From positions 1 to 38,094 of the IMG/VR virus record IMGVR_UViG_3300037827_000203: a DNA stretch of 38,094 bases; one strand, given 5' to 3'. The stretch comes from a virus. Below are positions 1 through 38,094 of this stretch, one piece after another. The position numbers and the translations under genes are program-made. The notes below the pieces were generated by a model. It was given only the letters and a program-made list of their open reading frames with translations. It was not told the origin of the DNA and did no database searches. Within the stretch, counting starts at the first letter, position 1. Each line of letters opens with the position of its first letter.

Positions 1-19
1 GCTGGATTGGGAACGGCAT
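1..19 (-). CDS. 5' end of a phage protein, cut by the left window edge
   Basis: An ATG at 17-19 on the minus strand is preceded by AGGAGAG four bases upstream, and starts 10 nt after the stop of the zinc-ribbon gene on its right. Only six codons (MPFPIQ) lie in the window, so the product cannot be named. Its place downstream of the capsid genes suggests a head-completion or tail gene. That is inference from position only. Confidence 0.55.
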
Positions 20-28
20 TCAACTCTC

Positions 29-304
29 CTAGTATGTGCCCGCGCTCGCGGAAATATGGTTAATGTCGTCGAGCACGTCCTTCGGATGAATCAATTTTGG
101 GTCGGGCACCAGCTCTTGCCGATCGCGCGTGACCTCTCGAACCTCCGCCATCTCAAATGCACCGTTTACGTTTCGGTCGTAGCATCCGTACATGTGACAA
201 ACGAGAAGGCCAGCATTCCAATCGCAGTCCTCAATCGGAACCTTGCGCTCGCATCTCTGACACGTTGTGTACGTGACCTCGCAATAGTTCCTCCAAAACG
301 GCAT
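29..304 (-). CDS. Small zinc-ribbon-like phage protein
   Basis: The 91-residue product has a CQRC pair near residue 16 and further cysteines at about residues 27, 36 and 41, which suggests a structural zinc site. The rest is acidic and polar, with no membrane segment. Small cysteine-rich proteins of this kind are common just after the major capsid gene in tailed phages, but I do not know a fixed function. It begins 4 bases after the previous gene ends and is the next-to-last gene of the capsid block in the window. The zinc site is read from the cysteine spacing; any role in head completion is a guess from position. Confidence 0.7.
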   Translation of the reverse strand: MPFWRNYCEVTYTTCQRCERKVPIEDCDWNAGLLVCHMYGCYDRNVNGAFEMAEVREVTRDRQELVPDPKLIHPKDVLDDINHISASAGTY

Positions 305-307
305 CGC

Positions 308-781
308 CTACCGCCTCGCATACGGCGGCACGGCCTGCGCGGAAACGGCCCCGCCCGCGTACGGCGGACGAGCTTGAGAGGGGGCGGAGCTTGCAGCCCC
401 TCCCTTTGCGTAAGGTGGCAGCGCTCCGACGTGAGCCTGGTTCGGCAAGCGCCTGTCCGCGAACTGAATGGGCTTGACTGCCTTGCGGCGCTCGGGGCCA
501 GGGTAGGCAAACGGTGCAGCGGCCTTCGGCTGTCCAGGCAGGCCAGGAACGACGTACGGCGTATCGAGAACCGTGATGCACTTCGTCGGGTCAAGGCCGT
601 AGTGCCCACAGTGAATCTGGGCGTACTGCTTGGCTTCGTCCAGCGTCACAAAGCGTCCTTCGGTGCCGCAGGTGCAGGCCGTCAGGAACTTCTCGCGGTC
701 GTGCTTTGCGTCAGGACTAATCGTGATTTTGTGTCCCACGTTGTTATTCTCCAAGAAATGCCTCAGTCGAACGTCAACCAC
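308..781 (-). CDS. Hypothetical phage protein with PPYA repeats
   Basis: I do not recognise the 157-residue family. The first 70 residues look globular and contain a CTCG motif and a histidine-rich stretch. The last 60 are rich in proline, alanine and glycine and carry three copies of a short PPYA motif (PPYAKG, PPYAGG, PPYARR), so the C-terminus is probably an extended tail. The start is a GTG whose first base overlaps the last base of the preceding HNH gene's stop, which suggests coupled translation. It lies between the capsid/HNH genes and a small zinc-ribbon gene. It could be a head-tail connector or a minor virion protein, but nothing in the sequence decides this. Confidence 0.65.
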   Translation of the reverse strand: MVDVRLRHFLENNNVGHKITISPDAKHDREKFLTACTCGTEGRFVTLDEAKQYAQIHCGHYGLDPTKCITVLDTPYVVPGLPGQPKAAAPFAYPGPERRKAVKPIQFADRRLPNQAHVGALPPYAKGGAASSAPSQARPPYAGGAVSAQAVPPYARR

Positions 782-1320
782 TACTGCACCACTTGCTCAC
801 TCGGCCTGCGACCGTCAAATCCTTCTTTGAATTGACCTTTTGTGCGGCGAGCATCAGGACCGGATTTGAACGCCGTCTTGTTGATTCTATCGCCGTAACG
901 AATTGACTTCGACGCCATACGCATTGCTTCAATTGCTTGCTCAGGCGTCTCGCCAGTCTCATGTGGGCATTTTCCCCAGTGACCTTTGGCGAAATTACAG
1001 TTCATGCAGAGCAGAGAGAAGAACTCTGGATTGAACCCATGCTTCTTCGCATGATAAATCTCCTGCTCGGTTACACGCTGCGTGCTATTCGGTCCGGTGT
1101 AGTGATTCTTTCCATCAATGTGTTCCAGTGTAAGAAAGTCTGGATGATTCTCGCCGCAGCACTGACACTTCCAACCGAACGCCTCGAATAGTTCAAGTCG
1201 GCGGCGGATACGTCCCTTCTTAGATGAACAGGCCTTGCAGAGATTCCTACGCTTCCCGTTCATCGAAAGATTGAAGCAAGTATCCCGCTTTTCTATTCCG
1301 CATTCAGGACAGAGCTTCAT
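781..1320 (-). CDS. HNH-type endonuclease with an N-terminal zinc ribbon
   Basis: The 179-residue product begins with a zinc-ribbon pair (CPEC and CKAC), followed by a basic helix. It then has the treble-clef HNH core: CQCC, an LEHIDG segment carrying the central histidine, an LLCMNC pair, and a final histidine in the CPHE segment. This order matches small free-standing HNH nucleases of phages, which cut double-stranded DNA and often spread as homing enzymes. It starts at an ATG with AAGGAG five bases upstream and sits directly behind the capsid gene, a frequent homing position. It could instead have an accessory role in packaging, since HNH proteins near terminases do, but this one is far from the terminase genes. 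Confidence 0.82.
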   Translation of the reverse strand: MKLCPECGIEKRDTCFNLSMNGKRRNLCKACSSKKGRIRRRLELFEAFGWKCQCCGENHPDFLTLEHIDGKNHYTGPNSTQRVTEQEIYHAKKHGFNPEFFSLLCMNCNFAKGHWGKCPHETGETPEQAIEAMRMASKSIRYGDRINKTAFKSGPDARRTKGQFKEGFDGRRPSEQVVQ

Positions 1321-1344
1321 TACAACTCCTTGATTCTAAAGACT

Positions 1345-2304
1345 TTACGGTCCAAATGAGCCATACGTCCCCTGCCACCAACTGGCCCCCGCAGAAAATC
1401 TCTGCGTGGTCAAGAATATCAGAACTTGAGTTTGGAAGTCATCATCCGTCTCGGCCTGAATGGGAACGCGGTCGTACATCTTGAGGCCAGTCTCTTCCTT
1501 GCCCGCGAACAGGAACCACGCGCTCGGGCTGGTCAGATAGTTAAGGTGACGAAACTGAAGGTTTTCACCTTGCAGCGCGTTCAATTCGTTGTCCGCCGTG
1601 TAGGGCTTGCCCGGAGAACCGAGGATTTCCCGGCCGATCATAATCAACTCTGGCGGCAGGAATACGTCCTTCGGCCTCATCATCGAAGGAATGCCGCGCC
1701 CGTCCACGAAGCGGTAGAAGTAATTGATGCCCTGTTGCAGCGAAGTGAAAGAGAAGTCAGCGTCCGGCGTCGGGCGATTCGGATACGTGCCGGCCGAGTT
1801 GATGATATTGGACAGGCCCGGCCCGGTCGTTGTCGCGTCGGTGCCGCCCGGCAGGGGATGGGCTGTGTTGAACAGCGTCACGCCGTCGTCTGTCGTAATG
1901 AGGGTGCCGCCAAGGTTCAGCACGGAAGCGCAGACTGCCTCGCGTGCGTACAGAGCAGACTTCGCATGGGCCTTGGGAATCTGGCGGATGATGCCGTACT
2001 TGTCATCCTCGACAAGCTGCCTTGTAACTTGTGAGGCAAGGCCGTAGGGCAAGTGAAGATACTTCTTGGTGCCCGACTGAACCAAGCCGTCGTAGGCGGG
2101 TCTGGTTCCTTCCGGCATTTCCGGCATCGGACCCGTGCCCGCGACGTGGTAGTCAATCTCGTATGCGTCCTCGCTCGACATGACGTTCATGAACTTGTCG
2201 TATTGCTGAGAACGCATGGTGAGATCGGTGGTTTCGAAGAATATGTGGCGTAAGCCACGCGCAAGCAGCGGAGGAAATGTATTGCGCGAACTGAGATTGT
2301 TCAT
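1345..2304 (-). CDS. Major capsid protein (HK97-fold type, Mu gpT-like)
   Basis: The 319-residue product resembles the major head subunit of phages whose capsid gene follows a scaffold. It has a soluble alpha/beta sequence, an N-terminal segment with many aromatic residues, a central TLFNTAHP motif like that of Mu-type capsid proteins, a DVFLPPEL strand typical of the peripheral domain, and an aromatic C-terminus. No signal peptide or membrane segment is visible. It starts at an ATG preceded by AGGAGAG. It lies downstream of the portal, the likely scaffold and two small structural genes, the standard order for capsid genes. The name rests on these motifs and the gene order; I could not run an alignment. 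Confidence 0.85.
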   Translation of the reverse strand: MNNLSSRNTFPPLLARGLRHIFFETTDLTMRSQQYDKFMNVMSSEDAYEIDYHVAGTGPMPEMPEGTRPAYDGLVQSGTKKYLHLPYGLASQVTRQLVEDDKYGIIRQIPKAHAKSALYAREAVCASVLNLGGTLITTDDGVTLFNTAHPLPGGTDATTTGPGLSNIINSAGTYPNRPTPDADFSFTSLQQGINYFYRFVDGRGIPSMMRPKDVFLPPELIMIGREILGSPGKPYTADNELNALQGENLQFRHLNYLTSPSAWFLFAGKEETGLKMYDRVPIQAETDDDFQTQVLIFLTTQRFSAGASWWQGTYGSFGP

Positions 2305-2330
2305 CTAACTCTCCTGTTTGACTGCTTGCG

Positions 2331-2948
2331 TTACGCTTGCAACCCAACCGCAGTTGCCAGAACTGTGAACCACACACGCCCGCCGACAGTTCCAACCGGG
2401 TCGCGCGGGTCGAGCTGCGTGATCTGAATCAGGTTCGTCTTGGCCGTGTCCGCGTACCAGTAGCCGTTCGTATCGAGCGTGATGCCCATCAGCGTGCCGA
2501 CCATTTGGTTTGTCGTGGCGATGGCTGTGCCTGTCGTGCCAACCTTTGCGACGAACTCGATGCCCGGCGATGCGACCGCGAAGGAAATCATGCCGTCATT
2601 GATTGGCACAAGGGAAGGAGTGATTACGGCGAGCGGCTGATTGGGATTCGCCTTGTAGTTTCCGATGACGCTGCCTGGACCGAGAACGGGAGTGAATCCT
2701 TGCGGTGCTCCAGCTCCCGTGGTGCCAAGGTTAGAGGCTTGCTCGATTGCGAAGCCGACGAGTGCGCCAGCGCCTGACAAGACGGTCGTGCCGTTCCAAA
2801 CTTGCACGCCGCCGTCCGTCGCGTTGATGGATACCGGAGTCCAGGCGTTGAATGTCTGCCCAGCCTCTTCAATGATGTGCAGAACGGGAAACGAAACTGC
2901 CCCGCCTAGATTAGCAACAGGTTCTATCGCACTTGCGAAATTGGCCAT
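2331..2948 (-). CDS. Putative capsid decoration or head-fibre protein
   Basis: The 205-residue product starts at MANFASAIEP. Its ATG shares the A of the upstream gene's TAA stop (TAATG), which fixes the start over two longer in-frame alternatives. The sequence is rich in glycine, alanine, threonine and valine, with short beta strands and no cysteine. It includes a segment naming a feature value (VWNGTTVLSGAGALVGFAIE) typical of small beta-rich head proteins that coat the capsid. It lies immediately before the major capsid gene and was probably made in similar amounts. Decoration protein is inferred from composition and position; it could equally be a capsid-stabilising or minor head protein. 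Confidence 0.65.
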   Translation of the reverse strand: MANFASAIEPVANLGGAVSFPVLHIIEEAGQTFNAWTPVSINATDGGVQVWNGTTVLSGAGALVGFAIEQASNLGTTGAGAPQGFTPVLGPGSVIGNYKANPNQPLAVITPSLVPINDGMISFAVASPGIEFVAKVGTTGTAIATTNQMVGTLMGITLDTNGYWYADTAKTNLIQITQLDPRDPVGTVGGRVWFTVLATAVGLQA

Positions 2949-3550
2949 TACTTGCCCCATTTGTCTTTTGCGATTTCCTTCCACTTGGGGCTGCCAACTT
3001 GCAGTGCGTTCTCCGAATTGGCATCGGCCCTGCTGTCAACTTGTCCGTCCGCTGTTCTGGTATTGCTAGCGTGAAGCGCGTTTGCTTCGTCCTGATTGAA
3101 ATTGCCGGAGCGCATCATTGCGTCCTGAGCCGTGCGGCCGCGAGGATTGGTCATCTGAATTGCTTTCTCGTGGTGGAACTTTAGTGCCCCATAATGAATG
3201 CTCGGGTGAGCGCACATCAGAATTAAATCCACGCCGCAGGTAATCTCCGATCCATCCGCGTTTGGTTTCACGGCATTCAAGAGAGGGTCAACATCTTCGA
3301 GGGTTGCATTGCGGTATCCCGCAGCCTTCATCTGCAAATAGCGGGTGTAGTCGGGATTGTCACCGCGCTTGAGCCGAACCCAATAGTAGGCGACTTCCGT
3401 ATTCTTGGGGCGAATCTGTCCGATGCCGGGAAGTTGCAGGGGGCGTGCCTCGAAAGATGAATCAACGAGGTGGACTAGCTCTGGATTCCAGTTGCGGCGG
3501 TCGGGCTGTTCCTCGCGGAGTTTCTGAGTCAGGCTGGGCGGCAGAGACAT
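2948..3550 (-). CDS. Hypothetical phage structural-region protein
   Basis: The 200-residue product is soluble and charged, with no motif that I recognise. The first 75 residues contain tryptophan and tyrosine clusters (AYYWVRLKRG). The middle has two cysteines, and the last 60 residues are polar, asparagine-rich and probably flexible. Its start is coupled to the stop of the scaffold-like gene (shared base at 3550), and its own stop is coupled to the next start (TAATG). The tight coupling on both sides implies a role in head assembly in fixed ratio with the scaffold and decoration proteins. No function can be assigned from sequence alone. Confidence 0.7.
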   Translation of the reverse strand: MSLPPSLTQKLREEQPDRRNWNPELVHLVDSSFEARPLQLPGIGQIRPKNTEVAYYWVRLKRGDNPDYTRYLQMKAAGYRNATLEDVDPLLNAVKPNADGSEITCGVDLILMCAHPSIHYGALKFHHEKAIQMTNPRGRTAQDAMMRSGNFNQDEANALHASNTRTADGQVDSRADANSENALQVGSPKWKEIAKDKWGK

Positions 3551-4227
3551 CAGGCTGACTCCTTAAGCAGAGCCTTAACATCGCTGATTCCCATCTTCTG
3601 TGCCCATTTATCCACGTTCTCGATGGTTCCGTAACGGCCAACAGACTCTTCGCGGAGCTGCTGTGTTACGCCGGCATCCGCGCCTTCTCCTCCGCCCGCT
3701 CCATCCTCGATGAAGAACCGATTGTTCTGCGCATCCCGGCGCAATCCTCCAGACATTGCCTTGTCGCCAATGACCATCTTCACCGCACCCCTGACGTAGT
3801 TCTCATACGTAGGCTTGGCTTTCTCGGTGATGGGCGTGTCGGCTAGAACCTTGCGGATGTCGGGCAGATATTCGCTCCAGCCTTTTTCTCGCAACTCGTT
3901 CAGCACGTCGTTTTCTACCATACGAGCCTTGAGCTGAATCGTTTCCCCCAAGATCGGCATCACTCGCGCGTTGATTGCCGCGCTGCCGTCCTCGTCATCC
4001 CAGATCGTGGGGAGCTTGTTTCCGTCAGGATTTGGCTGCGGCGCTGGGCGTGTGAGCTTTGATTCGATGTCGGCGAAACGTTGGTCCTGAGCGGTGAGTT
4101 TGTCTTGCAGTGGCTTCAAATCTTCCTGGAAGGATGTGCGGAGTTGCGAGATAAATGCGGCTGCTTCCTCTTTCGATTGCTCGGGCGTTTTCGTTTCTCC
4201 CTCTTTCTTGTCAAACGGCCATGCCAT
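3550..4227 (-). CDS. Putative capsid scaffolding protein
   Basis: The 225-residue product is very acidic and predicted to be mostly helical. Residues 15-60 look like a coiled coil (KTPEQSKEEAAAFISQLRTS and onward), followed by a proline-rich linker and another helical half ending in a small C-terminal helix. Scaffolds that shape the procapsid typically have this composition, length and position between portal and capsid genes. It starts at ATG with CAGGAG upstream and is the first gene behind the hairpins at 4250-4301 and the promoter at 4325-4353. No protease signature is seen, so it is not obviously a fused protease-scaffold. The assignment is by analogy. Confidence 0.68.
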   Translation of the reverse strand: MAWPFDKKEGETKTPEQSKEEAAAFISQLRTSFQEDLKPLQDKLTAQDQRFADIESKLTRPAPQPNPDGNKLPTIWDDEDGSAAINARVMPILGETIQLKARMVENDVLNELREKGWSEYLPDIRKVLADTPITEKAKPTYENYVRGAVKMVIGDKAMSGGLRRDAQNNRFFIEDGAGGGEGADAGVTQQLREESVGRYGTIENVDKWAQKMGISDVKALLKESA

Positions 4228-4249
4228 TCATTTGCTCCTGAAAACGAAA

Positions 4250-4301
4250 AGGCTCGACACCTTTCGGCATCGAGCCTCTTGTTTTCCCCTCCGCAGGAGG
4301 G
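4250..4301 (-). terminator. Tandem hairpins ahead of the capsid genes (terminator or attenuator)
   Basis: Two stem-loops lie back to back. The first met by leftward transcription has 6-bp arms at 4296-4301 and 4287-4292 with a 3-nt loop. The second has perfect 8-bp arms AGGCTCGA at 4250-4257 and 4270-4277, followed on the minus strand by a T-rich run (TTTTCGTTTTC). The second is a fair intrinsic terminator for the packaging operon. It lies downstream of a promoter at 4325-4353, so it would also act on that promoter's own transcripts. Confidence 0.75.
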
Positions 4302-4324
4302 AACTAGATCGGCCTAACGTTGTA

Positions 4325-4353
4325 AATCTAAGCTACCAAGTGCGTTGTGTCAA
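4325..4353 (-). promoter_or_regulatory. Sigma-70-like promoter for the capsid operon
   Basis: On the minus strand TTGACA (4348-4353) is separated by 17 bases from TAGATT (4325-4330). The expected start is near 4318, giving a leader of about 90 nt before the scaffold start at 4227. The -35 box begins 3 bases after the stop codon of the preceding small gene. Confidence 0.75.
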
Positions 4354-4356
4354 ATG

Positions 4357-4605
4357 TTATTTCTCGTCGCGTGGTCCTTCGGTCCACGATACCGCAGTCA
4401 CAGTTCCGTTGTTTACATGAAGCTCGATGGTCCCACACTTCTTCAACCGAAGAATCCAATAACACACGCTGCCCCATTCTTTCGTCATCCAGAACAGGAT
4501 GCGGTTAACCGATGTTCTGGTGGGAACGGGAATTACTGGCTGGTTGCTTGCTTTTTCCAATTCTCTACCGCCTCCGGCAATGCCAACAGCAGGTCGGCTA
4601 ACCAT
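4357..4605 (-). CDS. Small protein with a DUF2292/YezD-like C-terminus
   Basis: The 82-residue frame ends in a compact beta pattern (GTIELHVNNGTVTAVSWTEG) that resembles small proteins in which a GxI-x-hydrophobic-x-DGK-like hairpin is followed by a charged tail, as in the DUF2292/YezD group. The ATG at 4605 has GAGGG five bases upstream but makes the gene overlap its neighbour by 73 bases. A second ATG at 4488 would give 43 residues containing the whole conserved part, but without a clear ribosome site. It is the last gene before the capsid promoter. Function unknown. Confidence 0.55.
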   Translation of the reverse strand: MVSRPAVGIAGGGRELEKASNQPVIPVPTRTSVNRILFWMTKEWGSVCYWILRLKKCGTIELHVNNGTVTAVSWTEGPRDEK

Positions 4606-4733
4606 ATAATCCCTCGCGTTTTCATTCCGTTGCCCGGTTCTTTTGTTTCATCCAAGTGAATCAGGAACTCAGCGTTGACCGCTCTGTGGTTCGATAGATC
4701 CTTGAGCAATAGCTGGAATCCCTGCGTTCCCAT
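4533..4733 (-). CDS. Small helical phage protein following the portal
   Basis: The frame encodes a short all-helical protein ending RGIIWLADLLLALPEAVE and a basic tail. I recognise this as a type of small protein often found right after portal genes of phages whose portal runs to about 700 residues; its role is not known. I chose the ATG at 4733 (66 residues), which has GGCGGA upstream and overlaps the portal end by 65 bases. ATGs at 4751 and 4829 are alternatives. The one at 4829 has the best ribosome site (GGAG), but would make a 161-base overlap whose extra residues look like a by-product of the portal frame. Confidence 0.6.
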   Translation of the reverse strand: MGTQGFQLLLKDLSNHRAVNAEFLIHLDETKEPGNGMKTRGIIWLADLLLALPEAVENWKKQATSQ

Positions 4734-6708
4734 TAGTTGATCCGCCAGCATCAGGTTGCTGTGCAGGTGGGGCCATGCCGAGTGCGGACGGGGCGGGTTG
4801 ACCGTTACTTCCTTGCGCTTTCTGGGCATTCTGTTCTTCTCCAAATCTCATCTTCGGAACAAATTCATCCGCGTTATCGAATCCGAACGCGCGGAAGGTG
4901 TCCTTCATCAGTTGGTCTTGCGAGCGAACAATATCCATCAGGTGCTTCTTAACGGCAGGGTCCGACTGAGACATGATGGCCTGAATGATTTTAATCTGTT
5001 CGACGTTGTGTTGCGAGAGAGAATTACGCAAGAGCATCAGATTCTGCTTTTCTACTTCACGGTTCGCCGAAGCCGTTGCCGCTCTGATCGGTATGCGGAC
5101 CTTGTGGCCGAGATAATCTTCCAAGGCTTCTTTCAGTAGGTGATCGTCTAGACCAAAGAACGAACCGCGCTCTCCTGTTCCGAACTTTCCATACATAGCA
5201 GTGCAAAGGGAAACCAACTTAACATGAGAGTGTCGAAAATCGGATACCCGGTGATTAACTCTAGTGTTGCCATCTTGCATGACGGCAAGCGTACCCATTG
5301 AGCCGAATTGCTTATTCTTACCCACTGCCCCCGCACCCATACCCGCGACCGCCGGTCCAACTCCCGCTCGCTCGTCCGCGAGTCTAAGAGTAAGCTCCTC
5401 GTCCTGAAGTCCTCCGTCACCCGGCTCCCGCGCTTGTATCCACTCGGTTTGGTCTTTGGTTCCGGGCAGGATGCAACCGGGGAATATGCCAAAGTTCTTA
5501 TCAAGGTTCGTATTGTCCGTTCGTATGCAGCCGATGATGCCGATGGTGCGCGCGTCAATCCTTTGGTTGTGCGTGGTTGAGACTTCCTCTTGGAAGTTTT
5601 CCAGCATGTCCGCATAACCCCTCCCGTGTATGCCTTCATCGGAGATGGAGAGTTTGGTCGGGATAATCGGCACTTCGTTGTCCGGCATGAAGTTAAATAC
5701 TTGCCTGAGAACAGTACGCGATTTGTAGTGGTAGCTCCAGGTCAGCTCTACTTTGACCTTTTGCGGCTTGCCGCCATCCTTCGAGCGCACGGTTACGAAC
5801 CACCAGAACCAGCACTCGTAGGCGTCCCATTCAGCGAGGATTGCATCCTGCCCGGTCGTGATGCCTTTCTTTGTTTGCTGGCGCTGCGTTTGCAAATCAG
5901 GCCCGTGGCGATCAGGCTTGCCCAGAACCTCTTTTACTTTGTCCTTATCGTAGAAACCTGAGAAAGCTCTCTCTTGCAATTCGTGACGGCTCAGCGTCCT
6001 AATATGACACTTCAGCCTCGATTTCTCCCAGGTCGGCGCTTGCGGGTCGCCAAGCACCTGTTCAAACTTGAGATTGTCAACCGCTGGTCCGTTGTAGGTT
6101 TCCGATGTCTCAAGCTCGGTGCGCTTGGTCTTTTCGTCGTAGCCAACGACCGATACGTTGACGCGCTTGTCAGGGTAGGCTTTGACGAAAGCCGTGCCAA
6201 GGCCGGCAGATTGGCTGAACCAGATGTTTTCCTTTCGGTAGAGGTCCAGTTCCTTCGGCTCGTAGGCTACGTTGTCGATGAACTGTTCGAGGACTTGCTT
6301 TTTCTTTTGGTCGCGCTCGGGATCGACTGACTTGTAGAAGTAGCGGAAGAGGGACACAGGACTGGTAGACCAGACCAATCCCATGACGCGGGCGGCAATG
6401 TCGTCTGTGCGTTGGCCGACAACCTGAATGACCAGGTTTGAGGAGTTGGGCCAAGGAAAGGACTTCTCTCTGTCTTTTGGTTTGCCAAGGATGATCTCCC
6501 GCCAGCGTGGGACTTTCTGCTCGAACAGGACCGTGTAGGACTCTTTCCAGACGCGGATGGTTTCATGCAGCCAGTTCTCGATTTGCTTGTCGATAGACTC
6601 GCCAAATGCGGCCGTGTGCAGCTGGAATTCTTTGTTCTCGGGGAAGGATACCGATAGCTTGGAACTGATTTGGGGTTTCTCGCGGGCGTCGGTGGGTTGG
6701 TCAGGCAT
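4669..6708 (-). CDS. Portal protein
   Basis: The 679-residue product is soluble and follows the large terminase with a coupled stop and start. It has the layout of long portal proteins: an N-terminal helix with a WLHETIRVWKESY segment, a KPKDREKSFPWPNSSNLVIQ region where many portals have a PWPNAxN-like motif, a central beta-rich wing, a long helical stem region rich in aromatic residues near residues 340-400, and a flexible Q/G/A/P-rich C-terminal tail after about residue 630. The portal is the dodecameric ring through which TerL pumps DNA into the capsid. Position and motifs agree, so the call is firm. Confidence 0.88.
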   Translation of the reverse strand: MPDQPTDAREKPQISSKLSVSFPENKEFQLHTAAFGESIDKQIENWLHETIRVWKESYTVLFEQKVPRWREIILGKPKDREKSFPWPNSSNLVIQVVGQRTDDIAARVMGLVWSTSPVSLFRYFYKSVDPERDQKKKQVLEQFIDNVAYEPKELDLYRKENIWFSQSAGLGTAFVKAYPDKRVNVSVVGYDEKTKRTELETSETYNGPAVDNLKFEQVLGDPQAPTWEKSRLKCHIRTLSRHELQERAFSGFYDKDKVKEVLGKPDRHGPDLQTQRQQTKKGITTGQDAILAEWDAYECWFWWFVTVRSKDGGKPQKVKVELTWSYHYKSRTVLRQVFNFMPDNEVPIIPTKLSISDEGIHGRGYADMLENFQEEVSTTHNQRIDARTIGIIGCIRTDNTNLDKNFGIFPGCILPGTKDQTEWIQAREPGDGGLQDEELTLRLADERAGVGPAVAGMGAGAVGKNKQFGSMGTLAVMQDGNTRVNHRVSDFRHSHVKLVSLCTAMYGKFGTGERGSFFGLDDHLLKEALEDYLGHKVRIPIRAATASANREVEKQNLMLLRNSLSQHNVEQIKIIQAIMSQSDPAVKKHLMDIVRSQDQLMKDTFRAFGFDNADEFVPKMRFGEEQNAQKAQGSNGQPAPSALGMAPPAQQPDAGGSTNGNAGIPAIAQGSIEPQSGQR

Positions 6709-8348
6709 CAGTATCCGGTTAGACCAACGCTACGCTCCTTGAAGTCTGCCGCTCGCTGACGCAACCGTTGGTTCACATCCTTGAAGCGAACGTATTGATA
6801 GAGCTGGGGCGAGTAAGAAACTGTGTCGATCACATCAACATCCACACGCTTTCCTCGGTAGTAAGATACGTATTCATGTCTAAAAAGTCCATGTGAATTA
6901 TGAAGCCAGAAGTTTCCGTTACGAACAATCGGTTCGAGCGCTTCGATGCGAATATCCTTCGCGTTGGCACGAGTGTCCTTCGGAAGCTCTTTGAAGATTA
7001 GCGGTTTCTTTTGCTTGTGGTTCAGCTCCTCCAGGTAAAACTTGAGGATGATTTGCGCCGCAACCGTTTCCAGCCAGACCTCGCGAATTCCCCATAATCC
7101 CGCGATATGGTAAAGCTCCGAGCACATCTCCGAGTAGGAACACGATTTCGCCCATTCGTGCATCAGGTAGAAGTTGTCAGTGTCGGTGTCGAGGCCGGTA
7201 ATCGTTATCGCGTGCTTGCATCGTCCTTTTTGCCCCGCGTGGTTCGGGTCAACAATCATGCGGAGCTGTAAAGCTCCGGCTGGAATATCCTCAAGCACTC
7301 TGCCGTCGCGCACCTCGTGCTCAAGGAATAGGAAGTTCGCGGGATCGTCCAGCGGCAGGCTTGGGTCCGAGGCCTTGAACCGATACTCACGCAACCACTC
7401 AGGGCGGAATACTGTGTCGCCTTCGAGAATCGGCAGATTGAGGAATTGGTGGCTGTAATCGTAGTCACCCATCCTCTTGCGCTGGTAGGCCAGTTTCTCC
7501 ATCGGCCACTCTTCTGGAAACAGCGCAATGCCAGCAGGGTGTTCATCGCAGCATCCTCCTTCAGCTGAGTGGGACTCTATAGCGAAAGTCTTGTCATTCT
7601 CGCGTATCCACCCGTCAAGGTCAGCGACTGACCAACGATTCCCATCAACCACGTTATCGCCGTCGCCGATGACGCCTCCCAGCATCCTGTGGTATCGGAT
7701 GGTGGCTTCCGCAACAGCCTCGGACTGCTGAGCTTCCAAGCCAAATAGATCATCTTCAATCGCTCTAGCAGGGTGAAGCCCTGTGACGGCCTGTCCCACT
7801 CCGCGATAATGATACGTACCTTCCTTTCTGATTTCTGAGACATGCGAGCTCCTCCTGTGAATCTTAATTTCGTTGTTCCAGGTCGTTGTGCCGTCTGGGA
7901 TAATCTCGGGGAATATCCAGCGGAACAGGTCGTTGTTCTGGTAGTGATGGTCAATGAGCGTGCCGTTGAGAACTGTATTCTTCTCGGTCTCGGCGATCAA
8001 TAGCGTTGAAGTGTCGCGGTCGTGGGCGTAGCGCATCCAGCGAATCCAGGCGTCATCGTAGCCCGCCTGCCGCATCAGCTCCTCGTCCATCGGAGTGAAG
8101 GGCAAGGCCCACCACATCGGCAAGCCTTCGGCTACCAGAGTTGTTTTGTAATGCCAGCGAGGAAGTTCTAGTACTAGACGCAGGTGTTCTCTTTCGAGCG
8201 AGCGGCAAATCTTGTCATGCAAGCGAGAGAGTTTGTTGCGCTTGAGCGTGAAGCTGATGAAGAAAGCCAGAGAACCTAGCGAGTTCAGCCGTATCGCAGC
8301 CTGGTCAAGCTCTGGCTCGCCGTTTAGGGGGATGGGACGCCAAATCAT
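6708..8348 (-). CDS. terL: Large terminase subunit (packaging ATPase and nuclease)
   Basis: The 546-residue product has both halves of a terminase motor. The ATPase has a deviant Walker A, PRWHYKTTL, at about residues 63-71, with the KTT typical of TerL. A Walker B-like AIEDDL lies near residue 200. The RNase H-like nuclease shows its acidic triad: D in MIVDPN (about 370), E in WLETVAAQ (about 437) and D in DVIDTVSYSPQ (about 505). TerL cuts concatemeric DNA and drives it into the procapsid. The ATG overlaps the stop of the GroES-like gene (TGATG), so these two products are translationally coupled. The portal gene follows directly. Confidence 0.93.
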   Translation of the reverse strand: MIWRPIPLNGEPELDQAAIRLNSLGSLAFFISFTLKRNKLSRLHDKICRSLEREHLRLVLELPRWHYKTTLVAEGLPMWWALPFTPMDEELMRQAGYDDAWIRWMRYAHDRDTSTLLIAETEKNTVLNGTLIDHHYQNNDLFRWIFPEIIPDGTTTWNNEIKIHRRSSHVSEIRKEGTYHYRGVGQAVTGLHPARAIEDDLFGLEAQQSEAVAEATIRYHRMLGGVIGDGDNVVDGNRWSVADLDGWIRENDKTFAIESHSAEGGCCDEHPAGIALFPEEWPMEKLAYQRKRMGDYDYSHQFLNLPILEGDTVFRPEWLREYRFKASDPSLPLDDPANFLFLEHEVRDGRVLEDIPAGALQLRMIVDPNHAGQKGRCKHAITITGLDTDTDNFYLMHEWAKSCSYSEMCSELYHIAGLWGIREVWLETVAAQIILKFYLEELNHKQKKPLIFKELPKDTRANAKDIRIEALEPIVRNGNFWLHNSHGLFRHEYVSYYRGKRVDVDVIDTVSYSPQLYQYVRFKDVNQRLRQRAADFKERSVGLTGY

Positions 8349-8896
8349 CAGCCGCCGACATTGAATTGCTGCTTGCTCACACGGCGAAGTTCCATGTGGC
8401 CCGAGACGCGAGCGATGATTTCCTTGTCCTTGAGCATCCGCACGACGATGCTGATTTCGCGGCCTTGCTCATCCGAGCCTTTCAGGTCCATCACTTCTCC
8501 GCAGAAACTTGGGTACATCACAGAATCTCCGCGCTTTAGTTGCGGGCTTACATCGGAACCTACACTTACGATGCGTCCGGTTGTCGGGCGGCGCTGCGAC
8601 GACTGCGGTATCTCAAGAAGAACTCCCTTGCCGCCACAGTCAGGACACTTAACGTATAGGGAGCCATCGCAATCCTTGCATACAATCTCGGGGTTGAGAC
8701 GAGACCGGCCATTGGCGCAAGACTTACATGATAGCTTGCCCGTTTCGTTACAGGCGTCGCATTCATAGCCGCTCCTAAAAGAATCCTCTAAGACGAGGAT
8801 TTTGTCCCACATTGCCTCAAATCCAACAGGTCCAGCGTGATAGATATTTCCTTTCCTGTCATCGGTTGTGTTGAAGAGCGCCTCGGCCACACTCAC
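8348..8896 (-). CDS. GroES-like co-chaperonin with a DnaJ-type zinc finger in place of the mobile loop
   Basis: The 182-residue product reads as two families merged. Residues 30-41 (WDKILVLEDSFR) match the first strand of GroES, and residues 104-166 match the rest of the GroES barrel: TGRIVSVG, LKRGDSVMYPSFCGEV, then a strand ending KDKEIIARVSG like the E-DILA end of GroES. Between them, residues 46-87 hold four CxxC pairs (46/49, 57/60, 73/76, 84/87), several followed by the G residues of CxxCxGxG, as in the DnaJ zinc finger. The VLL at 92-94, just after the last pair, could replace the GroES IVL that binds GroEL. The start is a GTG overlapping the upstream stop. It lies between TerS-like and TerL genes, suggesting a role in folding virion or packaging proteins. 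Confidence 0.82.
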   Translation of the reverse strand: MSVAEALFNTTDDRKGNIYHAGPVGFEAMWDKILVLEDSFRSGYECDACNETGKLSCKSCANGRSRLNPEIVCKDCDGSLYVKCPDCGGKGVLLEIPQSSQRRPTTGRIVSVGSDVSPQLKRGDSVMYPSFCGEVMDLKGSDEQGREISIVVRMLKDKEIIARVSGHMELRRVSKQQFNVGG

Positions 8897-9255
8897 TGAA
8901 TCACCTCTCCCTCCACTTCAATCGCAGGCTTTGCTGGCAACAAGCGTTGGATAACCTTTTGCGCGGCTTCGCGGTCGCCGTCCGTCAGCGAATGATTGAC
9001 CTCACCGGTTATCTCAATCTGTTGCGCTGGTTTGCCGTACATGAACTCCATGCAGACTTTCCAGACGCCGAATACTACTTTCGGGTCATCGCAGCTCATA
9101 AGCCTGTTTGCCGTTGCGATCGGATCGTTGCGGTTAAAGATGGCGTTTACAACTTCCAGGACGCCAGCATTGATGCGGTTCTTAGCGCCTCGCTTGCGGC
9201 CGGCACCAGGTCTTTTGCCGCCACGAGGCTTGTTTGATTGAGGCTGAATGTTCAT
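8893..9255 (-). CDS. Small terminase-like DNA-binding protein
   Basis: The 120-residue product opens with a basic GGKRPGAGRKRGAKN segment, widespread at the start of phage small terminase and related DNA-binding proteins. Two helical regions follow, with a YGKPAQQIEITGE motif near residue 80 that is typical of the same group. Small terminases recognise the packaging site and load TerL. The gene is the first of the packaging operon. Its promoter lies at 9271-9299 and its stop overlaps the GTG start of the next gene. The identification rests on motifs and position; the group is loosely defined, so it is not certain that it forms a terminase ring. Confidence 0.75.
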   Translation of the reverse strand: MNIQPQSNKPRGGKRPGAGRKRGAKNRINAGVLEVVNAIFNRNDPIATANRLMSCDDPKVVFGVWKVCMEFMYGKPAQQIEITGEVNHSLTDGDREAAQKVIQRLLPAKPAIEVEGEVIQ

Positions 9256-9270
9256 CTTAATTCAAAACGG

Positions 9271-9299
9271 AGTATCCTATATTGCAATCAAATTATCAA
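9271..9299 (-). promoter_or_regulatory. Promoter of the packaging operon
   Basis: On the minus strand TTGATA (9294-9299) is followed after 17 bases by GATACT (9271-9276). The predicted start is near 9264, giving a leader of about 9 nt. The target duplication of the insertion sequence ends only 3 bases upstream of the -35 box, so the IS landed right behind this promoter without destroying it. Confidence 0.68.
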
Positions 9300-9302
9300 C
9301 GG

Positions 9303-9310
9303 ACCTTTTC
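9303..9310. repeat. Left copy of the IS target site duplication
   Basis: ACCTTTTC directly abuts the left inverted repeat and is repeated exactly at 11071-11078, on the other side of the element. An 8-bp duplication is the length usual for the IS1595 family. Confidence 0.92.
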
Positions 9311-9332
9311 GGGAATTATATAGTTTAGTCCC
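9311..9332 (+). repeat. Left terminal inverted repeat of the IS
   Basis: It starts GGGAATTATATAG and ends TCCC. The outer 13 bases match the complement of the right end perfectly, and 19 of the 22 match in all. Confidence 0.9.
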
Positions 9333-9342
9333 TTGATTCTCA

Positions 9343-9507
9343 TTATTTCTTAGCCTTGGCTGCACGCTTATTCCTACGGATTCTACGCTTTGCGGCCTTC
9401 GTCTTCGGTTCAGGACGATACGCGAGCACAAGGTCTGTGATTGTATCGAAAGATTTCATACGCTTAATTTCATATTCAAGCAATTCGTCTGTGCTTAGTT
9501 TGCTCAT
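9343..9507 (-). CDS. Small basic IS passenger protein
   Basis: The 54-residue product starts at an ATG overlapping the transposase stop by 4 nt (ATGA). It has an acidic helix at the start (STDELLEYEIKRM) and a very basic C-terminal half rich in lysine, arginine and alanine (from about residue 36), so it probably binds nucleic acid. The coupling to the transposase makes equal, linked synthesis likely, and a helper or regulator of transposition is possible. I do not recognise the family. It ends 11 bases before the left inverted repeat. Confidence 0.72.
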   Translation of the reverse strand: MSKLSTDELLEYEIKRMKSFDTITDLVLAYRPEPKTKAAKRRIRRNKRAAKAKK

Positions 9508-10421
9508 GACGTTAGCCTGCTAAAAGTGAGGCGCTTGCCTGCTACGGCATCCACAAAGCTATCTAGGCGCTCTGTGGTGTGTCGGGCGACGTTCCCTTGA
9601 TTCAGCCGGAAAGTAAACTCGTCAACGTAGCGGCCCATATGCTTCTTGGCCGCGTGGTGATAGACGCCGTGCATTCCGCGCTTCATAACGGCCCAAACGG
9701 ACTCAATCGAGTTCGTGTGAACATCACCGCGAACGTACTCGCCAGTGACGTGCTTGACGGAATCGTGCTGGAAACCTTCTTTCGGGAGCGCGGTATAGCT
9801 TCCGTAATCATCGGACAAGATACGGGAGCCGGGCGCTACGTTCTCATGGATTGCGCCACGTAGAGCCAATCCGCCAGTGCTCGCTACAATCTTGGCGACG
9901 GTGTTCCCGCCGCGTTGACGCATCCCAACTACGATAGTTTTCTCTGACCGTTCCCTTGGTTTGTGGATGCGATCGTACATGTGGCGATTGTTTTCCTCGC
10001 CGCCAAAGAACGTCTCATCCACTTCGATAGTGCCTTGGAGCATTGCCAGTTTGGTGCCGCAAGCCTCGCGCAACCTATGAAGCACGAACCATGCAGACTT
10101 CTGTGTAATGCCGATTTCTTTGCCGAGTTGAAGCGAGCTAATTCCCTTGCGGGCAGTCACAAGCAAATACATGGCATAGAGCCACTTATGGAGCGGTACG
10201 TGACTGCGCTCAAAGATAGTACCTGTGCGAACGGTAAAGTCTAGTTTGCAGGCATTGCAGCGATAGAAGCCATCTTTGCGTGTTGTGATGCGCTCTTTGC
10301 TCTTGCACTCAGGACAAGTAACGCCATCCTTCCAGAGCCGCCCTTCAAGGTACTTGCGAGCGGATGGTTCATCGGGAAACAGTTCAAAGAGTTTGAAGGT
10401 GCTGATGGTTGAACGGCTCAT
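9504..10421 (-). CDS. IS1595-family (ISXO2-like) transposase
   Basis: The 305-residue product has the domains expected in order. An N-terminal zinc ribbon uses C36, C39, C55 and C58 (CPEC and CNAC). A helix-turn-helix lies near residues 93-118. An RNase H-fold catalytic core carries the first acid in EVDETFFGG (D135), the second in LSDDYGSY (D204 or D205), and a final HTNSIESVW motif (N237/E240) followed by KRG, as in the DDE/DDN-type catalytic cores of this family. It ends with the usual aromatic-rich helices. The length is normal and no frameshift is seen. The enzyme cuts at the inverted repeats and leaves 8-bp duplications, which fits the observed ends. Confidence 0.95.
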   Translation of the reverse strand: MSRSTISTFKLFELFPDEPSARKYLEGRLWKDGVTCPECKSKERITTRKDGFYRCNACKLDFTVRTGTIFERSHVPLHKWLYAMYLLVTARKGISSLQLGKEIGITQKSAWFVLHRLREACGTKLAMLQGTIEVDETFFGGEENNRHMYDRIHKPRERSEKTIVVGMRQRGGNTVAKIVASTGGLALRGAIHENVAPGSRILSDDYGSYTALPKEGFQHDSVKHVTGEYVRGDVHTNSIESVWAVMKRGMHGVYHHAAKKHMGRYVDEFTFRLNQGNVARHTTERLDSFVDAVAGKRLTFSRLTS

Positions 10422-10615
10422 GCGGCCGCCTCAGCCAGAACACGACGCGCTGTTGCCATCGCACCCTGAACACGTCCGGTAGAAACATTTTCCGTATCAC
10501 AAAGTTCTTCTATGGCCTCATATAGATTCCGCAGCGCGGCAATTTGTACATTCTTCTGTCGTAACTGCTTTAGTGGAATTCGGTTATTATTTAGGCGTTT
10601 CATGGGACGTATCAT
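10418..10615 (-). CDS. Small helical IS passenger protein
   Basis: The 65-residue product is predicted to be two amphipathic helices with a basic N-terminus (MKRLNNNRIPLKQLRQK) and an acidic middle. I do not recognise it. The ATG at 10615 overlaps the stop of the upstream passenger gene (ATGA), and its own stop overlaps the transposase start. An internal ATG at residue 5 would also be possible. The fixed coupling in front of the transposase suggests a regulator of transposition or a DNA-end binding partner, but this is inference from position. Confidence 0.68.
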   Translation of the reverse strand: MIRPMKRLNNNRIPLKQLRQKNVQIAALRNLYEAIEELCDTENVSTGRVQGAMATARRVLAEAAA

Positions 10616-10929
10616 TGTCCGTCACCATTGGAATAAAACCCCAAAAGAGAGTGGAAAAATAGTCCTTCCTTCGGCGCGCCTGATACGGAATCTTCACTCG
10701 CCTCGCAACGAAGCAGGAAAGCACGACACGCCTGCCACCGCTTTGTCGTGTCTGATTGCCGTTTGCACTGAATCTCGTTTGGTTCACCTTCTGTAGCGAG
10801 GTCTATTTCAAATTGAACACGGAACGCTAGGTCGCCAATCGTCTTGTGTTGCCCAATCAAGTCAATCCCGCCAATGAAAGCTGGGAGAGCCTTGAGTGCT
10901 TCTTCGAAACTTTTGAATGGTATCGCCAT
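10612..10929 (-). CDS. First passenger gene of the IS, unknown function
   Basis: The 105-residue product has no recognisable domain. A central segment reads FRVQFEIDLATEGEPNEIQC, perhaps part of a small alpha/beta fold, and there is no membrane segment. The chosen start at 10929 has GGAGG eight bases upstream. The next ATG up, at 10944, coincides with the predicted transcription start, so it would be leaderless. It is the first gene behind the IS promoter and is coupled to the following gene by a 4-nt overlap. It could be cargo that benefits the host or phage rather than the element, but nothing in the sequence indicates which. Confidence 0.66.
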   Translation of the reverse strand: MAIPFKSFEEALKALPAFIGGIDLIGQHKTIGDLAFRVQFEIDLATEGEPNEIQCKRQSDTTKRWQACRAFLLRCEASEDSVSGAPKEGLFFHSLLGFYSNGDGQ

Positions 10930-10951
10930 TTGTATTACCTCCATGCTTCAC

Positions 10952-10980
10952 ATTGTACATAACTCCCTTGCGGTAGTCAA
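10952..10980 (-). promoter_or_regulatory. Internal promoter of the IS
   Basis: On the minus strand TTGACT (10975-10980) is followed after 17 bases by TACAAT (10952-10957). The start is predicted near 10944, so the mRNA leader contains just the GGAGG of the first passenger gene. It lies 68 bases inside the right inverted repeat and drives the passenger genes and the transposase. No terminator is seen at the other end, so it may also feed the packaging operon. Confidence 0.72.
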
Positions 10981-11040
10981 GTACATTCTGCGAAACAGGC
11001 AAAGGTTTTTAACGCAAACAAAGCACTTAAAGTCCTGTGT

Positions 11041-11289
11041 TTACTTGCGGGAGTTATCTATATAATTCCCACCTTTTCCGCTTCCCCTCAAATGAGGCAG
11101 TTGAACGGGTTGCTGCATTCCTATGATACTGGCCGAGAGAATCACGCCGCATGAAGCACACCACACCAGACCAAGGATTACACCGTTGTTCGCTGGCAAT
11201 GTCTTGCTGCAAATGGACATCGGATCGGCATCGCAGGCAGCGCATTTCGGACTCTCGTGAATCTTTGGAGCTTCTCCGTTCTCAGACAT
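11041..11289 (-). CDS. Small zinc-binding-like phage protein with its 3' end replaced by the IS
   Basis: The 82-residue product has two CxxC pairs (CAAC and CASC) flanking a hydrophobic stretch, so a small zinc ribbon is likely. The ATG at 11289 lies inside the 3' end of the upstream gene. The last nine residues (GNYIDNSRK) are encoded by the right inverted repeat of the IS. Without the element the frame would read on as PLII and stop, giving about 77 residues. So the insertion altered only the last residues and probably left the protein working. Function unknown. Confidence 0.72.
   Translation of the reverse strand: MSENGEAPKIHESPKCAACDADPMSICSKTLPANNGVILGLVWCASCGVILSASIIGMQQPVQLPHLRGSGKGGNYIDNSRK
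11049..11070 (-). repeat. Right terminal inverted repeat of the IS
   Basis: Read on the minus strand it begins GGGAATTATATAG and ends TCCC, matching the left end over the outer 13 bases exactly. It doubles as coding sequence for the end of the preceding small gene. Confidence 0.9.
11071..11078. repeat. Right copy of the IS target site duplication
   Basis: ACCTTTTC abuts the right inverted repeat and is identical to 9303-9310. It lies inside the coding sequence of the small zinc-binding-like gene. Confidence 0.92.
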
Positions 11290-11722
11290 CAGATTCCTCC
11301 GTTTTGCTCGCCCGCGATTTGGAATTTGATCTTAAGCGGGCCATTGAATCTTGAAGTTTCTGCCAGCACGCATCGCACAGAGGCGTGTATCTGTAGCGCA
11401 TTCTCAAATGCGTTGTTGTTGGCCGACTCCCGCAGCAGAAACACTTATAACCTTCGCACCCATGCACGGCAGCGGGCGTGTCCTCTGGCATTTCCGCGTC
11501 AACCTCTACGACACCAGAAGTTGCCCTGCGCCGCTCCAGTGCAGAGGCTTGGGAGGGATGGATTAGCTTTCCACTCTCTTGCAGCGCCGCGATTACCTTG
11601 TCGGCGTAGGGATCGCAGCCACAGAACGGCCAATCGCATTCCTGTGGGTCGTTAGCTCCCGTGTTTGAATGGCGTGCGGCACAGACTACTTCGCGTCCCT
11701 GCAGTGCTTTTTCAATAGTCAC
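11282..11722 (-). CDS. Cysteine-rich hypothetical phage protein
   Basis: The 146-residue product starts at a GTG with AGGAG seven bases upstream. Near residue 30 it has a CDWPFCGCDP segment, and near residue 95 a cluster (CFCC, then CDAC) that looks like a zinc ribbon. The middle is acidic and proline-containing, and the C-terminus is basic and serine-rich. Family not recognised. It is one of a series of small zinc-binding-type proteins in this operon. The C-terminal codons lie in a 32-bp palindromic repeat (11310-11341) that recurs at 14596. Confidence 0.68.
   Translation of the reverse strand: MTIEKALQGREVVCAARHSNTGANDPQECDWPFCGCDPYADKVIAALQESGKLIHPSQASALERRRATSGVVEVDAEMPEDTPAAVHGCEGYKCFCCGSRPTTTHLRMRYRYTPLCDACWQKLQDSMARLRSNSKSRASKTEESDV
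11310..11341. repeat. Copy of a 32-bp palindromic dispersed repeat
   Basis: The unit has GCCCGC and GCGGGC arms and the inner block GATCTTAAGCGGGC. It matches 14596-14627 at identical spacing, with few changes, and a diverged copy lies in the opposite direction at 13266-13292. Confidence 0.7.
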
Positions 11723-11732
11723 GTTTCCACTC

Positions 11733-11828
11733 CTAGTGCTTCGAAGCGTCAATCCCAATCAAAACCATCACGCCAACCGTTGCCACCACGCCAGCTACAA
11801 ATCCTACGATAAACCACCAGATGCTCAT
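11733..11828 (-). CDS. Tiny single-pass membrane protein
   Basis: The frame encodes 31 residues, nearly all one transmembrane helix (MSIWWFIVGFVAGVVATVGV), with a short charged tail. The ATG is preceded by GAGAGG five bases upstream, and it ends 10 bases before the next gene, whose ribosome site it overlaps. The length and charge pattern fit the many tiny membrane proteins of phage accessory operons. Function unknown. Confidence 0.65.
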   Translation of the reverse strand: MSIWWFIVGFVAGVVATVGVMVLIGIDASKH

Positions 11829-11836
11829 GTTGCCTC

Positions 11837-12226
11837 TCATTTTTCGTTGCGGCCCAAATACGCTGTGAACTGTTCTAACGCTTTCTGGCGGCACTCCTGC
11901 TCCAGATTGTCGCTCGCTGGCCCGCTGCCATCAGCGGATGGGGGCTGCGGGGCGGCGGGGCGTGCCATTAGGTCAACAGGCGAGCAGGTGCAATCAGGAA
12001 TAGGTAGGTTGCAGACCGCACATGTTACATCGCAGGGAGGGGCTTCTTGGCTGACGGAGGCATGGGATAAACTTTCCTCGATCCACATCATTGGGATATG
12101 TTCAAGGCGATATCGCCACACCCGGTCGTTTTCGTCATAAAGGCCATAAAGAAGCTTAACGTTTCTCCCGTGATTCCTTGAGAACACTTCGGTGCCATTC
12201 TCAAACTTTCGCTTCGGTTTTCTCAT
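11837..12226 (-). CDS. Hypothetical phage protein with a cysteine cluster
   Basis: The 129-residue product begins MRKPKRKFENGTEVFSRNHG at an ATG with AAAGGA upstream. Its first half looks like a small beta barrel with tyrosine- and tryptophan-rich strands. A CAVCNLPIPDCTC cluster near residue 68 may bind zinc. It is followed by a proline- and alanine-rich linker and a C-terminal helix. It lies between the tiny membrane protein and the 68-residue gene, overlapping the latter by 26 bases. Not recognised. Confidence 0.65.
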   Translation of the reverse strand: MRKPKRKFENGTEVFSRNHGRNVKLLYGLYDENDRVWRYRLEHIPMMWIEESLSHASVSQEAPPCDVTCAVCNLPIPDCTCSPVDLMARPAAPQPPSADGSGPASDNLEQECRQKALEQFTAYLGRNEK

Positions 12227-12407
12227 TTCTCGTCCTTTCAAAGTCGTGCGGTTTCTGCGCGGCGCGTTGGCAAATGTAACACGCATGGAGACAGCCGCCG
12301 TTATGTCTAAGCAAAGTAAACTCCGCAGCAAGCAGCCAGTTCCATTTCCGTCGCTCGTAAAATCGAATCAAAGATTTGACCTCCCTAGCCACTTCTGCAT
12401 CGCTCAC
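12201..12407 (-). CDS. Small hypothetical phage protein
   Basis: The 68-residue product has an N-terminal helix followed by a tryptophan-rich segment (FYERRKWNWLLAAEFTLLRH) and a CLHACYIC cluster, which may be a zinc or redox site. The ATG overlaps the stop of the upstream gene by 4 nt (ATGA), which fixes the start. It overlaps its downstream neighbour by 26 bases. I do not recognise it. Confidence 0.62.
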   Translation of the reverse strand: MSDAEVAREVKSLIRFYERRKWNWLLAAEFTLLRHNGGCLHACYICQRAAQKPHDFERTRNEKTEAKV

Positions 12408-13081
12408 TTCCCCTCCTTCTGCGCGGGCCAGTGGGATGCGAGGAGGGCGCGAAGTTCCTTAACGGCTGGCGGAGCATCTATTTCCCATTTGTCTGCCCAC
12501 CCCTCCAGCTTCTCTCGCAGCTCCCGCTCCCGCACATAGATGAAATTCAACACGGCTGCGTATATGTCCTCTTCTAAATCCTCATGTTCATCACGAAGTC
12601 GCGCTGCTGTGTACCGAATGCACGCGCGTAGTTGCGCCTCCAGCCCATCTTCGGCTGGCTTGGCTGCTGAGGCAGGCTGTGCAGGTGCGGGCCACAAGTG
12701 TTCGCTGATGGTCGTGTTAGCGAGCTGGTCAAACATTTTGAACGGTTCGTATTTGAGAGTTTCGCGCAGCGCATAGGCATCTACTTCGCGGCAGAGTCGC
12801 AGAGCGTTCTCGTCCGTGAATGTCACCCAGCGGAATCTGTATTCGCAGAATCCTAGGCACAGTAGGCCCTTCTCAATCAACCATGCGTTCTCGTCCCGCT
12901 GCTCCGCTGGCACTTCTTGGGGCTGCGCGGCCTGCGCTACAGAGGCGACGTGAGCGCGATATTGCGGCCTGCTGAGTCCAAGTTCTTTGCCTAGTCCACA
13001 TTCACAGTGACCTGTGCGATTCTCATTGTCTGTGGCCCATTCTTGCCACTCATGCCCGCTACTCTGTGCTGGCTGGGTCAT
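12404..13081 (-). CDS. Hypothetical phage protein with a zinc-ribbon-like start
   Basis: The 225-residue product opens with a HEWQEWATDNENRTGHCECG segment, then a proline/alanine-rich linker, a mixed alpha/beta middle (residues 60-130) and a long helical C-terminal half with acidic stretches. No enzyme motif is visible. It starts at an ATG preceded by GGAGGAA, 3 bases after the end of the 42-residue zinc-ribbon gene, and is coupled to the next gene by a 4-nt overlap. The modular, linker-rich build suggests an adaptor or virion-associated protein. That is only a guess. Confidence 0.68.
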   Translation of the reverse strand: MTQPAQSSGHEWQEWATDNENRTGHCECGLGKELGLSRPQYRAHVASVAQAAQPQEVPAEQRDENAWLIEKGLLCLGFCEYRFRWVTFTDENALRLCREVDAYALRETLKYEPFKMFDQLANTTISEHLWPAPAQPASAAKPAEDGLEAQLRACIRYTAARLRDEHEDLEEDIYAAVLNFIYVRERELREKLEGWADKWEIDAPPAVKELRALLASHWPAQKEGK

Positions 13082-13084
13082 GGG

Positions 13085-13213
13085 CTATTCCTCCTCATCA
13101 TCAGTCCAGCGGCATCCGCAATTGATGCAGTGATGCTGGCCTTCGTGATCTATTTTGCGGTCGCACGGAGCGCCGCATTGCGGGCAAGAACTATCGGGGC
13201 AAAGTCCGCTCAT
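13085..13213 (-). CDS. 42-residue zinc-ribbon protein
   Basis: The frame encodes 42 residues with four likely zinc ligands in two knuckles (CPQC then CINC), plus extra cysteines around them, and an acidic tail of DDEEE. The ATG is preceded by a near-perfect ribosome site (TAGGAGGTGA). Very small zinc ribbons of this type are frequent in phage operons and may act as transcription or nuclease adaptors. The real function is unknown. Confidence 0.78.
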   Translation of the reverse strand: MSGLCPDSSCPQCGAPCDRKIDHEGQHHCINCGCRWTDDEEE

Positions 13214-13265
13214 TTTTCACCTCCTACCGTCCGGCCAAAAGTTCAAGTCCAAGTCAACTGCTTTG

Positions 13266-13292
13266 CGCTTAAGAGCAAAATTCCAGTTCGCG
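13266..13292. repeat. Diverged, inverted copy of the dispersed repeat
   Basis: It shares CTTAAGA, CAAAATTCCAG and TTCGCG with the copies at 11310 and 14596, but lies on the opposite strand and has one extra base. It overlaps a short palindrome with TTTGC and GCAAA arms. It lies in the 84-base gap between two genes, where no gene was seen. Confidence 0.5.
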
Positions 13293-13297
13293 CAACT

Positions 13298-13759
13298 TCA
13301 ACGGCCTAAAGCAAGACAGTGCCACACGCCTGTTGCGTCTTGAAGCGGGAACCTGCTTGGGTCCGCGTCGTGCGTTCCCGGCTTCACGCAAGCCGAATGA
13401 TGGACCTTCCAAGTACTCGGCTTAGCGCAGTAGACACCGGAATTCCCTGACAGGGGTGGATCACACGGAATCGGCTGCATCGTTCCGTCTGGCTCATCTG
13501 CATCCCATTCGGTCGGTGGAACGTCGAAGGGCGGCGGGGCAATGTATAGGCCGATGGCGGTTCCTGAGCCGTTGACTGGTACCGCTCGACAGCTACTCAG
13601 CTCCACATCGCACTGAATCAGGTACAGATTCCAGTCCCCGTGGTCGCCACAAAACGCCACCACTGAGCCTCCATCTATCCGCGAGGTTCCCGGTACGCAG
13701 GCTTTCGTTATGCCCTGCTGCCACAGCGCCATCACATATAGAACAATCGTCGGAATCAC
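13298..13759 (-). CDS. Membrane-anchored or exported protein with a KVHH..WHCLALG domain
   Basis: The 153-residue product starts at a GTG that overlaps the upstream stop (GTGA), with AGGGGG just upstream. Residues 1-18 (VIPTIVLYVMALWQQG) are hydrophobic and likely an anchor or signal. The rest has six cysteines, probably disulfide bonded if exported. The end (FDVPP, KVHH-AC, WHCLALG) is clearly homologous to the end of the rightward protein at 20274-20705. The family is not known to me. The pairing suggests a duplicated, exported cysteine-rich protein. Confidence 0.72.
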   Translation of the reverse strand: MIPTIVLYVMALWQQGITKACVPGTSRIDGGSVVAFCGDHGDWNLYLIQCDVELSSCRAVPVNGSGTAIGLYIAPPPFDVPPTEWDADEPDGTMQPIPCDPPLSGNSGVYCAKPSTWKVHHSACVKPGTHDADPSRFPLQDATGVWHCLALGR

Positions 13760-13899
13760 TTTGCCCCCTTGGGCCAGCCGGCCCACTCCACTCGCCTACG
13801 TCGCCGCAGCCATTCGAGAACGCCGCAAGCAATCACGCCGAGCAGCACGAATGAAGCTGCAGCCCCTAGCACAAGTGAGTACGTATCCCAATAGTTCAT
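13756..13899 (-). CDS. Small single-pass membrane protein
   Basis: The 47-residue product has one strong transmembrane helix (VLGAAASFVLLGVIACGVLE) followed by an arginine-rich tail (RRRRR). By the positive-inside rule the tail should be in the cytoplasm. The ATG at 13899 is preceded by AGAGG, and 4-nt overlaps join it to the genes on both sides. It could be a holin-like or regulatory membrane protein, but no lysis gene is adjacent. Confidence 0.7.
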   Translation of the reverse strand: MNYWDTYSLVLGAAASFVLLGVIACGVLEWLRRRRRVEWAGWPKGAK

Positions 13900-14114
13900 G
13901 GCTGCGCCTCTGATTCGCGCTGCTGGTTTTGTGCGTATACGTGATTCGATGGCAGCTCTTTGTTCCAACTTGCCGCGATCCAAAACTGCGCCGCGAATAA
14001 ACAAGCAGACAGAGTCGCCCACCAAAAATTACTGTGCGGAACATCACACTGAATCGTGTTTATAAGCGAACACGAGAGCAATATGATCACCCTTCTTTTT
14101 GTCCAGTCTCTCAT
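13896..14114 (-). CDS. Small two-pass membrane protein
   Basis: The 72-residue product has two hydrophobic segments (RVIILLSCSLINTIQC and WWATLSACLFAAQFWIAA), a basic start and a polar tail. The ATG at 14114 is preceded by GGAGGTG. It overlaps the next gene by 4 nt, so the two membrane proteins are co-translated. It has the size and layout of phage holins, but it is far from the endolysin candidate. Unknown role. Confidence 0.65.
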   Translation of the reverse strand: MRDWTKRRVIILLSCSLINTIQCDVPHSNFWWATLSACLFAAQFWIAASWNKELPSNHVYAQNQQRESEAQP

Positions 14115-14167
14115 CTCCCACCTCCCGCCTCCCGCCCAGTTCGTAGGCTGCTTGCTGAGGGACCATT

Positions 14168-14566
14168 TCACGAACGAACCTCCAGCGAATGAATTGCTGC
14201 GGCGGGAGCTTCCTCGCTTGCGTACTCTTCGGATGGTTCGACGGATCGCACCCAGTCGCACAACTCTTCCAGCGTCAACTTGCCTTCCTGTACGCGGAAG
14301 AACAACGTGCTGATCCAATACTCAATAGCTTGAGGCTTTCTGTTCCTCCATCCTCCGCTAACCCTGACCAACTTTTCCGGAACAGGCACAAACTTAACCA
14401 TGAAAGGCCACGCCTCAAAAGCCTCTTTCAAGGCTTGGCGATGAGAAGGCAACTGCGAACCCTCAAGAGAAGCCATCGCCATGCCTATCGCGCACCTGCA
14501 ATAATCCATCGCTTCAGGCTTCTCGATAAAAACTCTTCCCATCGCAATCGCATCGCTAAGTCTCAT
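14168..14566 (-). CDS. Hypothetical phage protein
   Basis: The 132-residue product is mostly helical, with a tryptophan-containing core and an acidic end (PSEEYASEEAPAA). No motif is recognised. I chose the second ATG at 14566 because the AAAGGAG lies six bases upstream of it; the ATG at 14572 is too close to that site. A 53-base gap without a gene separates it from the membrane protein that follows. Confidence 0.63.
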   Translation of the reverse strand: MRLSDAIAMGRVFIEKPEAMDYCRCAIGMAMASLEGSQLPSHRQALKEAFEAWPFMVKFVPVPEKLVRVSGGWRNRKPQAIEYWISTLFFRVQEGKLTLEELCDWVRSVEPSEEYASEEAPAAAIHSLEVRS

Positions 14567-14595
14567 CGTCATCTCCTTTGGTGTTGCAGTTGATT

Positions 14596-14627
14596 GCCCG
14601 CGAACTGGACTCTGATCTTAAGCGGGC
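14596..14627. repeat. Copy of the 32-bp palindromic dispersed repeat
   Basis: It has the same GCCCGC and GCGGGC arms and inner block as 11310-11341. On the minus strand it contains the TAA that ends the membrane-helix frame at 14618. Confidence 0.7.
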
Positions 14628-14794
14628 CTGCCCTTTCTTTTCCTGTGCGCATAGATCATAGCCAGCCATGCCAGCAGGACAATGCTGGGTACCATTGCCA
14701 GAGCTACGATGAGTGCGATGAGCCAGTGGGCACGTTCGCCAGCAGATTCGACTTCACGCAGAATGGTGCATAGATCGCCAGCTTTTGCTGCTGC
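14618..14794 (-). other. Open frame for a membrane helix, probably a -1 extension of the coiled-coil gene
   Basis: Read in the -1 frame relative to the 14704-15309 gene, the segment encodes 58 residues. An amphipathic helix (LCTILREVESAGERAHW) leads into a transmembrane helix (LIALIVALAMVPSIVLLAWL) and a basic tail. It looks far more protein-like than the end of the annotated frame. No ATG or GTG with a ribosome site opens it: the only ATG lies inside the helix. It would therefore be made by -1 slippage near the A4 run at 14783-14786, or the sequence has an indel. Confidence 0.5.
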
Positions 14795-15309
14795 TTAATT
14801 AGCTCTGCGTTCAGGAAATCATTATCGCGCTCCAACTCTCGTCGCCTCTCATCTTGGTGCGCCAGATCGCCCTCCAGCATCTCAACTTCGTTTGCCCGAT
14901 CCTGCCAGAGCTTGTTGTAATCCAGCACTGTCTTGTTGCGCTCTTCATCAGCCTTCTCACACATTGCCTCGGCCTTCTCCGCCCGCGCCAAGTAACGGTA
15001 CCCCTCTTCGCGGGTCGTCTCGAAATAACCCCTGTATTCGTGGGAAAGCCTCACGGCTTCTTCGTATCGCGCGTTCAGCTTCTCGCGTTCGGCCTTCAAG
15101 GATGCCAGTTCTTCGCGCAGAGAGGCTGTTTTAAGGCACTCAGAATTCAGTCGGTCAATCTCGCGCTCAAAGTTGTCGCAGTAAGAGCGTAATCTTTCCG
15201 AAGTTCCTAGCGCATCCTGTAGCTGGTCCGCCGCATCTTGGAGCGCCGCTTTATTGAAATCGCAGGCTACACAGGTCATTGGCTTTGCCTTGGTGCGCTT
15301 GCGCTTCAT
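14704..15309 (-). CDS. Long coiled-coil protein with an N-terminal zinc knuckle
   Basis: The 201-residue product begins MKRKRTKAKPMTCVAC, and after this basic CxxC start it is one long charged coiled coil (residues 18-175, rich in E, K, R and L). The start at 15309 overlaps the upstream stop by 4 nt. The last 25 residues in this frame look unnatural, whereas the -1 frame continues the helix into a membrane anchor. A membrane-tethered coiled coil of this kind could be a spanin-like or host-takeover protein. I cannot assign it. Confidence 0.7.
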   Translation of the reverse strand: MKRKRTKAKPMTCVACDFNKAALQDAADQLQDALGTSERLRSYCDNFEREIDRLNSECLKTASLREELASLKAEREKLNARYEEAVRLSHEYRGYFETTREEGYRYLARAEKAEAMCEKADEERNKTVLDYNKLWQDRANEVEMLEGDLAHQDERRRELERDNDFLNAELIKQQQKLAIYAPFCVKSNLLANVPTGSSHSS

Positions 15310-15533
15310 TGCATCACCCAGCCAATCAGCTTGTATCCGCTGAGCCTGTACCCGTCCTTCCATGTTTCGGGCATCGTTTCCACATTCCAGCCGAGCTTCC
15401 TGATCTCGTGGATTCTTCGACGATAATCTACGATGCGCAGCTCCAGCAGTTGAGGGATTGTGACCCACTCGCCCTTGTTAGCTAGAAGCAGGCAGAATAC
15501 GCGGTCTCGCTGCGAGGTTCGATGATGGCTCAT
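15306..15533 (-). CDS. Small winged-helix DNA-binding protein
   Basis: The 75-residue product has a helix-turn-helix pattern (RVFCLLLANKGEWVTIPQLL) followed by a recognition-helix-like DYRRRIHEIRKLGW and a beta wing. The ATG at 15533 overlaps the stop of the 37-residue zinc-ribbon gene (ATGA). As the second gene of its operon, it may autoregulate the promoter at 15650, whose inverted repeat would suit a dimeric binder. The target is inferred. Confidence 0.75.
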   Translation of the reverse strand: MSHHRTSQRDRVFCLLLANKGEWVTIPQLLELRIVDYRRRIHEIRKLGWNVETMPETWKDGYRLSGYKLIGWVMQ

Positions 15534-15643
15534 GGTTTCCAAGGCCTCTGGCAGCGCGGGCATTTCTTGGGCTGTGCGCTGCGTGGATACCAGACGTGGG
15601 CACAATCTTTGCAGTGGAACGTCGTTGGCTGAGATTGTCTCAT
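15530..15643 (-). CDS. 37-residue zinc-ribbon protein, probably leaderless
   Basis: The frame encodes 37 residues with four cysteines in two pairs (CKDC and CPRC) around an HVWYPR segment, a typical zinc ribbon. It is the first gene of the leftward operon. No ribosome site precedes the ATG, and the -10 box lies only 6 bases upstream, so the start codon is the predicted first base of the message. It ends with a 4-nt overlap into the winged-helix gene. A DNA- or RNA-polymerase-binding adaptor is possible. Confidence 0.78.
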   Translation of the reverse strand: MRQSQPTTFHCKDCAHVWYPRSAQPKKCPRCQRPWKP

Positions 15644-15646
15644 TGC

Positions 15647-15678
15647 TTACGTATATCGTAAACGGTGGAACCTGTCAA
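15647..15678 (-). promoter_or_regulatory. Promoter and operator of the accessory operon
   Basis: On the minus strand TTGACA (15673-15678) is separated by 17 bases from TATACG (15650-15655). A perfect inverted repeat, TTACG and CGTAA arms around TATAT (15647-15661), covers the -10 box, as expected of a repressor site. It is preceded closely by the stop of the VRR-NUC gene, so no terminator fits between. Confidence 0.78.
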
Positions 15679-15691
15679 GCGAAACTTCGGA

Positions 15692-16057
15692 TTATTTCAG
15701 CCCCTCGATCACATCCTCCAGCGAATAGGCAAGAATGTAGCGACCGCCAGCGTCAAGGAACATGATTTCCCAGGCCTGCTGCTGCTTGCTCTGCGATTCT
15801 CCGGGCTTCTTGACCTCGATGCCGAAAATGGTCCCTTGCACGACAGCGAAGATGTCAGGACTCCCTACCGCTCCGAAGCGCACATATCGCTTGCCAACCT
15901 TCCAGGCTCCTGATTGGTTACGCCAGTGCACGATCTTGTGCAGCTTGAGATAGTCCAGGATCGTGCGCTGGATGTCCGCTTCGCTTGCTTCGCCCTTCAC
16001 GATATTCTCCGGCCGTGCGAATGAAGTTCTGCTTGTCTGCATCGCCAGCAAGGACAC
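15692..16057 (-). CDS. VRR-NUC domain nuclease
   Basis: The 121-residue product is a near-complete VRR-NUC domain (PD-(D/E)XK superfamily). It has an acidic EADIQRTILDYL helix, a GAVGSPDIFAV segment with the aspartate, and an IEVKKPG motif with the E-x-K pair, followed by a helix with QxxxQQ. Such small phage proteins act as structure-specific nucleases, for example on Holliday junctions, often near recombinases as here with ERF. The start is GTG at 16057 with GAGAGG upstream; an ATG at 16042 is a weaker alternative. Confidence 0.86.
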   Translation of the reverse strand: MSLLAMQTSRTSFARPENIVKGEASEADIQRTILDYLKLHKIVHWRNQSGAWKVGKRYVRFGAVGSPDIFAVVQGTIFGIEVKKPGESQSKQQQAWEIMFLDAGGRYILAYSLEDVIEGLK

Positions 16058-16155
16058 GTTTTGCGCCTCTCCAGCTCACGTTTCTTTTCACGATTACCCC
16101 AGATAAGCATCAGGGCTAGCGGAATGCCCCACGCCGGTAGCAGAATCCACATCAT
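15997..16155 (-). CDS. Tiny membrane protein with a cysteine cluster
   Basis: The frame encodes 52 residues, with one hydrophobic helix (MWILLPAWGIPLALMLIW), a charged linker and a CPCWRC cluster. The first ATG is at 16155 with GGAGG five bases upstream, and it overlaps the previous tiny frame by 4 nt. Its 3' end overlaps the VRR-NUC gene by 61 bases. This is a large overlap, so the frame is plausible but not certain. Confidence 0.5.
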   Translation of the reverse strand: MMWILLPAWGIPLALMLIWGNREKKRELERRKTCPCWRCRQAELHSHGRRIS

Positions 16156-16211
16156 CCCATCCTCCCGGCTTGCCAGTCCTTGATTCGCTGGATAGCGGCT
16201 TCTATTCTCAC
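16152..16211 (-). CDS. 19-residue micro-ORF in a coupled chain
   Basis: A GTG at 16211 overlaps the upstream stop (GTGA), and its TGA overlaps the next ATG (ATGA). The peptide VRIEAAIQRIKDWQAGRMG is a plausible amphipathic helix. The double coupling suggests either a real tiny gene or a translational relay that keeps ribosomes moving to the next start. The short length makes coding uncertain. Confidence 0.4.
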   Translation of the reverse strand: MRIEAAIQRIKDWQAGRMG

Positions 16212-16366
16212 GCCACTTTCCGCTTCAAGTCGTCAATCATCAGTTGGATTCGAGCTTGCTCCGAGGCGACGAGGTTAGGATTCTCACGCAGGATTCGCTC
16301 CAGCCTTTGAAGCTGTTCTTTATCGCGGCGGTTTTGCCTTTGGTTTTGCTGATCATCAGAATTCAT
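16208..16366 (-). CDS. Small charged helical protein
   Basis: The 52-residue product starts at MNSDDQQNQRQNRRDKEQLQ, with AAGGAG six bases upstream of the ATG, so I prefer this to a longer frame reaching 16504. It is one polar N-terminal segment and a charged helical pair (LERILRENPNLVASEQARIQ). Unknown function; it may be a small DNA- or protein-binding factor. Confidence 0.66.
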   Translation of the reverse strand: MNSDDQQNQRQNRRDKEQLQRLERILRENPNLVASEQARIQLMIDDLKRKVA

Positions 16367-16417
16367 AGGAACTCCTTCTTTTGGTGGTTCTAACTGACGG
16401 TTCAATGCAACTTCCCT

Positions 16418-16488
16418 GGACATAGCCATGTCCGCACCCACCGGACGTAGCTGTGTCCTCACCCTGTTTGATTTGTCCTGACCCTGTG
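16418..16488. repeat. Two dyads and a tandem repeat: possible operator or origin
   Basis: Two 16-bp dyads, GGACATAGCCATGTCC (16418-16433) and GGACGTAGCTGTGTCC (16443-16458), lie 25 bp apart and agree at 13 of 16 positions. The second runs into a 15-bp direct repeat, TGTCCTsACCCTGTk at 16454 and 16474. The block fills most of the 138-base gap between the HTH_36 gene and the next gene. The repeats resemble binding sites for a regulator or iterons of a replication initiator. Confidence 0.6.
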
Positions 16489-16504
16489 GTACTGGTACGG
16501 ACAT

Positions 16505-16906
16505 CTAGTCATCTGGAAATAGGAAAAAGTAGTGGCTGGAACTCATTTCGAGTTTGCCAGCTTTCTTCTGAGTCTCGACGCGGATGGGCCAGCCCTTCGA
16601 TAGAATCTTTGTGAGCAGGCGTCTAACTTGCCGATCGGATAGCAAGGAGTTTCTTGCCAGAGTTTTTTGGCTGGGCCAAGCATAACCGCGAGATTCATTA
16701 TGGTCGTCGGCGAGAACGAAAAGCAGAAGTTTTTCAGCGGATCGTAATTTTGTTCCGTCAGGAAAATGCGTGATGGGCTTGATAAAAGCGGTCGCTTTCC
16801 AGCTCAATGCCCCTCCTACAAGGGGAAGGAAAACGGGGTGTGTAGGCACCCCGTATCCTTGCACTTTGTTCGACTCGGTGGTGAAGCGGCTTAACCGGCC
16901 CATCAT
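16505..16906 (-). CDS. HTH_36-type DNA-binding protein (replication or regulation)
   Basis: The 133-residue product has a helix-turn-helix near residues 59-112 (AWPSQKTLARNSLLSDRQVR is the turn and recognition part). This is the HTH_36 pattern found in phage and plasmid replication-initiator and transcription proteins. An N-terminal 55-residue extension precedes it. The gene begins with two ATGs behind GAGGG. The dyads just downstream could be its binding sites. An O-protein-like initiator is one reading, a repressor-type regulator another. Confidence 0.78.
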   Translation of the reverse strand: MMGRLSRFTTESNKVQGYGVPTHPVFLPLVGGALSWKATAFIKPITHFPDGTKLRSAEKLLLFVLADDHNESRGYAWPSQKTLARNSLLSDRQVRRLLTKILSKGWPIRVETQKKAGKLEMSSSHYFFLFPDD

Positions 16907-16945
16907 AATCCCTCAGCCCTGAAAGTCAACTAGAATCGGCCAGTC

Positions 16946-17233
16946 TCAGTCCATTTCCAGCATTCGGCGGCAGACCCACGGCTCATCGCATGTTTCGTTA
17001 CGCAACTCATTCTCGCTGACATAGACCGGTTGCAACTGAAACATATATTCGCAGTCACAGCCGTCTCGTAACGCGTTGCCCATCATCTCCGCGCCCCACA
17101 TAGACCTTGGCAGAGCATTTCCCACCACCACCGGCTTCCCTTTAACCTTTTCCCACCGGTCCATCCGATGCGGAAGGGCTGTGTGCGGCGGCTCGTCATC
17201 GTTCACAAATCTTACTTCGTGCCATGCGCTCAT
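16946..17233 (-). CDS. Hypothetical phage protein
   Basis: The 95-residue product starts at MSAWHEVRFVNDDEPPHTAL, taking the ATG at 17233 with GGTGGAGG upstream. It contains a CDCEYMFQLQP segment and a final CDEPWVCRR, so a metal-binding or disulfide cluster is possible. Between ERF and HTH_36 genes it may be part of the replication-recombination module. Family not recognised. Confidence 0.62.
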   Translation of the reverse strand: MSAWHEVRFVNDDEPPHTALPHRMDRWEKVKGKPVVVGNALPRSMWGAEMMGNALRDGCDCEYMFQLQPVYVSENELRNETCDEPWVCRRMLEMD

Positions 17234-17252
17234 ATCCTCCACCTTCGCCCGG

Positions 17253-17687
17253 CTACCGCTTCAATGAATCTTCTGGCGGCACCCACTCTGGCAACGTAGC
17301 TCGCACCACTCCAGGCACAGTCTCGGTCTGAGCGGCATTCGGTGCAGTGCGGCCCGCGACGAGCGAACCTAGCGCTTCCAAGATCGCTTCCATCCCTTCC
17401 TGACTGTAGGCTTTCAGGGCTACGATCATTGCATCTGTCGCCAGAGTCGGGTTTTTCTTCGCCGCTATCATCCATCGCTCTCTCTCCGCGTGCCAAGCCG
17501 CATAGGAATCAGGGTCGCCTGCATCCCAAGCAATACGCGTCTTGCGCTTCCCCTCTTCGTTGGGCGGGTTCAGGGCTTTCTCGGCGGCTTCCTGCTCCAT
17601 TATTACCACATGGTTGCAATGAAGCTCGCCGTGTCCCTTGCGTATCTCCTGCTCCACCCAAGACCTAAGCTGGTGTAGGGTCGGCAT
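17253..17687 (-). CDS. Hypothetical phage protein of the recombination operon
   Basis: The 144-residue product is helical, with a tryptophan-rich centre (DPDSYAAWHAERERWMIAAK) and a proline-containing C-terminus. No enzyme motif is visible. The ATG at 17687 overlaps the end of the ERF gene by 23 bases. Its 20-base gap to the next gene and place behind ERF make a recombination accessory role possible, but the protein is not recognised. Confidence 0.65.
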   Translation of the reverse strand: MPTLHQLRSWVEQEIRKGHGELHCNHVVIMEQEAAEKALNPPNEEGKRKTRIAWDAGDPDSYAAWHAERERWMIAAKKNPTLATDAMIVALKAYSQEGMEAILEALGSLVAGRTAPNAAQTETVPGVVRATLPEWVPPEDSLKR

Positions 17688-18531
17688 CGCGCTCGATTAT
17701 TGGAACACCATCCTCATCGAAATTGACATTCCCGATTGCGATTGGCGCAATGACATTGGTAAACTTCCCGCTGGCTTTGGTCCGCAATCTAACGGCTTGC
17801 CCTTTGCCCTCAGCCGCCATTTCCAGCAAGTCGAACAAGTGCATCCCACCAGGATATTCCCGGTTGTCGAAGCAGAACAGGGCCGTAGCCTTATCGTTCG
17901 GATCGAGAATTTCAAGCGCAAGAGCGTTTCCCTTGTTGTTTTTGAGTTTTATGCGCTTCGCGGCCTTGAGTAGCCCGTAAACCTCACCAGAGCCGTTTTG
18001 CGGGGTTTCTGCCGCAGGATTGCCAGCCAGCCCGATATCCTTTCTGGCTGCCAAGGAAGCTATCTTCTGCTTGATTTCCTCTACTTTTGAGGCGCCCACA
18101 GCCTGAGCCGCTTCCTTGGAACCCTTGTTTGAGGCCGCATTGCCGTCGTCGTCGGGCTCGGCAGCAACCCCCAGGATGGCTTGCATGGCATAACGTCTCC
18201 CGTAAGTCTGTGAGCTTCCAATGCTTTGCGGGTCGAATTTGTCCTGCTTTCCGGCCGGAAGGTGAAGAATTTCAGAGATGAACTGCCCCGACGAATGGAA
18301 GAGGATGCTTTCAATCTCCGTAATAGCTAGTTCAGCTTGGCAGCGCACGAGCTGAGTCAGAACGAGGCCGTTAGCGTTCAATGCTGGCTGCGTCGCTTCG
18401 ATGATGGCAGACAAGTCCGCATACTTGCTCTTGAAATAGGGATTCTCGACTTCTTTCTTGATCGGCTTATACGCTGCCTGCGCTTTCGCAAGAGCCGCAA
18501 TCAGTTCGTTTATGTTTTCACTTCGCTGCAT
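17665..18531 (-). CDS. erf: ERF-family single-strand annealing protein
   Basis: The 288-residue product has the ERF signature: a start MQRSENINELIAALAKAQ, the PYFKSKYADLSAIIEA block, NANGLVLTQLV, a FHSSGQFISE segment, and SSQTYGRRYAMQAILGVA with the acidic EPDDDG after it. ERF proteins anneal complementary strands during phage recombination and genome circularisation. The C-terminal half (from about 140) is variable in the family, with a charged linker and a globular end that is not recognised here. The ATG at 18531 has AAGGAG seven bases upstream, so a longer frame to 18558 is unlikely. It overlaps the HNH gene by 14 bases. Confidence 0.9.
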   Translation of the reverse strand: MQRSENINELIAALAKAQAAYKPIKKEVENPYFKSKYADLSAIIEATQPALNANGLVLTQLVRCQAELAITEIESILFHSSGQFISEILHLPAGKQDKFDPQSIGSSQTYGRRYAMQAILGVAAEPDDDGNAASNKGSKEAAQAVGASKVEEIKQKIASLAARKDIGLAGNPAAETPQNGSGEVYGLLKAAKRIKLKNNKGNALALEILDPNDKATALFCFDNREYPGGMHLFDLLEMAAEGKGQAVRLRTKASGKFTNVIAPIAIGNVNFDEDGVPIIERDADPTPA

Positions 18532-18895
18532 CTTTTTTCTCCTTGTAAAGCTTCTCAAACTCTTCCGCTGCTTGAGTTTTCTTCGTCCATTGAACCTGCT
18601 TCTCGGGATGTTTTAGGTTGTGGCAGTCGCGGCAAAGAGTCCGCAAGTTGTCCATATTGTCGCTCCCGCCATTGCCCCTTGGTACCACGTGGTGCGGGTC
18701 CGCAAAGTTACCAGCGATGTCTCGTCCGCAGTAACGGCACCTGTAATCGTCTCGCTCCGCGCACTCTTGCCTGCGAATCTTCCAATCCTTGCCACTGAGG
18801 ATGTCCGCACCATCGCCCAAGCGAATAAATGAATGCTGGGAGTAGAACTTCGCTGCGGCCGTTGCCTGGATGTCGCGCTTTCCTCTCAGGCTCAT
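18518..18895 (-). CDS. HNH endonuclease
   Basis: The 125-residue product carries a full HNH core: CRYCG, then PHHVVPRGNGG with the histidine pair, an asparagine in SDNMDNLRTLC, and the final CRDCHNLKH. A basic, helical C-terminus may bind DNA. The ATG at 18895 overlaps the stop of the tiny membrane gene by 4 nt. In phages such enzymes serve in packaging or host DNA breakdown; here, next to ERF, a recombination or replication role fits better. No partner terminase is adjacent. Confidence 0.86.
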   Translation of the reverse strand: MSLRGKRDIQATAAAKFYSQHSFIRLGDGADILSGKDWKIRRQECAERDDYRCRYCGRDIAGNFADPHHVVPRGNGGSDNMDNLRTLCRDCHNLKHPEKQVQWTKKTQAAEEFEKLYKEKKDAAK

Positions 18896-18972
18896 CTGAG
18901 CCACACACTGATTCGATAGGCTGCCCACAGCGTCAGCACATAAACCGCCGCGAACAGGAGTTTCTTGGTCAT
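18892..18972 (-). CDS. Tiny membrane protein
   Basis: The 26-residue product is a single hydrophobic helix (MTKKLLFAAVYVLTLWAAYR). The ATG at 18972 has AAGGAG nine bases upstream, and 4-nt overlaps join it to both neighbours. Its role is unknown; it may regulate or anchor a neighbour. Confidence 0.68.
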   Translation of the reverse strand: MTKKLLFAAVYVLTLWAAYRISVWLR

Positions 18973-19139
18973 AGCTTGTGCTCCTTGTTGCAAATCAAGC
19001 AAATGGTCAGGAGTGCTGTCGCGAAAAACCACAGAGGCAACTCGTAAGGATGCATGACGCGATTCATTTCCGGGTGACATGCAACTCCGAGCAGAATCCC
19101 CGCCTCATATGCTCCGATAACCGTCGCATGGCGTCTCAT
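18969..19139 (-). CDS. Small membrane protein
   Basis: The 56-residue product has two hydrophobic segments (VIGAYEAGILLGVAC and LPLWFFATALLTICLIC) and a histidine-containing loop. The ATG at 19139 overlaps the preceding stop by 4 nt. It forms part of a run of coupled small genes in the early operon. Not recognised. Confidence 0.68.
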   Translation of the reverse strand: MRRHATVIGAYEAGILLGVACHPEMNRVMHPYELPLWFFATALLTICLICNKEHKL

Positions 19140-19687
19140 AGCAACCCTGCCAGCAGCCAAGCGATAAGAACACCAAACGCAGCGCCTAAGACCCACTGGC
19201 CTATATTGTCCTTGCGGGCAGGCTCGGTAGCGCGTATCCAGATAACGTTGGCTGGTTTCATGGCTTCTCCGGCTTTGAGGGACGGATACTGCTTCATGTC
19301 GGTGATTTCTGGCAGAGCTTCCAGCCTTTCAGCTTGAGCGACCAATCCCGCGAGGCGCAGCCAAGCGGGTGTATGAGTGCGAATAAGCCAATCCGCAGCC
19401 ATGAGCGAGCGCTTCCTCTCAACATCCTTATTGCGGGTCCCGACAAGTTGCGGAATCAAATCCTTTAGCAGTCGGTCGCGCTCGGCATCGGAAGGAAGCC
19501 CATCGTTCCACGAACGCAGGAACGCTCCGATCACCGGGCAAGCACATTGCGGACGGTCGCTCCACTCTTCCCCGGCCACGAAAGCCACCGCCTCCATTAC
19601 GCAGAAGGTTGAATCAGGTGAGTGCGCTCCACTTTTAAGCGAAAGAGTCTTCAGCTTTTCCCAACGTTCATCAATTACAGGTGTCAT
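19136..19687 (-). CDS. Conserved hypothetical protein with a C-terminal membrane helix
   Basis: The 183-residue product has a globular, acidic N-terminal part with the motif CVMEAVAFVAGEEWSDRPQC, then PVIGAFLRSWNDGLP. I recognise this as a widespread uncharacterised family of bacteria and phages. A C-terminal helix (VLGAAFGVLIAWLLAGLL) probably anchors it in the inner membrane, an addition not typical of the family core. The ATG overlaps the stop of the ribbon-helix-helix gene. Function unknown. Confidence 0.75.
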   Translation of the reverse strand: MTPVIDERWEKLKTLSLKSGAHSPDSTFCVMEAVAFVAGEEWSDRPQCACPVIGAFLRSWNDGLPSDAERDRLLKDLIPQLVGTRNKDVERKRSLMAADWLIRTHTPAWLRLAGLVAQAERLEALPEITDMKQYPSLKAGEAMKPANVIWIRATEPARKDNIGQWVLGAAFGVLIAWLLAGLL

Positions 19688-19818
19688 GATTTTCCTCCGT
19701 AGCAGCGCAGAATGGCGCGTTCGACCAGCAGGGACTTGTTTCTCCCCGTAGCCTTCTTGTGGTTCTTGAGTGCTTCGATAGCTTCCGCTGAGATGAAAAA
19801 TGTTTGTTTCTTCTTCAT
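19684..19818 (-). CDS. Ribbon-helix-helix (CopG/Arc-like) regulator
   Basis: The 44-residue product begins MKKKQTFFISAEAIEALKNH, a DNA-binding strand with a helix pair, and ends in SLLVERAILRCYGG. Both are typical of ribbon-helix-helix repressors that bind as dimers. The ATG at 19818 is the predicted transcription start of its promoter. As the first gene of the early operon and next to a divergent promoter, it probably controls both operons, like Arc or Cro in other phages. The target is inferred from position. Confidence 0.8.
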   Translation of the reverse strand: MKKKQTFFISAEAIEALKNHKKATGRNKSLLVERAILRCYGGKS

Positions 19819-19824
19819 GCGCAG

Positions 19825-19854
19825 AGAATACGCCCGGAGCCGGAAACTTGTCAA
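19825..19854 (-). promoter_or_regulatory. Leftward early promoter
   Basis: On the minus strand TTGACA (19849-19854) and TATTCT (19825-19830) are 18 bases apart. The start is predicted near 19818, at the A of the ribbon-helix-helix ATG, so the message is probably leaderless. Confidence 0.75.
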
Positions 19855-19880
19855 GACATTTTCAATAATTTGCTTGACAA
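19848..19880. promoter_or_regulatory. Inverted repeat joining the divergent promoters
   Basis: The 8-bp arms TTGTCAAG (19848-19855) and CTTGACAA (19873-19880) are perfect complements, and each contains the -35 box of one of the two divergent promoters. A protein bound here could repress or balance both. Confidence 0.7.
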
Positions 19881-19902
19881 TTATTCCCTGATGCCCCAAT
19901 AT
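19874..19902 (+). promoter_or_regulatory. Candidate rightward promoter
   Basis: TTGACA (19874-19879) is followed after 17 bases by CAATAT (19897-19902), a poor -10. The rightward operon starts at 19990. A long leader of about 80 bases with a hairpin would follow. The weak -10 suggests dependence on an activator. Confidence 0.5.
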
Positions 19903-19929
19903 CTGTTCAGCCGCAGTACGAAGCGCCAG

Positions 19930-19972
19930 ACCGGACGCCTCACACGCTGCCCAAGCAAAGGGGGCGTCCGGT
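19930..19972 (+). promoter_or_regulatory. Leader hairpin of the rightward operon
   Basis: Perfect 10-bp arms ACCGGACGCC (19930-19939) and GGCGTCCGGT (19963-19972) enclose a 23-nt loop. It is followed by TAAAAAGGAG, which includes the ribosome site of the first gene. It lacks a T run, so it is a better candidate for leader control or stability than for termination. Confidence 0.65.
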
Positions 19973-19989
19973 TAAAAAGGAGAGCAATC

Positions 19990-20274
19990 ATGGCAGAGAG
20001 ACTCAGCACCAAGAAACTAATTGAGGACTTGACGGGCAGGAAATCAACTCTGGTAGGGGCCTATTTTGACGAATCTTGGCACGAGCGGAACGCCAAGGAT
20101 GTAGAGTTTGCAAGAATGTTAACTGCCGCAGCCCGTGCAGCCAAGGCCCAAGCGCCGCAGCTTCTCATGGTTCCCGAGCCACCCGACAGCGATTACAATG
20201 ACTACGGACTAGAGGAAATCTTGGAGCATGACGAGTTCGATGAGGATTTTGAGAGCCGCGAGGAGATGGACTGA
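19990..20274 (+). CDS. Hypothetical protein, first of the rightward operon
   Basis: The 94-residue product starts at MAERLSTKKLIEDLTGRKST, with AAGGAG seven bases upstream of the ATG. It has a helical N-terminus, an alanine-rich middle and a strongly acidic end (DNDYGLEEILEHDEFDEDFE-like), so it may be DNA-mimicking or protein-binding. Its stop overlaps the next ATG (TGATG). No family recognised. Confidence 0.7.
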   Translation: MAERLSTKKLIEDLTGRKSTLVGAYFDESWHERNAKDVEFARMLTAAARAAKAQAPQLLMVPEPPDSDYNDYGLEEILEHDEFDEDFESREEMD

Positions 20275-20705
20275 TGCTGCCGACGTTGGTGAAATGGATG
20301 TGGATAGGGGCTTTTGTCGGCGGCCTTTCGGGAGCGATTTTTCACGACATTTTGCCCCGTCACGTGAAACTTTGCGATGGTGCCGGTAAGTGCGTGAGCT
20401 ATCCCGTGATAACCTCCTGCGATAAGAACGGAAAGAACTGCGAGGACATGGCCGTTTTCGCCTGCCCAGAGGGTAAGACCTGTTTTTCGGAAACTCCGTT
20501 CGACGTTCCACCTGTGGAGACGGACGGACCAGACACGAACGCAGATATAAATCAGAATGCGTGTAGCGGAGACGTTACGTGGGACGGCCAGAGTCAATGG
20601 TGCGAAAAGAAAGTGCATCACCGAGCCTGCGCGGACAAATCCCGTTTCCTTCTGATGAGCGAAGATGGCAAGTGGCACTGCCTTGCCCTAGGAGCTAAAC
20701 CATGA
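20274..20705 (+). CDS. Membrane-anchored cysteine-rich protein, paralog of the 13298 gene
   Basis: The 143-residue product has an N-terminal membrane helix (LVKWMWIGAFVGGLSGAIFH) and a periplasm-type domain with ten cysteines that suggest disulfides. Its end (FDVPP, KVHHRAC, WHCLALG) aligns with that of the leftward protein at 13298-13759, so the two are diverged paralogs. It is coupled to the genes on both sides. The family is not known to me. Confidence 0.74.
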   Translation: MLPTLVKWMWIGAFVGGLSGAIFHDILPRHVKLCDGAGKCVSYPVITSCDKNGKNCEDMAVFACPEGKTCFSETPFDVPPVETDGPDTNADINQNACSGDVTWDGQSQWCEKKVHHRACADKSRFLLMSEDGKWHCLALGAKP

Positions 20706-21205
20706 CCCTGAAACTAGCAGCAGCTTTTCTCGTTCTCTCGCTCGCAAGCGCAGCGCGGGCCGACAGCTCCTGCGGAAATAGCAGTTGCGGTACCTATGAC
20801 CTAAGCGCCTTCGCCGGATTCGTTGCGAGCGATGGTGAGGTGATCGACATCAGCTACTCGTACCAGATCACTATCAGCCCTCAAGACTTCTCTTCCACTG
20901 GCCTCAACTTCATCGTTACCGACTCAGCGGGAAATGATTGGACGCTGGATTACTTCGCTGGCGGAGAGTTTGCGGTAGACGACGGACCGCTCCAGTTCGC
21001 AACGTCCCTTGAGTCCTGCTGCAATGGAATCTACATCGATCAGGAAATGTACAACGCTCAGGGTCCGACAGGCGAGATGCTGCCTCAATCCTGGTCCGCT
21101 ACGCCCGTTGCGACACCTGAGACTCCTACATGGCTCCTGCTGCTGGCTGGCGTGGTCTTGCTACTTGCTTGGGGCTCAGCTAACAATGAGCCGGGACAGC
21201 CGTGA
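20702..21205 (+). CDS. Exported protein with a PEP-CTERM-like tail
   Basis: The 167-residue product starts with a Sec signal peptide (MTLKLAAAFLVLSLASAARA), then a cysteine-containing beta-rich domain with short conserved patterns. It ends with a P-E-T-P motif, a hydrophobic helix (TWLLLLAGVVLLLAW) and a short tail. This resembles PEP-CTERM sorting signals that are processed by the exosortase system in some Gram-negative bacteria; phages rarely carry them. The canonical VPEP and terminal arginines are not perfect, so the call is probable. It is the last gene of the rightward operon. Confidence 0.72.
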   Translation: MTLKLAAAFLVLSLASAARADSSCGNSSCGTYDLSAFAGFVASDGEVIDISYSYQITISPQDFSSTGLNFIVTDSAGNDWTLDYFAGGEFAVDDGPLQFATSLESCCNGIYIDQEMYNAQGPTGEMLPQSWSATPVATPETPTWLLLLAGVVLLLAWGSANNEPGQP

Positions 21206-21210
21206 AGTAG

Positions 21211-21248
21211 AGCGGGCGGCACCAAGCATTCTCAGTCTGCCGCCCGCT
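21211..21248. terminator. Hairpin between convergent operons
   Basis: Perfect 11-bp arms AGCGGGCGGCA (21211-21221) and TGCCGCCCGCT (21238-21248) enclose 16 nt. It begins 5 bases after the rightward operon stops, and the convergent leftward operon ends at 21282. There is no T run, so termination in either direction would rely on other factors. Confidence 0.7.
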
Positions 21249-21281
21249 GCGCTTCCCTGTTGTGCTCCTTGGGCTGGAGGC

Positions 21282-21845
21282 CTAGAAGCGTGTGCGCCGT
21301 GCTTGCGAAGCTCCCTGCGCGGGAATCGTCATCTGAATCCCGTCGTTCTGCGTCGGCGGAGTGACGCCCCCCGTAACCGTTACCACCCACGTGTCGGTCA
21401 GGTTTCCTATCGCGTCGGTAACGGAGCAATTCGCCGTACCTGGGGCAATCGGAGCCACCGTACCTGCGGTCGGGTCCATCGTAGCGGCTGCCGGATTATC
21501 CGACGCAAACGCCAGAGGACCGTTATAAATCGGGTTGCCGTTGGCATCGAGCGACGGCACTCCTGCTTTTGTTTCTACGACAGTCGGCTGGACACTGCCC
21601 AAGCCAACGGTAAGACTGACTGATCCTGGCATTGTTATTTCTCCTTGTTGATTTGGAATGGACATCTGTATTCCGTCGTTCAACTCATCATCTGCTAAAA
21701 GCTGTGCTACTTGCTGTTCCAAAAGCGACACTGCCGCGAAAGTCTCATTCGCCGTGCGCAGCGCCGATTCAGAGTTGCGCTTGGACTCTTCCGAGACTTT
21801 CAGGATCTTTTCAGCTAGCTGGAGCAGTTCCTGTTCTATCGTCAT
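21282..21845 (-). CDS. Coiled-coil and Ig-like domain protein
   Basis: The 187-residue product begins with a helical coiled-coil of about 50 residues (MTIEQELLQLAEKILKVSEE). A beta-rich domain with the pattern of a bacterial Ig-like (BID-2) fold follows (LAFASDNPAAATMDPTAGTV, then CSVTDAIGN and TWVVTVT). The domain is flanked by two copies of NDGIQM(S/T)IP. It is soluble and has no signal peptide. Ig-like domains with a coiled coil are typical of phage virion decorations and baseplate parts, and the gene is the last of its operon. Its partner is unknown. Confidence 0.72.
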   Translation of the reverse strand: MTIEQELLQLAEKILKVSEESKRNSESALRTANETFAAVSLLEQQVAQLLADDELNDGIQMSIPNQQGEITMPGSVSLTVGLGSVQPTVVETKAGVPSLDANGNPIYNGPLAFASDNPAAATMDPTAGTVAPIAPGTANCSVTDAIGNLTDTWVVTVTGGVTPPTQNDGIQMTIPAQGASQARRTRF

Positions 21846-21851
21846 TTTGCC

Positions 21852-22577
21852 TCACGGCGCATACGGCGGTTTCGTTGGTTGCGGTACGGATAACAGCGTG
21901 TTGGGAGAGCGCAACCAGGCTTCCCCGGTAATGGCAATCATCGAAGGAACGTCAATGATTCCGATGCTTTTCCAAGTGTACAGCGCATAAGCTGGGGCGG
22001 TAATGTCCACTCCAATATCAGCCGGAACGGCACCAAGTTGGGTAGCGAGCCACTGGATTGTCCCGTATCCACAGAGCGAAACGCAATGGTCCAGATTGCC
22101 GTCAGGCTGAAAGCCCGTAGCGAACCATCCGTTCGATGGAGGGTCGGGAACGGCATTCTGCAATTGGTCCGCCGCCACACCGATCTTGACCGGCCCTTGC
22201 GCGATGGCGTTCTGCAATGCGGTGCTATTTGTCCAGTCTACGGAGTTGGGGTGCCCGTCATTGTAAAGCTTGCCGCCTTGGGGGAATCCGGCAGTCTGCA
22301 TGATGTCGAGCACGGTTATCAGGTCCGCTCCGTTCAGGGCATTGTTCGCCGTGGCCCAAGCCACAACCGTGTCATCAGTGATGAAAACTCCGGGCGTGCA
22401 GGCGTCCTTGAATGCTTCCTCTGCTGTCACGCAGTCGCCATCCACGTCATTGTCCCACATGGACATCTGTACGGGAGTCCAGAGCCATTGCGGTGGCGTA
22501 GGGCCGACGATACGATGTGGCATGGCAGACGCCAGCCTGTGACGGGGTGAAGGCCTTGCGCCTCTAAGTCTTGGCAT
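21852..22577 (-). CDS. Papain-like cysteine peptidase candidate
   Basis: The 241-residue product belongs to a family I know from bacterial and phage genomes with the pattern DGDCVTAEEAF, then PVKIGVAADQL, a GYG-type DHCVSLCGYG and a final TWKSIGIIDV, all seen here. The cysteine (about residue 49), the DHC histidine (about 168) and an aspartate in GIID would make a papain-like triad. That catalytic reading is inference. The ATG at 22577 has GGAGA upstream. In the lysis cluster, such an enzyme could cut peptidoglycan cross-links. Confidence 0.7.
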   Translation of the reverse strand: MPRLRGARPSPRHRLASAMPHRIVGPTPPQWLWTPVQMSMWDNDVDGDCVTAEEAFKDACTPGVFITDDTVVAWATANNALNGADLITVLDIMQTAGFPQGGKLYNDGHPNSVDWTNSTALQNAIAQGPVKIGVAADQLQNAVPDPPSNGWFATGFQPDGNLDHCVSLCGYGTIQWLATQLGAVPADIGVDITAPAYALYTWKSIGIIDVPSMIAITGEAWLRSPNTLLSVPQPTKPPYAP

Positions 22578-22580
22578 CTG

Positions 22581-23129
22581 TTAAATCTCCGCCTGCGGGA
22601 CGCTTTGCTTGACGCACTCCGCGTTCCAGTCAGCGGTAAATTGTTTGGCCGAACGCTTTACTGGCGTTACGGGAACGGCCTTGCCGTTAATAGCGAAGGT
22701 TGCTGGGGCTGGGCCAATCTCGCCAGCGAAGGCTTGAATTGTGCTAATGATGATGGCGGCAAGGCCTTCAATAGTGTCGAGCAGTACAGAGGGGACGTTG
22801 AGTGCTGCAAAGAAAGTGCTAAAGGCCGATTCTACTGCTGCGATGCCATTGGCGATATCAGCAAGGACTCCGCTGCCTTTCTGGTAGCTCTGAATGGCGG
22901 TAAGGAGCGCGGCGAATGCGGCTTGGATGATCGCAATGGCGGCTGCTACTGGTGCTGGAACGACTGGTCCGAGTAGCTTTACAATCTGACTGACGGCGGT
23001 AAGAGCTACGGGAATCCAAGTTTCAAGGTCTGAGACGGCATTACAGCCCGTCAGGATCGAGGAACTGAATACCAGAAAAGCCAACACTCCCTTGGTCAGA
23101 CTGCCCGCAAATTGCCTGCGATTAATCAT
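22581..23129 (-). CDS. Lipoprotein with a Tat-type signal
   Basis: The 182-residue product starts MINRRQFAGSLTKGVLAF, a twin-arginine signal (RRQF), and has a lipobox (SILTGC) with the acylated cysteine near residue 29. The mature part is almost all alanine, valine and isoleucine helices (VSQIVKLLGPVVPAPVAAAI and more), which suggests a helical membrane-attached protein. The ATG overlaps the endolysin stop by 4 nt. A Tat-exported lipoprotein in a phage lysis cluster is unusual; a spanin-like or superinfection role is possible. Confidence 0.75.
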   Translation of the reverse strand: MINRRQFAGSLTKGVLAFLVFSSSILTGCNAVSDLETWIPVALTAVSQIVKLLGPVVPAPVAAAIAIIQAAFAALLTAIQSYQKGSGVLADIANGIAAVESAFSTFFAALNVPSVLLDTIEGLAAIIISTIQAFAGEIGPAPATFAINGKAVPVTPVKRSAKQFTADWNAECVKQSVPQAEI

Positions 23130-23503
23130 ATTTTCTCCTGCTCGGACGCATTGTAATACTCGGCAAGCGTCGTTTCAACGCTTATTCCGAGTTCCCGAGA
23201 AACAATTTTCGCCCATGGTCCTGGATTGTCCCCGTCCGTGTAGAGTTGCGCTACTTGCAAGAAGTTCATGCCGGTGCTGTAAACGTGGCTCTCACCTGTC
23301 AGCATCAGCTCGCACTGTTCTTCGAGGGCCGTCCAACCGTCTTGCTCGGATGGGAAGATGGTTTTTCCTTGGTCGATTCCGTATCCGATGTCCCCAAGCT
23401 CAATGTCCCCTGGGTTGTTGCATCGAGTTGGAAGGTTTTCAGCGGGTCCGAATCCTTCCGCTTTCGCGATGGCTTGCGCAAAAGATATGACCTTGGGGTT
23501 CAT
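23126..23503 (-). CDS. Endolysin candidate with a muramidase-like fold
   Basis: The 125-residue product has an IAKAEGFG start followed by NNPGDIE and a FPSEQDGWTALEEQCELML helix, then MNFLQVAQLYTDGDNP and WAKIVSRELG. This order matches the short phage muramidase-like family with an RxNNPGNI signature. These proteins cut the glycan of the cell wall at lysis. No signal peptide is present, so it would need a holin. The ATG at 23503 follows the holin gene's stop by one base, and its own stop overlaps the lipoprotein start. Confidence 0.78.
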   Translation of the reverse strand: MNPKVISFAQAIAKAEGFGPAENLPTRCNNPGDIELGDIGYGIDQGKTIFPSEQDGWTALEEQCELMLTGESHVYSTGMNFLQVAQLYTDGDNPGPWAKIVSRELGISVETTLAEYYNASEQEKI

Positions 23504-23504
23504 T

Positions 23505-23663
23505 TCAGCTAACAATCATGCTCAGGACCAGGAAAAACAATCCTGCCGATATGAACCTTCCGTGCCAGTAATCTTGCGGTGCGGCCCATCCGCTTGCCCA
23601 CGCTGAGATTCCAAACATGCACAGCGCCAAAATCAAACAAATCAGCTTCCAAGGTGCGGTCAT
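23505..23663 (-). CDS. Putative holin with two membrane helices
   Basis: The 52-residue product has two strong membrane helices (WKLICLILALCMFGISAWAS and GRFISAGLFFLVLSMIVS) with a short polar loop. The ATG at 23663 has TAGGAG seven bases upstream. Its place immediately before the endolysin gene is the classical holin position. Small two-pass holins of this size are common, but this one is not recognised by sequence. The 84-residue protein at 24174 is a second candidate. Confidence 0.72.
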   Translation of the reverse strand: MTAPWKLICLILALCMFGISAWASGWAAPQDYWHGRFISAGLFFLVLSMIVS

Positions 23664-23672
23664 TTGAGTCTC

Positions 23673-24167
23673 CTATTTCCAAAAGTGAGCTATGACTACG
23701 AATAGCCCTTCCGCCAAAATCACAACGATTCCAAGAACGATAGCCCAAGTTGCCGATTTCCCAATTCCCTCACTGCGGCTTTCTTTGAGACTGTTGATCG
23801 AGGCATCGGTGCTTTCCTTCATGGCAACAAGCCGCGCATCGAAAACTTTAATTTGCGCGTTTACCTCATCCCGCGTGGGGAAAGTTCCTGTCTGGTCGCT
23901 CAGAGTCTTGCGGAACTCGTTGACGCTATCGAAGCGCTTCTCTGTGGCAGTCTCGGCCTTGCCTACCGCCTCCTTGCTGGCAGTGAGGGCGAGCGAAGTT
24001 TTCTCGTCCATCGCCTTGAAGCGTTCCTCGTAGCGACGGTCGTTGTTCTTCATCGTCTCCTTGAGGCCTTCGATTTTTTCAGCTAGAACAGCCTCTACGC
24101 CATCCAGGTCTGCGGTTAACTCCCGCAAGCTAGGCTCATGGGTGCGACCGTTCGCACTATCGCTCAA
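23673..24167 (-). CDS. Coiled-coil protein with a C-terminal membrane anchor
   Basis: The 164-residue product is a charged coiled coil (LREL-type start, then AEKIEGLKETMKNNDRRYEE and similar) of about 130 residues ending in a transmembrane helix (WAIVLGIVVILAEGLFVVIA). The start is a TTG with AAAGGA upstream. I recognise it as a family often found next to holin and endolysin genes, with no fixed function. A role in holin control or as a spanin is possible, but lysis proteins of that kind usually have other signals. Confidence 0.74.
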   Translation of the reverse strand: MSDSANGRTHEPSLRELTADLDGVEAVLAEKIEGLKETMKNNDRRYEERFKAMDEKTSLALTASKEAVGKAETATEKRFDSVNEFRKTLSDQTGTFPTRDEVNAQIKVFDARLVAMKESTDASINSLKESRSEGIGKSATWAIVLGIVVILAEGLFVVIAHFWK

Positions 24168-24173
24168 GGCTTG

Positions 24174-24428
24174 CTATCCTTTGGTGCCAGCAACCCCGCT
24201 CGTCGGGCTACCAGTCAGCGTCACCACCTGCTTCGCAGTGAAGCGCCCATACACGGTAACGATGAATCCAATCCCCAGCAGGATGTCATTTGCGACAGTC
24301 GCCTGTGAAGCGCTCCCGAACAACTTCGTGTAAATTGTGGGGGCCGCTACTGCGAATAGCGAAATAATCGAGCCCCAAAAAGTGGTGGATTGGAAAATGC
24401 TCTTTGCTTGATTCAAGTTAAACGTCAT
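24174..24428 (-). CDS. Small membrane protein, second holin candidate
   Basis: The 84-residue product has two hydrophobic helices (FWGSIISLFAVAAPTIYTKL and ILLGIGFIVTVYGRF) and a C-terminus with AKQVVTLTG. The VYGRFTAK segment is typical of a phage membrane-protein family that includes holins. The ATG at 24428 is preceded by AGGAGG, and the ribosome site overlaps the stop of the preceding secreted protein. Holin is a fair reading but not secured. Confidence 0.74.
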   Translation of the reverse strand: MTFNLNQAKSIFQSTTFWGSIISLFAVAAPTIYTKLFGSASQATVANDILLGIGFIVTVYGRFTAKQVVTLTGSPTSGVAGTKG

Positions 24429-24436
24429 CTTTCCTC

Positions 24437-25798
24437 CTAGGTAAAAAACTTCTTGAGCTTCTTCCATAAACTGCGCTTGCTGCTTGCTCCCGGTATTGAG
24501 ACACAGAGAGCATTCGATGGGACCGATTGAATCGTGCCTGCAACGCCGATCACGTCGTAGCAATACGGACTGCCGCTCGTCACATTCGGATCGGTATAAC
24601 TCGCTGCGGTGACGGCTGCAATCTGCGTGAACGGGCCGGCAGTTGTGGCTGCTCGCTGCACGATGAAACTTGTTGCTGGCGTGCCGCCTGAGCCGGGTGT
24701 CCAGGTAAGAGCCACCGAATGTTGGACCGGCACGGGATATGGGTTGATCGTTACGTTGCACACATTCAGCGTACCCGTGCCCACGTCCTGAAAGACGCTC
24801 AGGAATCCCAAGCTCGCCGGCGTGCCCGCCGCGGTCCTAAATGCGTAATTCGTCGCTACCTGGATTCCGTTCACGTAGCCGTTGTAGGTGTGGTTTGTCA
24901 TGTTCACATCAAACGTGAGCGTGTAGGTGCCTGCCGCAGTGTAAGACGCTGCCGTGGACGTTGGGTATGGGAATGCAGAGTTAAGCATTTGCACAAAGCC
25001 CGTCGTACCAAACAGCGCTGGGACGGACGTGCCATTATCCGTGGTTGCTGCGGCCGACGAAAGCGCAACGAGGCCATCCATATCCGCAGCGGATGGCGTC
25101 ACGGTTACAACAAGCTCGAAGTTCGCTGTCTGCGTGGGAAAGGTTAGATTGGTCCAAGTGTTCGCCGGAACTAGCGTGCAACCATTTGAAGCTGGTGCAA
25201 CCGTCAGCGTGACGGGAACTTTCAAAGTTGGTGTCGTGAACAGTTTCTGGGTAATGATGACGTTGCCTTTGTAGGTGCCCGCAGCAAGACCGGTCAGCAC
25301 AACAGAAACGGCGTCGCTGAATTGCGTTGTCCCACTTGGGACACTCACTTTCAGCCAGGATGAATCCGTCGTTACTGTTGTCCCTGGCCAAGCGCAGTAA
25401 GGTACAGGCGGGACCGCTGGGCAGGATGAAGTGTCAAAGATACTTAGAGTTTGTGCGACTGGAGCAGCGGCCCCAACCGTGCCGGAAAAAGTTAAGGACG
25501 TTGGTGGCGTGGGATTGCAGGCGTTCGCGCACAGGACGTATGGGAAGGTCGTAGGCGCAGGTGCCTTTACTGTCACCGTCACAGTGCCATCAGGACAAGT
25601 CGCTGTGATTTGAGTTGCACTCACGACCACGACGTTGGTGCAAGCCGTGCCACTGGGCGAAGCGGTCACAGTGTCGCCGGCAGCGAAGCCGGTGCCTGTG
25701 ATGACGTTATTCTCGATGACCGAGGTGACGGTCTGCGCTTGTATGGGTTGTACCAGCAGCATCAGTAGAAAGATTGCAGCTACGACTGTTTTCTTCAT
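24437..25798 (-). CDS. Secreted multidomain protein with BACON-, lectin- and FnIII-like domains
   Basis: The 453-residue product starts with a Sec signal peptide (MKKTVVAAIFLLMLLVQPIQ, then AQ as likely cleavage). A BACON-like domain follows (WLKVSVPSGT, GLAAGTYKGNVIIT). A domain like a concanavalin-type lectin spans about residues 210-340 (NYAFRTAAG, DVGTGTLNVCNV). A fibronectin type III domain ends the chain (VALTWTPGSG, SYTDPNV, YCYDVIG). The ATG at 25798 has GAGGAG upstream. The frame is open to 25981, so a longer product carrying a zinc-like domain is possible (see that entry). Such domains bind sugars or host surfaces. Confidence 0.8.
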   Translation of the reverse strand: MKKTVVAAIFLLMLLVQPIQAQTVTSVIENNVITGTGFAAGDTVTASPSGTACTNVVVVSATQITATCPDGTVTVTVKAPAPTTFPYVLCANACNPTPPTSLTFSGTVGAAAPVAQTLSIFDTSSCPAVPPVPYCAWPGTTVTTDSSWLKVSVPSGTTQFSDAVSVVLTGLAAGTYKGNVIITQKLFTTPTLKVPVTLTVAPASNGCTLVPANTWTNLTFPTQTANFELVVTVTPSAADMDGLVALSSAAATTDNGTSVPALFGTTGFVQMLNSAFPYPTSTAASYTAAGTYTLTFDVNMTNHTYNGYVNGIQVATNYAFRTAAGTPASLGFLSVFQDVGTGTLNVCNVTINPYPVPVQHSVALTWTPGSGGTPATSFIVQRAATTAGPFTQIAAVTAASYTDPNVTSGSPYCYDVIGVAGTIQSVPSNALCVSIPGASSKRSLWKKLKKFFT

Positions 25799-25981
25799 TG
25801 CTCTACTCCTCATCCACTCGTAAAGCCAATCACGCAGCGAAAGAACCTGTCGGTGATGATACTCGCAATACCCTAAATCGCTCTCCAGAAAATACTTCGT
25901 CGCGACTCGACCGCAACGATAACCTTCGTCGCGCCACTGGCAGCCGTCGTCGCTCCGCATGTATATGTTGAGTCCCCTCAT
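25796..25981 (-). other. In-frame zinc-like domain directly upstream of the secreted protein
   Basis: The 61 codons in front of the signal peptide encode a CQW....RCG....LGYCEYHH....LRDWLYEW domain, closely like the separate 75-residue protein at 26006-26233. No stop codon separates it from the secreted protein. The ATG at 25981 has GGTGGGG only ten bases upstream, while the ATG at 25798 has a strong site. It may be the 5' part of a fusion, or a decayed duplicate gene that lost its stop. Confidence 0.6.
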
Positions 25982-26005
25982 TGCACTGTCGCCCCACCAG
26001 TCAGC

Positions 26006-26233
26006 TTAACACCGCCGCCAATAAGTCGCAGCCGCCTCAATTAATTCCTTCATCTCTTCGCTTCCTGCCCACGAGTAAAACCACTCTCGCAGGTGGCCTA
26101 CCTTCGGGTAATGTTCCAAGCAGTAGCCCAAACCGCTATCGTGTATCCTCTTTTTAACAGGCATCCCGCAGCGTGAATGCGTGCGGGGATCGGGCCATTG
26201 GCATCCTCGCGCGCGGCGGGTGTCGTTGCTCAT
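26006..26233 (-). CDS. Small zinc-like protein, paralog of the neighbouring fused domain
   Basis: The 75-residue product starts MSNDTRRARGCQWPDPRTHS and has likely ligands in CQW, RCG and YCLEH. A WFYSW-type segment closes the domain. The ATG at 26233 overlaps the stop of the beta-helix gene by 4 nt. It is homologous to the domain at 25796-25981. It may be a chaperone or adaptor for the tail proteins made next to it. Function not known. Confidence 0.72.
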   Translation of the reverse strand: MSNDTRRARGCQWPDPRTHSRCGMPVKKRIHDSGLGYCLEHYPKVGHLREWFYSWAGSEEMKELIEAAATYWRRC

Positions 26234-27879
26234 TGGATGGAAGCTCCCGAAGTAAGCTTGATTCCGCCCAGAGCGCTTGAACCTGTTGGGCCACCACTGC
26301 CTGCGTTGAATGCTCCCATGTCCCAAGCGGTGCTTGCAGGACGTGCGTTCCCAAGTTGGTCACTGTCTAATCCCGTAATGCTTAGGGACGTGAGGTTTAC
26401 TCCAACCGCCGCCGCTGCGCTTCCGCTTGACAACTGATATTCGGGAGTGCTGGACAGGTTCAGATTAGGATTTCCTGTTACCGTATTCGTGTCCTGGCTG
26501 GTCGATGTTTTCCACGCGCTCAAGGCGCAGACGGACCCACAAGTTGTGTTGTAGGCGAATGACGCCATCCCGAAGGCATCGTTATAATCCGAAGTAATGG
26601 TGCAACTTCCGCTCACGTTATAGGCGGCGCTCATTCCGACGAAAAGATTGTTTTTCATCGTGACGAGTGCTCCAGCTTCACACTGCATCGCGTCGTTCAA
26701 ATCGCTTCCATGACCGACGCTGTAGAATGTATTGTTATAAGCCGCCACCGTCGATCCCTCGAAAGCGAATATTCCATTGCCGCCCGCTCCCGTGTAAATG
26801 GCACTGTTAACGTCTTCGCTGATCGCTACGTTATTGAATACTGTCGCATTAATGCTGGTAGGAGCCGTACAACTTCCACCACCGTCGCATTCAATGTACA
26901 GTCCTGCGGTGAGACTATAGCCCATGGTTCCGTGGAAATAATTTCCGGCCACGGTGAAGTTGGTGATCGTCGCGCCACTCTGTTGCGTATACAGGTGGAC
27001 AAATTCGTGGTGGTTCGGACAACTTCCGCCGCAGGAGTTAGAGGTATCCCAATTCGCCATGTTGGAAAAATCATTGTTGTTTATCGAACCGCTCGTGATT
27101 GACGCCCCCGTCGTACCGGCCCCAACCTGTGCACCGACTTCAATATTCGTCATCCAATTATTGTCTACGTGCATCCCAGCATTTGAACCTTGGTAGGCGA
27201 GCAGCACACCGTTGAACGAATTGTTCACCTCGTTGTTGTGGACGTTTATGTTGCCGCCGCCCCCTCCGCCAGAGGGATACCACCAGACACAGGCGGAGTT
27301 ATTGATTCCGCTCGTCGTCTCATTGTTGGTGTTGTTTTGCACGGGCACGAACAGGTTCTGACAGTTCACGTTTCGCACCTCAATGTCGTGCGTCCCTGAA
27401 CCGAGATTTATTCCATGACTATTCGCTACTTGGTTGGCCAAAGACGCTCCATTGGCAGTCGCCTGAATCTCTCCATTACACGCCACATCAGCACTGTTTA
27501 CGTAACCACAGGGCGTAGATGTAGGGCTGCCATCGATCAAGATAAAGCCTTGTCCTGATATGGTGATGAAGCCCCCCGAACCCCAATACGGAGCGGTTGC
27601 ATTTGCTCCAGTGTCGAACCTTATGGTTATCAGGTTGCCGGAGGTGCCGCTGCCTCCAACCGAGATTGCTCCGCTTTCTCCGCCCGAGTACGTGAATGTA
27701 CCGCAGAGAAAGTAGGTATTCCCCGCTGTCCAGGTTATTGAAGCCACAGCAATCGCGGTCTGCGTTCCTCCGTTACAAGTTAGTGGTCCAGCGGTCTGCG
27801 CGACATAGACCGTGGCCGCGTGCGCGGTCTGCGCAAGGAGAAAGAGTGCCGCAAGAATCCAAATTTTTCTTAGTTGCAC
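26230..27879 (-). CDS. Secreted right-handed beta-helix protein
   Basis: The 549-residue product starts at a GTG ([20 protein letters not shown], a Sec signal peptide ending AHA) that overlaps the upstream stop by 10 nt. The body is a long series of beta-helix rungs with many asparagines and short hydrophobic strands (INLGSGTHDIEV, INVHNNEVNN, FNNVAISEDVNS), the fold of pectate lyases and phage tail spikes. It probably binds or cuts a polysaccharide. A secreted version inside a tail operon is unusual. No catalytic residues can be named from sequence. Confidence 0.83.
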   Translation of the reverse strand: MQLRKIWILAALFLLAQTAHAATVYVAQTAGPLTCNGGTQTAIAVASITWTAGNTYFLCGTFTYSGGESGAISVGGSGTSGNLITIRFDTGANATAPYWGSGGFITISGQGFILIDGSPTSTPCGYVNSADVACNGEIQATANGASLANQVANSHGINLGSGTHDIEVRNVNCQNLFVPVQNNTNNETTSGINNSACVWWYPSGGGGGGNINVHNNEVNNSFNGVLLAYQGSNAGMHVDNNWMTNIEVGAQVGAGTTGASITSGSINNNDFSNMANWDTSNSCGGSCPNHHEFVHLYTQQSGATITNFTVAGNYFHGTMGYSLTAGLYIECDGGGSCTAPTSINATVFNNVAISEDVNSAIYTGAGGNGIFAFEGSTVAAYNNTFYSVGHGSDLNDAMQCEAGALVTMKNNLFVGMSAAYNVSGSCTITSDYNDAFGMASFAYNTTCGSVCALSAWKTSTSQDTNTVTGNPNLNLSSTPEYQLSSGSAAAAVGVNLTSLSITGLDSDQLGNARPASTAWDMGAFNAGSGGPTGSSALGGIKLTSGASIQ

Positions 27880-30800
27880 GACTCGCTGACTCCCGCACCA
27901 GTCATGCAAACGCCTGCGGACCTTGTGCCGTCCATCCGCTTCACCACAATCGCATAGTGAATATTTGCCGCCGACACAGCCTGATTCGGGAAGCCATCGT
28001 ACCAAGACTGTGTGCCGACTGGAGGAGTTGCTATTAACTGCGGCTGTGCTGCCAGTTCTCCGCCGCTCAGTGCAACCGCCGCTCCTTCCCGGTAGTAAAT
28101 CTGATCGTAACGGTCGCCTGCTCCGCCCGCGTCGGTCCATGTAAGTTTGTAGCCTCCGATAGCCGTGTTCGATGTTGGAGGAGGACCACCGCTGCTGCTG
28201 TACGTTCCGAACGTGCAATCAATGTAGCTTCCTTGAGCGTTCGCGTTATAGTTCAGGAAGATGGTGGATTGAACCGTGGTCAAGTTGATGCAGCTTGTGG
28301 GCGTTTGCAGGAACATCTGACTTGCTGTGGGCTGAGTAGAGGAAGGTCCGAACGCCCAAATCTGCACCGCGTCCTGCCCGACCATTTCCAGATTGGGAGT
28401 GATAAGTACAGCACCCTGAGACGCCAAGGTGACATGGCCCATGTTGCCGACTGGCGTGCAGTTTGGATTTGTGTCTGCCGGGAAATCGAGAAACTTGCAG
28501 TAGGAAACTACGTACCAATATTCTCCGGTGAGACTTCCTGTTCCCGCAATCAAAGAGTGTGGGGCCGATGGCGTGCTGACTCCCGCGCAAGCTGTGGCGC
28601 ATGTGAGATATTGCGTAACCGCCATGCCGGTTACGTTACTGACTCCCGTGGGAGCGAAATGGACCGTTCCTTCTCCTTGCTCGACTGTCTGCGTGAATGT
28701 TCCCGAGGCATTCGCAATCTTGATGACGTTCGAGAGGTGATTCGATTCCTGACCGCTCCATTCCTGCGAGGTAATTCCGTAGCAGGCGTTGAGTCCGGTG
28801 GTCAGGGCTGCGTCTGTGTAGGTGTAAGCGGCTGTTGTGTATCCCGGTACGCCTGTTCCCCAATTCGCTGCGGTGACAGAGCTAAGTCGGGACCATGTTC
28901 CAGAGCAAGAGACTTGCTTGTAGACCCAGTAGAATTGCGTCTCACGATTCATCGGTGCGGCGGTGAAGGAGACAAGAGCAGAAGAGGATGAGCCCAGATG
29001 CACGGAGACAGGAGGGTCGGGACGGTGCGTGAAGAACTCCCAGCCCAGTAAAGTTCCGCATTGATTCCCGGTGAGAAACCCGCCTGCGCAGCTCGATAAG
29101 TAATACATCTGCGATGGCTGCATCGAGTAATTGAGTTTAGTTCCGTCCGGTGACTGCACGGGGCTCAGATCGTAACTGGGAATCAGGGTTGGCGCGGAAG
29201 TCCCCAGCGGCTGGCAGCCGAAATTATGAAGAACTGTCCGGGTTGTCGTGGCGAGGTTTTCCTCAGATAGAGTCTCGCTGTAGCAGCCGTTGGCATTCTG
29301 CCCCGGCATCACAATCAAATCGCTTCCCGCTCCTTCTCCCGAATCATGGCCAAAATAGGCAATGCGGTATCCGTCCCAAGCCAAGTGCCCAATGGTCGTA
29401 CCAGTCGCAGCCTGCCATGCAATCGTTACAGTAGGAAAGCGAAGATCGAAAACAAAGTTACCTCCGTTGGTCGTGCTGGTACAGGTATGCGGGGTCGTCT
29501 GCGGGCCGCTGGCATTGCAAAGTGCTTGCGAGTTGGTCGATACCAGATAGGGATTTGCGGCGCTGAAAGCTGGGTGGCCCCAGATATACATATTAGCCAC
29601 GGTGTTCGGAGACACAGCCGCAACGCTCCCGCCGCTAATTGTCCCGTTGAAGAAAATGGATTCACCGACCGCACCACCAGGACCGTAGAGCCAGGACAAT
29701 GTATTGGTTTGTGGCACGAACCACATATCGTGGAAACCGCGCTCGCAAGCGTCTGTCCCGTTGGGACCAGGGTCGCCAGTGACCGTATTGACACAATGCG
29801 GGTCGCCACCCGTATCCCAGCCGAAGTTTATCGTGCCCAGATTTGCATTCCACGTTCCAGCTTGGGTCGCGCAACTGGATGCCAATGTAGTGTAGCAATT
29901 GGTCAAATCGAAAGTCGTAATCTGCGGAGCGCAGGCTGGGACGATGGGGTAGCACTTGGAAACCGCCGCCGTTCCTGTGTCTGTTGCCGAGCTGACATTG
30001 CCGCTATTAATCGCAACCGTGAAAGTCTTGGCTGAGGCATTGACCGCTGTGACTGGATAGCCGTATATCGCCGTTCCGGTATCGGCTGCTGAGGTCACAG
30101 TTCCTGCTAAGGCAATCGAGAACGTTCCACTTCCTACCGCTGTCACCGTGGCATTCGATACGTTGAATGCTCCGCTGCCGTTCGTGGTGTTGTAAATAAT
30201 CCCCATCACAGCGCCGACAAGGGGAGCGGGAGTGCCGGTGTAGGTATAAGTCGCCGTGCCTCCGCTTGAAACTGTGTTCGTGATCGTCAGTGTCCCGCCT
30301 GCAATATTAAATACTCCGCTGCCGTTCGTGGTGCCGGTCACGGTGACAAAGGGACCGGCTACCGGAGCGCCGCTGGCATTGCTGTAGGTGTAGGTCGCCA
30401 CATCCGAGGCTAGAACTGTGTTGGTGACGGTGAAACTGAGGGAGGTAAAATTCGCGGTCTTTAATGTATACAGACTATCGGTAGGACCTCCGTTATAGGA
30501 AAAGGGACTAGGGCATTCAAATCCACAGTTCGGCCAACCTCCGGCTGGGTTCAACGTGTGTGTCGCAACGGATGTTCTGGTCTGAGTGTTCAGGTCGCAG
30601 ACATAGATGTTGGAGTTGTCGTTTGTGTTTATCCAGCTCGGATGATTTTTATCCATCGTGAAAGCGTATCCGATTGGTTTGCAGGTGGAAGCAAGTAGTT
30701 GCAGCGCACTTCCATTCGCTTGTTGTGAGTAAAACAGGCTCCCGCATCCTCCAGGAATGCAGTTGTAATCTGAAAAGGTTATCCACTTGCCGTCGAAACT

Positions 30801-31583
30801 CCGCGTCGGCCTGTTGATGGATGAACCTGCCGTGTCAGGCATCAGCACACCCTCACCCCAGTCATTATTGAAGGTGATAATCGACGCATCAATATTCGGG
30901 TCCGGCGGCACAGCTGTCTGCGTGATTCCGCTTACCGCAGACGAGAACGTATCCACGAAATTAATCAGCAAGGGCTGATAAGTGACTGGAGATGTTGCAA
31001 GAGCATAGGTGCTCCACGGGATGTTGTTGATCGGACCGAAGGTAGCGCAAGATGCCGTCACGCAAGCAAACTGAAATCTCCCGCGATGTGTCCAGTACTC
31101 ATTCAGATTATCAAGATAGGTGAAATTCACCGTGATCTGCGCGGCATTGGTTCCATCGGTGATGTTGATCGTTACCACTTGTGTTGAGGGATAGAGCGGA
31201 GGGGCATTGTAGAGGCAGACGGTGTTTGCAGCTGACCCGGCGCAGTTGATCTGTCCGAGCGGAGTTATAACTCCAGCCTGAGCGGTCGTGCTCACTGTCG
31301 AAACTGTGTCGCTATTCTGGTCCAACAGAGTCCAGGTGCAGGGCGAGCCGCTCGTACATCCTGACCCAGTGATCGTAATCGTGCTGCCCACGTAAAAGAC
31401 GCTGTTCACTCCCCCGCCTCCGCCCGAAGGGGAGCCGCCAGGATTCGGATAGGATAGCCCTGTTGTGATGGTTGAGCCGTTGAGCGATGCGTTGACTCCA
31501 ACCGTAGTGACGGTCGCGGTCGTCGCCCCACGCGCGACGAAAGCGCACAGAAGCAGCAAGAGTGTAATCTTCAGCTTCATCAT
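27870..31583 (-). CDS. Very large secreted protein with propeller-like and FnIII-like parts
   Basis: The 1237-residue product starts with a Sec signal ([20 protein letters not shown]). It contains beta-propeller-like strands ([14 protein letters not shown] and similar, around 270-340), and tandem Thr/Val-rich modules with the repeated TNGSGVFNI and TNGSGAFNV (about residues 410-500). An FnIII-like part near residues 890-970 follows. It has many cysteines, consistent with export. The ATG overlaps the stop of the preceding gene. Its role may be host-surface or capsule binding, and it may be part of a secreted tail-like apparatus or a lysogenic-conversion factor. Confidence 0.78.
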
Positions 31584-34500
31584 TGGATTTGCAGGTGGAT
31601 AAGGGGCAACGTCGTCGATGCCGCCTGCGTCCCGCCTCCCACTCCCAACTCAAATGTTCCAGAGGTAGCAACCACGACTCCAACTTGCTGCCCGAGGGTG
31701 CAGGCCCCCAGACCTCCGCTGTCGGTTATCTGTCCTCCCGTCGAGCCAGTGCAGACAGTATGCCCCAGCGTGACGGCGGCGCTGGCGTTGATGAACATAT
31801 TTCCTTCGGAGATTACTAGGACTGGATTGGTGGTTGTGTAGGCGATTCCAAGGACGCTTGTTGAACTGGCGGCGCAATCAGCTACCGTGATGTTAGCCGA
31901 TTCACATTCAAGGTTCCATTTTGTGACGGTAGCACCGGCCAGATATTCGTCTGCGGTCCACCGAATGCCGGGTGTGCCGGTTGCGGAGGTAACTCCACCG
32001 GGTCGCGTCAAGACTGATCCGGCGGTGGTCGCGCCTGTTCCAGTCGAATCGCCGCCTTTAAGGACTAGGGCCGCACCGACAGAACCTCCGTTCGTTGTTT
32101 GGTCGTATCCGCCCCATACCGTCGTAGTGTTAGAGATCGAGCCTCGATATTGCCCGCTGGCAATGGAACCAAGGGCGTTCGTGCTACCGATACTGCAGCT
32201 CGCGGCACCGTTGCACTGAATGTTTCCCGAAGCGTCGAAGTACATATCTACGCCTATCTGACCAGACGCCGGGTTGAGCAAAATCCAGTTCGTGCCATTA
32301 TTGTAGAAAGTGGAATAGTACGCGCCTGCTGTGGCTCCGTAGTCTCCAGCCCGAAGCGCGATAAGCGTACCCGCAGAACCGAGCTTCAATATCGTTTCTG
32401 CGCCAGCACCATCAGCATTGAGCGTCGGCGTTGTGGTCGTGTTGGCGAGGTTCGTGAGTACATTGACCATCTGCCCTGTGGCGTTCGTCACGCCGCCAGT
32501 GCTAGAGGTAACGGTCATTACGTTCACCGAGCCTGCACCGGGGCCGAATGGAATGCCACCGCCTCCCGTTCCTACAAGAGCTGCCTCAGCCCCACCATTT
32601 TGACTGTATAGCAACTTGTGGGTAGTGGAATCCGCGCGAACATAATCAAAACCCGCCGTTGGAGTCCATCCGGTTGTGGTGGATTCGGTCATGCACACGC
32701 CGCCCGTGGCGGAGGTTCCTGCCGGTGTACAACCTGAGCCTGTTGAAACGCTCGCAGCAGAAAGAGGCTCGGTCGTTGAAACAGTAGTACCGTTGTCCGT
32801 GATGCTGGAAGCTGCTATGCAAGCCCCAGAGCCGCCGCCCTTCGGCAAAATGCCTGCCGCCAGAGTTGCGGATGTCGCCTCAACTGTGGTGCTGGTGAAG
32901 CAAGGAATCCCGCCAGAGTTAACCGTGCCGGAGACGGTCACGGGAAAGGCAGAGCCTCCACCACCGCTAGGTGTGGCCCACGTTCCATCCCCGCGCCAGA
33001 AGGTTGAGCTGGATGCGCTTGTGCCGCCGTTCAGGTTCGTGACTGGCAGGTTCCCTGTGATGGTAGCTCCCGCACCAAGATTAACCGTCTGCGAGGTATC
33101 GCTGCCGCCCAGTGCGCCACCAAGAGACAGGCACCCGATTACCGTGGTGGAAGCAGCGTTGCAGGCTATTGTGACCGTTTGACTGGCCTGCGATGGTGCG
33201 GCCATGCCTAGGCCGAAGGACTCGATAATTGCTCCGGTCAGGGCTGTGTTGGAGCCGTACTGCACCGATGAAACTCCGCCGCCGCTGCCGCACACTTGCC
33301 ACGTCGCCGCTGAAGTCGATGTGCTCGTGGGGCAATAGCCACTGCCTGCCGGTGCGCTGCCAATAGAGACTCCGCCGTAGCTCGTAGCGTTGATGGTGCC
33401 TGTGCCGCTGACGGTAATGGATGCGCCCGAGCCAACGACTCCCGCCATGGTTGTGTTCGTGCCACTGGTGAGCGCACTGAACGCCGAGCTTCCTCCGCCT
33501 CCGGCATTGTTGCAGTCAAAGAGCCAGTTATTAGCAACGAACGGGTCTACCGCTCCGCGGCAGGCTACCTGGGTTGCAACATTGAGAGTTGATCCGTGCG
33601 AGTGGCCAACGGTAACCGTCCAGCCTCCAGCAGGAGTGACGGTCAGTGTTTGCAAGCTGTGGTTGGTTATAAAGTACGAGAAGTTCGGAATCCCCAGCGT
33701 CGTTGGAGTGGGCAGCGTTTGGGTTACAGTCCCCGATGCGCTGAAATCCTGCTCCACGATATTTTGATTGTCTGCAGCCACCACGGTATCTGTGGTTGCA
33801 GCACCAGTGATAGCCCTGACTGTGACCTGGAAAGTTGGCAGATCGGCAAGGACGATTCCGCGAAATGAATACGCGCCCGTTCCGCCAGTCGAAGGACCGG
33901 CGAGGAATGAGTTCTGCGCTGCGGTTGAAGCTGTGAAGCTCAGAGCAGGAGTGGTGGTCGCGGTCGCTACGCTCGTCGTGAACAGCGGAGGCAAGGTACC
34001 CGCGCTGAAGGTCGTTACCGTACCGCTGCCACTCGCCGTAACCGTTATCGCAGGAGTCGTGGTCGGATTGGCTACCGTGCATCCGCTTACGCAGGAAACG
34101 CTGGTTACTGTGCCACTTCCCCCGCCCCCACCTCCCGCAGTCACCCACGCTCCCCGATCGTAAATGCGCAACGCTGGTATCGTGAGATTCCAGTAGACAG
34201 AACCTTCGGTGAATCCGATGATTTCGCTGTCCGAATAGGCGACGGAAAGGATTCCAGGCTGCACCTGAATTGCCGGAGGCGTTGCATTCAGCGTCTGCGT
34301 TGAACCTGTGATGGTCACTGGAGCGGTCGTGTAGCATTGGGCGGGATTCGCTTGCGGGCAGAACTTTACGAGCCACTGAGAGTTTACCGGAGTGATGGCT
34401 GTGTTTGAGGGGATGCTGACCGAGTACGTTCCCGAACTGGACAGTGAGCCAGTGATGGGCGCGTTGATATTGAATGCACCTCCTGACCAGGCGTAGGGGC

Positions 34501-34660
34501 CGACTGGGTAACTTGGGTTCGGCACGAACTGAAACGTATACGAGCCATTATTCCACGTCTGGCTGCCGACGTCGGTGACCGTGCCGCTTACCGTCGTTGA
34601 CTGCCCGAAAGCAGGAATCGCCAAGAGTGTGAGTGCGAGAGAGAGTAAGAGTTTTCTCAT
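31580..34660 (-). CDS. Large tail-fibre-like protein with a signal peptide
   Basis: The 1026-residue product starts [20 protein letters not shown], a Sec signal, at an ATG preceded by TAGGAG. The rest has the repetitive Gly/Thr/Ser/Ala-rich beta structure of tail fibres, with a characteristic block ([17 protein letters not shown], then [20 protein letters not shown]) found in fibre and spike proteins of many phages, and GTVTSV repeats. A C-terminal domain ends [10 protein letters not shown]. Fibre proteins are normally cytoplasmic until assembly, so the signal peptide is a surprise. The family call is strong; the export is a prediction. Confidence 0.82.
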
Positions 34661-34668
34661 GCCATCTC

Positions 34669-37600
34669 CTAAAAACATTTCCACGAGCCGCCCGCAGCGA
34701 ATGCGGATGCCGCAGTCGTTCCGCCGCCGACACATGTTTGTCCTTCGGCAGAAATAGCGGTTGAATCCGTCACATAAATAGATGTGCCCTTATAAGTCGA
34801 AGCCGAGGGCAGCGCTGCTACAGTAGTTCCCGCTGTAGTTGACGGGCAAAGATTCGGCTGCGTGCTGGTGATGTTCGCGCCGTCCCGAGCGTACAGGGCA
34901 AGTTCTGCCGCTGTCGCCGTGGGAATCGTGCACGCGGGCGTCTGCTCGTCGTGGAACAGGTTGGTTACGTTCGTCCCAGCCAGCGTGTAGCCCGCCTCCA
35001 TCACTGAGCCGTCAACCGCAAAAGCATTCGACCATTGAACGCAATCGGTAACGGGATAGCCTGCCGTGCCAGCGCAGCCGTAGGCTTCTATCTTTACGCC
35101 GTGCGTGTTGCGTGCAGACCCCACCACCAGACAATTAACACAGTGCTCACCGTCAAAGCTGTGAATGGTGATGGAGGCTGCGTCAATTGTCATGCAGGTG
35201 GTGGGTTCTGTCGTATCCGCTACGCCGTCGCAGGTGATGTGGTCGAACAGGATTTTGCCGATCAGCAAGGCACTGGCATCCCCGACCTGCATTCCCTTCG
35301 CTCCAGCGGAAGCAAGTCCGTTCAGGCCGATTATCGAGTTCCGGTACGGGCCGGAGTTCTGCGCCTGTGAACCGTGGATGTCTACAAGACCACCATCGCT
35401 GATTAGGTTGTCCCATCCGCAACCTTGCTGGCACCAGGTATTTTGTACCGTGATGCAACTTGCGATAGCGGTGCCTGCTGGGTCTACGCAAGTCACGCGA
35501 TAGGAGCCGTGCAGATACACGCCGAAGGAGGCTGTTCCGGTGACGCCAAGCTCCAGTACCGGGGTGCTCGTCGGGAAAGAATTAGCGGCCTGCAAAGAGA
35601 ATCCGCCAAACGGATAAGGAGTAGCCAGCCCCCAGCCGCAATCATTCGACATCGAGTAATGGGTAGGCATCACCATCGCAACAGATGTAACTACGTTCAG
35701 GTTGCACGGAGTGCGGATGCTTTCAACATAGCTGGCGCTCGAAGGAAGTGTCCCGCCCCAGAAGGAATTGGCAACGGTTTGCGTCCCACTGAAGGCCGTG
35801 ATGTCGATGATTGCGCCCAAAGGTGAGGCTGTATTCGCGATTGCTCGCACCGTCTGAATCTTCGTGCCTAAGTCCGCGCCTGCTGTCGTTGGCAGGACGT
35901 AATAAACATTGCCGTTCAATAGCGGGGTTGTGACTCCGGGCACAGTGATAGGATTCGTGGCGTTCAGGTTCTGCTGGTCGAACACCCAGCCCACGCAGGG
36001 CATGAACAAGCCGTTCGGCCCGTCATCATCGAGACGCCCACCATCGCATTCGATAGACTGACTCCCTGAACCTGTGACTTCTGAAGGATCGCCGCCCCCG
36101 TCGTTCTGCGGATTGTTCGCTACTCCGATGTAGTACGTCAAAAACATGTTCTGCCCAGCATCGCCTTCCATCGCTACAAGGGCTTGTTGCTCGGTGTCAA
36201 AGTGAACGTGATTCATGTATAGAGTCGGAAAGGAATTTCCGTTGTTGTTTTCAAACATGACAAAAGGGATGATACCACCTTGCCGGTAGGTGCTGTCGAT
36301 ATAGACTTGGTTCCCTCCGCCGTCCGTGCTTTTTGAGAAGATACCTCTGCGATTAAAGTTGCCGCCTTTCAGGATGATTCCGCTTGCTCCGTTCGAGGAG
36401 CTTCCTTCCAGTAGGACTAGAGGAGTCCAAGTCTGGTCTACCACCTGCCCCGGCCCGCCAGCAAAGGTGCACCAGTCGCACTCAAAGGGCATGGAAGTAC
36501 CCGGAGGCTCAAAGAGAGCAATGCCCATGTTGTCGTTGGCGTTGTTCCCTGTCTCGAACTGCAAGTTGAAGAACTTGCTGGTGAATTGCGAAGCACTGAC
36601 CATCAGCACTCCGTTTCCGTTCGAGGGGCCGAAGATAGCCAGGTTCGCCATGTAGAATGGGTAGCCATTGAAGAAGTGCATGTCGATGCAGGGATTTGAA
36701 TTGCAAGTGATGAGCGGAGGGCTGTCGTTTGCGAACGGAGGCAGATTTCCACTGGTGGTTCCTTTGTATGTTTCACCTGACCAACGTGTTCCGCTTACTG
36801 GAACTACCGGGGCATTGACGACAAGATTGCCAGCCTGAATAATTCCTGTGCCTCCAATCCCGACTGCACTGTTAATCGGGAAGGTTCCCACGGGAATGTA
36901 AATCCCCGCCACGGCGCTGGGACTAGCCACCGCCGCAATCTGAGCCTCTCCGATGGCGTTGTGATTGTCGAGGCGTACCGCCGTTCCACTGACGGATGTT
37001 GTCATCCCAAACTTCAGCGTGATGCCGGTGGTGCCGCCGCCAGCCTGCACGATATCGTCGTCAAGCTGAGGCTGCGCGGAACCAGCGGTGCAATTCGCGT
37101 TCGAGATGTACCACGGCACCACCGGATTCGCTGAAAGAGTCGCACCGAAATCCACGAAGCGAGTTGTGGTGGGCAGCGGAGTGCCGATGATGTGATAACT
37201 CGCGTCTCCGGGTCGCTCAACACAGACCCAGGAGCGATACGAACCACTCACGGCGGGAAGGGTCACGTTGTTCCCTGTAAAGTAAACGAGGGTTCCGCTA
37301 GCAGCGGTTGGAGTGGCCGTGCCGGAGTTCATAACAGTTTGGGTAGCTCCAGCCTGAGTCGAGTTGGTGATGGTCTGGATGATGTCCCACTGGCTGAGGT
37401 AGTAGCTATTCGCTCCGGCTGTCACATGCGCGAGGGCATATTGAGCAAGTCCATGTGCGGTTGAGGTGGTAAAGGAAAACACTTTTCCGGTTTGACTCGC
37501 TGCTGATAGGGCCAGGGTTACTTGGCCTAGCGTGGCTGGACCGTTGCAGTTGGTCGTTACTGGGCTTGCCGCTGTCACGCCGCCCAAAATATCTTCCGCG

Positions 37601-38094
37601 AAAGTCCGGTAATTGTAACAGGAAGAACCCAGCGTGGTTGAAGTCATGAAAGCGTCTGGAGTCGTTTCGCTTTCTGCTTCTCCCGGCTGAACGGTCGGTG
37701 CGCCCGGAGTCGTCATCGTAGGAGCTGCGCCTCCGGCAGCGATAGTAATTCCGTCCCCATTTTTGAATGTGTTGACTGACACGGTGAGCGAGTTTCCGCT
37801 TCCGCTTCCCGTCGTGTTGATCGTGACGCCGCGTGCATTGTAGGGCGGCGCGGTGATGTCGATGTAGGGATTCGGGCCAGCGAAAATAGCATTCGCATTC
37901 TGCTGGAAGATGCAAGGGTCAATCAGCGTGGTCGGCGAGGTCACGTTGTCTATCCCAAGATAGCTGCCCCCGCATTGCACGGTTGCGAATGACGTGACGC
38001 TGGAGTTGGCAAATTGCAAAGCCGCTCCAGGCGCTGCCGGATTGCCAGCTCCTCCCCCTCCCGCGATTGGTACCCAAGTGCAGGGAATCTGAAC
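34669..38094 (-). CDS. Tail spike or fibre protein, 5' end outside the window
   Basis: The frame is open to the right edge, so at least 1141 residues are coded. The first visible part reads [20 protein letters not shown], a linker found at the start of many phage fibre repeats. The middle is beta-helix-like with pectate-lyase style rungs ([33 protein letters not shown]). The end ([18 protein letters not shown], then GGSWKCF) is typical of the C-terminus of phage fibres. A trimeric host-recognition protein, perhaps with a depolymerase activity, is likely. The true start is not visible. Confidence 0.84.

Follow-up and report, generated by a model that had tools for sequence, protein, structure and literature searches.

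A putative phage co-chaperonin with a predicted DnaJ/BSD2-type zinc finger inserted in its mobile loop

The closest described counterparts of the protein analysed in this work are the phage-encoded co-chaperonins T4 gp31 and RB49 CocO, with which it shares a GroES fold, an extended mobile loop and an expected use of the host GroEL. To our knowledge, neither of these carries a zinc finger, and neither is encoded by a gene that overlaps the terminase genes. gp31 enlarges the GroEL cage and, for the head protein gp23, keeps its roof open, and its lack of the roof hairpin is a further likeness to the present protein (PMC6318259). Bacterial GroES (Cpn10) has the barrel, the loop contact stretch and the C-terminal strand D-I-L-A-x-V in common with it, but is about 97 aa long, has the roof hairpin and contains no CxxC. 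The cysteine-rich domain of BSD2 and DnaJ resembles the added part of the protein in being a two-zinc hairpin with four CxxC pairs and in matching residues 42-96 structurally, but occurs on its own or joined to a J domain. In DnaJ and BSD2, pairs 1 and 4 and pairs 2 and 3 each bind one zinc, and the CxxC pairs of DnaJ are spaced wider than those of the protein described here. BSD2, a two-zinc DnaJ-like hairpin, works on Rubisco subunits once they have left the chaperonin (PMC5859369). Helicobacter pylori HspA likewise joins GroES to a Cys-containing metal-binding part, but this part is a His/Cys-rich C-terminal tail that binds nickel (PMC5116745) rather than a mobile-loop CxxC finger.

The DNA analysed (the window) is the 38,094-nt stretch of the virus record IMGVR_UViG_3300037827_000203 (IMG/VR). 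The putative zinc-finger co-chaperonin gene lies at 8348..8896 on the minus strand, with a GTG start at 8896 and a stop at 8348-8350, and encodes 182 aa. On the same strand, residues 17-45 (8762..8848) comprise the first GroES strands (DKILVLED) and the first limb of the loop (F-R-S-G-Y-E); residues 46-87 (8636..8761) hold the eight-Cys insert of the DnaJ/BSD2 zinc-finger type, with CxxC pairs at 46/49, 57/60, 73/76 and 84/87; residues 88-98 (GGKGVLLEIPQ, 8603..8635) keep the second limb of this mobile loop, including a predicted GroEL contact at L94-E95-I96-P97; and residues 99-166 (8399..8602) form the rest of the GroES barrel, with a short turn (SDVSPQ) and without the roof hairpin.

The Pfam Cpn10 model (PF00166) matched residues 96-141 with an E value of 3.7e-6 and 27.3 bits against a curated cut-off of 21.1. 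The protein of a near copy, L001, also matched above this cut-off, and all six members of an alignment of the first six relatives matched Cpn10, with E values up to 1. A profile of these six relatives, searched against solved chains, matched Cpn20 (2.7e-12) and GroES (about 1e-4) over residues 90-165; phmmer with the window protein against the PDB returned Cpn20 (3.4e-6), and weak matches were obtained to the PHROG 'co-chaperonin GroES' and to several NCBIfam GroES models. The gene is under purifying selection: in a codon-by-codon comparison of the window and L001 genes, pS was 0.66 and pN 0.079 (0.18 within the finger, against 0.03 in the barrel behind it), with all eight Cys kept. Because the eight Cys are also invariant among the six relatives collected first, whose identity falls as low as 35%, and pN is low against pS, the four-CxxC GroES pattern is not a chance arrangement.

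Relatives were gathered by direct search, then by a terminase search and then by searches with family alignments. The direct search returned one near copy, L001 (90% over 166 residues). The comparison set comprised 59 proteins, including that of the window and some near-duplicates; ahead of the loop motif, 54 carried four C-x(1,2)-C pairs and four carried two, and one protein was finger-free. The search for homologues with the same insert, proposed in an earlier reading of the DNA made without databases (the sequence-only reading), thus yielded 58 finger-bearing proteins, nearly all of them on viral contigs. A genome scan queried with two close relatives gave no match. The family profile recovered ordinary GroES genes from 299 genomes, and none of the host GroES sequences examined from this sample carried a finger. 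INPHARED phages and plasmid records contained no family member, so that the family is so far metagenomic only. Among viral proteins in BFVD, some GroES entries are 140-200 aa long and may likewise contain inserts. Many soil phages appear to make a GroES with a zinc finger in its loop.

Several candidates were rejected as relatives. Matches in the huge phages LR756502, LR745206 and LR756504 and in Arthrobacter phages were weak and confined to the CxxC region, and those of LR756502 and LR745206 proved on inspection to be unrelated: the proteins contain long CxxC runs and lack a GroES part. The proteins in these two genomes (L003:1828-3339 and L161) are long and unannotated, with C-terminal runs of more than eight CxxC in the style of the DnaJ finger, and several such CxxC-run matches occur per genome. 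The candidate from Bacteroides phage DAC16_261 turned out to be a finger-free phage GroES of the ordinary kind.

The position of the finger was taken from alignment. Profile-profile alignment by hhalign to nine ordinary GroES sequences paired the residues behind the finger with the GroES loop (GG-IIIPD) and then with the remaining barrel (probability 97.9, E 4e-13); once the finger columns were deleted, the alignment also took in the first strand (DKILV against DRVIV). The family consensus right after the last CxxC, GG-[IL]-V-[VI]-P, is in GroES register. A finger-free phage relative of 99 aa, L159, matches both sides of the insertion point and reads ...VIVQEDPFKYE-GLIKIPDTAKRRPTTG... (loop F-K-Y-E/G-L-I-K-I-P-D), where the window protein reads ...VLEDSFRSGYE-[finger]-KGVLLEIPQSSQRRPTTG.... 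On the profile alignment and the finger-free L159, the finger is placed within the mobile loop, with the GroEL-contact part retained behind it. The sequence-only reading had the loop replaced by the finger, which is incorrect, since the finger lies inside the loop and the contact stretch follows it, with L159 indicating a clean insertion; its proposed GroEL contact, VLL at 92-94, was off by two, the alignment giving L94-E95-I96 before P97. All three residues of this triplet are hydrophobic in 44 of the 59 proteins and at least two in 57. The L-E-I of the window, with Glu in the middle, is a weaker form of the hydrophobic tripeptide, and weak triplets (ASS, AHA, SHA) occur in a small number of relatives.

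A structure was predicted with AlphaFold2 from the window protein and 20 relatives (pLDDT 74, pTM 0.56), with low-confidence hinges on either side of the finger (residues 40-44 and 94-97). Foldseek against the PDB placed Mycobacterium tuberculosis Cpn10 and T4 gp31 first, followed, among the high-probability matches, by BSD2 over the finger. VIA-align 2 gave Z 10.5 for Cpn10 (2.0 Å over 74 residues), 9.2 for GroEL-bound gp31 and 6.7 for BSD2 (6ekb; model residues 42-96, 2.3 Å over 54 residues, 28% identity). A second, better model, of the L023 protein (pLDDT 82, pTM 0.69), matched gp31 (Z 10.4), GroES (9.9), Cpn10 (9.8) and BSD2 (5.7). As Z values below 8 can reflect common arrangements, the BSD2 match leans also on the shared Cys pattern. 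Both proteins are predicted to have the GroES barrel fold. The finger resembles the DnaJ/BSD2 type, yet by score falls outside those Pfam families (DnaJ_CXXCXGXG 14.9 against a curated cut-off of 32.7 bits, BSD2_CRD 19.1 against 27). In its main lines the sequence-only reading was upheld: its CxxC positions were exact, and it gave no strand for the gene; its GroES assignment agrees with the Cpn10 match above cut-off and with GroES and gp31 as best structural matches; GroES was found over residues 104-166 by profile and structure searches; the predicted model keeps GroES strands around the CxxC finger; and the four CxxC pairs, with the BSD2 fold match over their region, fit the DnaJ-type zinc finger that it had named.

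The protein is probably a gp31-like phage lid for the host GroEL, bearing a zinc module that would serve clients or strengthen docking. We infer the lid function, and with it heptamer formation, zinc binding, GroEL capping and the client role. Seven copies would form a GroES/gp31-like ring, which would cap the host GroEL via the conserved hydrophobic stretch behind the finger and carry a two-zinc BSD2/DnaJ-type hairpin, on flexible linkers, on each mobile loop. The GroES roof hairpin was not found in the family alignment; gp31 also lacks it, so it is not required of phage members, and its absence may, as in gp31, give large phage proteins a more open dome. The seven rim hairpins would most likely touch clients that are folding or just released (major head protein, portal or terminase) and hand them on, much as BSD2 passes on Rubisco after the chaperonin; that they merely strengthen docking to GroEL would be less likely. 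A gp31-like lid with client-handling hairpins is favoured because gp31 provides an open cage and BSD2 acts after the chaperonin; by that analogy the client role, taken alone, is put forward tentatively. The major head protein candidate (1345..2304, minus; phrog_371, 3.6e-16) is a likely client by analogy with gp23 and gp31. No GroEL gene was found in 20 virus records checked (most of them incomplete), and the phage lid should therefore act on the host GroEL.

The main alternative, somewhat unlikely, is that the finger touches no client and instead braces the disordered mobile loop, or binds GroEL and so outcompetes host GroES. Its insertion within the GroEL-binding loop would suit such a role, as would a finger sequence that varies freely while the Cys stay, and the gp31 loop is also longer than that of GroES (PMC6318259). 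The brace is disfavoured by the linkers at both ends of the finger, which are predicted to be flexible, and a finger ranging in size from two to four Cys pairs speaks against bracing and docking alike.

The gene lies among head and packaging genes. A TerS-like gene (8893..9255, minus; phrog_15261, of unknown function, 6e-10), whose match to terminase small subunit was only 0.29, is located upstream, and its stop overlaps the co-chaperonin start by 4 nt (GTGA); the co-chaperonin stop overlaps the ATG of the terminase large subunit gene (6708..8348, minus; phrog_38, 1.2e-43) as TGATG. These overlaps are as described in the sequence-only reading, which had proposed translational coupling between the TerS-like gene and TerL. 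An SU10-type portal protein, a possible client, is encoded at 4669..6708 (minus). An IS1595-type transposase gene (9504-10421) is present upstream of the TerS-like gene, around which terminal inverted repeats of at least 14 bp were sought and not found. Large ORFs of 514, 662, 1237, 1051 and 1116 aa occupy 24437-38019 on the minus strand; PHROG at 0.01 gave no match for the 514-, 662-, 1237- and 1051-aa ORFs.

Each of the 19 viral loci in the first set of relatives had the co-chaperonin gene upstream of terL, with both genes on one strand. Contigs with related terminases had a finger-type gene near terL in 47 of 80 cases; the remaining 33 comprised 2 in which the contig end truncates the gene, 20 with too little upstream sequence and 11 with at least 2.5 kb upstream and no finger-type gene. 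Five of these 11 carried a relative elsewhere on the contig (four with a finger, one plain), and the other six are fragments of 6-18 kb. A second context, after a DUF3987-like gene, was found in L159 and L027, which form a natural pair without and with the insert: a finger-free GroES (L159:1432-1731) and one with a large finger (L027:4896-5567, from a contig assigned by binning to Sulfuriferula). Between the window and L001, protein identity was 51% for the terminase and 82-90% for the co-chaperonin, and DNA identity was 86% in the portal region; with its L001 terminase just 51% identical, the terL neighbour is much less well conserved than the co-chaperonin, which suggests, from these identities, mosaic exchange around terL.

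The overlaps with the TerS-like and TerL genes, and a position near terL conserved in 47/80 loci, would also suit a GroES fold reused to assist DNA packaging or the terminase, in which case DNA or TerL would be bound by the finger. We regard this as improbable, given the conserved GroEL-contact stretch, the location of the gene elsewhere in some relatives, with or without a finger (L027, L159), and the protein-binding habit of DnaJ/BSD2-type fingers.

For the zinc module of the proposed gp31-like lid, the CxxC pairs probably form two nested zinc sites, as judged from sequence patterns and models. In the two-pair members (L025, L072, L073 and L102) the Cys pairs are missing two at a time, and comparison of L025 with its near relative L043 fits the joint loss of pairs 1 and 4, as expected if the sites are nested. 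The two-pair members are scattered in a tree of the finger-less core, which has few columns and many weak forks. Two proteins from different parts of that tree (L023:3124-3768 and L097:3785-4483) carry an extra four-Cys zinc-like module (IFCxRC...TCxxCxGTGG) at the site of the missing roof. Eight conserved Cys beside the binding loop could alternatively act as a redox or zinc switch tuning lid binding, and oxidising activity is reported for ZnJ6, a zinc-finger chaperone that resembles DnaJ (PMC7865324). Such a switch is quite improbable, as the nested two-zinc architecture is fully accounted for as a structural fold. An ADH-type GroES-like domain in place of a co-chaperonin (ADH chains share the barrel, some with a structural zinc) drew a weak ADH_N match (0.23) and structural Z values of 6 to 7, and was rejected as highly improbable because the Cpn10 matches are far stronger in sequence and structure and 182 aa leave no room for a Rossmann domain.

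The gp31-like lid may, more speculatively, select its own clients, with the hairpins on its GroEL-gripping loops catching phage head or packaging proteins at the mouth of the cage; one chain would then serve both as a lid of the GroES type and as a client chaperone of the BSD2/DnaJ type, and some members would have a third zinc module where the roof is missing. In keeping with the statement of the sequence-only reading that it knew of no described protein of this architecture, the openly searchable full-text literature gave no description of a GroES with a mobile-loop zinc finger, and an earlier mention is possible. Phage co-chaperonins are known; the loop zinc finger, in a so far metagenomic phage group, appears to be new. 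If the proposal is true, a chaperonin cap, GroES being usually viewed as a generic lid, would carry its own client-handling or docking module, and the order of head and packaging genes would be tied to a dedicated folding factor. Naturally occurring forms that lack the finger, that have one or two zincs, or that combine the finger with a roof module would allow client selectivity conferred by the lid to be tested, and also bear on how phages take over GroEL.
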